Source: Candidatus Dependentiae bacterium
Lineage (GTDB): Bacteria; Babelota; Babeliae; Babelales; Vermiphilaceae
Direction of reading: 5' to 3'
Assembly (NCBI GenBank): GCA_040878395.1
Contig: JBBDMI010000010.1
Coordinates: forward strand, 1 to 64,000
DNA length: 64,000 nt
Shown: one piece after another, positions 1 through 64,000 of the stretch
Numbering within the stretch: position 1 is the first letter of the stretch
Layout: each line of letters opens with the position of its first letter
The notes under the pieces: generated by a model
The model's database searches: none
What the model saw: the letters and a program-made list of their open reading frames with translations, nothing else
Told to the model about the DNA's origin: nothing
Made by a program: the position numbers and the translations under genes

Positions 1-279
1 TCACATAGGATGTAATATCCAAGGACGAAAAACAAAGCATTTTTTTGCCTATTTTTTCATCCCTGAAGGGGATCCAGGCAAAGAAAACTTTCAATTTTCA
101 TATTTTTCATTAGCATTGTAAACAAAAAAAATGACAATACATTTTATCGATATGCACATCATTGGCTCAGTCTTTATCAATACTACGCCGTTCACTGCTG
201 GACCCCCTTTTAAGATGACAAAACAAAAAAAACATCGTATGCTGTCAGGCAAAAATTAACTTAAAAAAAAAGAAGAACT
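1..279. other. Intergenic start of window with a short palindromic repeat
   Basis: I see no gene here. Positions 48-77 carry a 30-bp block whose core is CATCCCTGAAGGGGATCCAG; it recurs with one mismatch at 22984-23013. The remainder is AT-rich and ends in a purine-rich stretch (AAAAAAGAAGAA) that serves as the ribosome-binding region of the gene starting at 280. Confidence 0.6.
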
Positions 280-1737
280 ATGATAGCATCACTGAATCTT
301 AATCAACCAATTACCAAGCAATATCTGTTTATATTATTTGCCATTGCATTTGCAGTCCGTGCATTAACATTTTATGGTTATGTTCGCCATAATGAACGGT
401 ACAAACAAGCTGATAGTGTTGATTATCACAATGGCGCACTTTGTATCAAATATGGTTATGGTATGCATCGTCCTGACACCGGCGCACCTATTTTTTGGCG
501 CACACCCGGCTATCCGGTTTACTTAATGTTATTTTATAACATATTTGGTACCGATGATTTTACATTCGAAGGCGCATCAGCAGCTCAACAAGCATCAATA
601 TGGTTCCAAATTTTTTTGAGCGCACTCGTTCCGCTCATATTACTTTTACTTGCCTTATATTTAACCAACTCATTGCTTATTGCACATATCACCGCATGGA
701 TTTCTGTTTTTCACTTAGGGCTTGTACTTGCAAGCACCTATTTGTTAACCGAAGCAACATCAATAATTCCTTTTTACCTTTTTCTTTTATATTTTTATCG
801 CAGTTTTTCAGCACTATTTGAACAGCCACAAAAACATCATTGGATCAAAAATCTCATTATTGCCGCACTTATGCTTGCACTTTATGCCTGGTTCAGGCCT
901 ATGGGACAATTTGTAGCAATAATTGGCGCGCTTACCATCTTCCTTTTTGCCCAAGACAGCTGGAAGCTAAAAGGAAAAAAAATTGCACTATTTTTATTCA
1001 TTTTCTTTGCATGTATAAGTCCTTGGTATATACGCAATTATCAATTGACCGGTAAATGGTTCTTTTGCCCTATGTTTGGCGCATATCTTAATTCATTTTG
1101 CGCACCGCGCATAAAAGCTGAAGTAGAAAACATTGAACTATTAGATGCTTGGAAAGAACTTGGCATGCAAGCAGAGCTAAAGTATCGACAACAAGCTCCA
1201 CGCTATAAACGCATGGGTATTGCCTTACCCAAAGAGTTTATATGTGGCGACATTGCATGGCCCATATTCTTGGGTCATCCATGGCTCGCATTATATGATT
1301 GGATGCGCGAAGTATTCAAAACGACATTTGATCTATACTCAAGCCAATTAGATGCATTTGTTAAGGGCTGTTTCTTTTATGATCCCATCATTGAATATTT
1401 GGGCGAAAAATTGCAAGACTGCCTATACAAAACACCAATGCCTTGGTTTATGCGCTTCAATGTATATCTTGAACTTATATATGCATTATTACTTTGGATC
1501 GGCCTATTTGGTGGGTTATGGTTATTTATGCTTATGCCATTGATACACAAATTCAAAGTTCCCAATATTATAAAACAACATTTTGGCTTATGGCTAAAAA
1601 TCAGCCCTATGATTGCGAGCATTTTGTTTATGACGGGCGGATTTGGCTATGCTCGTCTGCGATTACCAATTGAACCGTTAATGATTATTTTATCGCTCAC
1701 CTTTTGGCACTATATTTTCAAAAAAAAGATTCAATAA
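280..1737 (+). CDS. GT-C type (ArnT/PMT-like) integral membrane glycosyltransferase
   Basis: A 485-residue protein with about ten hydrophobic segments. The first luminal loop after TM1 has an acidic pair (ADSVDYHNGA) followed by RTPGYPVYL, the arrangement of the GT39/PMT_2 (dolichyl-phosphate-mannose protein mannosyltransferase-like) family, where the acidic residue of loop 1 is catalytic. The C-terminus has YARLRLPIEPL, like the RYRLPI motif of many bacterial GT-C enzymes. By family these proteins move a sugar from a polyprenyl-phosphate donor to a lipid or protein on the outer face of the inner membrane; donor and acceptor cannot be read from sequence. It appears to be transcribed alone, with the HIT gene having its own promoter downstream. 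Confidence 0.7.
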   Translation: MIASLNLNQPITKQYLFILFAIAFAVRALTFYGYVRHNERYKQADSVDYHNGALCIKYGYGMHRPDTGAPIFWRTPGYPVYLMLFYNIFGTDDFTFEGASAAQQASIWFQIFLSALVPLILLLLALYLTNSLLIAHITAWISVFHLGLVLASTYLLTEATSIIPFYLFLLYFYRSFSALFEQPQKHHWIKNLIIAALMLALYAWFRPMGQFVAIIGALTIFLFAQDSWKLKGKKIALFLFIFFACISPWYIRNYQLTGKWFFCPMFGAYLNSFCAPRIKAEVENIELLDAWKELGMQAELKYRQQAPRYKRMGIALPKEFICGDIAWPIFLGHPWLALYDWMREVFKTTFDLYSSQLDAFVKGCFFYDPIIEYLGEKLQDCLYKTPMPWFMRFNVYLELIYALLLWIGLFGGLWLFMLMPLIHKFKVPNIIKQHFGLWLKISPMIASILFMTGGFGYARLRLPIEPLMIILSLTFWHYIFKKKIQ

Positions 1738-1783
1738 ATAACATGTATCTATACAACTTTAACTTATAAACCACAATGAAGTT

Positions 1784-1813
1784 TTGCTATAAATCAGATT
1801 TATTTACTATAAT
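1784..1813 (+). promoter_or_regulatory. Sigma-70-type promoter of the HIT gene
   Basis: TTGCTA (1784-1789), an 18-bp spacer and a perfect TATAAT (1808-1813), ending 35 bp before the ATG at 1849. The same spacing and a similar -35 occur in front of the next two genes. Confidence 0.6.
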
Positions 1814-1848
1814 TAAAGTAAAAATAATCTTTGTTAATAAAGGCAAAT

Positions 1849-2346
1849 ATGAAACAGCTTTATTGCCCATGGCGCAGTGCATATTCAGAAGATGACAGTC
1901 GAAGCAAACAAAGTGATACCACTCAAGATGAATGTGTTTTTTGCCAACAATTTAAACAAACTAATGATGAAAACAATCTGATCATCAAGCGCTTTGAACA
2001 CAACATTGTCATGCTCAATAAATTTCCCTATAATGCAGGACACATCTTGATATTGCCAAAAAATCATGTTTCTGACCTGAACAATATGTCGTCTGAAGCA
2101 CGCAATGAAATGATGGAACTTATCCATCAAGGAACCAACATCTTGCGCAAAGCAGTTCATGCACAAGGAGTTAATATTGGTATGAATGTTGGAAAAATTG
2201 CAGGTGGCGGAATTCCATCACATTTGCATATGCATATAGTACCACGTTATGCCGGTGATACTAATTTTTTAACCACTATTGGACAAACAAAAAACATCTC
2301 TTTTGATTTACAAGAAATATTGAAAAAACTAAAAACCTATTTTTAA
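1849..2346 (+). CDS. HIT-family nucleotide hydrolase/phosphorylase (Ap4A-type)
   Basis: A 165-residue histidine-triad protein. CVFC at residues 29-32 looks like the first half of the zinc site seen in many bacterial HIT proteins. The triad is SHLHMHIVPR with histidines at about 125, 127 and 129; the middle one of the HxHxH set forms the nucleotidyl-enzyme intermediate in this family. The N-terminal CPWR and the FPYNAGHILILP block resemble bacterial Ap4A hydrolase/phosphorylase members, so dinucleoside polyphosphate turnover is the likely role; AMP-lysine hydrolysis is the alternative. An in-frame TTG lies at 1831, but AAAGG at 1839-1843 fits the ATG at 1849 with a 5-nt spacer. Confidence 0.85.
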   Translation: MKQLYCPWRSAYSEDDSRSKQSDTTQDECVFCQQFKQTNDENNLIIKRFEHNIVMLNKFPYNAGHILILPKNHVSDLNNMSSEARNEMMELIHQGTNILRKAVHAQGVNIGMNVGKIAGGGIPSHLHMHIVPRYAGDTNFLTTIGQTKNISFDLQEILKKLKTYF

Positions 2347-2371
2347 TTAATGCATCAACAATACTGACCAT

Positions 2372-2401
2372 TTGCCTATACATCACTTTTTGCTGTAAAA
2401 T
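2372..2401 (+). promoter_or_regulatory. Sigma-70-type promoter of the secreted gene at 2435
   Basis: TTGCCT (2372-2377), an 18-bp spacer and TAAAAT (2396-2401). The surrounding bases (CATTTGCC, TTTTTGCTGTAAAAT) closely match those before the gene at 2967. Confidence 0.55.
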
Positions 2402-2434
2402 GCTATAAACAAAGCATAAACTTACTGGAATAAT

Positions 2435-2851
2435 ATGAATAAAAGTTTAGCATATATTTTAATTGCATTTTTATACATGAAAACAAATTGTGCAGAGACT
2501 TCTGAAGATATATTTGATATCACAGCACTCCAATCAATAAAAGATGAAAACCCCTGTGATATATTTCAATTCATAAAGCCATTACCAGAATTCAAAGTAA
2601 TTAAATCACCAACTCCCCCGATACCTGAACATGAACTTGAATACATTAAGCAAGAATTCAATGCAATCCATCAACAAACTGAAAGAATAGAACTTCTATT
2701 GCGAGCTATTTTAGATCGCTATGACACTCAAGATGTAATAATTGAAAAAACCATCGAGCCAACACAAAAAAACCTTCCCAGGAAAAGAAAGCGCAAGCAA
2801 AATAATATAGATAGATCTACTTCATGCAAAAAAAATCAAAGTCAAAATTAA
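2435..2851 (+). CDS. Small secreted protein with basic, NLS-like tail
   Basis: 138 residues, family not recognised. Residues 1-20 form a signal peptide ending near NCA|ET. The mature part begins with SEDIFDITALQS, then a Pro-rich stretch (SPTPPIPEHE), a short amphipathic helix, and a basic tail including PRKRKRKQ. It has the same plan as the next gene (signal peptide, IF-DIT motif, Pro-rich linker, Lys-rich part), so the two may be diverged paralogues. Export is inferred from the signal peptide; the basic tail might bind nucleic acid or act as a nuclear targeting signal in a host, but nothing here proves that. Confidence 0.7.
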   Translation: MNKSLAYILIAFLYMKTNCAETSEDIFDITALQSIKDENPCDIFQFIKPLPEFKVIKSPTPPIPEHELEYIKQEFNAIHQQTERIELLLRAILDRYDTQDVIIEKTIEPTQKNLPRKRKRKQNNIDRSTSCKKNQSQN

Positions 2852-2893
2852 ACACAACTAAATAATCCCGTTTGCTCTAGATAAGTTTATCAT

Positions 2894-2923
2894 TTGCCCA
2901 TTAAGCCTTTTTTACTGTACAAT
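2894..2923 (+). promoter_or_regulatory. Sigma-70-type promoter of the secreted gene at 2967
   Basis: TTGCCC (2894-2899), an 18-bp spacer and TACAAT (2918-2923), the same spacing as the two preceding promoters. Confidence 0.55.
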
Positions 2924-2966
2924 ATGAAAAGATTAATATATTTGCAATCACCCTGACAGGACAAAT

Positions 2967-3362
2967 ATGCATATGCCAACCCTATGGATATTTTTAACGG
3001 TATCTTTACAAACAATATATTGCGCAGACAATAATATCTTTGCAGATATTACTTTAGATTCGACATTCCTCAAAGAGCATACCGAACTCATGCAACCAAA
3101 AAAATCACCCTGTTTGCCGCTCTTACCAAAAAAAACTCCTCAAATAAAAATAACTCCAGCAATAAGGAAAGAGACCGAAAAAACAAAATCTATTAAAAAA
3201 GTAGCTAAACATAAACATAACAAAAAAACTTGTTTACCTAACGAAGAAAAGAAAAAGCAATTAATTGAATGGCTCTATCAAGATTTTATAAAAAATTTTA
3301 ATGCACTCACTCCAGAACAAAGCAATATGATATTTATAAGCCTTGATAACCTGCAACACTAA
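2967..3362 (+). CDS. Small secreted Lys-rich protein
   Basis: 131 residues, no recognised family. The N-terminus is a signal peptide ending at about YCA|DN. The mature chain starts NNIFADITLDSTF, comparable with EDIFDITALQS of the preceding gene, continues through a Pro/Lys segment (CLPLLPKKTPQIKITP) and a strongly basic block (KKVAKHKHNKKTCLP), and ends in a predicted helix. AGGA precedes the ATG at 2967. Likely a paralogue of its neighbour; role unknown. Confidence 0.65.
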   Translation: MHMPTLWIFLTVSLQTIYCADNNIFADITLDSTFLKEHTELMQPKKSPCLPLLPKKTPQIKITPAIRKETEKTKSIKKVAKHKHNKKTCLPNEEKKKQLIEWLYQDFIKNFNALTPEQSNMIFISLDNLQH

Positions 3363-3570
3363 TACTTTTTAAACATTTCAAATGGACAAACTCAATTTCA
3401 TTGTCTTTTTTCTTTTTTTACCATACAGATCTGTACAATCATAAGTAACTTTTGAAACGAACAATTTCGACATCATTTTTTTTATTATACATATTATTGT
3501 CTTTTTTTGGTTTATATTCTAGCTTAAAAAAAATCCACGAACAGAAATATAAAAAAAAAAAGGAGCATTC

Positions 3571-5262
3571 GTGAATAAAAAAAAGGTGTGTTTATACCTT
3601 ATTCTATCTATAAAAACGTTGTCTGCAGCTAGTCCTGAACCCGGAACGCGCGTTTGGAATATTGCTAATGAAAACTTATCATTCGCTGAAATTATTGAAA
3701 GCCAAGTTGAGGTCATTACTCAAGTAGAAAATGACCTTATCGGCACACAAACCGTTGTTGAGGCAATGCTTGCAAAAATATGCAGTGATGTTGATGCGCT
3801 TTCACAAGATATTGGTATAGTCGATGGTATTAACTCATTACTCCCAATCTTTGACGGCAAAGTTACTGAACTTGAAAAGGATTTTTTACAAACATGGACC
3901 ATCCTGGATGAACTTGAAGAAACACTCTGCAGCGATATTGATAAAGCGCTCACCGTTAATAGTTTAGTTGATACACTTTCGGTTGTAGCGGTAGATTTTT
4001 CAACAGTCTTTACTGCCGTCAATGCATTACAAGAAAAAGTGTCTTCAATTAACAATAGCCTTGAAACTACCGACTCATTAGTCGATGTCATACCACAAGA
4101 AATTGAAGTCATACAAACATACACCGCACTTGATGCATTACTGGAACTTGAATGTAGCACACTAGATTATCTTTTAGCAGTAGCAACATCACTTGAAATC
4201 ATAACTAACTCTTTCGGCACAGCAATCACCGCTGCCGATATAGGCACAGCCGGATTTACTATAGGCTCTTCGGGAAAATATATATTAACTGAAAATATTA
4301 ACTTTTCACCTTTAAGCGCTGCTACCGCCATTACTATTGCAGCAGACGATGTAACGCTTGATTTATGTGGTAACACATTGTCACAAGCAAACAGTGATAC
4401 CGTTGCCGGAGTAAAAGCAATAAACATGAATAATCAAGAAAATGTAACCATTAAAAATGGAACCATTTCAGATTGGTCAGCACAAGGAGTCGATCTTCTT
4501 TCTTCTTCTGAGATAATTTTGCAAAATATATCAATTAACCAATGTGGTCGAGGAGCATCAACACAAGCCGGCTTTAACTGTACAAGTTGCACCGATATCT
4601 ACTCACTAAACGTTAATTATTCACAAAACTATGATGAAGCCATCATGATCCACGCAAGTAACGACATAATCCTAAATGATAATACTCTTTACACAAATAA
4701 CGAAAGTGCTGCTGCTGCCGCCGCATTGCATATCGATAACTCTGAAGTGGTATATATCATCAACGCAGAAATCGTAAGCACCACCAATGGACGAGCCATT
4801 ACAGCCAGCAACTCACGTGCTGTCACCGTTGAAAATTGCAAAATAATTCAAAATGAATTAGGCGGCGTACAATTTGTTGATACCGGTACATCAACCATTT
4901 GGTACTCTATGATACTCAGTAATACTTCTGATCTTGTCTCTACCACAACCGGTATAGAGATTGCCGGATCGAGTGGGTTAAATGAAGTTGTATATAACGC
5001 CATCTCTGATCATCAATCTGATGGCATTAGCGTTGCAGGCTCTGCAGCTAATAATTATATTGCCTTTAATAATATCGAAAATAGTGGAAATGTGGGCATC
5101 TCAAATTTTTCAAGTAACACCAATTCTATTGTTGGAAATTATGCGTTTAAAGAAAGCGCATCAGCCTACACAGATGTGGTCAATACCGTTACGGTCAGTC
5201 AAACGGGTGTCTTTCCACCGACACCACCTTCGGCATGGCAAAATATCAATATGAATTCATAA
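3571..5262 (+). CDS. Secreted right-handed beta-helix protein, array member 1
   Basis: 563 residues, GTG start with an AGGAG Shine-Dalgarno 6 bases upstream. A signal peptide ends near residue 20 (LSAA|SPEP). PGTRVWNIA follows directly. Residues ~30-200 hold three copies of an amphipathic repeat (variants of DFxxTFTxLDAxxxKxC). At ~225-265 comes the block SSGKYILTENINFSP then ITIAADDVTLDLCGNTL, the first rungs of a parallel beta-helix; Asn/Ser/Ile-rich rungs such as VTIKNGTIS run to ~520. The C-terminus has IVGNYAF and PPSAWQNINM. No catalytic site of a pectate lyase or sugar hydrolase is apparent. A structural, adhesive or glycan-binding surface role is inferred. A Lys-rich N-region and 24-bp spacing to the next gene suggest co-transcription. 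Confidence 0.75.
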   Translation: MNKKKVCLYLILSIKTLSAASPEPGTRVWNIANENLSFAEIIESQVEVITQVENDLIGTQTVVEAMLAKICSDVDALSQDIGIVDGINSLLPIFDGKVTELEKDFLQTWTILDELEETLCSDIDKALTVNSLVDTLSVVAVDFSTVFTAVNALQEKVSSINNSLETTDSLVDVIPQEIEVIQTYTALDALLELECSTLDYLLAVATSLEIITNSFGTAITAADIGTAGFTIGSSGKYILTENINFSPLSAATAITIAADDVTLDLCGNTLSQANSDTVAGVKAINMNNQENVTIKNGTISDWSAQGVDLLSSSEIILQNISINQCGRGASTQAGFNCTSCTDIYSLNVNYSQNYDEAIMIHASNDIILNDNTLYTNNESAAAAAALHIDNSEVVYIINAEIVSTTNGRAITASNSRAVTVENCKIIQNELGGVQFVDTGTSTIWYSMILSNTSDLVSTTTGIEIAGSSGLNEVVYNAISDHQSDGISVAGSAANNYIAFNNIENSGNVGISNFSSNTNSIVGNYAFKESASAYTDVVNTVTVSQTGVFPPTPPSAWQNINMNS

Positions 5263-5286
5263 TAAAAAATAAAAAAAAGGAGCTAC

Positions 5287-6882
5287 ATGAAAAGAATAAA
5301 AATGAAGCTGATTCTTTTGAGCCTCATATGTATGCCGATTGGCCTGCATGCATTAGTTAATACAACACCCGGTACACGAGTGTGGGACATCATGAATCAA
5401 ACGCAATTAACCGATGTGACCGTCTGCAGTATTTTGGACACTATAAGCACATTAGATATTACAGCCGATTTCACCGAACTGTTTACAACTATCGATGAAG
5501 TGCAAAGTAAGGTTTCACTTTTGCCCCCTGAATTAATGGGGGTAATTCCAAAAGCTGAACAGCTCAACTCAGGTCTTGATGTAATCAATCAAGAGGTCAA
5601 TCAACTCGGCCAAGATTTTCAATCAACCTGGACAATCCTGGCAACGATTACTCAACAAGTATGCAACAGTTTAGCATTGGCAAGTGCTATTGAAAACATT
5701 GAAATACAAGCCGAATCCAGTGTAGATTTCACCGATACATTTACCCTTCTTGATGCAATTGAAAACAAACTGTGCACTGTTGACTCAAAAGTTGATATCA
5801 CACAAAATTTAGTTAACAACATAGACAATCAAATAGTCAGTGATATAACCGGTACCTTCACAGCGCTGCAATCAATCCTTGATCTGCAATGCTCTGATGC
5901 CGACACATTGGAAAATTATGAAACAACCTTAGGCACCCCATTATCCAATGGCAGTTCATTAACACAAATAACTATCAGCTCTCCCGGACGCTACTATCTT
6001 ATAGAGGACCTAACATATGAACCAGCGTCATCTCCAAAAATAACCATCTCTTCCAGTGACGTCTATCTTGATCTGAACAATAAGTTGATAGTACGATTCG
6101 ACTCTACGGCGAGTTCTACAACAGCAATAAATATTGAAGATAATGCATCAAATGTCGTAATTACTAGTGGGACTCTTAGCAATTCAGCTTTCAATCCCCC
6201 AACTACAGCTATTAGTATCGGATCAAACTGTACCTATTGCATTTTTAAAAACTTATTCTTTCAAAGGCTCACTGTAGGATTTGAGAGTACAGATCTGACT
6301 AATGCCATTTATAAAGATAATTCTTTTTTTCGTTGCGCTGAATCCTTAGCAAATATTGGCGGATCAAACCAACAAATAATAAGGAATGTCAACTCAATAA
6401 TTTCAGGCATTCCTTCATCAGCTTTCATTCCTGCTGACAGCAAACAGATTTTCTTTTATAATTTCAATGCTCAGAAATTAATTGAAGGATCAAACATTGT
6501 AGTGGAAAACTGTGCATCAGATCTCTTTGATGACACAGTAACGCTATCAAGTACTTCAACTAATTGCACCATATGGCACAATGATTTGCGCGGGGACACG
6601 CAATCAATGCAGGCATCAGGAGGCACATCAGGAAAACATGAAATAACATCTAACAATATGGTTGGTCATATTGATTTCTCCATGACAGACTGCTTCATTG
6701 CATTTAACAACATGAAAGGGTCGCTCATTGATCTTCCACAAGATGCAACATTAGGTAACTACAACTTTGGAGCTTATGTTGCAGGTGGATCAGGTGATGC
6801 CAATGCTGTGTCATTCAGCGAAGGAGGATCCTTCCCTTCTCCTGCACCGGAATATTGGAATAACTTGGCAGCATCACATTAA
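5287..6882 (+). CDS. Secreted right-handed beta-helix protein, array member 2
   Basis: 531 residues beginning after a clear AAAAAAAGGAG site. Signal peptide ~1-22 (GLHA|LVN), then TPGTRVWDIM. Four repeat units follow (FTELFTTI, FQSTWTIL, FTDTFTLL, ITGTFTAL), each trailed by a Cys-containing segment such as KLCTVDSKVD. The helix entry is SPGRYYLIEDLTYEP and ITISSSDVYLDLNNKLI at ~235-280. The C-terminal module is TLGNYNF and FPSPAPEYWNNLAASH; the usual final NIxM is changed to NLAAS, making this one of the more diverged C-termini. It starts 24 bases after member 1 and has no terminator behind it, so it probably belongs to the same transcript. Confidence 0.75.
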   Translation: MKRIKMKLILLSLICMPIGLHALVNTTPGTRVWDIMNQTQLTDVTVCSILDTISTLDITADFTELFTTIDEVQSKVSLLPPELMGVIPKAEQLNSGLDVINQEVNQLGQDFQSTWTILATITQQVCNSLALASAIENIEIQAESSVDFTDTFTLLDAIENKLCTVDSKVDITQNLVNNIDNQIVSDITGTFTALQSILDLQCSDADTLENYETTLGTPLSNGSSLTQITISSPGRYYLIEDLTYEPASSPKITISSSDVYLDLNNKLIVRFDSTASSTTAINIEDNASNVVITSGTLSNSAFNPPTTAISIGSNCTYCIFKNLFFQRLTVGFESTDLTNAIYKDNSFFRCAESLANIGGSNQQIIRNVNSIISGIPSSAFIPADSKQIFFYNFNAQKLIEGSNIVVENCASDLFDDTVTLSSTSTNCTIWHNDLRGDTQSMQASGGTSGKHEITSNNMVGHIDFSMTDCFIAFNNMKGSLIDLPQDATLGNYNFGAYVAGGSGDANAVSFSEGGSFPSPAPEYWNNLAASH

Positions 6883-6939
6883 CTCAAAGACTTATTTAGT
6901 GATGAAATGTTAAAAAAAATTTAACTTTGGATATGAATA

Positions 6940-8589
6940 ATGAAACTAACTCCACATATTTTTCTTTTGATACTTACAGTATGTTTTTCAATAGAAGCTG
7001 CCCCTCCCGGAACACGGCTTTGGGATTTAGCAGCACAATCTGGAAATATTATCAACACCACACAAACCAAACTTGAAGCAATAAGCAACCAAGAAATTGA
7101 TTACTCAAAAACTATAACATTACTCAATGCAGTAGAATCAAAAGCATGCGTTGCACTCACCTTAACTGACATTCTTGATTCTGCCATTGATGTTGCAGGA
7201 CCTGGCGTCGGACTCATTGATATGCGCCTTGATGATCTAGCAAATGATTTTGATCAAACATGGACCATTCTGGCAGCAATTGAGACGAAATCAGAATCTT
7301 TGGAAGATATCTTAATTACAGTCGAAAGCAAGCTCAACACTATAGATGCTGAAATATCTGTAGATTTCACAGAACTATTTACAGCACTGAATGCAGTACT
7401 ACAAGAATCATGCTCTGCTGATAGCGCTGTTGATACCATAAATAGTAAACTTGAAAATCTATCCATTCAAATCGATTTGAGCGGAACATTTACCATCATC
7501 GATGCAATTAACGAAAAAGCATTAACCATCCACAGCATAATTGATACACCTAATTGCTTCCCAATTGAAATTAAAGAGAGCGATATAACCACATCCGGCT
7601 TTTCAATTGACGCACCGGGCAATTATATTTTAATTGATCATATAACATACAATCCGGATAGCACCAATACTGCAGCAATTACCATCGCAAGCAATAATGT
7701 AAATCTTGACTTGAATGGACACACTATCGATCAAGGTAACTCAGCCGTTGGTACTCATGGCGTTGAAGTCATAACAAATCTTTCAAATATTCAAATACGC
7801 AACGGAACCATTCGAGATGTACAAGATGCAGGCATAAGTATTAATAATGGATGCAGTGACTTACTTATTTCTGATGTAATTATTATAGCATCAGCAACAG
7901 CTAATGGTATTGATATCGCAAGCAATTGCAAAGAAATTACCATTCAAGAAACATTAATCGGTGAATGCCAAACTGATGGCATCAGCATCGCATCCGGCTG
8001 TACTGAAATGCTCATTGCCGAATGTATGTGCAATGAAAATGGTCAAGGTGGAACCGGCAGCGGCATACGTATCACTGATGCACAAGTATGCTTTACAAAC
8101 TGCATCACAAATAACAATAATGATGATGGTATCAGCATGTCAGGCAACAGTAATTACACACTCAAAGAGTGTAAAGCATTTGCAAATGGTCAACATGGCT
8201 TTCTATGCACGAACGTTCAAAACTCAGTATTTTCACAATGTGTTGCAAAAGAGAATGGAACAAACGGCATACATTTAGATAACTGTGAACGCATTGAACT
8301 TATTGAAAATATCAGTTCCCGAAATCGTAACAATGGATTGACCCTTACCGGTGGCACAAGACGCTGCTTGATAGAAGGTAATTACTTACTATTCAACGAC
8401 AATATAAATATAGAAGAAATTGCAGGATCAGGCGGAAACTCAATGCTCAGTAATTTCACACTCAATACAACCGATGAAAAAAATCGCACTCTAGCAACAA
8501 CAAGCGACAGTTCATTTTCAAGCGAAACACAAGGAGTTGCTTTTGCCGGAACCACGCCATCTCGATGGAATAATATTAGTATGACCTAA
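6940..8589 (+). CDS. Secreted right-handed beta-helix protein, array member 3
   Basis: 549 residues. Signal peptide to about residue 20 (SIEA|APPG), then PPGTRLWDLAAQ. Four repeat units (YSKTITLL, FDQTWTIL, FTELFTAL, LSGTFTII) fill ~30-200. The beta-helix starts at APGNYILIDHITYNP / ITIASNNVNLDLNGHTI and has the most regular rungs of the array: IQIRNGTIRD, LLISDVII, ITIQETLI, MLIAECMCNENG and so on, roughly every 22-24 residues. C-terminal module MLSNFTLNTT...TPSRWNNISMT, nearly shared with member 4. The Shine-Dalgarno is weak (TTTGGA). Closest to member 4 by eye, suggesting a recent duplication of this pair. Confidence 0.78.
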   Translation: MKLTPHIFLLILTVCFSIEAAPPGTRLWDLAAQSGNIINTTQTKLEAISNQEIDYSKTITLLNAVESKACVALTLTDILDSAIDVAGPGVGLIDMRLDDLANDFDQTWTILAAIETKSESLEDILITVESKLNTIDAEISVDFTELFTALNAVLQESCSADSAVDTINSKLENLSIQIDLSGTFTIIDAINEKALTIHSIIDTPNCFPIEIKESDITTSGFSIDAPGNYILIDHITYNPDSTNTAAITIASNNVNLDLNGHTIDQGNSAVGTHGVEVITNLSNIQIRNGTIRDVQDAGISINNGCSDLLISDVIIIASATANGIDIASNCKEITIQETLIGECQTDGISIASGCTEMLIAECMCNENGQGGTGSGIRITDAQVCFTNCITNNNNDDGISMSGNSNYTLKECKAFANGQHGFLCTNVQNSVFSQCVAKENGTNGIHLDNCERIELIENISSRNRNNGLTLTGGTRRCLIEGNYLLFNDNINIEEIAGSGGNSMLSNFTLNTTDEKNRTLATTSDSSFSSETQGVAFAGTTPSRWNNISMT

Positions 8590-8640
8590 TAGAAACGGTC
8601 AAATATGAATCCGAACACTGTTAATAAAAGGATAATTTCT

Positions 8641-10278
8641 ATGAAACAAAAAGCCTATTTTCTTACACTATTTTTTATAACTTATTCAATCACCATGCTT
8701 GCATCTCCTGCCGGGACTCGACTATGGGATATCACAGCAAGCATAGGTCCACAGTTTGTGACTATTGAAAGTAAACTTGAAACAATTTCTGTCAATGAAG
8801 TTGATTTTTCAGGTGTATTTACCGCATTAGATGCATTACAAAAAGAAGTGTGCACCGTAGATAGCTTAGTTGATGTTTTCGACACATTAGTCATTGATGC
8901 CGGAGCAACTACCGGGGCAATTGACAAAAAACTTGATGATTTAGCTCAAGATTTTGATGAAACATGGACCATTTTAGCAGCTTTAAACCTAAAAGCAAAA
9001 CAGATCTGTACCTCACTGGAAAATGCTGAATCAAACATTGATAATGCAGACATTACCGTTGCATTAGATTTTTCCGGCATATTTACTGCAATAGAAGCAT
9101 CACAACAAAAAGCATGCACGATTAACAGCAAAGTTGAAACAATTAATAATCAGCTTGAAAACATTGATATCGATATCAGTGGAGACTTAAGCGGAACCTT
9201 TACTCTTATCGATGCCATTGAAGAAAAAGTACAAAGTATCAATGATAGCTTAAGTGTAATTGATGCAGCAGCTAATATCATAGGAATTCCAATATCAGAT
9301 GCTGACTTACCCCTTAGTATTTCCTCATCCGGATTTTATTATGCAACAGAAGATCTTTCGGGCAATATAGAATTTGATACTTCCGGTGTACGTAATGTTG
9401 TTTTAGACCTAAATGGTTTCACTTTAACCGGCAGAATTTTTTCTTCCAGCTCAGGAGGTGTAGAGGGCCTCATAATTCAAAATGGACGTATAAAATACAG
9501 TGAGGATGACATCATAATCGACTTCTTTAACCCTTCAGCATTTGCTAATGTCATTATTAGAGACCTACACATAATCAATACCGGAGGCGTTGATACAATC
9601 CGTTTAGGAAGTCTCTCCAACGCATTTTTATTTGAAAATGTTATTATTAAAGCAAACTTTAGCGGTATCAACACAAACAATGACACCGTGGGCCAAGAAA
9701 TGATTGCTCGCAACTGTTTTATAACAGCTACTATTGGGACAGCTTTTGCAACCGCATTACGGCTTGAAAACTGTATAGCAAAAAACAGTGGTCGAGGATT
9801 CTTTTTCAGGAACGTCAACGCCTCCAGTGCACAAAACTGTAAAGCAACCAATTGCTCTTCTAGCGATGGCTTTTCTATCAGACAAAGCTCCAATATTGTA
9901 AATTGCATTTCAAAACTAAACAGTCCTAACGGATTTAATCTGTCGCGAGCTGCTGCCGGCATAACAAAAACCCTACAAAACAATATCAGTTCGGCAAACA
10001 GTTCAGCAGGAATTAATCTCACCTCAAGTGCAAATAGCCCATCAAGCGAACTCGTTAAAGATAATATATGCCTTTTTAATAGCACAAATATTAATCAAAC
10101 CGGTACGGGAAATGTTTCATTACTTGGTAACTTCACGCTCAATACCACAACAGCCGGCAATCGAACACTCAACAACACAAGCACGACCACCTTTTCAAAT
10201 CAAGTACAGGGAGTTGATTTTACAACAACGAGCACAATATTGCCAACACGATGGAATAATATCAGTATGACCATTTAA
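8641..10278 (+). CDS. Secreted right-handed beta-helix protein, array member 4
   Basis: 545 residues from the ATG at 8641, which has AAAAGG upstream; an ATG at 8605 is in frame but has no such site and would put 12 extra residues before the signal peptide. PAGTRLWDITAS follows the signal peptide. Four repeat units (FSGVFTAL, FDETWTIL, FSGIFTAI, LSGTFTLI) with CTVDS/CTINS segments. Helix entry SSGFYYATEDLSGNIEF is less canonical than in its neighbours, but VVLDLNGFTLTG is clear. It ends LLGNFTLNTT...LPTRWNNISMTI. A strong terminator follows at 10309, so this is the last gene of the first half-array. Confidence 0.76.
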   Translation: MKQKAYFLTLFFITYSITMLASPAGTRLWDITASIGPQFVTIESKLETISVNEVDFSGVFTALDALQKEVCTVDSLVDVFDTLVIDAGATTGAIDKKLDDLAQDFDETWTILAALNLKAKQICTSLENAESNIDNADITVALDFSGIFTAIEASQQKACTINSKVETINNQLENIDIDISGDLSGTFTLIDAIEEKVQSINDSLSVIDAAANIIGIPISDADLPLSISSSGFYYATEDLSGNIEFDTSGVRNVVLDLNGFTLTGRIFSSSSGGVEGLIIQNGRIKYSEDDIIIDFFNPSAFANVIIRDLHIINTGGVDTIRLGSLSNAFLFENVIIKANFSGINTNNDTVGQEMIARNCFITATIGTAFATALRLENCIAKNSGRGFFFRNVNASSAQNCKATNCSSSDGFSIRQSSNIVNCISKLNSPNGFNLSRAAAGITKTLQNNISSANSSAGINLTSSANSPSSELVKDNICLFNSTNINQTGTGNVSLLGNFTLNTTTAGNRTLNNTSTTTFSNQVQGVDFTTTSTILPTRWNNISMTI

Positions 10279-10308
10279 ACAACAACTCAAACAGTTAATC
10301 ACACGCCA

Positions 10309-10340
10309 CAGGCTCTCGAATATGAGAGCCTGTTTTTTTT
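10309..10340 (+). terminator. Rho-independent terminator after array member 4
   Basis: Perfect 10-bp stem CAGGCTCTCG... / ...GAGAGCCTG followed by eight T. The hairpin and about 40 bases after it are also present, slightly diverged, behind array member 9 at 19532. Confidence 0.85.
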
Positions 10341-10435
10341 GCCAAAAATATAAATAAACAGTATCTTTTGAATGATATAGAGAATGCGCAGACATTAGAA
10401 AGTGTATATAAGACAACTAATTGAATTTTTACATT

Positions 10436-10583
10436 TTGTCATCCTCGCGCAGGCGGGGATCCAGGCCACTGTTTTATGCTTTGGCAATGAATCATACTCA
10501 GAAATAAGTTATGCACGACGCGCCTATTGAATAATAACTGTAAATTATCTTTGCCTGGATCCCCGCCTGCGCGAGGATGACAA
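10436..10583. mobile_element. 148-bp MITE-like element with perfect 31-bp terminal inverted repeats
   Basis: Positions 10436-10466 and 10553-10583 are exact inverted copies; each contains TCATCCTCGCGCAGGCGGGG. The 86 bp between them show no coding potential. It lies directly upstream of alaS. A 67-codon frame inside gives the CHPRAGGDPG peptide well known as a translation artefact of such repeats. No transposase is present, so any movement would depend on an enzyme elsewhere. Confidence 0.75.
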
Positions 10584-10616
10584 GATATAACATGCCTCTT
10601 GCAAAAGGTTTTACCA

Positions 10617-13223
10617 ATGAAAACGAAAGAACTCCGCCACAAATTTTTCGATTTTTTTAAAAAACATGGTCATGAACAGGTTTCAAGTTCATCTTTAATT
10701 CCCGCGCAAGATCCAACACTCCTTTTTGCCAATGCAGGAATGAATCAGTTTAAAGACCTCTTTTTGGGCAAAGAAAAACGGAGTTACAATAAAGCAGTTA
10801 CTATTCAAAAGTGTGTACGAGCAGGTGGCAAGCACAATGATCTTGATAATGTTGGATTCACTAAACGGCATTTAACCTTCTTTGAAATGATGGGGAATTT
10901 TTCATTTGGTGATTACTTCAAAAAAGATGCGATCAGATACGCCTGGGAATTTTTAACCAAAGAATTAGATCTACCTATTGAAAAACTTCATGTTTCAGTG
11001 TTTGAGACTGATGATGATGCTTATAATATCTGGAAAGATGAAATGGGTGTCGATCCAAAGCATATTCATCGCCTTGGTGCTGCAGATAATTTTTGGCAAA
11101 TGGGCGATACCGGTCCATGTGGCCCTTGTACTGAAATTTATATTGATCGTGGTCCTGAAAATGGCTGCGGCAATGCTGATTGTGCCCCTGGATGTGATTG
11201 CGATAGATTTCTAGAACTTTGGAATTTGGTCTTTATGCAATATGATCGCCAACCAAATGGCACTGATAAAAACTTAACGCAAACCGGCGTTGATACCGGT
11301 ATGGGATTAGAGCGAGTCGCCGCAGTCCTGCAAGGCAAAGATTCAGTCTATGAAACCGATATTTTCATGCCAATTATCAATCACATATCTAAAGTTACCG
11401 GCATTGATTACACCAAACAAACGGGTGAGCTAAAAGCAGCATTTCAAGTTTTAGCAGATCACATTAGAAGTTCATCGTTATTGATTGCCGATGGCTGTGC
11501 ACCATCCAATGATGGTCGCGGTTATGTGTTACGTAAAATTATTCGCCGTGCAGCATTATTTGCACAAAAATTATCTGATGATCAACAACTATTTCCAAAC
11601 TTAAGCACAATTGTGATTCAAGAACTTGGTGAGGTATATCCCACATTAAAAACCAAACAAAAACTGATCAAAGAAGTTTTGAAAAGCGAAATAGATAAAT
11701 TTGCAACAAACTTGGTACGCGGCAAACAAATCTTGCAAAAGTATATGGATGAACATCAAGACAGCAAACTGATTTCAGGCGAGCAAGCATTCAAAATGTA
11801 TGACACCTATGGGTTTCCTACCGAGCTAACCGAACTGATTGCAAACGAGCATGATTTTACGGTCGACATGGAAGAATTTGCAACTCACATGGCACAACAA
11901 AAAGCACAATCAGGCAAAAAAACAACTGATCCTTTTGCGCATATTAAAAATTTAGATGAACATATTTCATCTGAATTTACCGGTTATAATGAACTTGAAA
12001 CAACATCCAACATAATTGCTCTTGTCCATGATTTTGAATCGGTTGAACATGTTGCTGCAGGAAACACGGCGTTTGTTATTGCCAAAAAATCCCCCTTCTT
12101 TATTGTCGGTGGAGGCCAAGTTCCTGACAATGGCTGGCTCACTATTGGTGATAAAAAAATACCTATTAAATCAGTGCGGTATATCAAAAAAGGTATTGCA
12201 GCTGAAATTGAAACGCCAGTTGATATCAAAGTTGGTGATGCAGTTATTTCAACCGTGCATGAAAAAAAACGCATCGATGCAATGAAAAACCATACTGCAA
12301 CGCACTTATTGCAAGCAGCGCTTATGCAACTTTTTGGCAATCAAATTAAACAATCCGGTTCATTGGTTCATCCTGACTATTTACGATTTGATTTTACCTA
12401 CCATACCACATTAACTGAAGCTCAAATTAAAAAAGTTGAAGATATAGTCAATGAAAAAATTAGAGCAAATATTCCTGTTGATATTACACAAATGACCTAT
12501 CGTGATGCAATTAAAATGGGCGCATTAGCATTCTTTGGTGATAAATATAATCCTGAAAATGTACGTGTCGTTAATGTTCCTGATTTTTCAGTTGAACTGT
12601 GCGGCGGAACCCATGTGCCTCGCACCGGTGACATTGGCACCTTTAAGATTACCCAAGAGATAGCACTTGCAGCCGGCCATAGACGCATTTTTGCAATAAC
12701 CGGACCGAAAGCAATAAATTTATATCAAGAAACATTCAATACGGTCAAAAACTTAAGCCAACTGTTTAAAGTTAAACATGAACAAGTATTGCAAACCGTT
12801 GAAAAACTGAATACACAACACAAAGAGTTGCAAAAAGAGCTGAAAAAAACACAACAACAATTATTGCAAACACAAATGTCATCGCTCATTGATCAAATAG
12901 AAATGATCAATAATGTACCATTCTTATTTACTATCTTCAAAGATATGCCAATAGATACACTCAAAGAAAGCATGCTGCAATTGGCAAACAAAAAATCCGG
13001 ATTTTATTTTTTTGGCAGTGAAGGCACTGATCGAGTAACTTTTGTTGCAACGATGAGCGATGAACTTGCTGATCACCTTGATATTAAGAAATTCAGTACA
13101 TGGCTCAAAAAAAATGCCAACTTGCGTGGTGGCGGAAGCAAGAATATCTTGCAAGGTGGAGGCGCCACATTTGATGCAAACTTAAAGAAAAATATCATAC
13201 AATGGATTATAGATAATAATTAA
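10617..13223 (+). CDS. alaS: Alanine--tRNA ligase
   Basis: 868 residues, the usual length. It charges tRNA-Ala in the cytoplasm. The N-terminus (LRHKFFDFFKKHGHEQVSSS, then LLFANAGMNQFKDLFLG) is the class II catalytic domain; the editing domain carries NHTATHLLQ near residue 556 and CGGTH near 661-665, the four zinc ligands of the family; a helical linker and the DHHA1 domain follow, ending in GGGSKNILQGGG. A TTG at 10599 is in frame, but AAAAGG 8 bases before the ATG at 10617 decides the start. It sits alone between the two halves of the beta-helix array, immediately behind the inverted-repeat element, with no operon partner. Confidence 0.96.
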   Translation: MKTKELRHKFFDFFKKHGHEQVSSSSLIPAQDPTLLFANAGMNQFKDLFLGKEKRSYNKAVTIQKCVRAGGKHNDLDNVGFTKRHLTFFEMMGNFSFGDYFKKDAIRYAWEFLTKELDLPIEKLHVSVFETDDDAYNIWKDEMGVDPKHIHRLGAADNFWQMGDTGPCGPCTEIYIDRGPENGCGNADCAPGCDCDRFLELWNLVFMQYDRQPNGTDKNLTQTGVDTGMGLERVAAVLQGKDSVYETDIFMPIINHISKVTGIDYTKQTGELKAAFQVLADHIRSSSLLIADGCAPSNDGRGYVLRKIIRRAALFAQKLSDDQQLFPNLSTIVIQELGEVYPTLKTKQKLIKEVLKSEIDKFATNLVRGKQILQKYMDEHQDSKLISGEQAFKMYDTYGFPTELTELIANEHDFTVDMEEFATHMAQQKAQSGKKTTDPFAHIKNLDEHISSEFTGYNELETTSNIIALVHDFESVEHVAAGNTAFVIAKKSPFFIVGGGQVPDNGWLTIGDKKIPIKSVRYIKKGIAAEIETPVDIKVGDAVISTVHEKKRIDAMKNHTATHLLQAALMQLFGNQIKQSGSLVHPDYLRFDFTYHTTLTEAQIKKVEDIVNEKIRANIPVDITQMTYRDAIKMGALAFFGDKYNPENVRVVNVPDFSVELCGGTHVPRTGDIGTFKITQEIALAAGHRRIFAITGPKAINLYQETFNTVKNLSQLFKVKHEQVLQTVEKLNTQHKELQKELKKTQQQLLQTQMSSLIDQIEMINNVPFLFTIFKDMPIDTLKESMLQLANKKSGFYFFGSEGTDRVTFVATMSDELADHLDIKKFSTWLKKNANLRGGGSKNILQGGGATFDANLKKNIIQWIIDNN

Positions 13224-13337
13224 AAACTTGGGCAGATGCATTTAAATCTTAATTTAAAAGACATTTTTTCCTACTTAAACGAGAAATGAGCAACGAAATA
13301 TAACTTTTTTTTAATATCAACACGTTCTCTCTATTTT

Positions 13338-13379
13338 TGTTGAAATTTTTTTTAAATTTTGCCACAGTGTAAAAAAAGC
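13338..13379 (+). promoter_or_regulatory. Upstream block shared by array members 5 and 9
   Basis: TTGAAATTTTTTTTAAATTT then TGCCA lies upstream of the gene at 13402; a close copy is at 18032-18071 before the gene at 18095. Conservation in non-coding sequence suggests a promoter region. I cannot assign -35 and -10 boxes with confidence. Confidence 0.4.
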
Positions 13380-13401
13380 TAAAAAAAAAGAGAGAGTAAA
13401 A

Positions 13402-14760
13402 ATGATGAAACAAACTAAATTAATAACAGGTGCACTGTGCTTGTTACCTATCTATATATCTGCAACATCGCCCCAACCGGGCAAGCGCATGTGGGATATT
13501 GCAGCAGAAAATGAAATTATTTTCAACACTATCGAAAGTAAAGTATGTGTATTAGCCGATACAGATCTGAACACCGTTTTTACAGTAATTGAAGAACTTA
13601 ATCAAAAAACAAGCGTTAATGATAGCAACGTTGATACGCTCGATTCATTAGTTGATAGTATAAATGAAGTACGTACCGACTTTGAACAGGCACTCTCTAA
13701 CGTGTGTTTGCTTGAGTCTGAAATACAGTCGGCCGCTGATAATGTGATTGATGCCAACGATGCAATTGGCCAGGTTATCACCGATGCAGATGTCGGCCTG
13801 ACCGGCACAACCATTGGATTACCAGGCAAATATATTTTATGCGAAGAGATTGATACCTCAGCAGCTGTTGCAATAACCATCGCATCAGATGATGTTGAAC
13901 TTAATTTTAATGGCTTTGCCATCAGAAATGCGGCAATTGCAATAGGCATAAATTCTGGATTTTCTAATATAACCGTTAAAAATGGCTTTGTTGTTGATAC
14001 CACCGGAAACAGCATTGATGTTGACACCGCATCATCTGTAACCTTTGAAAATATTTGGATAGATAACAGTTCATCAAATGGTTTTAATATTGACACCTGC
14101 TCAAATGTTACCATTAGAAGTTGTCTAGCAGCCAGGTGTATTACGAATCAAGTAAATATTTCCTCATCAGATAATATTCTCATCCAAAAATGTTTATTTG
14201 GTGATCGAGCAGCTTCTGGTACGGCAGCAGGTATTGCTTGCTCAAGCTCATCTCGTATTACCATACAAAAATGTAACATGAGCAATAATCTTGGCCGGGG
14301 AATAGAATTCAGCAACTGCGACACATTTGAAATATTCAATTGCATGTGCTCAGCTAACTCCCTCGAAGGTATAAGGCTAACTACTTGCAGCAATGGACTG
14401 CTTAGAGAAAACTTTTGCATTGACAATGATACTCAAGGCATTCATTTGCTCACAAATGGCACGCAAATAAAACTGATAGGCAACATTTGCAGTGGCAGCG
14501 TATCCTTATCAGAAGGAATTAGACTTAATGAGGTAACCAACTGTTATGTGTTTGAAAATATTGCGTTAGGCAACAGCAATACCAATATTAACGAGTCTGC
14601 TGGGGGCCCGAATACGTTTTTATCAAATTGGGCACTCGGCAACTCGTCTTCAAGCAATTATATTTCAACCACTTCAACTATAAATAGGGTTACTATAAAT
14701 CAAGGCATTAGCTCTTCTTCGCAACCCACCAAGTGGCAAAATATCGATATGAGATTTTAG
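13402..14760 (+). CDS. Secreted right-handed beta-helix protein, array member 5
   Basis: 452 residues. Signal peptide to ~20 (YISA|TSPQ), then QPGKRMWDIAAEN. The repeat region is short: one clear unit (LNTVFTVIEELNQKTSVNDS) and a second diverged one. Helix entry LPGKYILCEEIDTSA / ITIASDDVELNFNGFAI at ~140-180; rungs such as ITVKNGFVV, VTIRSCLAAR, ILIQKCLFGD, ITIQKCNMSN, with a Cys in many of them. C-terminal module FLSNWAL and QPTKWQNIDMRF. Tandem ATGs at 13402 and 13405 are both usable. First gene of the second half-array, with its own upstream block. Confidence 0.76.
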   Translation: MMKQTKLITGALCLLPIYISATSPQPGKRMWDIAAENEIIFNTIESKVCVLADTDLNTVFTVIEELNQKTSVNDSNVDTLDSLVDSINEVRTDFEQALSNVCLLESEIQSAADNVIDANDAIGQVITDADVGLTGTTIGLPGKYILCEEIDTSAAVAITIASDDVELNFNGFAIRNAAIAIGINSGFSNITVKNGFVVDTTGNSIDVDTASSVTFENIWIDNSSSNGFNIDTCSNVTIRSCLAARCITNQVNISSSDNILIQKCLFGDRAASGTAAGIACSSSSRITIQKCNMSNNLGRGIEFSNCDTFEIFNCMCSANSLEGIRLTTCSNGLLRENFCIDNDTQGIHLLTNGTQIKLIGNICSGSVSLSEGIRLNEVTNCYVFENIALGNSNTNINESAGGPNTFLSNWALGNSSSSNYISTTSTINRVTINQGISSSSQPTKWQNIDMRF

Positions 14761-14780
14761 TTAGAAAAAATAATTTCACT

Positions 14781-14807
14781 TCCGGCCTTATAGAAACTTA
14801 GGCCGGA
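14781..14807 (+). other. GC-rich hairpin just before the start of array member 6
   Basis: TCCGGCCT and AGGCCGGA form an 8-bp stem with an 11-base loop, ending 17 bases before the preferred ATG at 14825. No T-run follows, so it is not a classic terminator; it may stabilise the upstream mRNA end or affect translation of the next gene. Confidence 0.5.
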
Positions 14808-14824
14808 TAATCGGGATGATAAAA

Positions 14825-16225
14825 ATGAAGTACACGAAAATAAGTTTAATGCTTAGTCTTGTTGGCTTAACCATGATTGCCACCACGCCGACATCCGGCG
14901 AACGCATTTGGAACATTCTTGCTCAAACTGAAGATATCGCCATCACAACAGATAGCAAATTTGATACCATTACATTAGATTTTACCGGCGTATTTACCGC
15001 CTTGCAAGAGATTGACAATCGAGTCACCCAAGATGTTTCTAAACTTGATGAAATTTCTATCGCGACATTCGATCCATTCATCTTTACAACAGCGATGTTA
15101 TCAAAGTTGGAAATAACACAAAGCCTCATTGCCCCAATTGAAAGTTCAATTGATAGTTTAGATGATTGTATTGGAACCGCAATCACTCAAGAGAATGTTG
15201 GTACCACCGGTTTTTCAATCACAACACCCGGCAGATACTTTTTGGCGGAAAACATCACCTTTAGCCCCGCATCAGATATTCCCGTGATCGATATCGACGC
15301 AGATGAAGTGTTCTTTGATCTAGGTGGGTTCACCATCACGCAAGGCAATACGCAACTAGGCGCTATAGGGATTGTAGTACAGAGCCCGCATAGAAATATT
15401 GTTATCACAAATGGCACCATACGCAATATGCTTGGCGGCGGCATTCTCACGAATAGTGGTGATGTTTCAAACCTTATTCTACGTAATCTGACGATACTGA
15501 ACGCCGGTATTGGCCCAGGAGCATCGGGTAATTCAGCCGATGGCATTGAGTGCCTAGCCGGCACTAATCTTATCGTTGACAATATTATTTGTGATACCTG
15601 CCAAGATGAAGGCTTGGATCTAACTACAAGGGATAATGGAATAGTTATGGATAGTAGTTTTAGCAACTGCCGAGGGACAACAGGAGGAGGCTTACAAGTT
15701 GATGACGGTGCTCAGCATATACTTATAACAGATTGCATAGCGATAGCCAACAAGGGGAGTGGCTTTGCCCGTAGTGGCCCCGGTAATAATCCGAGCAATG
15801 TATATTTAAACTGCCAAGCACTCACAAACGACATTACAGGTTTTGATGTTAGTGCCTGTCCCCGTGCAGTTATACTGCATTCAGTGGCGAATGGAAATGG
15901 AGATGATGGCATACTATCTAACAGCTCCGATCAAGTTATTACGAAAAACTTATGCATCGGCAATGGAAGAAATGGCATAAGAATCACAGGAAATAACGAT
16001 AATAAATTCATTTTTCGCAATACATTGATTGAAAATGGTGCTGACAATATTGATGAAACTAATGCAGGTGCAGATAATAGTTACTTGGGCAACTATGCAT
16101 TTAGTTCAACTGGCGCTAATTATACTACTGCGGGCGGCTCCGTCATAAATAGCACCGCAGTAACCACCTCTTCTGCATTTTCAACGCAACCGGCATTTTG
16201 GCGCAATATTGATGCATCGCCATAA
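14825..16225 (+). CDS. Secreted right-handed beta-helix protein, array member 6
   Basis: 466 residues from the ATG at 14825; GGGAT seven bases upstream fits this better than the ATG at 14816. Signal peptide then TSGERIWNILAQT. One full repeat unit (DFTGVFTALQEIDNRV) and a degenerate second. Helix entry TPGRYFLAENITFSP, then a Phe-rich variant FFDLGGFTITQGN. Rungs run to ~420 and include IVITNGTIRN and VIMDSSFSNC. C-terminal YLGNYAF...QPAFWRNIDASP, where the last Met is lost. Base composition is a little richer in GC than other members, notably around 15300-15800, which may reflect a different duplication history. Confidence 0.75.
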   Translation: MKYTKISLMLSLVGLTMIATTPTSGERIWNILAQTEDIAITTDSKFDTITLDFTGVFTALQEIDNRVTQDVSKLDEISIATFDPFIFTTAMLSKLEITQSLIAPIESSIDSLDDCIGTAITQENVGTTGFSITTPGRYFLAENITFSPASDIPVIDIDADEVFFDLGGFTITQGNTQLGAIGIVVQSPHRNIVITNGTIRNMLGGGILTNSGDVSNLILRNLTILNAGIGPGASGNSADGIECLAGTNLIVDNIICDTCQDEGLDLTTRDNGIVMDSSFSNCRGTTGGGLQVDDGAQHILITDCIAIANKGSGFARSGPGNNPSNVYLNCQALTNDITGFDVSACPRAVILHSVANGNGDDGILSNSSDQVITKNLCIGNGRNGIRITGNNDNKFIFRNTLIENGADNIDETNAGADNSYLGNYAFSSTGANYTTAGGSVINSTAVTTSSAFSTQPAFWRNIDASP

Positions 16226-16273
16226 TTTTTTATTTTTTTAATACTACCGACTCAGTTTTAAGGATTGATTATT

Positions 16274-17698
16274 ATGAAGCAAAAACATTTATTATTAAGT
16301 GGTACACTGTTTTTTTACGGATTAGCTTTAGCAGTTTCTCCCGCATCTCCAGGAGACCGTGCTTGGGATATTGCAGCAAATGTCGAAGTTTTAGCCTGCA
16401 CTATTGAAAGTAAAGTATGCGCACTGGATTTTGAAGATTTTTCTGAAACTTTTACTATAATTGATGACATTATCAAAAAAGAATGTTCGATGTCATCACA
16501 AATTGATGTTATTCAAAGTGAACTTGAAAATTTTACCTTTGATTTTGATGGTACCTACACAGCAATTGAAGAAGTTCTTCTTCTTGCATGCACCATAAGT
16601 TCAGAGCTGGATGCATCACTCTCACTAATTGAGGTCATACAGGAAGCATTTGGTTTTCCTATTACCAATGAACTGGTGGGCACTTCAGGATTCACCATCA
16701 CCGAAGGTGGGGAATACTACTTAGCTGAAGATATTGTATTTAATCCAAGTTCTACCGATCTGGCAGCAATAACCATTGATGCTGATAACACATTCATCGA
16801 TTTTAAATTAAAAACACTCTCAACTGATGGCACAAGTGGCACTGTTGGAGTAGAACTGCTAGGTACACATACCAATGTTCAAATAAGCAATGGGGTAATC
16901 ACAAATACTGATGCACAAGCAATTTTAATTAATGAACTTTCTGCCGACGTAGTAGTAGACAATATGCTTATCAACGATGTTGCAAATGAATCAGGTATTG
17001 AAGTAGTAAGCACAGGTACCGATATTTTCTTTACCAATGTTATCGTTACCAATTGTAATGAACACGGTATTTTAACAAATGCATCTTCAAGTATGGTGTT
17101 GCGAAATTGCGTGTGTAGTGATAATGGTAACGGCATTGGAAATGGTATGTTATTCACCGACTGCTCGGAGATTACCTTGCATAACTGTATCGCAAGTAAT
17201 AATACTGATAATGGCTTAGAATTTTCAAGCAGTACAACATCGGAAAATATTACGCTTTTTGAATGCACCACTTGGGATAATGATGGGTATGGCATTTTAT
17301 TTTCCCATATTTCCAATTCACTTATCAGTGGTGTATTTAGCAAAGGCAACACGCTGGATGGTATACACCTTGAAGATGCACTGCGTATCTCTATCACCAA
17401 CAACTGTTGCGAAAACAATGGACGTGATAATATTCGTTTGGCAACAGAATCAACCGGTACACAAAATTGTTATATCGGCCAAAATTCGTTGGTGCTCACT
17501 TCAAGTGTTAACCTGCGCGAAGAATCTGGTAGTTCTCAAAATGGTGTTTTTGGTAACTATGCATTAGCAACTTCTACTGATAAAAATTATGTTTCCATCG
17601 GTGGAGGCAGTTTTTTTAATCAAGCCACCGTTAATCAAAGCGGATCATTTCCAGCAACCGAACCAACTTTTTGGAACAATATTAACATGATAACTTAG
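16274..17698 (+). CDS. Secreted right-handed beta-helix protein, array member 7
   Basis: 474 residues from the ATG at 16274 (AAGGA ten bases upstream; a TTG at 16265 is too close to that site). Signal peptide, then SPGDRAWDIAANV. Two repeat units (FSETFTIIDDIIKKECS, FDGTYTAIEEVLLLACT) with conserved Cys. Helix entry EGGEYYLAEDIVFNP / ITIDADNTFIDFKLKTL. Regular rungs including VQISNGVITN, MVLRNCVCSDNG, ITLHNCIASNN and ITLFECTTWDND. C-terminal module VFGNYALAT...EPTFWNNINMIT. The mini-gene follows 35 bases later. Confidence 0.77.
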   Translation: MKQKHLLLSGTLFFYGLALAVSPASPGDRAWDIAANVEVLACTIESKVCALDFEDFSETFTIIDDIIKKECSMSSQIDVIQSELENFTFDFDGTYTAIEEVLLLACTISSELDASLSLIEVIQEAFGFPITNELVGTSGFTITEGGEYYLAEDIVFNPSSTDLAAITIDADNTFIDFKLKTLSTDGTSGTVGVELLGTHTNVQISNGVITNTDAQAILINELSADVVVDNMLINDVANESGIEVVSTGTDIFFTNVIVTNCNEHGILTNASSSMVLRNCVCSDNGNGIGNGMLFTDCSEITLHNCIASNNTDNGLEFSSSTTSENITLFECTTWDNDGYGILFSHISNSLISGVFSKGNTLDGIHLEDALRISITNNCCENNGRDNIRLATESTGTQNCYIGQNSLVLTSSVNLREESGSSQNGVFGNYALATSTDKNYVSIGGGSFFNQATVNQSGSFPATEPTFWNNINMIT

Positions 17699-17733
17699 AA
17701 CGTATTATCATAGTATTTAAAAAAAGGCTTTTA

Positions 17734-18000
17734 ATGCAACGCATAAAACTAAGTCTCCTGCTAAGTTTATTCTACGTGGCCTCGGTTGCATCTAACATCA
17801 CACCCACAGGACCAAGAATGTGGGAAAACACCGCTGGACCTAATTCAGTGCTGGGTAATTATACTTTGGCTAATGCATTTGCAGATAATTATATTACACT
17901 AAGTGGAAGTACCAATTTTAATCTAGATGAATTTGATCAGGTAGGAACGTTTCCATCTCCAGTACCAACTTCATGGAAAAATATGAATGTGAGAACATAG
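17734..18000 (+). CDS. Mini-member of the beta-helix family: N-terminal motif joined to C-terminal module
   Basis: 88 residues: a signal peptide (~1-19), the N-terminal motif in the form TPTGPRMWEN, and then at once the full C-terminal module starting TAGPNSVLGNYTLANAFADN and ending FPSPVPTSWKNMNVRT. All repeats and the beta-helix are missing. The last ~57 residues are almost identical to the end of the gene at 18095, and the DNA is similar too. The frame is open, and AAAAAGG lies upstream, so it can be expressed. Either an internal deletion left a relic, or the two end modules are sufficient for a function such as outer-membrane docking. Confidence 0.7.
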   Translation: MQRIKLSLLLSLFYVASVASNITPTGPRMWENTAGPNSVLGNYTLANAFADNYITLSGSTNFNLDEFDQVGTFPSPVPTSWKNMNVRT

Positions 18001-18031
18001 CTTTTTCAAGAGTTTAACTTCTTAATTCTTT

Positions 18032-18071
18032 TTATTGAATTTTATTTAAATTTTTGCCAGTTTAGAAAAAG
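18032..18071 (+). promoter_or_regulatory. Upstream block shared by array members 5 and 9
   Basis: TTGAATTTTATTTAAATTTT then TGCCAG matches 13338-13379. Its position before 18095 suggests that the last array gene has its own promoter. Confidence 0.4.
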
Positions 18072-18094
18072 AGTATAAAAAAAAGGATCTTCAA

Positions 18095-19498
18095 ATGAAA
18101 AAAAGTAATATACTATTTTTAGCATCATTCATATGTATGAATTTTCTTAATGCAACTTCAAGGCCAAAACCTGGTACACCGCTCTGGAATATTGTTGCAA
18201 GTACACAATCTATCGAGGTGATAACAGAAAGTAAATTGAGTGAATTTTCAGTTGATTTTTCCGGTATTTTTACTTCTTTAAATGAAGCACAATTAAAAGC
18301 ATCCACCATTGAAAGTCAACTTGACGTCGCTATTAGTGAAGCCGATACTGTACTATCGGATTTTTCTGGTGTCTTTACCTCACTTGATGCATTAAATGAA
18401 AAAATTGACACTGTGCAAAGCAAAACCGATGTACTTGATACGAGTATTTTTAATATTGAAGGTGCATTTGGTATTGCGATTCGTAACTCCGATGTCGGCA
18501 CCACAGGATTAACCATAACTGATCCCGGTACTTATTTCTTGGCCGAACATATTAATTATGCTCCGAGCGGAACGGGAACTGCTGCTATTACAATCGATGG
18601 GGATAACATTACCCTTGATTTGAATGGGCGTACTATCAGACAAACAAACAGTATGGGAACTACGGTTGGTGTTGAAATTGCAGCCGGTCACACCAATGTT
18701 CAAATCACTGGAGGTACCATCAGAAATTTTACTGCAGAATTAATTGATGTAAACAGTACATCAAATGGCATAAGCATCACTCATATGAATTGCTTAGATA
18801 ATGGTAGCTCGCCAGGTATTGAGCTCAGAAGTGGCATTGTTGGTGTGAATATTGACACTGTTAATATTCTCAATGCTGGCAATATCGGTCTGCGAACATT
18901 TAATGTTACCGATATGCAAATGAATAATTGTAATGTTAGCGACAGCTCAGCCGCCGGTATCCGCTTAAACGAGTCAAACAACGTATCTCTATTCAACTGC
19001 ATAGTAAATAACAATAACTTTGCAGGCCTTATTGTCGACGGACCAAGCGCAAGTACAAGAATCGATAGTTGTACTGTTGTAGATAATGGGACTGGAGGCA
19101 TTCGCGTCATAGATGCAGCCGATGATGTTCTAATTACCAACTGCTTTATTGGGCAAAATAATAGTGAAGGCATAGAAATAGGCGATAGTGACCGTATCAA
19201 AGTGATAGAAAATTACTTAAGTGAGAATACGTCGCAAAATATCTTTTTGGATGGGACGACACAAAATTGTTATGTTTTTGCTAATTGTATGGTATTGTCT
19301 ACGAGCGTAAACCTCTTAGAAGCATCAACCGCTGGACCTAATTCAGTGCTAGGTAATTACGCACTAGCAAATGCATTTGCAGATAATTACGTTACACTAA
19401 GCGGAAATACCACATTCAATTTTGATGAGTTCGACCAATCGGGAGCATTTCCATCTCCGGCACCAACTTCATGGAAAAATATGAGTGTAAGAACTTAA
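18095..19498 (+). CDS. Secreted right-handed beta-helix protein, array member 9
   Basis: 467 residues. Signal peptide (~1-20, LNA|TSR), then KPGTPLWNIVAST, where the usual Arg before the hydrophobic residue is Pro. Two repeat units (DFSGIFTSLNEAQLKAST, DFSGVFTSLDALNEKID) lacking the Cys seen in other members. Helix entry DPGTYFLAEHINYAP / ITIDGDNITLDLNGRTIRQTN is the most canonical of the set. Rungs follow to ~405 and the C-terminal module is VLGNYALANAFADN...APTSWKNMSVRT, shared with the mini-gene just upstream. A strong terminator follows. AAAGGA precedes the ATG. Confidence 0.78.
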   Translation: MKKSNILFLASFICMNFLNATSRPKPGTPLWNIVASTQSIEVITESKLSEFSVDFSGIFTSLNEAQLKASTIESQLDVAISEADTVLSDFSGVFTSLDALNEKIDTVQSKTDVLDTSIFNIEGAFGIAIRNSDVGTTGLTITDPGTYFLAEHINYAPSGTGTAAITIDGDNITLDLNGRTIRQTNSMGTTVGVEIAAGHTNVQITGGTIRNFTAELIDVNSTSNGISITHMNCLDNGSSPGIELRSGIVGVNIDTVNILNAGNIGLRTFNVTDMQMNNCNVSDSSAAGIRLNESNNVSLFNCIVNNNNFAGLIVDGPSASTRIDSCTVVDNGTGGIRVIDAADDVLITNCFIGQNNSEGIEIGDSDRIKVIENYLSENTSQNIFLDGTTQNCYVFANCMVLSTSVNLLEASTAGPNSVLGNYALANAFADNYVTLSGNTTFNFDEFDQSGAFPSPAPTSWKNMSVRT

Positions 19499-19531
19499 CC
19501 TTTATAAATTCAATATTTTTTAAAGATACCA

Positions 19532-19563
19532 TAGGCTCTCGTATACGGGAGCCTATTTTTTTT
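19532..19563 (+). terminator. Rho-independent terminator closing the beta-helix array
   Basis: TAGGCTCTC / GGGAGCCTA stem with one G-T pair and an eight-T tail. It is a diverged copy of the terminator at 10309, including the sequence that follows it. Confidence 0.85.
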
Positions 19564-19658
19564 GTCAAAAATGTAAATAAACGGGATTGTTTATAATGAA
19601 AATTTAACACATTTTTTATATAAGATCGCGAAATAAAAAGCGTTAGGCTTTTATCATC

Positions 19659-20081
19659 CTATTCCTCTAAAAACATCTTTACTTTTCTAAGCATATCTTG
19701 TGCATTTTTATAGGTTAATCGTTCCAGTGCTGCTTCATATGGCAACCAATCAAATCCGATATGCTCATGTGAAAGAGCAACATCTTTTTGATTGGTACAT
19801 GCAACAAAAAAGTAAACCGTTTTATTGATTAATTGACCATCTTGATCACGAAACCAATAAGAAAACTGTTCTTCAAAACCGGGAAAAACATCGGCCGTTA
19901 ATCCCGTTTCTTCATCAAGTTCACGCAATGCCGCTTGATGCTTTGTTTCCCCTTTTTCAATTTTACCTTTGGCAAAATCCCAATGTCCTGTTGCATAATG
20001 TAAAAGTAAAAACTCACGATTTTCCGGTTTCCCATCACAATCATAATATAATACAAGTCCTGCAGAAAATTGCCTTATCAT
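19659..20081 (-). CDS. Nudix hydrolase, asymmetrical Ap4A hydrolase type
   Basis: 140 residues. A perfect Nudix box occupies residues 39-61 (GKIEKGETKHQAALRELDEE then TGL), providing the metal-binding glutamates. The N-terminal SAGLVLYY and the short length resemble bis(5'-nucleosyl)-tetraphosphatase (NUDT2-like) enzymes, which split Ap4A to ATP and AMP; RNA 5'-end pyrophosphohydrolase activity is an alternative. It starts 9 bases after murJ with AAGGATAGG as ribosome site, so the two are co-transcribed. Together with the HIT protein at 1849 the window holds two candidate dinucleoside polyphosphate enzymes. Confidence 0.85.
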   Translation of the reverse strand: MIRQFSAGLVLYYDCDGKPENREFLLLHYATGHWDFAKGKIEKGETKHQAALRELDEETGLTADVFPGFEEQFSYWFRDQDGQLINKTVYFFVACTNQKDVALSHEHIGFDWLPYEAALERLTYKNAQDMLRKVKMFLEE

Positions 20082-20090
20082 TACCTATCC

Positions 20091-21659
20091 TTAATCCAAA
20101 AAATAGACCCTAACCCTAAAAAACTTCCTAAAACTATATAATGCAGCAAATGCCACAAGACATAGTGGACCAACCCACAACCAAAAACCGATTTTGTGCA
20201 AAAAGAAATATGCAACAGAAGATGGCAACATGATTAATATAGCCTTATGCAATGTATAATATGTTATTAAAAACAATGAACCCGTAATCAATAACTGCAT
20301 ACTATATCGCCCTATAAATTTCGCGAATTCTGCACAATAAAAGGTGAAATGCATATATTTATATAAATATAATGCATAAAGCCCTGTTTGTATCATAGCA
20401 GAAACAACAGTAGCCAATGCAAGACCCGGCGCTTTGAGTGTATGAATAAAGAGAAAGTTTAGCCCAACATTAACTAATGTCGCAATAACTGAAACTACTG
20501 CAGGCACACGCGTATTATGCAGGGCATAATAGAGATTCAATAAAATACGATTCAATGAGAAGAAAAAAAGACCACTAATAAATGCTATCAACACAATACT
20601 CGCCTGTTGCACCTTCTCGATAGGAAACTTGTCAGACAAAAATATAGTAGCAAAAATATCTTCTGCAAAAAATATCATCAAAAAAGTCACCGGTACTGTT
20701 ACCCAAAAAATCAACTTTGCAGCTTCCAATAAATAAAAACTTAATCGTTTTGGCGCATAGGTAACCACGCGAGAAAAATGAGGCAATAAAATGGTAGAAA
20801 ATGCGGTCACAAACACACCCAGAGGAATCCCCATGAATCGATTTGCATAATAAAGCATCGCAACCGAACCTGCAGGCAACAAAGATGCAAACTGTGTATC
20901 AATGATCAAACTCACCTCCATAACACTCATGCTCACAAGACAATTACAAAACTTTAGGAAAACACCCCCAAAGATAGATTTAACACTTTCTGTAATGGCC
21001 CCAAATGAAAAATGCAATTTTAAAAAAGTGACCACATGCCATAAAAACTGTAGTAATCCGCCGCATAAAATAAAAAAGCAGAGATATTCAACCGGAAACT
21101 GATTCGACAAACAAATGATCAATGAACTGATAAAAACAATATTTAATAAAATAGGAGAAAAAGCCGGCACAAAAAAATGATTCACCGCCTGCAATGCCCC
21201 AGCCAATAACGCACTACTGGAAATAAAAAATATAAATGGCATCAAAATACGCAAATAAGGCACCGTACTAGCAATTTGTTCAGATGAAAATCCCGGCGCC
21301 ATAAACCAAACCACTAAAGGTGCTTTTACAATTATCAATGCACACAATGCTAAAACAATACCTTCAAACACTAAGAATGCCATCGACATAAGGCCATTTG
21401 CATCTTCTTTTTTTCCATCTTTGACCAATTTAACCAAAGTTGGGATAAATGCGGCAGAAAGCGCCCCTTCAGCAAATATTTTACGCAATGAATTAGGAAT
21501 CTTCCAAGCCGTGATAAAAGCATCTGCTCCTGCTCCTGCGCCCAAATAGCGCACCATTAACACTTCACGTATTATCCCCAAAAACCTACTGCCCAGGGTA
21601 GAACCACCGACTTGAATTGTTTTTTTTATAATAGATTGTTTTGAAAGTGCATTTTTCAT
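20091..21659 (-). CDS. murJ: Lipid II flippase MurJ
   Basis: 522 residues with about 14 hydrophobic helices. The family signature near the N-terminus is intact: LGAGAGADAFITAWKIPNSL (~39-58) and FAEGALSAAFIPTL (~62-75), and SVMEVSLIIDTQFAS.. for the central gate region. It moves lipid-linked peptidoglycan precursor across the inner membrane, which implies a wall is made. GTGAGG lies just before the ATG at 21659; an in-frame GTG at 21671 is part of that ribosome site and is rejected as start. Confidence 0.93.
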   Translation of the reverse strand: MKNALSKQSIIKKTIQVGGSTLGSRFLGIIREVLMVRYLGAGAGADAFITAWKIPNSLRKIFAEGALSAAFIPTLVKLVKDGKKEDANGLMSMAFLVFEGIVLALCALIIVKAPLVVWFMAPGFSSEQIASTVPYLRILMPFIFFISSSALLAGALQAVNHFFVPAFSPILLNIVFISSLIICLSNQFPVEYLCFFILCGGLLQFLWHVVTFLKLHFSFGAITESVKSIFGGVFLKFCNCLVSMSVMEVSLIIDTQFASLLPAGSVAMLYYANRFMGIPLGVFVTAFSTILLPHFSRVVTYAPKRLSFYLLEAAKLIFWVTVPVTFLMIFFAEDIFATIFLSDKFPIEKVQQASIVLIAFISGLFFFSLNRILLNLYYALHNTRVPAVVSVIATLVNVGLNFLFIHTLKAPGLALATVVSAMIQTGLYALYLYKYMHFTFYCAEFAKFIGRYSMQLLITGSLFLITYYTLHKAILIMLPSSVAYFFLHKIGFWLWVGPLCLVAFAALYSFRKFFRVRVYFLD

Positions 21660-22120
21660 GGCAAGCCTCACAAGAGATTAATATGCAGTTAAGACCATAT
21701 TTTAGCCTTTGTAGCATACCTAAAATTAAAAAAAAGGGAAAAGCTCAAGTAAACCGCTGACTGTTTTTTAGGCATATAAAACCATCTCTTCACATAGAAA
21801 ATGTTATACATTCAAGTTTTTTTATTCGTTTCCTTCCAAAAAGAACACTTCTGCTTGCAAATCATGCCTTATTAGCCTATACTGGTTTTATGGTTTGATA
21901 TTTTCGCAATTTTTATAGCTTATAAATGGCTTTCTGTTACAATACGCAATTCACAATCCTAAACTCTTTGTTTCGTTGCTAGAAAGACCCTAGAAGATAA
22001 AATTTTTGTAGATAAATAAGTGAAATTTATATGTTTGAGGATGTGTGATTGTAAATAGATAGTGTGTTTTTTTAAAGTACGTATATTATAAGTTAACCTT
22101 TTTTTGAGATTTAATTAATT
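21660..22120. other. Intergenic region between murJ and the RRM gene
   Basis: About 460 bp, AT-rich, without an open frame or tRNA-like fold that I can see. It should contain the divergent promoters of murJ and the RNA-binding protein and possibly a long 5' leader for the latter; no box could be assigned with confidence. Confidence 0.5.
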
Positions 22121-22456
22121 ATGAAAAATATTTATGTTGGAAACCTTCCATTTGCTACAACTCAAGACCAATTAGAAGAACTTTTTGCTCAATATGGCGA
22201 AGTTCAATCAGCTCGCATTATCATGGACAGAGAAACTGGCCGTTCACGCGGTTTCGCTTTTGTTCAAATGGCTAGCGACAGCGATGCAGATCAAGCAATT
22301 TCAACTTTGAACGATTCTGATTTTAACGGTAAAAGCTTACGTGTAAACGAAGCTCGTCCACGCGAAGATCGTCCTCGCACAGGTGGCGGAAACCGTGGTG
22401 GCTTCGGTGGAAGCCGTGGCGGATACGGCAACAACGATGGTGGCCGCAGATTTTAG
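22121..22456 (+). CDS. RRM-type RNA-binding protein with Gly/Arg-rich tail
   Basis: 111 residues: one complete RNA recognition motif with RNP2 IYVGNL (4-9) and RNP1 RGFAFVQM (43-50), then a short linker (NEARPREDRPR) and a Gly/Arg/Asn tail from ~85. This is the single-RRM plan of the cyanobacterial Rbp and bacterial cold-inducible RRM proteins, thought to bind RNA non-specifically as chaperones or regulators. Codon use is markedly richer in C/G-ending codons (GGC, CGT) than its neighbours, as in highly expressed genes. Monocistronic: a long leader before it and a terminator after it. Confidence 0.92.
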   Translation: MKNIYVGNLPFATTQDQLEELFAQYGEVQSARIIMDRETGRSRGFAFVQMASDSDADQAISTLNDSDFNGKSLRVNEARPREDRPRTGGGNRGGFGGSRGGYGNNDGGRRF

Positions 22457-22500
22457 TAGTTTTTAACTAAAAAAAAACTACACCACACTCTGAAAAACAA

Positions 22501-22532
22501 AAAAGGGAATCACATTTTGTGATTCCCTTTTT
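22501..22532 (+). terminator. Rho-independent terminator of the RRM gene
   Basis: AAAAGGGAATCAC / GTGATTCCCTTTT stem with a short loop; the T-run makes it work on either strand. A weaker A/T hairpin lies at about 22455-22480. Confidence 0.85.
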
Positions 22533-23152
22533 CGCTATCTAATTTTTTTATCGTGAATAGAGAAATAATTTTTTAACTAACCGCCTTGTTTTAGAAAAAA
22601 TTACTTTCAAAATAATTATCACACAAAATAACAAAGTTTCTCACCCCCCCTGTCATTCCCAGCCGTCGCTTGCGAAGATACTATGTTAGATGTCAACAAA
22701 AAAACATGTTTTTTAAAGGATAAAATGTGGGTAATGCATAGGCATTCGCAGCCTGCCCGCCTTAGCTTCCATCTTACGTTGAAACTTACTCCTTCGCTGA
22801 AGCTTCTGCGCACAAGTCAGAGGACAGACCTACGAAGCTTTATGCGAAGTACGGTTAGCGACTGCTGGAAGGACGACAAGGGAGGCATTTTTAGCAAATT
22901 AAAAGTGCAATTATAGTTTCTACAAGAGGTTTAATTCTTAAATATAATGTAATAATCCAGGTGCAAAACACAAAAGCAATTTACCTATTTTGTCATCCCT
23001 GAAGGGGATCCAGTGGTAACGGGTATAATCTCGACAAAAACCGAGCTAAAAAAGTTTGTTCATTTAGAAAATGATCGGTTTACAATTAAATATATGCAAA
23101 ATAAGCATGGCACAACCATTTGTTTTTAAATTGTACTTTATAATATTCTTTC
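22533..23152. repeat. Gene-free region with imperfect palindromic repeat and a short dispersed repeat
   Basis: From about 22645 to 22895 the ends are imperfect inverted copies (GTCATTCCCAGCCGTCGC against GCGACTGCTGGAAGGACGAC), suggesting a decayed insertion. Its GC content is above that of the surroundings. A 77-codon frame inside has no coding character. At 22984-23013 is the second copy of the 30-bp CATCCCTGAAGGGGATCCAG block found at 48-77. No gene was recognised. Confidence 0.5.
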
Positions 23153-23833
23153 CTATACCTTTTTTAATTCGCCACTCTCAAGCTTTAATTGCTGCTCCAC
23201 ACGCTGTGCAACAGATTGGTCATGTGTACTAATAATAATACCCATACCCCATGCTTTTTGACTCTCTAATAATAAATCCATAATCACCCGACCCGTTTTG
23301 GTATCCAAATTACCGGTAGGTTCATCCGCCAATAAAAAAGAAGGTTTTGCAAATAATGCACGCGCTAATGCGACACGTTGCTGCTGACCTCCGGATAAAA
23401 CCGGTGGTTTTTCGTATGCTTTATCCGGCAATCCCATTTTTTCCAGTAACAGCAATGCTTCTTTTTTACATTGCTCAACCTCTTGGCCTGCAATTAATCC
23501 TTTTGTCATCACATTCTCAAGCACCGTAAGCTCTTTTATCAAATAAGGCATCTGAAACAACAGTCCTATCGTAGAATTTAAAAACTGTTCACGCGCAAAA
23601 ACATCAAATAACGCAATATTTTGTTCATTAATAAAAATTGTACCCTGTGTTGGTTCAGTTAAACCGGCTAGAATATGCAACAGAGTAGATTTCCCCGTAC
23701 CTGAAGCACCCGTAATTGCATAGGAATGCCCCGATCGAAATGTATAATTCACTCCACAAAGTACATCTAATGTTCCCTGATGCGTTCTGAATATTTTTTT
23801 TATATCGTCTGCTCGCAATAACATATTATTCAT
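23153..23833 (-). CDS. ABC transporter ATP-binding protein, LolD/MacB/FtsE class
   Basis: 226 residues with Walker A GASGTGKST (~41-49), Q-loop, signature LSGGQQQRVALARAL and Walker B FLLADEPTGNLD. The TGNLDTKTG continuation is typical of the LolD/MacB/FtsE branch that works with FtsX-like permeases in lipoprotein release or membrane-stress export. The matching permease (LolC/E-like) is not next to it, so the substrate stays open. GAGG five bases before the ATG at 23833. Transcribed alone, diverging from lon. Confidence 0.88.
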   Translation of the reverse strand: MNNMLLRADDIKKIFRTHQGTLDVLCGVNYTFRSGHSYAITGASGTGKSTLLHILAGLTEPTQGTIFINEQNIALFDVFAREQFLNSTIGLLFQMPYLIKELTVLENVMTKGLIAGQEVEQCKKEALLLLEKMGLPDKAYEKPPVLSGGQQQRVALARALFAKPSFLLADEPTGNLDTKTGRVIMDLLLESQKAWGMGIIISTHDQSVAQRVEQQLKLESGELKKV

Positions 23834-24083
23834 ATATGCCTCAATGGCTATGTTTGTAAATAGCTTTTCTGTTAATTTACAAAGTGAAAATTAAAAATCG
23901 ATTTCATTTTTTTAATTATACTATGAATACTCCTGCTGCACAAAGGCGTTTTTTATTACTTTAACGGGAATTATTGTTTTTAAAAACTATTCCTGCCTAA
24001 ACTTTTTTATAGGGATAAAAAAAGCCACTATGGCTAAGCACCTGAAAAACAACAGGGCGCTAATTGAAAATAGGGGGAGTGTG

Positions 24084-26444
24084 ATGAAAACAGTCTTAAA
24101 CCAGAAAATACGTGAAACAATTCCGGAAATACTCCCAGTAATTCCAACAATGGATGTTGTTGTATTTCCTCAAATGATTGTTCCACTATTAGTCCTTGAT
24201 GAAAAAATCATCAAAGGCATTAATCAAACAATGAATGAATCCAAAATGGTATTCTTGTTAGCTTCAAAAAAACAGGTTGATAATCAAGCGGCCATCGGCA
24301 CCGATGACCTTTATCAAACTGGCACCATTGCATCAATAATGCGACTCATAAAACTTCCTGAGGGTGGCATAAAAATACTGGTACAAGGTATTTGCAAAGC
24401 GCAAGCACAAGATTTAATGACCGAAGATGATGGCCTGCATGCACAAGTAGAATCGGTCTCAATGGTTCATGATAGTGATCATATTATCGACGCACATGTT
24501 AAAAACATAAAAATGCTCACCGAAAAAATGGCCTCTACCGGTCAAGGATTCAGTCCGGATTTTCATATCATTCTATCAAAAATGAATGACCCGGAAAAAA
24601 TTGCTGACTTTGTATTATCTCATCTCAACTTAAAAGTTGAAGATGCGCAACATTTGCTTGAACAAGAACAGTTGTCTAACTTTCTAGAAGGCATTTATCT
24701 GCAACTGGAAAATGAACTTGAAGCAGCAGAAATTCAAGAACGTGTACGCAATAACGCACGCGAATCTATGAATAAATCACAGAAAGAGTTTTATCTGCGT
24801 GAACAACTTCGTGCAATAAAAGAAGAGCTCGGCGAAGATGATGCTGAAGAAATAGATGCAATGCACATGAAATTGGCACAGCTAAAAGCATCTGAAGAGG
24901 TTAAATCTGAAGTAAAACGTCAAGTTAATCGACTTGAACGCACAGCACCCGATTCGATGGAAGCAGCAGTTATTCGCACCTATTTGGAATGGATTTTTGC
25001 ATTACCATGGAACACATGTACCGAGGACAATTTAGATCTTGAACATGCAAAAAAAGTGCTGGATGAGGATCACTTTGGACTAAAAGAAATCAAAGATAGA
25101 ATATTAGACTTCATATCGATACGTAACTTAAAGAAAGATGGCTATGCACCTATTTTATGCTTTGTTGGTCCTCCCGGTACCGGCAAAACATCGCTTGGCA
25201 AATCAATTGCACGCAGTTTAAATAAAAATTACATGCGGATTTCATTAGGTGGCGTTCGTGATGAAGCTGAAATTCGTGGGCACAGGCGCACCTATGTTGG
25301 TGCAATGCCGGGACGCTTTATACAAGCATTACGTAAATCAAAATCGATGAATCCGGTTATAATAATTGATGAACTTGATAAAATTGGTGCAGATTTTCGC
25401 GGAGATCCTTCAGCAGCTATGCTTGAAGTGCTTGATCCACAACAAAATAAAACATTTTATGATAACTATCTAGGCATTCCATTTGATTTATCAAACATTA
25501 TGTTTATCGCAACCGCAAACTCAATCGATACCATTTCCGCTCCTTTACGTGATCGTATGGAAATTATTGAACTTTCCGGATACACCTTGCCCGAAAAAGT
25601 AAACATTGCACAACGTCATTTAGTTCGAAAAGCAATTGAAGATACAGGACTTGCAGATAAAGATATAAAACTGGATGACAAGATTATCGAGCATATTACA
25701 CAAAACTACACCCGTGAATCCGGCGTTCGTCAATTAGAGCGTACCATACGTAAATTATGTTCAAAACTGACTCGTTCGTTTGTTGAAAACAAAACTATAC
25801 CATTAGTCGATTGTACAAACGTAGATACCTACTTGGGGCCACGTATATTCCTTGATGACGACATTTGTCGTGTAAATCAAGTTGGTATCACCAATGGACT
25901 TGCATGGACAATGTATGGCGGAGAAATGCTCAAAATTGAAGCTGTATTGATGCCGGGAAAAGGTAAATTGATGTTAACCGGTCAGCTAGGCAATGTGATG
26001 AAAGAATCAGCACAAGCGGCTATGACCTATGCACGTGTGCATGCTAGTGAATTCGATATCGATAAAAAGATATTTACCGATTACGATTTACATATTCATG
26101 TCCCTGCCGGTGCAGTGCCAAAAGATGGCCCTTCTGCAGGCATTACTATGCTCACTTCAATTTTATCCGTACTCACTAACCGATTCATTGACGCTAATTG
26201 TGCAATGACCGGCGAGCTGAATTTGTGTGGTGACATCATGCCAATTGGCGGCGTGAAAGAAAAAATATTGGCTGCAAAGCGCAATAAAGTTTCACGTGTT
26301 ATTTTACCCTATCAAAACAAAAATGACCTTGTCGGTATCGAAGATATTGCACAAGACATTGACGTTATTTGGGTCCGCCATGCAAATGAAGTATTAAGCA
26401 CCGTATTGTTGAATATAAATGAGAAGGTTCCACGAGCTGCATGA
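24084..26444 (+). CDS. lon: ATP-dependent protease Lon
   Basis: 786 residues. N-terminal substrate-binding domain starting ILPVIPTMDVVVFPQMIVPL; central helical region; AAA+ module with Walker A GPPGTGKTSLGKS and Walker B VIIIDELDKIG; C-terminal protease domain with catalytic Ser in KDGPSAGITM (~residue 683) and Lys in GGVKEKILAAKR. It degrades misfolded and regulatory proteins in the cytoplasm. An ATG at 24030 is in frame, but GGGGGAG just before the ATG at 24084 and the usual Lon N-terminus favour the latter; the spacer is short (4 bases). The stop overlaps the next start. Confidence 0.95.
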   Translation: MKTVLNQKIRETIPEILPVIPTMDVVVFPQMIVPLLVLDEKIIKGINQTMNESKMVFLLASKKQVDNQAAIGTDDLYQTGTIASIMRLIKLPEGGIKILVQGICKAQAQDLMTEDDGLHAQVESVSMVHDSDHIIDAHVKNIKMLTEKMASTGQGFSPDFHIILSKMNDPEKIADFVLSHLNLKVEDAQHLLEQEQLSNFLEGIYLQLENELEAAEIQERVRNNARESMNKSQKEFYLREQLRAIKEELGEDDAEEIDAMHMKLAQLKASEEVKSEVKRQVNRLERTAPDSMEAAVIRTYLEWIFALPWNTCTEDNLDLEHAKKVLDEDHFGLKEIKDRILDFISIRNLKKDGYAPILCFVGPPGTGKTSLGKSIARSLNKNYMRISLGGVRDEAEIRGHRRTYVGAMPGRFIQALRKSKSMNPVIIIDELDKIGADFRGDPSAAMLEVLDPQQNKTFYDNYLGIPFDLSNIMFIATANSIDTISAPLRDRMEIIELSGYTLPEKVNIAQRHLVRKAIEDTGLADKDIKLDDKIIEHITQNYTRESGVRQLERTIRKLCSKLTRSFVENKTIPLVDCTNVDTYLGPRIFLDDDICRVNQVGITNGLAWTMYGGEMLKIEAVLMPGKGKLMLTGQLGNVMKESAQAAMTYARVHASEFDIDKKIFTDYDLHIHVPAGAVPKDGPSAGITMLTSILSVLTNRFIDANCAMTGELNLCGDIMPIGGVKEKILAAKRNKVSRVILPYQNKNDLVGIEDIAQDIDVIWVRHANEVLSTVLLNINEKVPRAA

Positions 26445-27550
26445 AAATAATAACTATTGGCGGTGCAACGACTGATATATTTATACAAACCAAGCACACC
26501 TCAGAACTTAACTTTGCAACATCTTATGAACAAAGATCCTTCCTCTTGTTTGAGGAAGGATCTAAAATAGATGCCAACACATTGCACTTTCACACCGGTG
26601 GCGGTGCAACCAATAGCGCTGTTTCATTTAAGAAATTAGATTTTGATGTCACTACATTTTTTAAAGTTGGTGATGATAAACCTTCTGAATTCATTATGCA
26701 ACGTCTCGCAGATATAGGTATCAATACACAATACATCAAACAGTCTGATGAATATATAACCGGACATTCGTTTATATTCCCATCAAAAAGTGGTGACCGT
26801 ACCGTCTTATCTTATAGAGGTGCAAATGCACATCTGCATGAAAGTGAAATCCCACAAGTAATTAAACAATTTGGCAATGTCTATATCACATCACTTTCAG
26901 GCGATTCGGCTCATATGTTATTACCAATTACACGCTTGGCAAAAATGCATAGCGGTTTGGTTGCTACAAATCCGGGCACAAGTCAATTAACTTCAGGCAC
27001 ACAAACAATGTATGAATCATTGCCTAACATTGATATTTTTATCTTAAATAGTGATGAGGCATGTAGTTTTATGCTTTCAATGATTGAACAAGACATCGAG
27101 TTACATCAAAAAATATTAAATACAAAAGTCACTCAACGTGATGAAACGTTACCTGAACTCTTACAAGCACCAATTTCATATCAAACGGTCTACTTTGATA
27201 TTCGCCTTTTTTTTGAACAAGTTCTTTCTCGCGGGCCAAAAATTGTGGTGGTAACCAATGGCGCCGAAGGAGTATATGTTGCAACACAAGATGGCATTAT
27301 ATTTCATCCGAGCTTGCCAACAAAAATCGTCAACACACTTGGTGCAGGTGATGCATTCGGTTCATGCTTTGTTGCCAAATATATTGAAGGTGCAAACATT
27401 AAAGAGGCCATGCTTTATGGCATTATCAATGCATCATCAGTAATCAGCCATTTGGATGCAAAAAGCGGGCTGCTTACCAATCATGAACTGGAAAAACGCT
27501 TTGAACATGTCGACAAAGATTCTTTTCAAGAATTTGATTTAAATGTATAA
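26441..27550 (+). CDS. PfkB/ribokinase-family carbohydrate or nucleoside kinase
   Basis: 369 residues. Begins KIITIGGATTDIF; has the HTGGGATNSAVSFKKLDF glycine motif of the sugar site and the PfkB C-terminal signature NTLGAGDAFGSCFVAKY, whose Asp is the catalytic base. Substrate not determinable: ribokinase, adenosine kinase and fructokinase members share these motifs; about 50 extra residues around 195-255 separate it from classical ribokinases. Its ATG overlaps the lon stop (ATGA), so translation is coupled to lon, an unusual pairing. A bidirectional terminator follows. Confidence 0.82.
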   Translation: MKIITIGGATTDIFIQTKHTSELNFATSYEQRSFLLFEEGSKIDANTLHFHTGGGATNSAVSFKKLDFDVTTFFKVGDDKPSEFIMQRLADIGINTQYIKQSDEYITGHSFIFPSKSGDRTVLSYRGANAHLHESEIPQVIKQFGNVYITSLSGDSAHMLLPITRLAKMHSGLVATNPGTSQLTSGTQTMYESLPNIDIFILNSDEACSFMLSMIEQDIELHQKILNTKVTQRDETLPELLQAPISYQTVYFDIRLFFEQVLSRGPKIVVVTNGAEGVYVATQDGIIFHPSLPTKIVNTLGAGDAFGSCFVAKYIEGANIKEAMLYGIINASSVISHLDAKSGLLTNHELEKRFEHVDKDSFQEFDLNV

Positions 27551-27580
27551 AAAAAGTCGGCTATAAAAACCGACTTTTTT
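27551..27580. terminator. Bidirectional terminator between convergent genes
   Basis: AAAAAGTCGG / CCGACTTTTTT stem-loop between the kinase gene (plus strand) and the secreted protein gene (minus strand); A-run and T-run on both sides serve both. Confidence 0.85.
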
Positions 27581-27606
27581 CCAAATTCTGTATATCTGTA
27601 TATATG

Positions 27607-29241
27607 TTATAGCAACTTATGCTCATAAAGATACTTAAATACTTGTTGAGCATCTTGCACATTATCAAAAAGATTTTTAAATGCTGAAGCATCTTTTAAG
27701 TTACTAAACCATGAATGACTCAAAGCATTGTTCAAATCAGCTTCAGAGCCACGAGCAAACAACCATCTTAGTGAATTTGTATCTTGAGCTCGTTTTTGTT
27801 GCAACAATTCTGCAATGCGATTATTAATTTGTGCACGTTTTTCAGCATTATCTGAGGTATCTATAATAATTTCACGACCAAAACGTAACGTTAAATTATC
27901 ATAACCATAAAGCATACTTTGCAACGCTGTGACATCTTTATCAGCCTGATCAAAAAACAGAGTATTATCATGTATAAGTTGCGCTATACGTGAAATACCA
28001 AAAGCAGCTCCTTGCTTAATTAAATCTTCCTGCTTGGCAAGGTCATCACATACGTATCTTTTAACTAATGCATTAAACTTCTGTGTAATTACACTTGGAA
28101 TACGTTCTTTGCGCCAATTAGATTGATCATCATAACCGCCAACATAATATTCTGCTGTAGATCTCAGACCCTGCGGTAAACGAACATCTGCAAATTTACG
28201 CGCTTGTGCTTGAGCAAAACTCACACCATGTGCAGCTGCCTGAGTTACATCTTCAATGCCATGACTTTCCGGTTTTACAAAGAAACGCTGTTTATCTGAA
28301 GTTAATGTACCAAAAAGTAATGTCGTCATTCCATTCGGAAGCCCATCAATATTCAGACCATAATGCTCTTTTTTCATTTTATTATATGTTGAATATGCTG
28401 TAAAATGTGATGAAATACGTGAATACGCTCCCGGCGTATTTTTAATAAAATCAAATACGTTACCCGATGGATCAAAAATTTGGTATGTACCTTCAGTAAA
28501 TCTCTGATTACGCATACGCGCTAGAGCGTCCCAATACCAAATTAAATCACGAACAAATATTTTTCTGTTTGGAGACTGATTTAAACGTTCAACAACCGAT
28601 TGCCATTCTGCTTGATGAGTTAATACATATTGTACATATGCACCAACCACAACAGATTCTTGTTGCTCCTGAGTAAAGCTATATTGAGCAACTTGTGCTT
28701 TTAAAGCATCAATGTTTATAGCTTCTTGAACATCTTCAACTTTAACTTCAGCTGCCGCCGGTACAGGTATTTGAGCAGAAACTCTACGCGTACCCGGTTG
28801 AGCTGCTGCAGGAATTTCATCAACTTGTCCTTGCAAGAATTCTTCTTCTTTGGGAGTGAATGCACCTACACCAGTATCTTGAAAGCTCTCCTCTTCTGTT
28901 TCCGAATCGGAATCGCTTACCGGTTCATCTAATAAAGCCGGTTGAATCGCTGGCGAAGTAACTGATGCCCTTCGTGCTATTATAGCAGGAACAGCAGACT
29001 CTTCATCTTTCTTTGGCCAATAATTATAAGCTAAAACAGCTGCTATTACAGCGGCAGTAGTACCACCCACCGTTAAAGCTGTTTTATGGTCAGCCGGCTG
29101 ACCATACAGATCTTGTACATATGAAATCACATTAGCTGTCCATCTTGAGAGAGTTTCTTGCCCCCAAAAAGCTTGAGCCGGCATTGAAACACCTATCAAA
29201 ACGACAAATAACGTAATTTTTTGTATTTTTTTGAAATTCAT
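27607..29241 (-). CDS. Large secreted protein of unknown function with N-terminal membrane segment
   Basis: 544 residues from the ATG at 29241, which has GGAGG eight bases upstream; upstream in-frame ATGs overlap that site. Signal peptide 1-24 (PAQA|FWGQ), a second hydrophobic helix at ~55-75 (ALTVGGTTAAVIAAVLAYNYW), an acidic Ser/Glu linker (~100-150), then a folded domain from ~185. That domain contains LLFGTLTSDKQRFFVKPESH near residue 320 and a helical region with IAQLIHDNTLFF. The KPESHG-containing loop looks like a functional site, but I could not tie it to a named family. A periplasmic or host-directed role is possible. Monocistronic. Confidence 0.6.
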   Translation of the reverse strand: MNFKKIQKITLFVVLIGVSMPAQAFWGQETLSRWTANVISYVQDLYGQPADHKTALTVGGTTAAVIAAVLAYNYWPKKDEESAVPAIIARRASVTSPAIQPALLDEPVSDSDSETEEESFQDTGVGAFTPKEEEFLQGQVDEIPAAAQPGTRRVSAQIPVPAAAEVKVEDVQEAINIDALKAQVAQYSFTQEQQESVVVGAYVQYVLTHQAEWQSVVERLNQSPNRKIFVRDLIWYWDALARMRNQRFTEGTYQIFDPSGNVFDFIKNTPGAYSRISSHFTAYSTYNKMKKEHYGLNIDGLPNGMTTLLFGTLTSDKQRFFVKPESHGIEDVTQAAAHGVSFAQAQARKFADVRLPQGLRSTAEYYVGGYDDQSNWRKERIPSVITQKFNALVKRYVCDDLAKQEDLIKQGAAFGISRIAQLIHDNTLFFDQADKDVTALQSMLYGYDNLTLRFGREIIIDTSDNAEKRAQINNRIAELLQQKRAQDTNSLRWLFARGSEADLNNALSHSWFSNLKDASAFKNLFDNVQDAQQVFKYLYEHKLL

Positions 29242-29412
29242 CCCCATTTCCTCCATACAATGGATATCAATCATAACTTTTTATAGCATATCTTATATCT
29301 CTAATAATATACTTATTTATTACATATTGTCAAATATGTATTTCAGATTGAAATTTACCCGGAATGCGAATAGAAGAGTTTTTCTGTTTATAGCTTAAAA
29401 GACAGCCAACAA

Positions 29413-30153
29413 TTAACTAAAAACCACTGCGGTAGCGAGATGAATATTGTTCGAATCTATAGCTAAATCCTCTGCCGTTTTGCCTGCTGCATTTTTAATC
29501 TCGCGATCAGCTTCTTTTGCAAGTAACAGCTTAACTGATTGAACATCATTTAATCTAACGGCAATATGCAATGCTGTAGTTTTATTCCGTCCTACAGCTT
29601 TATTCAACTCAGCCGACCCGGAAGACAGTAGATCAATTATAGTTTTTCTATGCTTTTTATGCATCTGCTTTTGCATTAAGGCTAATTGTAAAGGAGTATA
29701 CCTCAGCCTCCTTGTCCCTCCCGCATTCAAATTCGCTTTGCAAGCTAATAAAGCATGCACAACCTGGCCATATCGCCCATTTTTACATCGTGCACGTGCG
29801 GCTAAATGTATAGGAGTTTTCCAGTGTTTTTCGGTCTTGAATATTAAATTAGGACGAGCTGCGTATTGCAAAAGCAAATTAGCCAACTTCGCATTACCAA
29901 AATATGCAGCTTCACACAATGGACTACCTAAAAATTTCTTTCTGCATACACGCGCATTGGGCATATTTGGATCAACACCCTCTTTAAGTAATGCTTCAAT
30001 CTCAGGGGGCAACAATGTTGATTTTGCCTCCCTGCACCGTGCGAGTAAGTGCAGCTCTTTATCTGCCTTTATCAAGCATTCATCTGCTGCATGTAAACAA
30101 GTTGAAAACAATGCTATTAAAATATGAATAAAGTTATTAAACCTTTTTTCCAC
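29413..30153 (-). CDS. Secreted ankyrin-repeat protein
   Basis: 246 residues. Signal peptide ~1-22 (CLHA|ADEC). About five ankyrin repeats from ~65 to 245: SPLCEAAYFGNAKLANLLLQ, TPIHLAARARCKNGRYGQVV, TPLQLALMQKQ, TALHIAVRLNDVQSVKLLLA, then KTAEDLAID. It overlaps the end of the preceding ankyrin gene by 17 bases and repeats its layout, including the same odd insertion in the third repeat and an NAGG/NCGG motif, so the pair arose by duplication. Ankyrin proteins of intracellular bacteria often bind host proteins; that is inference here. Confidence 0.82.
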   Translation of the reverse strand: MEKRFNNFIHILIALFSTCLHAADECLIKADKELHLLARCREAKSTLLPPEIEALLKEGVDPNMPNARVCRKKFLGSPLCEAAYFGNAKLANLLLQYAARPNLIFKTEKHWKTPIHLAARARCKNGRYGQVVHALLACKANLNAGGTRRLRYTPLQLALMQKQMHKKHRKTIIDLLSSGSAELNKAVGRNKTTALHIAVRLNDVQSVKLLLAKEADREIKNAAGKTAEDLAIDSNNIHLATAVVFS

Positions 30154-30982
30154 GTTTTTTCCTATCTTTATCTCTTTTTTTTGATGTTTTATTTTGTATA
30201 TCTAATTTTCTTTTTTCAATCAAATCTTTAGCTGTTCTGTGGAATTTATCTTGAACAGTTGAGTCAGCTCCCTCATCGATCAATCGGTGAATAATTTTAG
30301 TGTAATCTTTTACCACTGCAATATGCAATGCTGTTTGCCCTTTATCCTTTGACTGTCTATTAAGATCAATACTTTCAAATGAAAGCAGTTCTTCTAAAAC
30401 TTCCATACTTGGTTTTATTTGCAAAACACAAACCATTAAAGGGGTCAAGGGAATGTATTTGTTACGTACTCCACCACAATTAACATTTGCACCGGCATCA
30501 CGTAAAGCCTTGATTACAGCAAGATAATCACCGTCTTTTTGATGACCTCTGACAGCTTCATGCAATGGCGTATTATATTCATAGTTGTTGTTTTTTTTGT
30601 TCCGCTTTGTTGGTAATGCTTGTATTACAATCGCGCCTTTACCAAGTAATAATTGTACAACTTCAAGATTTCCTGCGCGAGCTGCATTATGCAAAGGGGA
30701 ACCGCCAAACTCTTTCCTTTGTTTTTCATTTAACATCCCAATATTTGGATCAGTATTATTTCCAAACTCAAAAAGTCCTCTAATCAGCGGCATATTTTTA
30801 TTAATATCAGTATGCGTATATTTCATAAGCGCAAGCTGATTCTTCCTTTGTTGTTCTTGTTGGTCTCTCACCCTTTTTTGTTGTTTGCGCTCATATGCAG
30901 GAGCTCTTTTTTTACGCACCGGACCATCGACACTATATAAACTAAAAATTGGGAGTAAACTTGCTATAAAATATTTTTTCAT
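30137..30982 (-). CDS. Secreted ankyrin-repeat protein with basic tail
   Basis: 281 residues. Signal peptide ~1-18 (LYS|VDG), a very basic Gln/Arg-rich stretch (~22-50, KRVRDQQEQQRKNQ), then ankyrin repeats: SPLHNAARAGNLEVVQLLLG, TPLHEAVRGHQKDGDYLAVI, TPLMVCVLQ, TALHIAVVKDYTKIIHRLID, and a terminal half repeat. The C-terminus is KKRDKDRKKRGKKV. First gene of a two-gene operon with its paralogue at 29413. The basic ends suggest binding to nucleic acid or an acidic partner; untested. Confidence 0.82.
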   Translation of the reverse strand: MKKYFIASLLPIFSLYSVDGPVRKKRAPAYERKQQKRVRDQQEQQRKNQLALMKYTHTDINKNMPLIRGLFEFGNNTDPNIGMLNEKQRKEFGGSPLHNAARAGNLEVVQLLLGKGAIVIQALPTKRNKKNNNYEYNTPLHEAVRGHQKDGDYLAVIKALRDAGANVNCGGVRNKYIPLTPLMVCVLQIKPSMEVLEELLSFESIDLNRQSKDKGQTALHIAVVKDYTKIIHRLIDEGADSTVQDKFHRTAKDLIEKRKLDIQNKTSKKRDKDRKKRGKKV

Positions 30983-31142
30983 TGCAGATTCCTAGACTCT
31001 ATAAAGATAAAACAGACATATCATCTATTTTTTCATAAACTTAAGATAAAGGCAATTTTAAAATATATAAAATATAGTACAGACAGATGTTACTGTTTAC
31101 AAACAACCGGTATTTTTTTAAGATTAAAAGTATAAATAATAA

Positions 31143-32600
<1,458 letters not shown>

Positions 32601-32855
32601 ATGAATCTTGAAGTCATAACTCCATTACGCACTATGTCTTATGAGATTGCATGGCTTGAACTTAATACTGACGTTGGTAATTTTGTAATTCAAAAAGGAC
32701 ATGCTCCAACATTGCTTATACTTAAACAAAATGATGAAATAGTTTTTCGTTTAAAAAATGGCAAACAAGAGTCTGTTTTTGTGCCCAAAGGTATTGCCGA
32801 AATAACTCGTGAAACAGCTACTGTTGTTATACAGGAAGTGGCAAAAAAGGAATAG
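32601..32855 (+). CDS. atpC: ATP synthase F1 subunit epsilon, beta-sandwich domain only
   Basis: 84 residues directly abutting atpD (no intergenic base). It covers only the N-terminal beta-sandwich (MNLEVITPLRTMSYEIAW, then NFVIQKGHAPTLLILK), which attaches to gamma and the c-ring. The two-helix C-terminal domain, present in the ~135-residue epsilon of most bacteria and responsible for inhibiting ATP hydrolysis, is absent. Short epsilons without it are known in a few other lineages, so this looks real rather than a broken gene. Confidence 0.88.
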   Translation: MNLEVITPLRTMSYEIAWLELNTDVGNFVIQKGHAPTLLILKQNDEIVFRLKNGKQESVFVPKGIAEITRETATVVIQEVAKKE

Positions 32856-32883
32856 ATTCCTTTTTAAATCCTTTTTTTGTTTT

Positions 32884-33320
32884 TTATTTCAAGATCGTTA
32901 GTTTTACTTTTTTAAAATGACTTGTCGTCCTTTTTTTTATTACATTTAATAAAGTCTTGGTCAATGATGTGCATTATTTAAAAAGTATTATAAAGTAAAA
33001 TTCAAAAACATTAAAAATGTTCACAGTATTGATATAAAGTAACTTAAAAAAAACAAGGCAATCATCCATTTTGGATATCAAGCATGTTCAATATATCCTT
33101 TAGCGGATATGGAAGCCTAAGATTGAGCTTTTGCGAAAGCGCGGGCCGACAGTGAGAATGAACGTAGTGAATGAGAACGTTTTTATCCGCGACGAAAGGT
33201 TTCGAAAGGCAAAGCCTTCGTGCCTGGAGTCCAGAGGTTGTGGCAAAACAACCTTTGGGCCTGTCCGGCGAGGACAACAAATAATTTAAAAAAAAAGAAA
33301 AACTAACGATCTCGAAATAA
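32884..33320. mobile_element. 437-bp element with 22-bp terminal inverted repeats (repeat copy A)
   Basis: TTATTTCAAGATCGTTAGTT at 32884 and its inverse at 33299-33320 differ at one base. Inside, 33090-33265 carries a block (CCTTTAGCGGATATG ... GTGCCTGGAGTCCAGAGGTT ... ACCTTTGGGCC) that recurs at about 44225-44463. The GC-rich middle and lack of a plausible gene suggest a non-autonomous mobile element or structured repeat. It lies just after atpC. Confidence 0.6.
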
Positions 33321-33340
33321 ATAAAAAAGAATTAAAAAAC

Positions 33341-34282
33341 TTACAACCTCGCTTGTCTCTTTACACGTTCATACATTATTTTTTCATTATGCAACTGCCG
33401 TGCAATAGTATCAAGATAAGCACATACAGGTAAAGCTTTAGCTTCCGGCCCGGCACCTTCAAAACGATAACCATAATCATGGCATAATCCTTGCGCACAG
33501 ACTGCACGTGCAACTGCAGTTTGATAACGCACAAACGGTTGATTTGAAACAAGTAAACAATTACCCGGTTTAGGACTAAAATACAACCACATACGTAATG
33601 TATCTTGTGTGGTTGGACGTTGTATTGAACCCAAACAATCTATTTTTGGTGGTACAGAAATAAATGAAACGTTTGAATTAAAATCATATAATCTACCGAC
33701 AAATTCTTTTTTTAATACTTCTCTAAAACCGGATGGCATCTGCCACAATGTATCCAATTCCAGTTCATGTAAAAGATCGCCAATCATCTGCAGTTCAGTT
33801 TTCTTTACTTTAATGCCATTCAACTGCGTATGATCTTCAATGAGCTGTGATCCCGCCAAAATAGAAATATAAGTTGCACCAAGACCGACTTCGGATAATT
33901 GCTTTGCATATAATAAACGTGTACGCATTTCATCTTTATTATAATTTCCCATAATAAGCATATGCGTGTAGGCGATTTTTTGTGGTGTAATTTCTTTTAT
34001 CATTCCAAGCGATTCAACACATTTTAACAACTGCTTTCTTTTTTTATGCATTTCAGCAGTATCAATTAACGCTTCACGTTCAACTCCCGGTTTTCGTAAC
34101 CAATGCTTTTGCGTTAAAAGAACGGAACTCTCCAGCTGTTCACATACACCCAAACCGGTTTGCCGCATTAATATTTGTAGCGGTTTTGAAATTCTACCAT
34201 CTTGAGTTAACAACAATGAATCTACACAAAATATAGTTTGGACACAGATCAAAAACGAAACTAATCTTAATAATTGATGCAT
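33341..34282 (-). CDS. Secreted protein, possibly DUF218 (YdcF/SanA)-like
   Basis: 313 residues from the ATG at 34282 (GTG at 34291 is also open). Signal peptide ~1-20 (IFC|VDS). The middle has MLIMGNYNKDEMRTRLLYAK, then ILAGSQ, KKTELQMIGDLL, and RPTTQDTLRMWL followed by KPGNCLLVSNQPFVRYQ. The order of a Gly/Asn loop, an Arg-containing helix, a TE-x-x-M helix and an (R)xTT-xDT helix resembles the DUF218 fold of YdcF/SanA, whose function is poorly known. This is a pattern match only. Several Cys in the C-terminal part could form disulfides in the periplasm. Confidence 0.5.
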   Translation of the reverse strand: MHQLLRLVSFLICVQTIFCVDSLLLTQDGRISKPLQILMRQTGLGVCEQLESSVLLTQKHWLRKPGVEREALIDTAEMHKKRKQLLKCVESLGMIKEITPQKIAYTHMLIMGNYNKDEMRTRLLYAKQLSEVGLGATYISILAGSQLIEDHTQLNGIKVKKTELQMIGDLLHELELDTLWQMPSGFREVLKKEFVGRLYDFNSNVSFISVPPKIDCLGSIQRPTTQDTLRMWLYFSPKPGNCLLVSNQPFVRYQTAVARAVCAQGLCHDYGYRFEGAGPEAKALPVCAYLDTIARQLHNEKIMYERVKRQARL

Positions 34283-34378
34283 TTTTATCACTTTTGGTTA
34301 TTTTAAAAAAACAGTATAGTAAACAACAAACACTGTGGTTATACTAAAGAAGATACACAAAAAAACAAGGAATTTCAG

Positions 34379-35053
34379 ATGCACAACAAATTCAAAAATC
34401 TCGCAAAGAGAACTATTACGGGCATTATACTCGGTGCACTGTTTTGGATTTCATTTATTTATCTACCTCCTTGGTGCTTCTCAATTGTTATCATAGCAAT
34501 ACTCGCACAAATCATTGCATTTGAATGGACTCGATTATTTGATCCAAAAACAGCACTGTTTTGGTTCGTGATGCCTTTTTATCCTATACTACCCTTTTTA
34601 TTAATTTTATGGATGAATCATTCATGCTATCGTCCACTACTCTTTATTTTATTCATTTTAGTATCAGCACATGACACCGGCTCATACTTAATTGGAAATC
34701 TATTTGGCAAACGTCACATTGCAAGCATGATCAGTCCGGGAAAAACATGGGAAGGTTTTTTCGGCGGCTATCTTTTTGCATGCGGAGGCTTATGGCTAGC
34801 GTTGTGGGAACTTGGTGATGCAAAACCATTATGGTTTATCATGCTTTTCACCTTTATTGTATGCTTAACTTCACTTATTGGTGATCTATTTGAATCATGG
34901 CTCAAACGACGCGCACATGTAAAAAATTCAGGATCTATTTTACCGGGACATGGTGGTTTTTTAGACCGCTTTGACGGCATCATGTTTACCGTATTTTTCT
35001 TTTATCTTTTTCGCGATTGGTTATTGGCTTATTTTCCAAGTATCACCTGTTAA
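34379..35053 (+). CDS. cdsA: Phosphatidate cytidylyltransferase
   Basis: 224 residues, somewhat short, with about six hydrophobic helices. It makes CDP-diacylglycerol from CTP and phosphatidate in the inner membrane. The C-terminal family signature is SWLKRRAHVKNSGSILPGHG then GFLDRFD. All is canonical except that the K-D pair of the signature reads K-N (codon AAT), an acidic residue expected to help bind metal. SPGKTWEGFFGG upstream is intact. AAGGA seven bases before the ATG. Apparently monocistronic, convergent with the DUF5674 remnant and hisS. Confidence 0.9.
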   Translation: MHNKFKNLAKRTITGIILGALFWISFIYLPPWCFSIVIIAILAQIIAFEWTRLFDPKTALFWFVMPFYPILPFLLILWMNHSCYRPLLFILFILVSAHDTGSYLIGNLFGKRHIASMISPGKTWEGFFGGYLFACGGLWLALWELGDAKPLWFIMLFTFIVCLTSLIGDLFESWLKRRAHVKNSGSILPGHGGFLDRFDGIMFTVFFFYLFRDWLLAYFPSITC

Positions 35054-35075
35054 CAAACAATCACCCAATCGGTAT

Positions 35076-35430
35076 TTACCCAATCTTATTTCCTAACCTA
35101 AAAAATCCGTAAACGGGCTTTAGATTTGCTACAATTTTTTTTATTTTTTCTTGTATTACAGGATCTTCAACATTTCTACTTCTATTGCCAGCAGATGGTC
35201 TTAAATTAATCATAGAATCGAATACAATAAACTCGTCAGTTCCATAATGATCTGGAAATAAATTAATGCCCCATAAATGTTCTTGTTTAGATTCGTTTTC
35301 AGGTAAAAAAACTCCTGATCTGCATGCATATCAGCATCCACAACCATTACCTGTTTTTCAATACCAACAACAGCTTTCACTAAATCTTCAAACATTTTTT
35401 TGACATTGTTTTCAGTTCTTCAACAATCAT
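35076..35430 (-). pseudogene. DUF5674-family gene with two frameshifts
   Basis: Starts with an ATG at 35430 behind GAGGG, ten bases after hisS, so originally in the hisS operon. Read across three frames the product is a full DUF5674 protein: MIVEELKTMSKK, then MFEDLVKAVVGIEKQVMVVD and ADMHADQEFF, then PENESKQEHLWGINLFPDHY and FDSMINLRPSAGNRSRNVED, ending GNKIG. The first shift is at a run of seven A (minus strand, ~35397-35403), the second at a run of seven T (~35305-35311); each would be healed by one more base or a -1 slip. Function of the family is unknown. Confidence 0.75.
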
Positions 35431-35439
35431 ATAATACCC

Positions 35440-36693
35440 TCATCCTTTCAATATATTAACTAAATCAACCTGTTTTACCCTATCCTCAGCGCCACTTGTC
35501 ATATTTTTAAGCGTAACCTCATGATTATGCTGCTCATCTTCACCGACAATGACCGCATAAGTTGCACCCATTTTATTCGCTTTTTGCATCATTTTTTTAA
35601 CTTTCCCGCCATCAAGCATAACCTGAGCACACAACTCTTGCGCATGCAATTCATCAGCAATTAACATTGCAAGCATTCTTTGTTCTTCTGCAACCGGTAT
35701 AATTACGGTTAATTTTGACGATTGGGCAATAGGCAATCTATCTTGATTTGGCTCTAACAATAACAATAAACGCTCAATGCCAATTGCAGCACCAAGTGCA
35801 GGTTGATCTTGTTTTGCACCAAGTTCTTTAACCAATGCATCATATCTACCACCGGCACAAAAAGTGTTTTGAGCACCAAGATCGTTACTTGAAAATTCAA
35901 ATACTGTTTTGTTGTAATAATCCAAGCCACGTACCAATTTTGGATTGATAATAAATGAGACTGAAAGTAATTCTAGCTGTTGCTGTAACTCTTGCCATTC
36001 TTTTTGACTTTCGACTGATAAATGATCGACCATCTTTGGAGCATTTTCATACAACTTTTGACACTCAGGATTTTTACAATCAAATACACGCAAGGTATTT
36101 GCATCTTTGCGCTCTTTACAGGTCTCGCAAATTCCAGCACATGCATCTGATTCAAGAAATGTTTTTAAAATGTTTTTATAATTTGCACGATCTTGGAACG
36201 AACCTAAAAAATTCACCATCAATGCATAATTTTCCAATTTCAATTTTTCATGAAAAAACCGATCAAGCATTTTTATCAGTTCTGCATCGTTACCAATTGA
36301 AGATGCGCCAATATTTTCAATATTAATCTGATGAAACTCACGATAACGTCCTTTTTGTGGCCGCTCATAACGGAACATTGACCCCCAAGAAAACACTTTC
36401 CATGGCACATCAACGACACTATTTTCAATAAACGCGCGCACGGTCGATGCTGTTGCTTCAGGACGAAGACACATTACATCATCATTTTTTTCTGTTTTAA
36501 TGATAAACATTTCTTTACTGACAACATCAGTTGCAACACCAAGCGAACGTTTAAACAGTTCTGTTGGCTCCAAAATTGGTGTTTTAATTTCAGTAAAATT
36601 ATAAAAAGTGAGATGTTTTTTTATTTGATCGAGCACAAAATTAAACAATTTTAAATCAAGCCAATCTTGTGTGCCCTTTATACGTTGAATCAT
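35440..36693 (-). CDS. hisS: Histidine--tRNA ligase
   Basis: 417 residues, class II aminoacyl-tRNA synthetase charging tRNA-His. Visible: N-terminal IKGTQDWLD, motif 2 region FSWGSMFRYERPQKGRYREF, the His-specific LVRGLDYYNKTVFEF and GGRYDALVKELG, then the anticodon-binding domain. An insertion of Cys pairs (CAGICETCKERKD and CKNPECQKLYENAP) is common in one HisRS branch. A TTG at 36699 is in frame, but AAGG seven bases before the ATG at 36693 sets the start. Followed by the DUF5674 remnant. Confidence 0.95.
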   Translation of the reverse strand: MIQRIKGTQDWLDLKLFNFVLDQIKKHLTFYNFTEIKTPILEPTELFKRSLGVATDVVSKEMFIIKTEKNDDVMCLRPEATASTVRAFIENSVVDVPWKVFSWGSMFRYERPQKGRYREFHQINIENIGASSIGNDAELIKMLDRFFHEKLKLENYALMVNFLGSFQDRANYKNILKTFLESDACAGICETCKERKDANTLRVFDCKNPECQKLYENAPKMVDHLSVESQKEWQELQQQLELLSVSFIINPKLVRGLDYYNKTVFEFSSNDLGAQNTFCAGGRYDALVKELGAKQDQPALGAAIGIERLLLLLEPNQDRLPIAQSSKLTVIIPVAEEQRMLAMLIADELHAQELCAQVMLDGGKVKKMMQKANKMGATYAVIVGEDEQHNHEVTLKNMTSGAEDRVKQVDLVNILKG

Positions 36694-36823
36694 ATACAAA
36701 CCTTAAGTTTATGAGTATCAATTTGCAGTTATCAAAAAGTATACCATATTTCAAATTAATTGACTTAGTTTGCAAACCTGATAAAAACATACCTATAGTA
36801 GTAACCCAAAAAGGAGTTTTTTT

Positions 36824-38470
36824 ATGAAGAAATTTTTATACCTGCTGTGCATCAGCATGCTAAGTTCGGCACCATTTATTGATGCAAAATGTAGCACTCC
36901 AAGTGATGGAAAACTGTCATGCGAGGATGCACATAAATGTTTTGACTGTAGCAGTGCCGATTCATGTGAATGCCAAGTTACAGCAAAATCTTTTTTATCT
37001 GTTCGTCCATTTTTTGAGGCTGCATCACCAGCGAAACTTGCATTAGTTCGCAAAGAAATGCAAGAAATGCATGTTAATAATGGCAGTATGTTCCAAGCTG
37101 TTCCATTTGGCGGCAAAACCCTTAAATCTGATCGTTTAGCACAATACTTTGGTCCATCATGCAAACGAGTACTAACCGTTTCATCTGATGCTGCAAGCAA
37201 TCCTGACATTATTGCTGCAAACTTAGGAATCTACACACAAGCTGACGAAACATTTGAATCTGTCTTTTGTTTAAGTCCTGAGCAAACTTTTGCCGGCTTA
37301 GGTTTGAACTACCGCACTCACTTTGGATGTGAAGACAGAAACAAAGGTTTCTTTCTTGATCTCACCTTACCGGTCTACTACGTAAAAAATACCATGAACC
37401 TACAAGAACGAGTTGTCAACAATGGCGGTGGTCCGCTTACTCCTGATACTCCTGCAAATGTTGCCCAAGCATTTAAACAATGCTCATGGAATGCAGGACG
37501 CATCGATGATGATTGTGATACAACTAAAGTCGGTGTGAGTGAACTTGATATTCAATTGGGTTATGGCTGGGGCCGCGAACAAGCACATATGCATTCATAT
37601 GCCGGCGTGTTAGTTCCAACAGGCAACAAAGTCAATGGACGTAAAGTTTTTGAACCGATCATCGGCTGGAATCACAATACTGCATTCCATTTTGGAAGTA
37701 GTTTTGGTATTCAAATTTGGAAAGATGAATGTAAAGATCGCACTTTATGGTATGAACTTGCAATTGATAGCCGTTACTTCTTTGAAAACAGACAATGTCG
37801 TTCATTCGACCTGAAATGTAAACCTTGGAGCCGCTACATGCAAGTGTATACAAACGAAGCACAAGCACAAGAAGCTGCTGACTTATGCGCAAGTGCTGAT
37901 CCTGCTGACCAACAAGCCGGACTTTTATTGGGCACGCCAGGTATCAATGTCTTCACACAAGAAGTTAAAGTGCGCCCACGTTTCCAACGTACATATAACA
38001 CTGCATTTGCACTTGATCTAAAAGATTGGACTTTAGAAGGTGGTTATAACTTCTTCACACGTGACGGCGAATGCGTAAAACTTGCATGCCCTTGGGAAGA
38101 ACTGGTTGGCATTAAAACCGAACGTCAAGCTGATGGGACCTATACACCTATTGATGGCCCGGCACTTAAAGCATTAACCGGTTGTGGCGACACTAACAGC
38201 GTACAAACCATTGGCAATAACTTCAACGGCGAAAATGATCAAACAATCGCAAACTATGCGGAAAACATCATTACTGAAGATGATATTGATTTCTCATCAG
38301 CTGAAGCTCCTTGTATGCTAAGTAATCGTTTTTATGGCGCAGTTGGTTATAGCATAGATATTTGTGAAGTACGCACATTAATTGGTCTTGGTGGCAGTTA
38401 TGAATTTAGCGCTGACAACACAGGACTTGACCGATGGGGCGCATGGGCAAAAGTTGCCTTGATTTTCTAA
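36824..38470 (+). CDS. Cys-rich outer-membrane beta-barrel protein (major porin-like)
   Basis: 548 residues with an AAGGAG site. Signal peptide ~1-21 (FIDA|KCS), then six Cys within ~30 residues (KCSTPSDGKLSCEDAHKC, FDC, SCEC). The rest alternates polar and aromatic residues in short strands (GFFLDLTLPVYYV, ELDIQLGYGWG, FGIQIW, WTLEGGYNFF) and ends WGAWAKVALIF, with the C-terminal Phe expected by the BAM machinery. Strong site, own terminator and high Cys content fit an abundant, disulfide-linked surface protein, as MOMP is in chlamydiae; homology to MOMP is not claimed. Confidence 0.72.
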   Translation: MKKFLYLLCISMLSSAPFIDAKCSTPSDGKLSCEDAHKCFDCSSADSCECQVTAKSFLSVRPFFEAASPAKLALVRKEMQEMHVNNGSMFQAVPFGGKTLKSDRLAQYFGPSCKRVLTVSSDAASNPDIIAANLGIYTQADETFESVFCLSPEQTFAGLGLNYRTHFGCEDRNKGFFLDLTLPVYYVKNTMNLQERVVNNGGGPLTPDTPANVAQAFKQCSWNAGRIDDDCDTTKVGVSELDIQLGYGWGREQAHMHSYAGVLVPTGNKVNGRKVFEPIIGWNHNTAFHFGSSFGIQIWKDECKDRTLWYELAIDSRYFFENRQCRSFDLKCKPWSRYMQVYTNEAQAQEAADLCASADPADQQAGLLLGTPGINVFTQEVKVRPRFQRTYNTAFALDLKDWTLEGGYNFFTRDGECVKLACPWEELVGIKTERQADGTYTPIDGPALKALTGCGDTNSVQTIGNNFNGENDQTIANYAENIITEDDIDFSSAEAPCMLSNRFYGAVGYSIDICEVRTLIGLGGSYEFSADNTGLDRWGAWAKVALIF

Positions 38471-38494
38471 CGAACCTCATATTTTTCGTATATC

Positions 38495-38528
38495 AAAAAA
38501 GAGTCGGGACTGTTCCCGGCTCTTTTTC
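38495..38528 (+). terminator. Rho-independent terminator of the barrel gene
   Basis: GAGTCGGGA / TCCCGGCTC stem with one G-T pair, preceded by six A and followed by T5. Confidence 0.85.
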
Positions 38529-38529
38529 A

Positions 38530-38559
38530 TTGAGAATTACCAAACCTTTTTGCTAAAAT
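38530..38559 (+). promoter_or_regulatory. Sigma-70-type promoter of the coiled-coil gene at 38601
   Basis: TTGAGA (38530-38535), 18-bp spacer, TAAAAT (38554-38559), with the TTTTTGC just upstream of the -10 also seen in front of the gene at 2435. Confidence 0.45.
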
Positions 38560-38600
38560 AAGTCTAGAACTTAAAAAAATGGATCATATTGGAGGTTGTT

Positions 38601-39209
38601 ATGAAAAAAATAATACTATTTCTTATACTATTTTATGCTCACATAGAGGCGATCTCTCCCGGCAGAGCAAATCAACTAAGAACAGAATTTAACCAAATTG
38701 GGATTTATAATCCCAGCAATCCTGGTAACTACAATGAGCAACGTGCAGATGAAATATTAAATGAACTCAACACCGGTGGATTTCGTGGTATGGGTAAAAG
38801 ATTAAGAATCCAACAACTAGAATCATTACGTCTACGCCCTACAGCACCACAACCAAGCAGATCTGCTCCACCAACAAGAGCGGTTCCCGTACATCCTCGT
38901 GTAATTACTCTGCAACAACAAAACGAACAGTTGCGAAATCAAATTCAGCAATTACAACAACAAAATAATCAACTAAGACAACAGCATGCATCTGTAAGCG
39001 AAGCACAGTCTGCATCAAATGAGGTTATTCGTTTAGCATTGCAAGTAATTGATGCAACCAACAAATTAAATAGTGATATCGGACAAGTACAAGTTTATTT
39101 AGGGCTTAATGATACAGAAAGCGCGAGCGCAACAATCGATAGTGTAGGAACACAGTTTGATCAACTACAAGCAATCAAAGAACAACTGGAACAACTCATT
39201 CAAAGATAA
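38601..39209 (+). CDS. Secreted Gln-rich coiled-coil protein
   Basis: 202 residues from the ATG at 38601 (GGAGG five bases before; a TTG at 38589 is in frame but overlaps the site). Signal peptide ~1-17 (HIEA|ISPG). A Pro/Ser/Arg linker (~75-95) leads to a leucine-heptad segment (LQQQNEQLRNQIQQLQQQNN, ~105-125) and a second helical region to the end. Family not recognised; likely an oligomeric periplasmic or surface protein. Confidence 0.68.
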   Translation: MKKIILFLILFYAHIEAISPGRANQLRTEFNQIGIYNPSNPGNYNEQRADEILNELNTGGFRGMGKRLRIQQLESLRLRPTAPQPSRSAPPTRAVPVHPRVITLQQQNEQLRNQIQQLQQQNNQLRQQHASVSEAQSASNEVIRLALQVIDATNKLNSDIGQVQVYLGLNDTESASATIDSVGTQFDQLQAIKEQLEQLIQR

Positions 39210-39294
39210 CATTATTTTTGCCACATACAGATTTTTTGCGTAATACATATTGGAATGGTATGTTATACAAAAAATTGTATTGTAAGGAAGTTAT

Positions 39295-40302
39295 ATGCGG
39301 CAAAAAGCTATTCTTATCACTGGGGGTGCAGGTTATATAGGGTCACACACGGCATGGTTAATGGCACAACAAGGATTTCATGTCATTATTATAGACACAT
39401 TGATATACAAACAATCTGCTTCCTTTGGATGGGCTACATGTATTCATGATGATTTTGCAAATGAAGCTACATTACGTCATATTTTTTCTCAGTACAACGT
39501 ACAAGCTGTTATGCATTTTGCGGCATATATTGAAGTTAATGCATCAATCAAAGACCCCCGTCATTACTATGAAAACAATGTTATTAAGACCTGCAAATTA
39601 TTACAAATTATGCTCGAACACAATATAAAACAGTTTATTTTCTCCTCAAGTTGCGCATTATATGGCAATCCCCAATATACGCCCATAGATGAACAACATA
39701 CAAAAAATCCTATAACACCCTATGGTGCAAGCAAATATATGGTGGAACAAATATTACAAGATTATAATCAAGCATATAATATGCAATATGTAAGTTTGCG
39801 CTACTTTAATGCAGCAGGCGGTGATCCTGATCACAATTTGGGTGAACAACATGAACCTGAAACACATATAATCCCACTACTTTTGCAAGCACTCAAACAG
39901 CGCACACCATTCAAAATATTCGGTACCGATTATGAAACACCTGACGGAACATGCATTCGCGATTTTTTACATGTTAAAGATATTGCACATGCTCACTCTT
40001 TAGCTCTTGAACATCTTATGCATAACAATCCATCTGATTATTTTAACTTAGGAACCGGACGAGGAGTTTCTATTAAAGAACTGCTTGATATAGCACAAAA
40101 AACATTCAAAACCTCTCTACATATCGTATACGACAAACGAAGAGCAGGCGATCCGGCAATTTTAGTTGCAAATGCACTCAAAGCAAAACGTATTTTAAAC
40201 TGGTATCCTCATTACTCAGATATTAAGTACATCCTGCATTCAGCAAATGAATACATGACACACCAAAACCATCGTAAACAGATATTGCAAACACATGTTT
40301 AA
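39295..40302 (+). CDS. galE: UDP-glucose 4-epimerase
   Basis: 335 residues, extended short-chain dehydrogenase. NAD-binding GGAGYIG at 10-16, SSSCALYG with the catalytic Ser, YGASK with Tyr ~143 and Lys ~147, and the GalE-type RYFNAAGGDP and GTCIRDFLHVKDIA. It interconverts UDP-glucose and UDP-galactose for surface glycans, and could feed the glycosyltransferase at 280. AAGGAAG precedes the ATG. It ends four bases inside the convergent gene at 40299. No gal operon partners. Confidence 0.93.
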   Translation: MRQKAILITGGAGYIGSHTAWLMAQQGFHVIIIDTLIYKQSASFGWATCIHDDFANEATLRHIFSQYNVQAVMHFAAYIEVNASIKDPRHYYENNVIKTCKLLQIMLEHNIKQFIFSSSCALYGNPQYTPIDEQHTKNPITPYGASKYMVEQILQDYNQAYNMQYVSLRYFNAAGGDPDHNLGEQHEPETHIIPLLLQALKQRTPFKIFGTDYETPDGTCIRDFLHVKDIAHAHSLALEHLMHNNPSDYFNLGTGRGVSIKELLDIAQKTFKTSLHIVYDKRRAGDPAILVANALKAKRILNWYPHYSDIKYILHSANEYMTHQNHRKQILQTHV

Positions 40303-42860
40303 AGGCGACTAAGTATAGCATCAATTGTTTGAAGTATATCAGCCTTAATGCGCTCGAGTGTTTGATTACTTGTGTATAAACTTTGCTCACGACCATTTTG
40401 TTCCATTTTTGGAATTACATTAGAGATGATTCGCAACTGATCATTGTAAGCACGTAACATACGAGCCAAACCTTTTAAATCCAGCTCTAAAATGCCAATT
40501 ATTGCGGTTGGAATCTCACGATTTTGCGCTAACATTTGTCTGACTTGTTGCAATAAAGCAATCAATGGATTAACCGGCTTTGCCAGTGGCTCAATTTTTT
40601 GCTCCACTGGTTGCGTAACTTTTGGAGACAAAGGAACTTCTTGCATTGGTGCTATAGGCTTTGGCGGCACAATAGGTTTTCCTCCTTGAGCAGCTTCTTT
40701 TGACAACGCAACCGGCTCTTTTTGTATCGGCGGTTGTGCAACATCCGAAGCTATCGTAGTTGTTGCAATACCACGTTGTTGCGCTGTCTGTCTTGCTGCA
40801 GCCGGCAATGTCCAACGATCTCGTTGCACTCTTTGTGGTACTATAGGCATAACTTTTTGTGGGCGAGCAATACCAGTAGATGGTATCACCTCTGCTATAG
40901 AAGTTGGTGGTTGCCAAACGCTACGCTCAACTCTTTGTGGTGCTATAGGCGCAACCCTTTGTGGGCGAGCAATGCCAACAGGTAAAATACCGGCTGTTCG
41001 CATTGGCGTCGGAATTTGCTCTGAAATTTCAGGTAATGTAATCATTGGCCGTTGCACAACTGTTTCAATTCCGGCAGGTTCTGCAATGGGTTGCGACTTT
41101 AATGTGACCCCTACCGTTTGCCTATCATTCAATGCATTAGATAACTGTTGCAATGGATTTCCATCTGACGATTCAAGAAATTGCAAGATAGATTTTTTTG
41201 GGCTATAAAATGCCATCTGAATCGGCTCATCTTGCAATAATGGTTTAATAAACTCACGAATCTCAGGCGCAACTTGTGCCGGATCGATAATCAATGTATC
41301 AATCAAACCTTGTCGGTTTTTAGTCTGAATAGAAACTTGTGCCGGTTGTTGTAGCTGCGCCGGAACAGATTGAACCAACATAAAAGGTTCTTGTTTCCCT
41401 TGCATAATCTCATCAACAAACAGTTGATCAGTCGGAGTCCCAACTGAAAAAACATCTACCATTCTCGGCGTTTGTTGTACTAATTGCGACTGTGGCAACT
41501 CAATTGCTGCAGTCACTCTACGCGCAGGCATCGCAACTATTTTTTTTGGCATTACTTGAGGAAGTTGAGGTGGCAACGGTCTTGGTTGCACAACTTGACC
41601 CGCTCTTGCAGGCAATAAAAGTCTTGGTTGCTGCTGACGCACAAATTGTTGCGTCACCGAGCGAGGTATAGCCCCCGTTTGTGCTTGTTCAATTAAGTTA
41701 CGAGCAATATTTTGATATAATCGTGCTCTTTCTGCCGGGCGTGCAGATTTTGGCACTTGCGCACGCTCTAATGCTCTGAATGTTTGTTGCTGAATTTGTT
41801 CACGGGGACCACGCGGAATAAAACGCGGCAAACCGGTTTGTGCCGGGCGCGGTGCAACAACATATGGTGAACGGGGCACCATTTGCGATGGAACTTGCTT
41901 TGATGGTAACTCAGCCGCTTTTTTAACCTCAGACTTTACTGCATCAGTAATTTGACGCCGACCTTGTGCAATTTCACCCAAAATCTTTGCCTGATCAGGC
42001 CCTTTTATTTTTTTCCATACTTCAACAAACATGCTTTTTGTTATAGGATCATCTGTTTTATATCGATTGTATAAACCCTGAAATGCCTGTTGAAAATTTG
42101 CATATACTTTTTGTAAGGCATTATTCAATTGCGATTTTGGCGCATTTTCATACAATATTTCTTCTAACTTCATTTCATCTTTTGCTAATTCAAGCAACTT
42201 TTGCAATTCTTGTCTTATTTGCTCAGGCAACTGGCGAAGATACTGCGCTCTCTGCGCTGCCTGAATCTCTGCCTGTTGCTTAACAAATGGAGTCAATTCT
42301 TGTTTTAATCGACTAACTTCAGCCTCAAGGCGTCTAACCTGTTCATAAGCACTTTCAGCAAATGCATTTTTTAAACCCTGCCAAATCCGCTGAGTTGCTG
42401 TTCCTTCTGTCCGAAGTCGCATAGCTTCTCTCGCTTGCGCTAATTCAGCCTCTTTTTGCGCAAGTTCATTTTGCAATCTTTGTTGAGAGGTCAATTTGGG
42501 CATCTCTCTTTTTGGAGCAGCAACTCTTGATACACGCACAGGAGGTACAGACGGTGTAACCGTTGATTGTGTAGGTAAAATTGATATTCGTTGTGTTGGG
42601 ACTGAAGTTGGTAATCTACCAGGTATTGATTGACCTGAAAGAGGTGGTTGCACTGATGGAACTCTTAATGTTTGTGGGTACCTTATGCGCGCCGGTTGAG
42701 CCCCCGGTAATGGCAATGTTGGACGAGTAACTGAGCGGACAGCACGCGCTGCAGGACCTGCCAAACGAGAAGCTCGAGTAAAGGCTGCAAAGCTAACGCT
42801 ATTGCTCAAAAACAATAAGCAATACACAAATAAATTGATTCTTATACCTAAATTTTTCAT
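40299..42860 (-). CDS. Large secreted Pro/Gln/Arg-rich coiled-coil protein
   Basis: 853 residues, family not recognised. Signal peptide ~1-25 (SFA|AFTR). Then a Pro/Arg-rich region with many APxxPRVP-like pieces, a long helical segment (~125-270: SQQRLQNELAQKEAELAQAR and following) likely to be coiled coil, a Pro/Gln-rich middle, two copies of a ~35-residue repeat around 645-710 (GIARPQRVAPIAPQRVERSV and GIARPQKVMPIVPQRVQRDR), and a C-terminal helical domain (~760-853). Charge is strongly positive. Such fibre-like proteins are typical of envelopes or secreted effectors; no enzyme motif seen. Confidence 0.62.
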   Translation of the reverse strand: MKNLGIRINLFVYCLLFLSNSVSFAAFTRASRLAGPAARAVRSVTRPTLPLPGAQPARIRYPQTLRVPSVQPPLSGQSIPGRLPTSVPTQRISILPTQSTVTPSVPPVRVSRVAAPKREMPKLTSQQRLQNELAQKEAELAQAREAMRLRTEGTATQRIWQGLKNAFAESAYEQVRRLEAEVSRLKQELTPFVKQQAEIQAAQRAQYLRQLPEQIRQELQKLLELAKDEMKLEEILYENAPKSQLNNALQKVYANFQQAFQGLYNRYKTDDPITKSMFVEVWKKIKGPDQAKILGEIAQGRRQITDAVKSEVKKAAELPSKQVPSQMVPRSPYVVAPRPAQTGLPRFIPRGPREQIQQQTFRALERAQVPKSARPAERARLYQNIARNLIEQAQTGAIPRSVTQQFVRQQQPRLLLPARAGQVVQPRPLPPQLPQVMPKKIVAMPARRVTAAIELPQSQLVQQTPRMVDVFSVGTPTDQLFVDEIMQGKQEPFMLVQSVPAQLQQPAQVSIQTKNRQGLIDTLIIDPAQVAPEIREFIKPLLQDEPIQMAFYSPKKSILQFLESSDGNPLQQLSNALNDRQTVGVTLKSQPIAEPAGIETVVQRPMITLPEISEQIPTPMRTAGILPVGIARPQRVAPIAPQRVERSVWQPPTSIAEVIPSTGIARPQKVMPIVPQRVQRDRWTLPAAARQTAQQRGIATTTIASDVAQPPIQKEPVALSKEAAQGGKPIVPPKPIAPMQEVPLSPKVTQPVEQKIEPLAKPVNPLIALLQQVRQMLAQNREIPTAIIGILELDLKGLARMLRAYNDQLRIISNVIPKMEQNGREQSLYTSNQTLERIKADILQTIDAILSRL

Positions 42861-43148
42861 TTCCCTAGTATCCCTAATAAATGGCCAGCTGTTTTACTTC
42901 TAACGTATTCAATACCATTATACGCACAATTTATTTCAACCTGTCAATAGATGTGGATCTGATTCAAAGCCAATAAAATGAATATTTGCGGACAGGAAAA
43001 AGGTTTTTATAATAAAAAAACAAATTAATAAACAAGATACTTTATAATAAAAAATCATAATATCTAAATTTTTTATTGCAAACTGAGTTTTAAATCAAGT
43101 ATTATAAAATTAAGATAAAAGTTCAATTTTTAAAAATTAGGGAAAACT
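42861..43148. other. AT-rich intergenic region between divergent secreted-protein genes
   Basis: Just under 300 bp with no frame of note. It must hold the promoters of both flanking genes; several TATAAT-like strings are present, but none stands out. Confidence 0.4.
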
Positions 43149-43832
43149 ATGAAGAAAAGAATATCACTTAGTCTCGCTTGCTTACTTGCAATAAGTAACA
43201 TTATGCATGCATGTTTGAATACCATAAGCAATAACACTGAAAATACTTATAAAATAGTCGAAATTAAAAACGAAAATAAAGATGTAAAAAGTATGATATT
43301 CTGCCCGGAAGAATATCTTGAAGATGAAACAAAAGCACATACGATTACACCTGGCGAAGAAGTTTCATTTGGCGGTCACTATGTCCCAACTTTCGTTATC
43401 TATAAACAATTCCTACCTGACACAAGATGGCATGCATTATTAGTTGTCAAACAAACCCGTTGCGGCCCACGCGGACCGGAAAATAAATATCTACTCATGA
43501 CAGATCTGCTTAATCGTGATTTACCAGGTGATTATAAACCGGTATATAAATTTACCCTAAAAAAAGAACCTCATGAAATCGAAGCCGAAAGTACTAACAC
43601 TAAGGCCCTAACTACTATTACAAATCAATACCAGGTCATTTTGAACCTTATTGATGATTTAACACAAAAAATACAAGAAACAATGAGCCGACAATTAAGA
43701 AAAGAATCTGAATATAAGCGAAAATTGCACCCTGAAGCTGTTCAGACTGAAAATGATGATGATGCTTCATTAAAAGGTGAAGTCGAAGATGGCGTATCAT
43801 GTGAGTCATGTAAGGTGCCTGCGGTGGAGTAA
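43149..43832 (+). CDS. Secreted protein of unknown function
   Basis: 227 residues. Signal peptide ~1-21 (IMHA|CLN). The first mature half is beta-rich (TYKIVEIKNENKDVKSMIFC, GEEVSFGGHYVPTFVIYKQF, DTRWHALLVVKQT) and may form a small sandwich; the second half is a charged helix with an acidic tail ending CESCKVPAVE. I do not recognise the family. AGGGAAAA precedes the ATG. Followed by a gene-free repeat region, so probably monocistronic. Confidence 0.62.
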   Translation: MKKRISLSLACLLAISNIMHACLNTISNNTENTYKIVEIKNENKDVKSMIFCPEEYLEDETKAHTITPGEEVSFGGHYVPTFVIYKQFLPDTRWHALLVVKQTRCGPRGPENKYLLMTDLLNRDLPGDYKPVYKFTLKKEPHEIEAESTNTKALTTITNQYQVILNLIDDLTQKIQETMSRQLRKESEYKRKLHPEAVQTENDDDASLKGEVEDGVSCESCKVPAVE

Positions 43833-43849
43833 ATTATATTTTACTCATC

Positions 43850-44560
43850 CTCGGCGGATCGCCCTAAATTTACATCTTTAGCTTTTGGCGCGTCTATTTA
43901 GTTTTTTTATTTTCAAGATCACATTCGTCCTTAAGGCCCTTCGATACACTCAACTACGTTGAGCACTCAGGATGAAGTCCTCGAAGGTTTTTGCCGTGCC
44001 CGGCGTAGTTTTAACGAAGACGGGCCAACCCCTTAAGAATCCGGGCACTTAGGCTTCGCCTTAAGAATCCATTCGTCGCGGCTAAAGCCGTCATTTTCGC
44101 GCAGCTCAAATTGACTTTCAGCCCACACTCGATTTTATTCATCCTCGCTCTTTGAGCTTTGATGAACAAAATCGATCTTTGGCTTCACGTAACCGCTAAA
44201 GGATTCATAAAATGTAAATTTGTTGTACCTTTAGCGTATATGCAGGCACAAGCTCTTAGAGAGAGCGGTGGCCTGTAGGCCACATTTGCCCTTACATACC
44301 GTTGCTGAATGATAATGCAAATCAAGAAACTCACTTCGTTATCGCATAATTTACAATCAAAAGAAGCAAATGGCAGCCGATTTTATACGCGATGAGGGAT
44401 TCCAAAGGCATAGCCTTGGTGCCTGGAGTCCAGAGGTATCGGCAAGGATACCTTTGGGCCAAAGTTTACTATGCAAAAAGAAAGTAATAAAAAAATAAAG
44501 TAAATCTAAAAAAAGAGAAAAAATAAAATCATGAAACAACAAATAGGGGTCAAAGGGGCA
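43850..44560. repeat. Repeat-rich gene-free region with repeat copy B and hairpins
   Basis: About 700 bp, GC-richer than its surroundings and without a credible gene. From ~44225 to 44463 it repeats the block of the element at 32884 (CCTTTAGCG-ATATG, GTGCCTGGAGTCCAGAGGT, ACCTTTGGGCC). A 15-bp inverted repeat (TCGATTTTATTCATC at 44129 and its near inverse at 44161) and a CTCAAC/GTTGAG hairpin near 43955 are also present. Left edge TTTTCAAGATCACATTCGTC resembles the terminal repeat of copy A. It separates a plus-strand gene from secA. Confidence 0.55.
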
Positions 44561-44568
44561 TAAGCCCC

Positions 44569-47094
44569 TTATTTACCGCAACATTTTTTATATTTTCTCC
44601 CCGAACCACATGAGCACGGTTCATTGCGTCCAACCTTTTCAACAATACGTTGAGTTGGTTGTGCAGAATCATCACCGCCGACCATATTAAGTTGTTCAAG
44701 TTCACGCTCACGTTTACGTTCAAGTTCAACTTGATTGAAACGTTCAAGATTAAGATGAAAAATATGATGCACAATATCAAATCGAACATGTTCCATCATG
44801 TCTTTAAACATCGCAAATGCTTCACGTTTATATTCAATAAGCGGATTTTTTTGGCCCCAACCACGTAACCCTATTCCCTCTTTGAGGTGATCAAGATTAT
44901 ACATATGTTGTTTCCATGCTTTATCAATAGTTTCAAGCATTAACCATTTTTCTGCCTCTTGAATCATTTCACTGTTTTGTTGTGTTCGGAATAACGCATA
45001 TTTTTCAAGCAAGAAATTGATAATATCTTTTTTGGCAATATCACTATTACTTTGATCAATACCAGCACCAAAGAAATCTTCCGTTTTCAGCCCCGTCAAT
45101 CTGCTCAAGAATATAAACACTTGTTCAACTTGATCTTTTGACATGTTCCGTTTAGGAGCAAAGCGCTCAACCACATCTTGGACTGTTTTAGTGATCATGT
45201 CACGAACTAATTCATAAACATGTTCATCACCATCTAAAATATCACGTCGGTAATCATAAATAACCGTACGTTGTTGATTGAGGACATCATCATATTCAAG
45301 TAAATGCTTACGCACTTCAAAGTTTTGTTTTTCAACTTTTTCTTGTGCATTTTCAATAGTTCTGGAAACAAATTTAGATTCGATAACTTCATCTGCATCC
45401 ATTCCAAAACGTTCCATATTTGTTTTGAGTGTATCACCGGCAAAACGACGAATTAAATCATCTTCCAATGAAATATAAAAACGAGATTCACCTACATCAC
45501 CTTGACGTCCGGCACGTCCACGCAATTGATTATCAATACGACGACTTTCATGACGTTCAGTACCCAAAATATAAAGACCGCCAGCCTCTAATGACTCAGG
45601 GGTTAACTTGATATCAGTACCACGCCCTGCCATATTGGTTGCAATAGTAATACGTCCCGGTTCACCCGCATGTGCTACAATTTCAGCTTCACGCAAATGT
45701 TGCTTTGCATTCAATACTTCATGCGGAACATTGTGTTTTTTGAGAGCTTTACTTAATTCTTCGGATGTTTCAATTGCCACGGTACCGATCAATACCGGTT
45801 GACCTTTTTTATAGCGTTCTTGAATATCTTGCACAATCATGTTTGCTTTTGCATCTTTATTCAGGAAAATCAGATCATTTTCATCTTTACGCACTAACGG
45901 TTTATTGGTTGGAATAGCAAGAACATCAAGTTTATAAATCTTATAAAATTCTTCTGATTCGGTAACCGCAGTACCGGTCATACCAGCTAACTTATTGTAT
46001 AATCTAAAATAATTTTGCAATGTAATAGATGCAAGAGTTTGTGTTTCTTTTTCAATCGTCACGCCCTCTTTTGCCTCAATTGCTTGATGCAAACCGTCGC
46101 TATAACGTCTGCCGGGTAAAATACGTCCGGTAAATTCATCAACAATTAATACTTCACCATCTTTTACTACATATTCAACATCACGTTTGAAAAGCACATT
46201 CGCTTTTAACGCTTGATTTATATGATGTAACAGACCCAAATTTTCAATCGCATAAAGATTTTCAATCTTAAAAAGTTTTTCAATTTTATCAACACCGGAC
46301 TCACCCAATTGCACATTGCGTTCTTTTTCGTCAACCTCATAATCTTCATCTCGTTTTAGACGACGCACTGCAGTGTCTGCTGCTTGATAAAGTTGTCCAA
46401 CCTCATCGGAAGAACCGGAAATAATCAAGGGAGTTCGCGCTTCATCAATTAAAATAGAATCAACTTCATCAACAATTGCATAATTTAGCTCACGCTGAAC
46501 ATAATCAGATAATCTAAATTTCATATTATCGCGTAAGTAGTCAAAACCTAATTCATTATTGGTTGCATATAAAATGTCTGATTCATATGCTTTTTTACGC
46601 TCAACATCTCCCATCTGATTTTGTAAAGATGCAACAGTTAAACCAAGAAACTCATAAACAGGCCTCATCCAATCTGCATCACGTGTTGCTAAATAATCGT
46701 TAACAGTAACCAAATGAGCACCTTTGCCACTCAATGCATTCAAATACAATGGCAATGTTGCAGTTAATGTTTTACCCTCACCGGTTTTCATTTCAGCGAT
46801 TTTACCTTGATGCAAAACAATGCCACCCAAAAGTTGAACATCGTAATGACGTTGACCCAAAACACGTTTTGATGCTTCACGCACGACAGCAAATGCTTCC
46901 GGCAATAATTGATCTAATGTTTCACTGTTTTGAAAGCGCTTACGAAACTCATTGGTTTTTGCAGCCAACTGTTCATCGCTTAATGCGCTGACTTCAGGTT
47001 CTAAACTGTTAATTTGTTTCACGATAGGTTGCAATTTACGCAATTGACGCGCATTATTGGTCCCCATAATAGTAGCTAATATTTTTCCAATCAT
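44569..47094 (-). CDS. secA: Protein translocase subunit SecA
   Basis: 841 residues. Motor ATPase that drives signal-peptide proteins through SecYEG, central in this window given how many exported proteins it encodes. Walker A MKTGEGKTLTA (~100), DEAD-like IVDEVDSILIDEARTPLIIS, helicase motif VI region RRIDNQLRGRAGRQGD and the C-terminal zinc finger RNEPCSCGSGRKYKKCCGK (CxCx8CC) are all intact. Monocistronic; the start at 47094 gives the usual N-terminus. Confidence 0.96.
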   Translation of the reverse strand: MIGKILATIMGTNNARQLRKLQPIVKQINSLEPEVSALSDEQLAAKTNEFRKRFQNSETLDQLLPEAFAVVREASKRVLGQRHYDVQLLGGIVLHQGKIAEMKTGEGKTLTATLPLYLNALSGKGAHLVTVNDYLATRDADWMRPVYEFLGLTVASLQNQMGDVERKKAYESDILYATNNELGFDYLRDNMKFRLSDYVQRELNYAIVDEVDSILIDEARTPLIISGSSDEVGQLYQAADTAVRRLKRDEDYEVDEKERNVQLGESGVDKIEKLFKIENLYAIENLGLLHHINQALKANVLFKRDVEYVVKDGEVLIVDEFTGRILPGRRYSDGLHQAIEAKEGVTIEKETQTLASITLQNYFRLYNKLAGMTGTAVTESEEFYKIYKLDVLAIPTNKPLVRKDENDLIFLNKDAKANMIVQDIQERYKKGQPVLIGTVAIETSEELSKALKKHNVPHEVLNAKQHLREAEIVAHAGEPGRITIATNMAGRGTDIKLTPESLEAGGLYILGTERHESRRIDNQLRGRAGRQGDVGESRFYISLEDDLIRRFAGDTLKTNMERFGMDADEVIESKFVSRTIENAQEKVEKQNFEVRKHLLEYDDVLNQQRTVIYDYRRDILDGDEHVYELVRDMITKTVQDVVERFAPKRNMSKDQVEQVFIFLSRLTGLKTEDFFGAGIDQSNSDIAKKDIINFLLEKYALFRTQQNSEMIQEAEKWLMLETIDKAWKQHMYNLDHLKEGIGLRGWGQKNPLIEYKREAFAMFKDMMEHVRFDIVHHIFHLNLERFNQVELERKRERELEQLNMVGGDDSAQPTQRIVEKVGRNEPCSCGSGRKYKKCCGK

Positions 47095-47246
47095 TGAAAA
47101 ATCCCCAAAAAGATCTTTATAAAAAATTCAAATTATACACAAGAGTCTATGGAATATTTAAACTAAAAGTAAATAAAATCACTCAAAGACTCAAGCCAAA
47201 CAAAGTATAGCATAACTGGTATCAATCCACCAACTTCAACCTTTTT

Positions 47247-47966
47247 TTACTTTAATACAACAACAGTCATTTGACGACATGCATTTTTACCATCACGACG
47301 ATAAGAACAATAGCGCGTATCACAAATAGTGCAAAAATTATATTCCATCTTAAAAGCCTCTTTTGGCACTCCTACACCCTCTAATTGTAATCGATTAAAC
47401 AATGACAAATCAAAACGTAAACCATCATCATCTGTGTATACAACTTGATCTGCAAAGCCAAATGGTTCAAGGTGAACTAAGAAATCTTCACCTATACGAT
47501 AACAGCATTTTTTTGCTGAAGGACCAAAGAAAATACGCAAATGCTCAACTTTTGTGCCATAAAGTTCTTGCATTTTTTGTACCATCTTTGGCGCTATTTG
47601 CATGACAGAACTTTTCCAGCCTGCATGCACAATTGCGACTACATGATGGAAATTATCATAAAAAATAATGGGCAAACAATCGGCAGTCATAACACCGATA
47701 CCATATTTTTTTTCTTGCGTAACTAAAAAATCACCGTCAACTTTGAACGGCTCAATTTTATCTTGTGCAACAACAATTCCTTTATTTGAGTGTATTTGAT
47801 GCAAAAAATTTAAACGCTCTAGCTGCATCATTTTTTTTAATTTTTTGTATGGCTCTATAGAAAGGAGACGTATACCTGGTGGATAATGTAAATACTGATC
47901 AGGTTCAAGATCATCTTCAGCACTACCAAAATAAATAGCAAATAATGGGTTACTATGCAATAGCAT
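47247..47966 (-). CDS. pgeF: PgeF/YfiH-type polyphenol oxidase (laccase-domain) protein
   Basis: 239 residues. Motifs of the family in order: LHQIHS with the first metal His, MTADCLPIIF, VHAGWKSSV, FFGPSAKKCCYRIG and the C-terminal TRYCSYRRDGKNACRQMTVV. Known members act as purine nucleoside phosphorylase/adenosine deaminase-like enzymes (human FAMIN/LACC1) or, in E. coli, as an editing factor that removes misincorporated L-Ser from peptidoglycan precursors. Which role holds here cannot be told. Located between secA and the terminator at 48004. Confidence 0.88.
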   Translation of the reverse strand: MLLHSNPLFAIYFGSAEDDLEPDQYLHYPPGIRLLSIEPYKKLKKMMQLERLNFLHQIHSNKGIVVAQDKIEPFKVDGDFLVTQEKKYGIGVMTADCLPIIFYDNFHHVVAIVHAGWKSSVMQIAPKMVQKMQELYGTKVEHLRIFFGPSAKKCCYRIGEDFLVHLEPFGFADQVVYTDDDGLRFDLSLFNRLQLEGVGVPKEAFKMEYNFCTICDTRYCSYRRDGKNACRQMTVVVLK

Positions 47967-48003
47967 ATTATCGTCAATCTCCTTTAGATCAATATTAATG
48001 AGT

Positions 48004-48030
48004 AAAAAACCCCCTCAATTGTGAGGGGGT
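48004..48030 (-). terminator. Rho-independent terminator of the gene at 48078
   Basis: On the minus strand CCCCCTC-ACAATT-GAGGGGG followed by six T. It isolates pgeF from the upstream gene. Confidence 0.85.
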
Positions 48031-48077
48031 ACATTTGAGTAGTATAGCGCTCATTTTTTAAGTTGCAAATGGATAAT

Positions 48078-49184
48078 TTACCAGTGCAATTGCCTTTGCA
48101 TGCGGTACTCATACATCTCTTGTTCTTTTAACCTATTTTGTCTTTCTCTTGCACGAGCTTCGCGCTCCTTTGCATATGCTTCACGCTCTTTTGCAGCAGC
48201 AATGCGTTGCTCGGTTTGCACACGTTCACGCTCTAAACGCAAACGTTCTTTCTCTCGTTGCGCGCGTTCATACTCAGCGAGTGAACGTATGTACTCTTTA
48301 TCAGAAATAACCATCTCTTGTATGTAATACAAGCTACCCAATAAACTGCGTGCATAAGAAATACGCGTTGCATAATTATATGCCGAACGTTCAAGCGCTT
48401 GCTCAAGTGAATAAATAGCTTGCTTTAATTTCTTCACAAAACTGATTAATGCAAAAGCGCCTGAATGCTTACTCAAAATAGATGAACGCATCGCTTTTGC
48501 CAGCGCATATTGATCATTTGCATATCGCTGTAATAGCTCAAATTCTCTACGATAATCACGCGCCAAAGAATCTTCAACTTCAAACAGCTGAAAATAACTT
48601 CGATGTTCAGCTAACAATGCATAAAAAGATTCCAGTTCAAACAGGACCTCTTTACTCTTTCGGACCAAATGATCCATACGATTGTACACATACTTAACTT
48701 CATGCCATTGTTCACTATGAGAAAGATCAAGCATACGTTTTTCAATCGCACTGCGATTAGATTTTAAATCGGTAATAGTGAGCTTTATATCTTTAATTAA
48801 ACTGTTAATTGTGCGAGATCTTCCTTTTGCTATCGCAAGCTCATAAAGCAATTCTTCATCAAAATAATACGCCATATTACCATGTTGTTTTTGCATACGA
48901 TGAGCCAAACGAATGAGAGACTGATAACCGTCAATCTTGGATAAATCATTTCGACATCGCTCAATTAAAACTTCATTTGAAGGGGCTCCCCACAGACCGC
49001 ACCATCGCCCAAATGCATAGATCCCTGTAACGGCACCGACAACAGTCAATGCACCCCAAAATGCATTTTGCATATCATCTTTATATACATGCTTCGATGC
49101 AAAATCACGATGCCTATGTGCATCACAAGTTGAACTTATAATTAATGCTACACATAATAGCGAGTAATATTTTTTGTCTTTCAC
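48078..49184 (-). CDS. Secreted or envelope helical protein with charged coiled-coil tail
   Basis: 368 residues, GTG start at 49184 with AAAAGG six bases upstream. Signal peptide ~1-22 (TCDA|HRH), a second hydrophobic stretch at ~40-65 (AFWGALTVVGAVTGIYAFGR), a long helical body, and from ~300 an Arg/Glu coiled coil (ERAQREKERLRLERERVQTE and KEREAYAKEREARARERQ). The paired signal/hydrophobic segment plan matches the protein at 27607. Function unknown; likely a tethered periplasmic protein. Confidence 0.62.
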   Translation of the reverse strand: MKDKKYYSLLCVALIISSTCDAHRHRDFASKHVYKDDMQNAFWGALTVVGAVTGIYAFGRWCGLWGAPSNEVLIERCRNDLSKIDGYQSLIRLAHRMQKQHGNMAYYFDEELLYELAIAKGRSRTINSLIKDIKLTITDLKSNRSAIEKRMLDLSHSEQWHEVKYVYNRMDHLVRKSKEVLFELESFYALLAEHRSYFQLFEVEDSLARDYRREFELLQRYANDQYALAKAMRSSILSKHSGAFALISFVKKLKQAIYSLEQALERSAYNYATRISYARSLLGSLYYIQEMVISDKEYIRSLAEYERAQREKERLRLERERVQTEQRIAAAKEREAYAKEREARARERQNRLKEQEMYEYRMQRQLHW

Positions 49185-49303
49185 AACAAGCCTTTTGAAT
49201 AAAAAGTTTCATATAGAACTGTTAAGTATTACATAATTTACACGTCTAAACAAAAAGGGTATTATTATTAATAAATAAATAGTTTAACTAGTAAAGGTTT
49301 AAC

Positions 49304-50032
49304 GTGATTAACACAAAAATGTTTTCTCTCTCTCTATTATTAATGACTTGTTTTATTGTCCAGTGTGCAGATCCGGATAAAGCTCTTGAAAAAGCTCCAA
49401 CACAAAATGAAGTATTAACAAACCTTTTTCAAGAAATATTTGAACCCGATGAGGCATCTTTATTTCTATCAAATCAAAAAGAAATTGAAGTATGGTCGGA
49501 AGAAATCATAAAAGGCAACACACATGTAATTAAAAATTTACCGAAGTTTCTTTTATCTTGTAAAAAAGAGGAAGAAGTTGAACTGGTTGCAAAATTATAT
49601 ATAAGCATTTCTTTGAGATCATTTATAGAACATGGCTCAAGAGTTATGCAACATCAAAATCCCAAAGAAAACCCCGAAAAACTAAAGCTCCTGCTAACAA
49701 CAGAGGCAGCGGCATTTATATATGGACTAACAGTCAAGTATGAAAACATGATATTTGACGAATCTGAATTCAAAAAAGATTGCGCTGCTTATAGCGTTTT
49801 TCAAAAAACACTCAGAGAGCACAAAATAGTATTAGACAAGCAAAAAGCAATAGAATGTGCAAAACTATATCTTGCTAAGCAATTCGATAGACAAAGAAAA
49901 GAATTATTAGAAAATTTAGAACGAAAGCAAGCACTTATAGCTGCGGGCAAAAAACAGTTAGATGAATTAGCTGCAGATAATCCAAAATTAAAAGAAATAA
50001 TTGATGCAATACGTACAAAATCTGACCAATAA
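49304..50032 (+). CDS. Secreted helical protein of unknown function
   Basis: 242 residues, GTG start at 49304 (AAAGG six bases before; the next ATG at 49319 is too far from it). Signal peptide ~1-23 (IVQC|ADPD), possibly a lipoprotein, though the lipobox is poor. The mature protein is almost wholly helical and charged, with a C-terminal coiled coil (LLENLERKQALIAAGKKQLD). No family recognised. A bidirectional terminator separates it from ftsZ. Confidence 0.62.
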   Translation: MINTKMFSLSLLLMTCFIVQCADPDKALEKAPTQNEVLTNLFQEIFEPDEASLFLSNQKEIEVWSEEIIKGNTHVIKNLPKFLLSCKKEEEVELVAKLYISISLRSFIEHGSRVMQHQNPKENPEKLKLLLTTEAAAFIYGLTVKYENMIFDESEFKKDCAAYSVFQKTLREHKIVLDKQKAIECAKLYLAKQFDRQRKELLENLERKQALIAAGKKQLDELAADNPKLKEIIDAIRTKSDQ

Positions 50033-50045
50033 TCCAATCAATTTC

Positions 50046-50071
50046 AAAAGGGGCCAATACGGCCCCTTTTT
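50046..50071. terminator. Bidirectional terminator between the gene at 49304 and ftsZ
   Basis: AAAAGGGGCC-AATAC-GGCCCCTTTT: perfect stem with A- and T-runs usable from both sides. Confidence 0.87.
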
Positions 50072-50075
50072 ATTT

Positions 50076-51293
50076 CTACTCTTCTTTTTCTTTTTGTTGT
50101 TGACGCATAAATGCAGGAATATCCAAAGCATTAATATCAAGCAATGAAGTTTCCTGCCTTATCTCATTTTTTTGATCTTGAACCGGTGCTTGGTCAGAAC
50201 TGGATTCCTTTGCTTGCCACTCCGTTGCTTTTTGTTCAGGAGACAAATCACATTTTACATGCGCTGTTGGTTTTGGTTCAACTGAGGCAAATATTTGTTC
50301 TTCTATTTTTTTTGCTTGTTCCACGTTTTTACGCTCATGAAAACCGGTTGCAATAACAGTAACTGAAACCTCTTCATCCATAGATTCATCAATTACAGAA
50401 CCGATAATAATATTTGCATCCTCTTCTGCTTGGTCATAAATAACCTCTGCTGCTTGAGAAATCTCATGCAAACCAAGTGAAGGGCCACCGGTAATATTGA
50501 GCAACAAGCCATGCGCTCCTTCAATATCCATATTTTCAAGTAATGGAGATGACACCGCATTCAATGCTGCTTCTTGAGCACGATTTTCACCGCCGGCTTT
50601 ACCGGTACCCATAATAGCAAGGCCACCATCTTTCATAATGGCACGCACATCGGCAAAATCAACATTGATATGCCCCGGTTTAGTAATAATATCAGAAATA
50701 CCTTTTACCGATTGACCAAGTACATCATTAATCATTGAAAATGCATCAATCATAGAAACATGTTTATCAACGATCGATAACAATTTTTGATTGGGGATTA
50801 CGATTAATGTATCAACCTGTTTTTTAAGTTCTTCAAGCGCTCCTTCGGCAACTTTTGCTCGCCGCTTACCCTCAAACATAAATGGTTTTGTTACCACGGC
50901 AATACACAATGTACCTTTTTCACGCAATGCATGTGCAATAACCGGCAATGCGCCAGAACCGGTGCCACCGCCTAGACCTGCAGTTAAGAAAACAATATCA
51001 GCATCACCAACTGCCTCAAGAATTTTATCCATATCCTCTTCGGCTGAACGCTTGCCTAATTCAGGATTTGCACCGGTACCCAAACCTTTGGTTGATTTAA
51101 TACCAATTTGCAAACACGCAGAAGCTTTTGATAAATTCAAAGCTTGTGCGTCAGTGTTTGCCGCAACGAATTCTATCCCTTCATAACCTGACTCTATAAT
51201 ACTATTAATAGTATTACCTCCACCTCCCCCTACACCAATTACTTTAATTGAAGCAGCACGAGATTCATGCTCTTGCTTTACCAAATCTATCAT
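50076..51293 (-). CDS. ftsZ: Cell division protein FtsZ
   Basis: 405 residues. Tubulin-like GTPase that forms the division ring. N-terminal IKVIGVGGGGGNTIN, the tubulin signature GLGGGTGSGALPV near residue 110, and the T7-loop region HINVDFADVRAIMKDGG are intact. A variable acidic linker leads to a C-terminal peptide DIPAFMRQQ, the binding site for FtsA. Last gene of the ftsQ-ftsA-ftsZ set. The presence of FtsZ argues against Chlamydiae and Planctomycetes. Confidence 0.97.
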   Translation of the reverse strand: MIDLVKQEHESRAASIKVIGVGGGGGNTINSIIESGYEGIEFVAANTDAQALNLSKASACLQIGIKSTKGLGTGANPELGKRSAEEDMDKILEAVGDADIVFLTAGLGGGTGSGALPVIAHALREKGTLCIAVVTKPFMFEGKRRAKVAEGALEELKKQVDTLIVIPNQKLLSIVDKHVSMIDAFSMINDVLGQSVKGISDIITKPGHINVDFADVRAIMKDGGLAIMGTGKAGGENRAQEAALNAVSSPLLENMDIEGAHGLLLNITGGPSLGLHEISQAAEVIYDQAEEDANIIIGSVIDESMDEEVSVTVIATGFHERKNVEQAKKIEEQIFASVEPKPTAHVKCDLSPEQKATEWQAKESSSDQAPVQDQKNEIRQETSLLDINALDIPAFMRQQQKEKEE

Positions 51294-51310
51294 TCCCTAT
51301 TCTCCCCAGT

Positions 51311-52540
51311 TTAAAAGAAATCGATTACCCACGATTTCATGCGCGTAGCTACGCGTTTAACAAATGGACCATCTACATCAGAATTAAATGGCGAATGTTT
51401 CATTTTTAATGCATGAAGCAATAAACCATAACCGGTTGCATAAATCGGCGTTTCTAACGTACCCGGCAATGCATAAGAAACATGTAAATTTCCAATGCGC
51501 ACCGGCATATTAAAAATGGTTTTTGCAACAGTATCAATGCCATTTAACAGGGAACCCCCACCTGTTATAACTAAACCGGATGTACAATATGTCTTTAGAT
51601 GTTTATCATCAATTTCTTGTCGTACAAAATGCAGCATCTCTTGTGCTCGTGCATGCAATATCATACCGAGTATATTTTTTGAAATAGTTGTCGAATTTCC
51701 ACCCTGGGCCAATTCAACATGAATATCTTTATCATCTTCGTGTAAATTTACCGTGCCGTGTTCAACTTTTACTCGCTCTGCATCTTTTATTGAAGTACGC
51801 AAACCAATAGCAATATCGCTGGTAAAATGATTGCCCGCAATTGGCAATACCATAGTATGAACAATCGTCCCATGTTGATAAATCGCCAAATCTGCCGTGC
51901 CTCCACCAATATCCAATAGTGCAACGCCAAGTTGCCGCTCATCTTCACTCAATACTGATTGCGCTGAAGCTAATGGCTCTAAAATAATATCTCTAACTTG
52001 AACACCGGCAGCTTCACAACAACTGACTAAGTTTTGTACCGATGCAATTGCCCCTAAAATAATATGCGCTTGCACCTCTAACCGAATGCCATGCATACCG
52101 ATCGGATCTTGTAATCGTTCTTGCCCATCAATAATAAAATATTGTGGCAACACATGCAGCACTTGATATCCTTCCGGCACCGGAATTGCTTGTGCAGCGG
52201 CCAATGCATGTTCAACATCTGAAGCACGAACTGAACCTTTTTTAATCGGCACCACTCCGTGTGAATTTAATGAACGGATATGTGCGCCGGATATGCCAAT
52301 GTAAGCAGATTCAACAGAAACACCTGACACCAATTCAGCCTCTTTAATTGCTTGCTTAATTGATTGGACTGTTTTTGCAACATTAACAACCACACCTTTT
52401 TGCAAACCTTCTGAAGGCGCTTTACCCATACCTAAAACTTCAACATTATCTTTACTTGTTTGCTGCGCAACCAATACACAGATTTTTGTTGTCCCAATAT
52501 CGATAGAGGTCATTAAACGTTCTTTTAATACTTTTGCCAT
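51311..52540 (-). CDS. ftsA: Cell division protein FtsA
   Basis: 409 residues. Actin-like ATPase tethering FtsZ to the membrane: MTSIDIGTTKICVLVAQ phosphate-1 loop, the inserted 1C domain (ESAYIGISGAHIRSLNSHGV), LDIGGGTADLAIY phosphate-2 loop, and the adenosine motif LVITGGGSLLNGI. The C-terminus ends in a short amphipathic helix (ATRMKSWVIDFF) for membrane binding. AGGGGA before the ATG at 52540; 11 bases after ftsQ and 17 before ftsZ, so one operon. Confidence 0.95.
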   Translation of the reverse strand: MAKVLKERLMTSIDIGTTKICVLVAQQTSKDNVEVLGMGKAPSEGLQKGVVVNVAKTVQSIKQAIKEAELVSGVSVESAYIGISGAHIRSLNSHGVVPIKKGSVRASDVEHALAAAQAIPVPEGYQVLHVLPQYFIIDGQERLQDPIGMHGIRLEVQAHIILGAIASVQNLVSCCEAAGVQVRDIILEPLASAQSVLSEDERQLGVALLDIGGGTADLAIYQHGTIVHTMVLPIAGNHFTSDIAIGLRTSIKDAERVKVEHGTVNLHEDDKDIHVELAQGGNSTTISKNILGMILHARAQEMLHFVRQEIDDKHLKTYCTSGLVITGGGSLLNGIDTVAKTIFNMPVRIGNLHVSYALPGTLETPIYATGYGLLLHALKMKHSPFNSDVDGPFVKRVATRMKSWVIDFF

Positions 52541-52551
52541 GCTTGCGTCCC

Positions 52552-53295
52552 CTAACTTTTTAATTTCGAAATAATTATACGGTCTTCAAAACGCACATCA
52601 GCACAAAATCCTTTTGCATAAATCGTTTTATTGATAAGTTCTTGTGCAATGCTATCACAAGAATCAAGTAAAGACTGTGTTATGTTGTTATCATAATTGC
52701 ACAATAAACGCGCAGGTTGCTGATATAAATCAAATGCAATTTCATGTCGATGTCGCCAAATAATAGAACTTTTTTTAATCAATGAAGGTTCTATTGAAGT
52801 CAGATAAGCAAATACATCTGCAGGTAAGCGATTATCTTGATTATCCAAAGCTATGTATAATTTTGGCATTCCTTCATAGCAATACGGTTCAAAATAATCA
52901 GCCAACACACAATAATTATTATGAGTCACTACCTGCTGAGCTGTTATCACGTGTGATTGAATTTGTTCATGAGTCAGTTGTAAACAAGGATAATGCGCTT
53001 CAACTTCTATATGCACAAAACTGGGTTTATACCAACATGCAACATGACTAATAAATGGAAATGCCTCTTGCAATAGTTGCGCAATCTTTGATGGCTTTTC
53101 ATCAACATACATCTGTGTAGATTGAATATAAGCACTAATCTCATCTTGTGCTTTTTTTGACAAATGCACATCATATGCAACAGAAAAACGATGCACTGCA
53201 AAAACATAAATTGATACTATATGTATACTCACAAGAAAAACAAGCGTACTACATACATAGAGCGCTTTTTTTATATACCCTAATTTGAGCTTCAT
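52552..53295 (-). CDS. ftsQ: Cell division protein FtsQ/DivIB
   Basis: 247 residues. One N-terminal membrane helix (~8-35, KALYVCSTLVFLVSIHIVSI) and then a periplasmic POTRA-like domain (~60-130) and beta domain. Sequence identity to model FtsQ is weak; the call rests on topology, size and the position directly before ftsA. It would link FtsB/FtsL to the cytoplasmic ring. No ddl, murB or murC precedes it; instead a tiny membrane ORF lies upstream. Confidence 0.78.
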   Translation of the reverse strand: MKLKLGYIKKALYVCSTLVFLVSIHIVSIYVFAVHRFSVAYDVHLSKKAQDEISAYIQSTQMYVDEKPSKIAQLLQEAFPFISHVACWYKPSFVHIEVEAHYPCLQLTHEQIQSHVITAQQVVTHNNYCVLADYFEPYCYEGMPKLYIALDNQDNRLPADVFAYLTSIEPSLIKKSSIIWRHRHEIAFDLYQQPARLLCNYDNNITQSLLDSCDSIAQELINKTIYAKGFCADVRFEDRIIISKLKS

Positions 53296-53379
53296 TGCTC
53301 ACCCCTTTTATAAGTCCCTTATATTGTTATTACAAGTTTTGCCTATAAAAGGTCAAGAGTATAGAAAATTAATTTATGT

Positions 53380-53481
53380 TTAATGCACCCAACAAGAAAC
53401 ACACCAAAAAGTTAAACCGAATGCAATCATCAAAATAATCACAATAAAAAACCACCTATATTTGTGAACGAGACGTCTCAT
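53380..53481 (-). CDS. 33-residue single-pass membrane protein upstream of ftsQ
   Basis: ATG at 53481 behind AGGAG with a 6-base spacer. The product starts MRRLVHKYRWFF, then one hydrophobic helix (IVIILMIAFGLTFW), and ends CVSCWVH. Its ATG overlaps the stop of the second frame of the broken gene upstream (ATGA), which suggests translational coupling. The basic N-terminus followed by one helix also resembles the membrane anchor of PpiD/SurA-type proteins, so a truncated relic is the alternative. Confidence 0.5.
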   Translation of the reverse strand: MRRLVHKYRWFFIVIILMIAFGLTFWCVSCWVH

Positions 53482-53950
53482 CTTTCTCTCCTTTCTATGT
53501 TTTTTGTATATAAGTATCTTTTTTTTCTATTACACCCTACTAAAACATAAGGAATAAATTCACAATAATCATACAGTTGTTGATCAACATGATTTTCCAT
53601 CTGCACTTCAACTGCACCTTCCTTTTGCTCAAGCTGCATTAAATATTTTAGCACGCCACTTAGAGCATCAAAAAACGAGTTTGTAATGTTCCCGCTCGAG
53701 GAACTATATTAATAATATAACTATCATAGTCACACATAGCTATAGATTCCGGCTTTAACAATCCATACAATGCAATCCCTATCAACCTGTCATCTTTATA
53801 GGATCTACCTTCAAAATAGAGACCTAAAGTAAAACCTTCAGGCTCCCATACGTCATAAACATATTTTAGTAAAACAGGATTTGTTAACTTATAATCGGCA
53901 GTAAAAAGTGATGTGTTAAAAAATAAAAGCATAAAAAGAAATAGTATCAT
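53478..53950 (-). pseudogene. Frameshifted remnant of an outer-membrane barrel gene
   Basis: The first frame (53950 to 53660) gives a signal peptide (to ~18, FTA|DYK) and 78 more residues including FTLGLYFEGRSYKDDRL, which matches FSAGLFYEGTYKGSDRL of the barrel at 60861. After VPRAG the homology and coding character continue in another frame (NITNSFFDALSGVLKYLMQL) to a stop at 53478-53480. Adding one G to the GGG at about 53691-53693 restores a single frame. Only the C-terminal third of the barrel is represented, so it is either a decayed gene or a short relative. Confidence 0.6.
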
Positions 53951-54030
53951 GACAATAAGCTCCCTTTAACATTCTCTTTAATCCTGCATAAAAAATGTTA
54001 AAAGTGTAATAGAATACTGTTTTGTTACTA

Positions 54031-54765
54031 CTACTGAGAAGCAAGAAACAACATAATACCGGCTGCTACCGATGCATTATATGAAATATCAACAGAACGT
54101 TGTGGAATGGTTACTTGAGTACCATATTTGAAAATTGAAGGACTCACACCCTTGCCTTCGCTGCCAATAACCAAACATAATGGTTTTTTATAAGTAATTT
54201 GAGCAGCATTTTCACCTTTAAAATTAGTAATATAAAGATTATATCCAGCCTCTTTAAGTTCTTGTGCTGCCGCTTGTGCCGAAGGGGCCAAATAAATTTG
54301 CAAATGCTCTGCCAATCCTGCAGATGATTTAATTGTAGCTGCTTGTAATGGCGCAGATTTTTTTTGCGTAATCACTACTCCATCGACACCGGTACAATAT
54401 GCAGAACGTAAAATAGCACCCAAATTGCGTACATCTTGAATCCCATCAAGCATCAATAAAAATGGTTGTTTTTGTGGGTCGAATGGAACTTTTCGATAGC
54501 CAAATGGTGCAGCTAGACCAAGCACTGATTGGTGATCAGGCGTACCAGCTAATTTAGTAAGTGTTTCGCGTGAAACATATTTAATAGTAACCGGATACTT
54601 TGGCAAAAGCGCTTCTATCTGAACAAACGATTTCGGCTTTGGATCTGTTGTATATAATGTAAGCAGCTTACGCTTTTTTGCCTTTAAAAGTTCAACAATT
54701 GAATGAACACCATAAACGGGTTCACCCTGCATGATTTTTGTTTTTATTTTTTTATTTTTCTGCAT
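54031..54765 (-). CDS. rlmB: 23S rRNA (guanosine-2'-O-)-methyltransferase RlmB
   Basis: 244 residues, TrmH-type SPOUT methylase using S-adenosylmethionine on 23S rRNA (G2251 in E. coli). N-terminal substrate-binding part (YGVHSIVELLK), then LDGIQDVRNLGAILRSA (motif 1), LVIGSEGKGVSPSI (motif 2) and DISYNASVAAGIML (motif 3; SLNVS is more usual). A TATAAT on the minus strand at 54773-54778 is only 7 bases before the ATG at 54765, and there is no Shine-Dalgarno, suggesting a leaderless mRNA. Could also be a tRNA TrmH-like enzyme. Confidence 0.88.
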   Translation of the reverse strand: MQKNKKIKTKIMQGEPVYGVHSIVELLKAKKRKLLTLYTTDPKPKSFVQIEALLPKYPVTIKYVSRETLTKLAGTPDHQSVLGLAAPFGYRKVPFDPQKQPFLLMLDGIQDVRNLGAILRSAYCTGVDGVVITQKKSAPLQAATIKSSAGLAEHLQIYLAPSAQAAAQELKEAGYNLYITNFKGENAAQITYKKPLCLVIGSEGKGVSPSIFKYGTQVTIPQRSVDISYNASVAAGIMLFLASQ

Positions 54766-54772
54766 AGTACCT

Positions 54773-54778
54773 ATTATA
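54773..54778 (-). promoter_or_regulatory. -10 box immediately before rlmB
   Basis: TATAAT seven bases before the ATG; the -35 is weak (TTTTTA). If used, transcription would begin at or within a base or two of the start codon. Confidence 0.4.
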
Positions 54779-54795
54779 CCCTTTTTTAATAAATA

Positions 54796-54829
54796 TAAAA
54801 ACAGCTTTTAAATATTAAAAGCTGTTTTT
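54796..54829. other. Terminator-like hairpin between divergent genes
   Basis: AAAAACAGCTTTTAA / TTAAAAGCTGTTTTT perfect stem with A/T flanks. It lies upstream of both rlmB (minus) and the gene at 54933 (plus), so it cannot terminate either; it may block read-through between them or be a relic. Confidence 0.6.
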
Positions 54830-54932
54830 ATATTTATTTTCACAATACTTTGAAAAAAAATATATTATGATATTTATATATATAGCTCATTGTTTTAATA
54901 TATATAACATATTTTAAATTAAAGGAGTTATC

Positions 54933-55499
54933 ATGCAAAAACGCTTTTATCTTCCCTTGATTTATCTTTTGTCACCTCTATCAATACAACCTTTTGGCTC
55001 TATACATTGGATGCAAGAAGCTATGAGAGAAATGGAAGAAGGTTTTATTCACATGCAAAAAGCAATGGATCAAGCTTTTACAAAAAATAAACCCTCTTTA
55101 TCTGGCCGAATGCCGCAATTAACGAGCCAAAATAAGAAAAATGGTGTATCTTTAACATTTAGCGGCATTGAATCCGGCGACATTAATGCTCATATTAATG
55201 ATAATGTAATCACTATCGATCATGCCGACTTTAAAGCTCGCATCACACAATCAAAAAGTCGTTATGCACGAAGCATACTTTTAGTGGAAACCAGCGCTGA
55301 AGAACATCGTGATGAAGAAAAAGACGACCAATCCTTCTCTAAAGCTTTTTATAGCTCTAGTAATCAAACAATCCCTCTTGAACATGAAATAGATTTAAAC
55401 TCAATCGAGATCACTTACAACGAGAGCTCAAAAGAACTACTTGTGCAACTTTCCAATAAAGAAGGCACACAAATACCAATTTCCATTCAAAAAAAATAA
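54933..55499 (+). CDS. Exported Hsp20/alpha-crystallin-like protein
   Basis: 188 residues behind AAAGGAG. An N-terminal hydrophobic signal (~1-20, SIQPFG). MREMEEGFIHMQKAMDQAF resembles the N-arm of small heat-shock proteins. The core has FSGIESGDINAHINDNVITI (A-G-x-x-x-x-D-I pattern of the first crystallin strands), then SFSKAFYSSSNQTIPLEHEI, DLNSIEITYNESSKELLVQL, matching the usual strand order of Hsp20 ending in the hydrophobic G-V-L-like segment. A holdase in the periplasm is inferred; most Hsp20 are cytoplasmic, so the signal is unusual. Confidence 0.62.
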   Translation: MQKRFYLPLIYLLSPLSIQPFGSIHWMQEAMREMEEGFIHMQKAMDQAFTKNKPSLSGRMPQLTSQNKKNGVSLTFSGIESGDINAHINDNVITIDHADFKARITQSKSRYARSILLVETSAEEHRDEEKDDQSFSKAFYSSSNQTIPLEHEIDLNSIEITYNESSKELLVQLSNKEGTQIPISIQKK

Positions 55500-55512
55500 T
55501 AACCACGTCTAA

Positions 55513-55547
55513 TTCAAAAGGACTGTTTATTAAGCAGTCCTTTTGAA
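55513..55547 (+). terminator. Rho-independent terminator of the Hsp20-like gene
   Basis: TTCAAAAGGACTG / CAGTCCTTTTGAA perfect 13-bp stem with a 9-base loop. Confidence 0.85.
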
Positions 55548-55565
55548 ATTCATAACTTGAAACTA

Positions 55566-55740
55566 ATGCCTCATTACTTAAACATAACATTGCCTAGTAC
55601 AAACATACTTGCAATTGCCATCTTATATTTGTGGTCAATAAAAACGCTTATAACCATAGCCTCAAACTCACTAACGGTAATCCTTTAATCGATTGTCATT
55701 GCATCGCTTCTGAAACCTTACAAATCCGAGTTTGCATTTC
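55566..55740 (+). pseudogene. Decayed fragment of alr upstream of intact alr
   Basis: Aligns base by base with about 55871-56051 of alr: CATCTTATATTTGTGGTCAA against CATCTTGCATTTGTGGTCAA, then AATCCTTTAATCGATTGTCA against CATCCTTTAATCGACTGGTA, and further to ACAAATCCG/ACACATCCG. It covers roughly residues 13-72, including the PLP-lysine region, which reads VNKNAYNH instead of VKGNAYGH. It has small gaps and stops and no start signal. This is the remnant of a partial tandem duplication of alr. Confidence 0.75.
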
Positions 55741-55833
55741 GGATTTGACAACTTTTTTTTTCAAATCGCCTCTTGATTTTGTCCATGATATACTATCAGT
55801 TATTTTGAAAAATAAGAAATAAGGCAATACAAC

Positions 55834-57024
55834 ATGCAAAAGCAAAATTCATGGCTCGAAATTGACGCCAACTCACTGGAACATAATATTACCGAATATA
55901 AACGTATCATTGGCAATGCGCATCTTGCATTTGTGGTCAAAGGAAACGCATATGGTCATGGCATTGATCAGATTATCGAACTTACTAAAAATCATCCTTT
56001 AATCGACTGGTATTGCACTGCATCACTTTCTGAGGCTTTACACATCCGTACATTAGGATCAAAAAAAAATATTTTAGTTATGTGCTCTATTGATCAAGAT
56101 CCTTATCTGGCAATTGCACAGCAAATTGATTTAGTGGTTTACGATACACATAGTCTTGAACTGATAATCAAGGCAGCACAAAAACATAAAGCTATTGCAC
56201 GTATTCATCTAAAAGTTGATACAGGTTTATCTCGCTTTGGATTTCTACCAAATGAAATATTACCGATAATACAAATGTTTCAGCACAATTCTCACATTGC
56301 ATTAAACGGTATTTTTACTCACTTTGCCAACGCTGAAAATATTGATCAGCAATATACCGACATACAGGTTGCACACTTTGCAAACTTAATTAAACAGTTA
56401 AAAAAGAACCAAATAGAAATTCCATACATACATTCACATGCAACTTCAGCTACCATCAAACAAAGCAATGGGTATACCAACTTTATGCGCATTGGAGCAG
56501 GCATGTATGGCCTATGGCCATCAGAAGTAGTTAAAGATGACGCATATAAAAAATATCAACTCACATTAAAGCAAATTCTAACGTGGAAAACACACATTTG
56601 CAGCACGCGCACTATCGAAAAAGATAAATTAGTTGGCTATGGCCTTACCTACAAAACAGCTCGAAAAACTCGTCTAGCATTTTTACCTATTGGCTATGCA
56701 GATGGTTATCATCGAAGACTGTCAAACGTTGGCAATGTTTTAATTGAAAATAGATATGCACCGGTTATTGGTCGAACAGCAATGAATGTTATCACTGTTG
56801 ATATTACTGATATTCCATCAGCAAAAATAGGAACTGAAGTTATATTAATGGGAAATCATCAAGGAATTACCGCCTATGATTTGGCTAAACAAATGGAAAG
56901 TTTCAATCCACGTGAAATCACAACCCGCTTGAGTGCGCACATTCCACGCATAATTGATTCATCCTGCGTGTCAGCCATAATTTCAACATCGGCTGGAATA
57001 CACGAATGCGCTCACCGAAGTTGA
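55834..57024 (+). CDS. alr: Alanine racemase
   Basis: 396 residues, fold-type III PLP enzyme giving D-Ala for peptidoglycan. PLP lysine in VVKGNAYGHG (Lys36; the usual residue after Lys is Ala), HLKVDTGLSRFGF, the second catalytic region LVGYGLTYKTARKTRLAFLP, GYADGYHRRLSN and GRTAMNVITVDIT. Length is slightly above the family norm because of a short C-terminal extension (SAGIHECAHRS). AAGG precedes the ATG. A degenerate copy of its 5' part lies just upstream. Together with murJ and fts genes this indicates a functional wall pathway. Confidence 0.94.
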   Translation: MQKQNSWLEIDANSLEHNITEYKRIIGNAHLAFVVKGNAYGHGIDQIIELTKNHPLIDWYCTASLSEALHIRTLGSKKNILVMCSIDQDPYLAIAQQIDLVVYDTHSLELIIKAAQKHKAIARIHLKVDTGLSRFGFLPNEILPIIQMFQHNSHIALNGIFTHFANAENIDQQYTDIQVAHFANLIKQLKKNQIEIPYIHSHATSATIKQSNGYTNFMRIGAGMYGLWPSEVVKDDAYKKYQLTLKQILTWKTHICSTRTIEKDKLVGYGLTYKTARKTRLAFLPIGYADGYHRRLSNVGNVLIENRYAPVIGRTAMNVITVDITDIPSAKIGTEVILMGNHQGITAYDLAKQMESFNPREITTRLSAHIPRIIDSSCVSAIISTSAGIHECAHRS

Positions 57025-57085
57025 GGAACCTGTACTGCCGTATACGGTGAAGCTTTGCGAAAATGTAAGCTTGTCGAAGCACGAA

Positions 57086-57556
57086 CTATTCAAAATACAA
57101 CTGAAACCGTTTTAATTGATCAAATAAATCATCACTCAAAAGATATAGAACATGATCCCGGGAAAAAGCTTTTTTACCCTTATTGATCATCTCATACAAC
57201 CTTTTAGCATTCATCCACGTATCATTAATACTCACTAACTTTTTACGCATATAAACTGTATAAGAAACTCTGGGTAAAAACAAAACTGCCCCATCAACTA
57301 AAAATGGAGCTATGTTTTTTTTAACATCAAAAATATCCGTCACCACTTCTTGTGGTTTTTTTTTATCTTCAACGCGTATATTAAATGGATGCAATATTTG
57401 TCTTTCACCTTCAGTTTGTACACGCAGTAAAAAAAAAGGCTTATTATTTTTTTTACTTTTATAGGCCCACGGAATTACCTTGACCATTTGCAGAGTATCA
57501 GCTGCAGATAATGCAACACCCGGCATCAAACAAAAAATCAATAATAATCTATGCAT
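57086..57556 (-). CDS. Small secreted protein, paralogue of the next upstream gene
   Basis: 156 residues from the ATG at 57556 (a GTG at 57574 is in frame). Signal peptide ~1-18 (ALSA|ADT). The mature N-terminus ADTLQMVKVIPWAYKSKKNN parallels ADTPQNVHVVPWTYKRGKPV of the gene at 57583. Later VDGAVLFLPRVSYTVY and AKRLYEMINKGKKAFSRDHV also match. It lacks the ~90-residue C-terminal helical extension of its partner. Family unknown; co-transcribed, 26 bases downstream of the partner's stop. Confidence 0.66.
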   Translation of the reverse strand: MHRLLLIFCLMPGVALSAADTLQMVKVIPWAYKSKKNNKPFFLLRVQTEGERQILHPFNIRVEDKKKPQEVVTDIFDVKKNIAPFLVDGAVLFLPRVSYTVYMRKKLVSINDTWMNAKRLYEMINKGKKAFSRDHVLYLLSDDLFDQLKRFQLYFE

Positions 57557-57582
57557 AATTCTCGTAACACTCACTTAAATAG

Positions 57583-58425
57583 TCAGTTTTTCACATGCTC
57601 TTTACAATATTGCTCATTATTAAAAAGAAGCCAACTATGTGCTGCCCAACCTTTTTTCCTTATCTCTTCAGAGACATGTTTTGTCTCTCGTTGACCTGCT
57701 ACTGCACGCAAATATTCAATATCATATATATTAGTAGTATCATTATGAAGTTTCAAAATATCTTCAGCACTGAATTCACTTATTCTTTTTTTTGCATAAA
57801 GCCTAAGCCGCTCTTTCCTTTCACAATCCCTTCTTTTTGCTAATTGCGCAGTGTCAAAGCTTAATTTGTATGTTTTAAATAATTTGCATAATGACTCACT
57901 CAAAATACATACCCTATTTTTCCGAACAAACCTATTTTCATTTGAATCGATAATTTTATAAAGCTTTTTTGCATATATCCATATTTTTTTGCCATCACGA
58001 TCCTTATCACATGAATCCATTTCACTAGGTTCTTTATACTCTACATGGGGGAAAAACACTGCTGCGCCATCAACTTCAAAAGAGGTGTGTAATTTATGTT
58101 TTATATAATCCCTTGCACTATCAAGAAAAGCTAAACCATCACCTTCAACTGTACCCGTTAAAAATGCTGATCTTGTTGCTTCAACAAACAGATTTGACGC
58201 AGCATCTTTTAATGTCTGCTCCTGATATTTTTTACCCATAAACAGCTCAATTAATATGTTAAGCGTACGTTCATTACCAACATAAGCATTAAACAAAAAA
58301 ACCGGTTTCCCTCTTTTATAAGTCCACGGCACCACGTGCACATTTTGTGGAGTGTCAGCTGCATATAAACCCATTGCTAAACTAATACACAACAATGAAA
58401 CTATTTTTTTTATTATATTCACCAT
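57583..58425 (-). CDS. Secreted protein, longer paralogue
   Basis: 280 residues from the ATG at 58425, with AAGGA five bases upstream; the ATG at 58431 overlaps that site. Signal peptide ~1-20 (GLYA|ADT). Shares with the downstream gene the segments VVPWTYKRGKPVFLF, VDGAAVFFPHVEYKE and AKKLYKIIDSNENRFVRKNR, and then continues with a basic helical tail (~190-280). The beta-rich first part may be a small binding domain. Function unknown. Confidence 0.66.
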   Translation of the reverse strand: MVNIIKKIVSLLCISLAMGLYAADTPQNVHVVPWTYKRGKPVFLFNAYVGNERTLNILIELFMGKKYQEQTLKDAASNLFVEATRSAFLTGTVEGDGLAFLDSARDYIKHKLHTSFEVDGAAVFFPHVEYKEPSEMDSCDKDRDGKKIWIYAKKLYKIIDSNENRFVRKNRVCILSESLCKLFKTYKLSFDTAQLAKRRDCERKERLRLYAKKRISEFSAEDILKLHNDTTNIYDIEYLRAVAGQRETKHVSEEIRKKGWAAHSWLLFNNEQYCKEHVKN

Positions 58426-58440
58426 AAACATCCTTAAATA

Positions 58441-60294
58441 TTATTCTGTTCTCATCATTGAAAGATCTTCCTCTTTACCTTTATCTGAACCGGATCTTTT
58501 TCTTTTTGAGCCTGAACTTATTGCAGCCTGCGGCATATCTACATCCGCACCTTCATCAACTATACCATGTTTTATCTGTATAATTTCTTTAACTAGATCC
58601 AGAAGATATTTTTCTTCATTAAACAACAAATCACTTGCATCAACATCAGAATCGTCATGCGAAACATCACTCATCTCACTGCCCGAATCATCAGACACAG
58701 CATCTTCTTCACTACAGAAATCTTCAGAGCTTAAACTATCAGACGTATCACTTTCTTTGCCACTTGAGCTATTAGAATCCAAATGACGATAACGCCACAA
58801 CTCTTGAGTAAATTTATCCAAGGCATATTGCTTAAGCATGTCAAACCCAATTGGACTCACTAATGCTTGAACATCTTTATTCCCCAAAAGATCTTGCATC
58901 TGTTTGAAATCTTTCTTTTTCGCCAAGCGACCAAGAAAAACACGAGCGCTGCAAAATGCTATGCGTTCAAAATCACTCATAACAACTTTCTGCACAGGTG
59001 CATCATCATTATCTATATCAATGACATAACTTACATAATTAGAGCCTGAAAATAAACAAACCAGTTTACCCTCAGAATCAAAGTAAATACTATTAAAAAA
59101 GGAGTTCGAAACATTTATATCAAAAAATCTATAAACATCCTGAAAACACCCTTCTTCATTTTTTTTATATATAATAATACGATGTTTTTCTTCACCCGCT
59201 ACTTTAATAGGCATAAGCATGGCTGCATATTGAGCACTATTATCGATTGTTATTCTAGCATACTCAGGATCACAGTCAGCGTGAACATCAAGACCCGTCT
59301 TGAACATATATTTATAGGTTCCGTTCATATCATAAACAAAAATATCACTCACCGTTGCACAATAAATGAGTACGTCATTTTTAGCAGAAGCAAGCGAATA
59401 AATATCCTTTAAGTAAATGTCTAACAAGTTTTCTTCATCTTCATCTTCGAGATTTTGTTCATTATAAATTTGTTCGTACTCTTTTTCCGGAAGTATATTG
59501 CTAAAACTTTTCCATGATTTCCCTGCAATGTCCCAATACGACACCTGACCATCATTGTTAAAGCTGATTAACCTATCAGTGCTATCTTGAATGTTAACAT
59601 TAATTTCATATTTCAACTCCGGAAAAGAATGAACCATGACATTGCAAAGTGGTGCTTGTAGAGGCCAAGGTAATTGTTGCATAGTACCATGCAAATGATC
59701 AAAGTAACTCTCATAATCTAAAAACTTTTCTTTGAGAGTTGAAGTTGTAGCTTCAGCAATTTTTTTTATCGCTAATGTTCTTAAAGAAGGCGCAATCTTT
59801 TTATCTACTATAAGTTTAAATCCTAAACTTTTTGGATTATTCAATGTACAAAGCTCGGTTTCACTGTCTATTAAATGAGCATACTGATCAACCACTACAC
59901 GACTAAACATCCGACTATAAGTATCATTATAATCATGTGTTCTCTGTAAAACATTTAGCAGATACTTATCGTGTAACAATACCTCTAAAAGAGACTCTGC
60001 CCTATTTCCTTTTTTACAACATTTTGTTGCCAATGCAACAAGATCATCATGCGTTTGCCCTGCATACAAAAATTGAGGTATAAAGTTAAAACAAGCTTGC
60101 TTATGTTGATCTATATACGACATCCTCAACATCTCACTACAATTTGACTCTGAAACGTCAAAAAAAACACCCGCTCGACCCTGAGAGCCAGGTATAAATA
60201 GTCTATACACACGTTCCTGATCAGGATCAGCTCCAAAACTGAAATGACTTGAACATAAAACAGATAAAAACAGTAGTAGAGTAAGACTTTTCAT
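58441..60294 (-). CDS. Secreted protein with propeller-like middle, acidic region and basic tail
   Basis: 617 residues behind GGAGG. Signal peptide ~1-21 (SFG|ADP). ~30-240 helical; ~245-430 has repeating strand pairs with Asp/Trp turns (RLISFNNDGQVSYWDIAGKS, DIFVYDMNGTYKYMF, RIIIYKKNEEGCFQDVY), like WD40/propeller blades. Then a Ser/Asp/Glu-rich tract (~505-560, SSSGKESDTSDSLSSEDFCS) and a tail GSKRKRSGSDKGKEED. The acidic-plus-KRKR layout is more usual in eukaryotic nuclear proteins. Exported by the signal peptide; a host-directed effector is an inference. It heads a run with the two genes downstream (10-base gap). Confidence 0.62.
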   Translation of the reverse strand: MKSLTLLLFLSVLCSSHFSFGADPDQERVYRLFIPGSQGRAGVFFDVSESNCSEMLRMSYIDQHKQACFNFIPQFLYAGQTHDDLVALATKCCKKGNRAESLLEVLLHDKYLLNVLQRTHDYNDTYSRMFSRVVVDQYAHLIDSETELCTLNNPKSLGFKLIVDKKIAPSLRTLAIKKIAEATTSTLKEKFLDYESYFDHLHGTMQQLPWPLQAPLCNVMVHSFPELKYEINVNIQDSTDRLISFNNDGQVSYWDIAGKSWKSFSNILPEKEYEQIYNEQNLEDEDEENLLDIYLKDIYSLASAKNDVLIYCATVSDIFVYDMNGTYKYMFKTGLDVHADCDPEYARITIDNSAQYAAMLMPIKVAGEEKHRIIIYKKNEEGCFQDVYRFFDINVSNSFFNSIYFDSEGKLVCLFSGSNYVSYVIDIDNDDAPVQKVVMSDFERIAFCSARVFLGRLAKKKDFKQMQDLLGNKDVQALVSPIGFDMLKQYALDKFTQELWRYRHLDSNSSSGKESDTSDSLSSEDFCSEEDAVSDDSGSEMSDVSHDDSDVDASDLLFNEEKYLLDLVKEIIQIKHGIVDEGADVDMPQAAISSGSKRKRSGSDKGKEEDLSMMRTE

Positions 60295-60504
60295 ATTGAA
60301 ACCTCCGAGAACTATAGCTAAATTAATATATTATAATTGTACTAAAGTTTCCATATTTGTCAATTAAAAAGGTACCTTAAAAGCTTCGATAAAGGTGTTT
60401 TTAAGCATTTTATTGCTGTTGTTATATTACTTATCATTATATTGAACCCCAACCTGAATAAGTGTACTCTCAAAGAAAAGAATGAAAAAAAAGGATAAAA
60501 ACAG

Positions 60505-60864
60505 ATGAAAAACCAATTAATATTAATCATACTCGGAGCATTTTACCCTACACTAGGACAAAGTTCATGCCAATGCTTGCAAAAGAAAATCGACATTATG
60601 GGCGAAAGTTTAAAAACATTCAGTGTAATTTGCCATCTGCTCAATAAAACCTATAAAGGTGAACAGGTTTTATTTGAAGCATATATCAGCCAGCTTGAAA
60701 GCATCATTAATGAACTACTTATAACCTCTGCTGATCACCAATCTCTTTCGCAAAAGTTATACATCATGAATGAACTCCTAAGACAAAATGAACAGTCTGA
60801 ATTTGAAACATTTGTAAAAGAACTCGGTCATGAACTATGCATACAACCTGACAATGAAAATTAA
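60505..60864 (+). CDS. Small secreted helical protein
   Basis: 119 residues, AAGGA eight bases before the ATG. Signal peptide ~1-20 (GQS|SCQC). The mature chain is amphipathic helical (CQCLQKKIDIMGESLKTFSV, LESIINELLITSADHQSLSQ) with Cys near both ends. Family unknown. Its stop overlaps the convergent stop of the next gene by three to four bases. Confidence 0.6.
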   Translation: MKNQLILIILGAFYPTLGQSSCQCLQKKIDIMGESLKTFSVICHLLNKTYKGEQVLFEAYISQLESIINELLITSADHQSLSQKLYIMNELLRQNEQSEFETFVKELGHELCIQPDNEN

Positions 60865-62303
60865 TAATAGATAATTGCTGATGCAAAAATCTCATTTATA
60901 TTAAACGTGTTTCTACCGCCCAGAACATGGCGAGATCCAAACTCAAAAACAGTTTGTCCATCACCGGTCCATTGCACATTCCAACGAATCATATGTGCAA
61001 TTTGATTGCTAATTTTCTCCAGCAAGTACGTATTAAATTTTGCTTTTGGACATACAACCGCTAACCTGTCCGAACCTTTATAGGTTCCTTCATAAAAAAG
61101 TCCTGCAGAAAAAGCCGATTGCATAATATTAAAAAATAGATTACCCGCAAGCACATCAACCTGTGTGCCATAATGAATACGGGTCGTTGAAGCAGCATCT
61201 GCAAACTCACGTTTTGTTGCATCAAAATCGTCAAAAGGCAAAACGATAAATGGCTGGAAACGTGGCGGAATTAATAGCTCCGATTTTTTATCTTTTTTTT
61301 GTGGAATACGCCGCTGTCCATGAAACGGCGCTGAAATAATCACATCTAAATAAAAACGTGGATTAAAATATTGATAACCGGTCCACATATGAATATCAAT
61401 AAATGGCTTAAAACGAAAGGCGCCGGTTCCAAATTCAATTTCCCACAAAATATTACCGTTGCGAATTTCACCCGTAGGCAAAATACCAACCAAACCAAAA
61501 CGAGCAATTTGCCACCAATCTGAATACCCGGCAAAATCTAAAATAGTCGCAACTGAAACATCACCAAGACCGGTACGCTTTTGATGGAGATTACATTCAA
61601 TACATTTAGGAGCCAGAATACCATTAAAAATATAATCATTAAAATCAACATAATCACTAAAAAACTGAATGATATTATCTTCACCAGTAATATTATCCGG
61701 TCGCCCGCATGTAATTTGCCCATCAACACATTGTAATCTCAAATCACGTTCGATATGCCGAACAGGGACATAAAAACCGGTTGCTAATTTAACGCAATCA
61801 TACATGACAAATGTAGAAAACAAGCTTAACTCACCATTGGTTTCCTGAAAAGATCCTTCAATCTTGAGCTTTGTATCAGCAGTACAAGCAATATACTGTT
61901 CACTTTGATCAGCTCCAAATGCTGGAGCGCTGCCCGGCAAGGTAAACTTTCCTTCATCGGCAAGCTTTGAGGCAAGAAAAATATTCTTAATTAGAATGTC
62001 CCTACCAAATACAAAATCAGGAATGGATACGTTTTGAGTTCGACAGCATGCATCTTGCATACGAGCTGAATCGGCCGAGAGATGTCGCACAATAAGTTGC
62101 GCCGTCAAAAAGTTATTAGGAACCAAGCGAGATGATCTATCACATAAACGCTTACATATGGGCACAGGATTCCATTGATCGCATGCATCAGCCAAAGACT
62201 TATGATTACTAAAAGAACTCAGTTTGTCATATTGCTCAGCGTCATTTATCGATAATGCATTATGCGCAATAAACAACAGAAATAAAAAATATATATGCTT
62301 CAT
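60861..62303 (-). CDS. Outer-membrane beta-barrel protein
   Basis: 480 residues. Signal peptide ~1-18 (ALS|IND). Helical/Cys-containing N-part, then from ~150 many short amphipathic strands (FSTFVMYDCVKLATGFYVPV, RFGLVGILPTG, FKPFIDIHMWTGYQYFNPRF, FSAGLFYEGTYKGSDRLAVV) ending VFEFGSRHVLGG...EIFASAIIYY, an aromatic terminus suited to BAM. Related to the broken gene at 53478. No clear Shine-Dalgarno; it starts 10 bases after the upstream coiled-coil gene, so probably coupled to it. Confidence 0.68.
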   Translation of the reverse strand: MKHIYFLFLLFIAHNALSINDAEQYDKLSSFSNHKSLADACDQWNPVPICKRLCDRSSRLVPNNFLTAQLIVRHLSADSARMQDACCRTQNVSIPDFVFGRDILIKNIFLASKLADEGKFTLPGSAPAFGADQSEQYIACTADTKLKIEGSFQETNGELSLFSTFVMYDCVKLATGFYVPVRHIERDLRLQCVDGQITCGRPDNITGEDNIIQFFSDYVDFNDYIFNGILAPKCIECNLHQKRTGLGDVSVATILDFAGYSDWWQIARFGLVGILPTGEIRNGNILWEIEFGTGAFRFKPFIDIHMWTGYQYFNPRFYLDVIISAPFHGQRRIPQKKDKKSELLIPPRFQPFIVLPFDDFDATKREFADAASTTRIHYGTQVDVLAGNLFFNIMQSAFSAGLFYEGTYKGSDRLAVVCPKAKFNTYLLEKISNQIAHMIRWNVQWTGDGQTVFEFGSRHVLGGRNTFNINEIFASAIIYY

Positions 62304-62313
62304 ACTACTATAT

Positions 62314-62940
62314 TTAACCGGTTACAATTCTTCGCTTATTATTTTTATCAATAACAAATAATTTACCAAATTTATCATATCCCCAAAGATCCTCATTGTC
62401 GCCATACCATAAGTTATGGTCACTTTCACGCAATTGAAAAAAAGGTTCAATATGATCTGGTGAATGAGATGCATACCATACATCATCAACCTTCATAATA
62501 ACGACATTCTTAGAACTGCTTAATTTTATACGATTAATCTCAAGAACCTCTTGAACAACATTAGTAATATGCTGCTGTGAACTCTGATCTGTTCCTGCAA
62601 ATGTGTATGTAGTTATATACTCCAATACTTTATCTAAAGTGCTTATAGAAACTGTTTCAATGGCCGCATGAAATTCTTGATGAAACTCTTGGACAACATC
62701 ATCAAGCGCATTTAATTTAGATTCAAAAACATTATAAGAAACATACACATGCTCATCAAGACAATCACACGATGACATCTGATTAAGCTCGTCAAGCTGT
62801 CCTTGTAATTGAGATAATTGCACCTGTAATATTTCTGTATAATGAGCGACATCATCAACCGCACTTAAAAAAAACGCATGTTGATCAGCAGCTATATTAA
62901 AATAGATACATAACGCTAATAAAATATGAACGCTTTTCAT
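62314..62940 (-). CDS. Secreted coiled-coil protein paired with the barrel
   Basis: 208 residues from the ATG at 62940 (GAGAAG eight bases upstream; the longer frame to 62985 adds a basic leader before the signal peptide). Signal ~1-17 (NIAA|DQH). A leucine-heptad segment (ILQVQLSQLQGQLDELNQM), a Cys pair (CDCL), a helical middle and a beta C-terminal part with VDDVWYASH, LWYGDNEDLWGYDKFGKLFV. Ten bases before the barrel gene, so they form an operon; it may be a periplasmic or surface partner of that barrel. Confidence 0.64.
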   Translation of the reverse strand: MKSVHILLALCIYFNIAADQHAFFLSAVDDVAHYTEILQVQLSQLQGQLDELNQMSSCDCLDEHVYVSYNVFESKLNALDDVVQEFHQEFHAAIETVSISTLDKVLEYITTYTFAGTDQSSQQHITNVVQEVLEINRIKLSSSKNVVIMKVDDVWYASHSPDHIEPFFQLRESDHNLWYGDNEDLWGYDKFGKLFVIDKNNKRRIVTG

Positions 62941-63123
62941 TATGGCTTCTCTCATGGATTTCCTTTTTTTACGTATGCCATGCAAACATTAAAAAACAAT
63001 AATCCTAATCTTGAAAAAATGCAAAAAAGACTAAATTCATTGACCCTATTCATACGTATTTATTATATTTTTAAAGTTACCACACAGATCTATAACCCTT
63101 TTTTATAAAAAGAAAGAGCACTC

Positions 63124-63813
63124 ATGAAGCATAACATTTTATGGGCCATATTATTTCCTATTGGAATATCATCCTACATTAAGATTAAAGCGGAAACGAA
63201 ACCAGGAGATGAAATTTCAGCTCCTGATTGGTCAAAGAAAATCGAACTAATAATTGCTGCAAGTGCCGGGCTCAAAGAAAGCTTTGACCAAAGTAAAGCA
63301 TTTTATCAAGAATGGCGAAACAATCTCGCAACTCCACCGGAAGAACTTGTTTTGCGCGTAAAGCAACGCAAAAAATTAATAAAGTGTATCCACACTCATT
63401 TTGCCGATAAGGACACATACATCAATGAACTGAATACTGCAATTCAAAATTTAGATAAAACTATTGATGAACTCAGTTCACACATTGCATTTCTTGAACT
63501 TGAAATCGCCGAAAAAAACAATCATATCAAAAATCTAGAAGAAGAAATAATAAAAGTTAATAAATCATATCAAGAGCTTATAGGCGAAGATGAAGAAAAA
63601 GCAAAAGCGCTTATGAACACGATTGCCCAACTTATGCAAGATTATCAAAAAACAGTTGCCGAAAGAGAATTGTTCCGAAACAACCTGGAGCAATACTACA
63701 AAATACTGCAGGAATACAACGCGGAAATCCGTATCGATTGGGATGAGCTTGAAAAATCTATATGCAAAAAAAATACCAAAAAATCGAATACAATCAAAGA
63801 AAAAAAAGAATAA
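63124..63813 (+). CDS. Secreted long coiled-coil protein
   Basis: 229 residues, signal ~1-23 (IKIKA|ETK). After APDWSKKIELIIAASAGLKE comes a heptad-repeat coiled coil (~95-215: LNTAIQNLDKTIDELSSHIA, LELEIAEKNNHIKNLEEEII) and a Lys-rich tail. The PDW motif near the mature start recurs in the next gene. Family unknown; likely an oligomeric rod. Confidence 0.63.
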   Translation: MKHNILWAILFPIGISSYIKIKAETKPGDEISAPDWSKKIELIIAASAGLKESFDQSKAFYQEWRNNLATPPEELVLRVKQRKKLIKCIHTHFADKDTYINELNTAIQNLDKTIDELSSHIAFLELEIAEKNNHIKNLEEEIIKVNKSYQELIGEDEEKAKALMNTIAQLMQDYQKTVAERELFRNNLEQYYKILQEYNAEIRIDWDELEKSICKKNTKKSNTIKEKKE

Positions 63814-63859
63814 CCTCATAATAATTAAACATTATAACTACCATAAAATGGAAAACAAC

Positions 63860-64000
63860 ATGAAAAATAAAAATATATTAGCCGGACTCCTGTTTACCTT
63901 AAACATTGCTGCAATACAAGTACCTGATTGGTATCAACAAATGGACAATATCTTGAATAACTTAGAACAGTTTGGAGGCGAAGTTACTGAGCAAATAGCA
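63860..64000 (+). CDS. Secreted protein, 5' part only (cut by window end)
   Basis: ATG at 63860 (in-frame ATG at 63848 also possible); 47 codons are visible and the frame is open at the end. Signal peptide (NILAGLLFTLNIAA), then VPDWYQQMDNILNNLEQFGG, comparable with APDWSKKIELII of the preceding gene. Probably a paralogue or operon partner of it. Confidence 0.55.
   Translation, partial: MKNKNILAGLLFTLNIAAIQVPDWYQQMDNILNNLEQFGGEVTEQIA

Follow-up and report, generated by a model that had tools for sequence, protein, structure and literature searches.

Secreted stalk-and-head beta-helix paralogues around alaS in a Candidatus Dependentiae genome: candidates for a modular surface system of host contact

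Results

Eight genes on one strand of the window, a stretch of 64,000 nucleotides from a Candidatus Dependentiae genome (G000; 1.34 Mb, 97% complete), encode secreted proteins in which a heptad-periodic stalk precedes a predicted beta-helix head. On balance, we favor reading them as Sec-exported, probably oligomeric stalk-and-head proteins that are displayed on the envelope and whose noncatalytic heads bind glycans or proteins of the host or the environment. Elsewhere in the phylum the same stalks occur with other heads, a pattern that suggests a modular kit, so far undescribed, for host-cell contact, and no account of such a family was found in the limited set of Dependentiae papers searched. 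Dependentiae are widespread parasites of protists that are known mostly from metagenomes, and how they recognize and enter their hosts is little understood. The first-pass annotation of the sequence supposed an organism living in host cells; this agrees with the phylum, the cultured members of which are intracellular in protists (PMC4378268, PMC6561590).

Organization of the locus

The locus was initially described as a tandem array of nine genes. Same-strand secreted paralogues do lie throughout 3571-19498, but the full-length genes number eight and stand in two blocks of four (3571-10278 and 13402-19498) that are split by alaS (10599-13223) (Table 1). The probable ninth member of the earlier count is an ORF of only 88 aa, which is 84% identical to the next gene, g8, over the parts that it retains. 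The true start of g4 may be an internal ATG at 8641. Housekeeping genes flank the array.

Table 1. Features of the array and its immediate surroundings (positions in the window)
Feature	Position	Strand	Description
Two small signal-peptide ORFs	2435-2851, 2967-3362	+	Ahead of g1, in a stretch absent from the sister species
g1	3571..5262	+	Block 1; signal peptide, PGTRVW motif, long coiled-coil stalk, beta-helix head, C-terminal module
g2	5287..6882	+	Block 1, plan as g1; most divergent head, no Pfam match, beta-helix-like model
g3	6940..8589	+	Block 1, plan as g1; stalk about aa 27-201 (7018-7542), helix head about aa 209-530 (7564-8529)
g4	8605..10278	+	Block 1, plan as g1
Intrinsic terminator, end of block 1	10308..10333	+	11-bp stem, T-run
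alaS (alanyl-tRNA synthetase)	10599..13223	+	Resident gene between the blocks; context, outside the family
g5	13402..14760	+	Block 2, plan as g1 with short stalk (about 90 aa)
g6	14816..16225	+	Block 2, plan as g1 with short stalk
g7	16265..17698	+	Block 2, plan as g1 with short stalk
Mini-ORF, 88 aa	17734..18000	+	Signal peptide and C-terminal module only; stalk and helix absent
g8	18095..19498	+	Block 2, plan as g1 with short stalk
Intrinsic terminator, end of block 2	19531..19556	+	11-bp stem; near-identical to 10308-10333

Searched genome-wide, the core of the block-end terminators gave zero-mismatch matches to the pattern only at the two block ends, and the 3' flanks of the two copies can be aligned well past the stems. 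The matching terminators and flanks support duplication of an operon end in blocks whose stalk lengths now differ. A scan of public genomes yielded two members of the same genus, "Candidatus Dependentiae bacterium OFTM133" (G001), a sister species with an alanyl-tRNA synthetase 85% identical to that of the window, and "bacterium BP7.bin34" (G002). The sister-species locus reads membrane protein, HIT, alaS and mviN, with the array genes absent, and in BP7.bin34 an ATPase gene is placed between HIT and alaS. With the locus empty in one relative and differently occupied in the other, the array would most simply be an insertion or a lineage-specific expansion around alaS; its loss in the relatives would be a less simple alternative. 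Elsewhere in the window (40302-42860, minus strand) lies a gene for an 853-aa secreted protein rich in P, Q and R, which has no Pfam match; the surrounding stretch has raised GC (0.43).

Protein architecture

The eight proteins are 24 to 36% identical in pairwise comparisons of their alignment and share the plan read from the sequence at first pass: a signal peptide, P-G-x-R-x-W, amphipathic repeats, an entry motif (GxYxL...ITIxxDNVxLDLNG), helix rungs, and an LGNYxL...PTxWxNIxM end. The signal peptides are of the Sec type without a lipobox, and P-G-x-R-x-W, with small variations, follows them directly and leads into the stalk. The loci read contained 282 ORFs of 200 aa or more, and every match to PGxRxW among them fell on a secreted protein of this kind, in which a beta-helix, a propeller, or the stalk alone was visible. 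No anchor domain was found in the family proteins.

The amphipathic repeats form a stalk with a period of about 3.5, which measures about 180 aa in g1 to g4 and about 90 aa in g5 to g8. Its a and d positions hold many beta-branched residues, with V/I/L at a and I/L/V at d; this pattern predicts a coiled-coil oligomer, most likely a trimer. In the AlphaFold monomer model of g3, the stalk consists of helices with a confidence mostly below 50 pLDDT.

Six of the eight paralogues exceeded the curated cutoff (25.9 bits) of the Pfam family Beta_helix, PF13229, with E values of 5e-12 to 7e-18, and g2 and g4 did not. Structure prediction, which covered g2 and g3, upheld the proposed beta-helix, confidently in g3 and more weakly, yet compatibly, in g2. 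The g3 model (AlphaFold with ten sequences) is a right-handed beta-helix at residues about 210 to 530, mostly above 90 pLDDT (288 residues with a pLDDT of at least 90), and terminates at the helix cap. Its nearest solved structures by Foldseek were the A-modules of AlgE4 and AlgE6, phage tailspikes, and the PfbA adhesin. The g2 model is beta-rich with lower confidence, and its best Foldseek matches were beta-helix proteins at an E of about 1e-3.

The claim that both ends are kept while the helix diverges held in direction, with a modest difference: mean pairwise identity was 0.39 for the entry, 0.33 for the C-terminal module, 0.32 for the N-terminal end, 0.28 for the coil, and 0.24 for the rungs. 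A profile of the C-terminal module gave 18 matches, 17 of them inside the genus and one a weak exception. Beta-helix proteins from elsewhere in Dependentiae also carried the WxN end (18 of 39, with this genus included in the list), which makes it in part the last strand of the helix. The entry motif is nonspecific, since scans of viral contigs turned up a single phage with a small beta-helix protein that carries it. Overall, it is the stalk, more than the helix ends, that sets the family apart.

Distribution and divergence of stalks and heads

Of 101 Dependentiae genomes, 12 had the stalk unit, approximately TLxSKxDxL...DFxGTFTALxA, and these belong to four families. Six other genomes that have only the helix entry in common lacked it. 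So did all 145 genomes taken from the phylum to which a Verrucomicrobia record belongs; such an empty result is weak proof by itself, but the same search gave strong matches in Dependentiae. Where the stalk matched Pfam families, baculovirus and others, the matches were set aside as compositional.

The stalk was associated with different heads. In two genomes it was fused to a YVTN-type beta-propeller (L049:4567-5535, L052, L056), with a signal peptide and the PGxRxW motif present in the two OFTM133 copies; another chain carried two helices (L102), and in some relatives the stalk ended without a head in a ...VIxWLKxI... tail. Runs of N inside the stalk repeats (L049:3766-3865, L149, L150) make lengths and copy numbers in these metagenome-assembled genomes lower bounds. 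Arrays of PF13229 proteins were also present in three other genomes (G010, G040, G058). Next to gyrA, the window genome has a stalk-only gene (L050:1198-1728), the stalk of which is 91% identical in DNA to that of the C2 protein, and BP7.bin34 has a stalk-plus-helix gene (L060/L065).

A phylogeny of the heads was mostly without resolution; the only supported groupings were g3 with g4, a set of four heads from OFTM133, and the orthologue pair C2/G002. The dN/dS comparison of ends and helix, which bears on the diversifying pressure proposed at first pass, gave no valid ratio in the window because silent sites were saturated or nearly so in every segment of the pairs tested, and the mini-ORF alone points to a more recent event there. 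In OFTM133, stalk stretches had a dS of 0.33 to 0.48, against saturated helix heads in the same gene pairs, and a propeller pair had a head dS of 0.05 with a saturated N-terminal end. Silent divergence that is so unequal along a single gene pair indicates segmental exchange, by recombination or gene conversion, with the qualification that these copies are located at the ends of contigs in a metagenome-assembled genome and that a strain mixture could add to some of the near-identity.

A barrel-like partner of headless stalk proteins

A secreted protein of 600 to 680 aa with a barrel-like look was found in 29 of 51 relatives. No Pfam family fits it and a barrel alternation test was not significant; judged by the look of their sequences, these proteins may be outer-membrane barrels. 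In about 12 genomes of the family, its gene directly precedes, in the same orientation, a gene for a stalk-type secreted protein, and in nine of these the stalk partner has the WLK C terminus. Loci of this conserved two-gene unit include L099, L150, L094, L098, L097, and, on contig C8 of the window genome, L149:1387-4473 (barrel-like gene, 1387-3300), where 4 nt separate the two genes and an assembly gap interrupts the stalk gene. No barrel-like gene adjoins the array; the nearest one noticed (36824-38467) lies 17 kb away and belongs to a second barrel-like family, members of which are immediate neighbors of stalk-plus-helix genes in G019 and G017, from two other genera.

Barrel-linked and helix-headed proteins can have their stalks in common. 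In BP7.bin34, a species-specific stalk repeat occurs in both proteins (1445 nt at 69.5% DNA identity). G019 likewise has such a repeat in both at the DNA level; the window genome shows a short match, and none was seen in OFTM133. A second N-terminal motif, RAPRPD(A/S), was present in barrel-linked stalk proteins and in some helix proteins (L061, L094, L099, L101, L150, L152, L161) and, among the 282 ORFs read, was confined to this kind of protein.

Comparison with enzymes, phage proteins, and known adhesins

By fold and sequence together, the closest solved structures are mannuronan C5-epimerases (AlgE4, E of 5.6e-10 by profile), and one might take the array proteins for polysaccharide-active enzymes, epimerases or lyases, carried on stalks in the manner of AlgE or of depolymerase tailspikes. 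The first-pass annotation saw no lyase active site, and the epimerase and polygalacturonase motif sets that we tested bear it out. The catalytic motif of AlgE comprises Tyr149, Asp152, and His154 (PMC7385640); the corresponding Tyr-x-x-Asp-x-His pattern, YGxDxH, was absent from all eight paralogues, and the positions aligned with these residues and with Asp178 differ. Also absent from all eight was the polygalacturonase (GH28) set NTD/DD/GHG/RxK, with GHG in none, and the residues that are invariant across the eight aligned helices, G, C, N, and similar ones, include no His or acidic residue. An enzymatic identity was thus rejected and is highly improbable. The AlgE/AlgG epimerases, PF13229, and NosD families remain the best sequence and structure matches and resemble the array proteins in fold, but the latter are without the AlgE catalytic residues, and the stalk and PGxRxW are foreign to those families. 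An origin from phage tailspikes in a prophage remnant has in its favor that Foldseek matched tailspikes and preneck appendages, yet the array proteins carry signal peptides, their neighbors are housekeeping genes, four proteins tested against PHROGs gave no match at an E of 0.001, and tblastn of g3 against 50,697 phage records gave none either; without hits or phage context, this origin was discarded as having almost negligible probability.

The order of parts is nevertheless that of some viral proteins. Phage tailspikes, the phi29 gp12 appendage, and reovirus sigma1 have an N-terminal attachment, a shaft, and a C-terminal receptor-binding part; tailspikes share the beta-helix head as well, and weak profile matches to phi29 gp12 and the sigma1 coil were seen. 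Unlike these, the array proteins are bacterial and Sec secreted, with no phage context and no sequence match to phage records. Trimeric autotransporter adhesins of the YadA type bear a head on a coiled-coil stalk, and by heptad period and a/d residues the array stalks would be compatible with an oligomer, but the order is reversed, with the stalk N terminal and the head C terminal. In Pfam searches, the YadA C-terminal membrane anchor had no match in any of the eight paralogues, and membership in that group was rejected. Chlamydial Pmps are a multigene family of secreted right-handed beta-helix proteins with an adhesin role in an intracellular bacterium (PMC2997323, PMC10715098). The array resembles them as a multigene secreted family of that fold and differs in the N-terminal coiled-coil stalk before the helix. 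Membership was rejected, with no GGA(I/L/V) repeat in the eight paralogues, only one or two FxxN per protein, and no Pfam match to a C-terminal autotransporter barrel. Overall, the family would act like chlamydial Pmps and stalked adhesins and has the part order of phage receptor-binding proteins, while lacking the defining features of each.

Surface display and its alternatives

The array was singled out at first pass as a candidate host-interaction or surface-coat system. A secreted, apparently noncatalytic, duplicated, and diverging family fits a role in host contact or at the surface; its display is what we infer. The N-terminal end would anchor at the cell, the coiled-coil stalk would serve as the shaft, and the C-terminal head would face outward and bind its glycan or protein ligands. 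The barrel-like protein, which elsewhere in the genome is paired with a headless stalk protein, could be part of the anchor. The family would then diversify as genes duplicate, heads diverge, and stalk segments are exchanged, with one stalk type serving many heads.

The missing membrane anchor would suit soluble effectors that leave by Sec and a type II-like route, act through their heads in the host vacuole or cytoplasm, and use the coil for oligomerization. For Dependentiae, the reported routes of export are Sec and a type II-like system. In Babela, no secretion system other than type II has been reported (PMC4378268), and signal peptides occur in 44% of Chromulinavorax CDS (PMC6561590). Long extensible stalks, the pairing of a stalk protein with a barrel-like protein, and the combination of one stalk with many heads all suit display better than free diffusion, and we regard soluble effectors as unlikely. 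A structural coat or fiber, in which the proteins build a surface layer or an appendage and have no receptor function, would explain head divergence as drift under weak constraint; many copies, a stalk chemistry common within a genome, saturated heads, and the absence of demonstrable positive selection agree with it. However, one would expect a pure lattice protein to keep its lateral surfaces, whereas the head is the least conserved part here, and head types are swapped between propeller and helix, so that a coat is distinctly unlikely.

Within the reading as displayed binding proteins, a more specific arrangement is possible, and we offer it tentatively: a barrel-like protein of the outer membrane, together with the stalk protein paired with it, would form a base, on which recombining stalked tips with beta-helix or beta-propeller heads would dock through matching species-specific stalk repeats. 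Heads for host contact would then be exchangeable on a common shaft. A stalk so far seen only in this phylum, exchangeable heads, lineage-specific arrays, and silent-site mosaicism yield named candidate genes for host recognition, and a bacterial example of one shaft with many heads beyond phages and classical autotransporters.

Among viral models (BFVD), the best fold matches to the g3 model were beta-helix proteins of Klosneuvirus, Edafosvirus, and Hyperionvirus, giant viruses of a group that infects protists. The likeness is at the level of the fold only, and a host niche shared by Dependentiae and giant viruses is conceivable.
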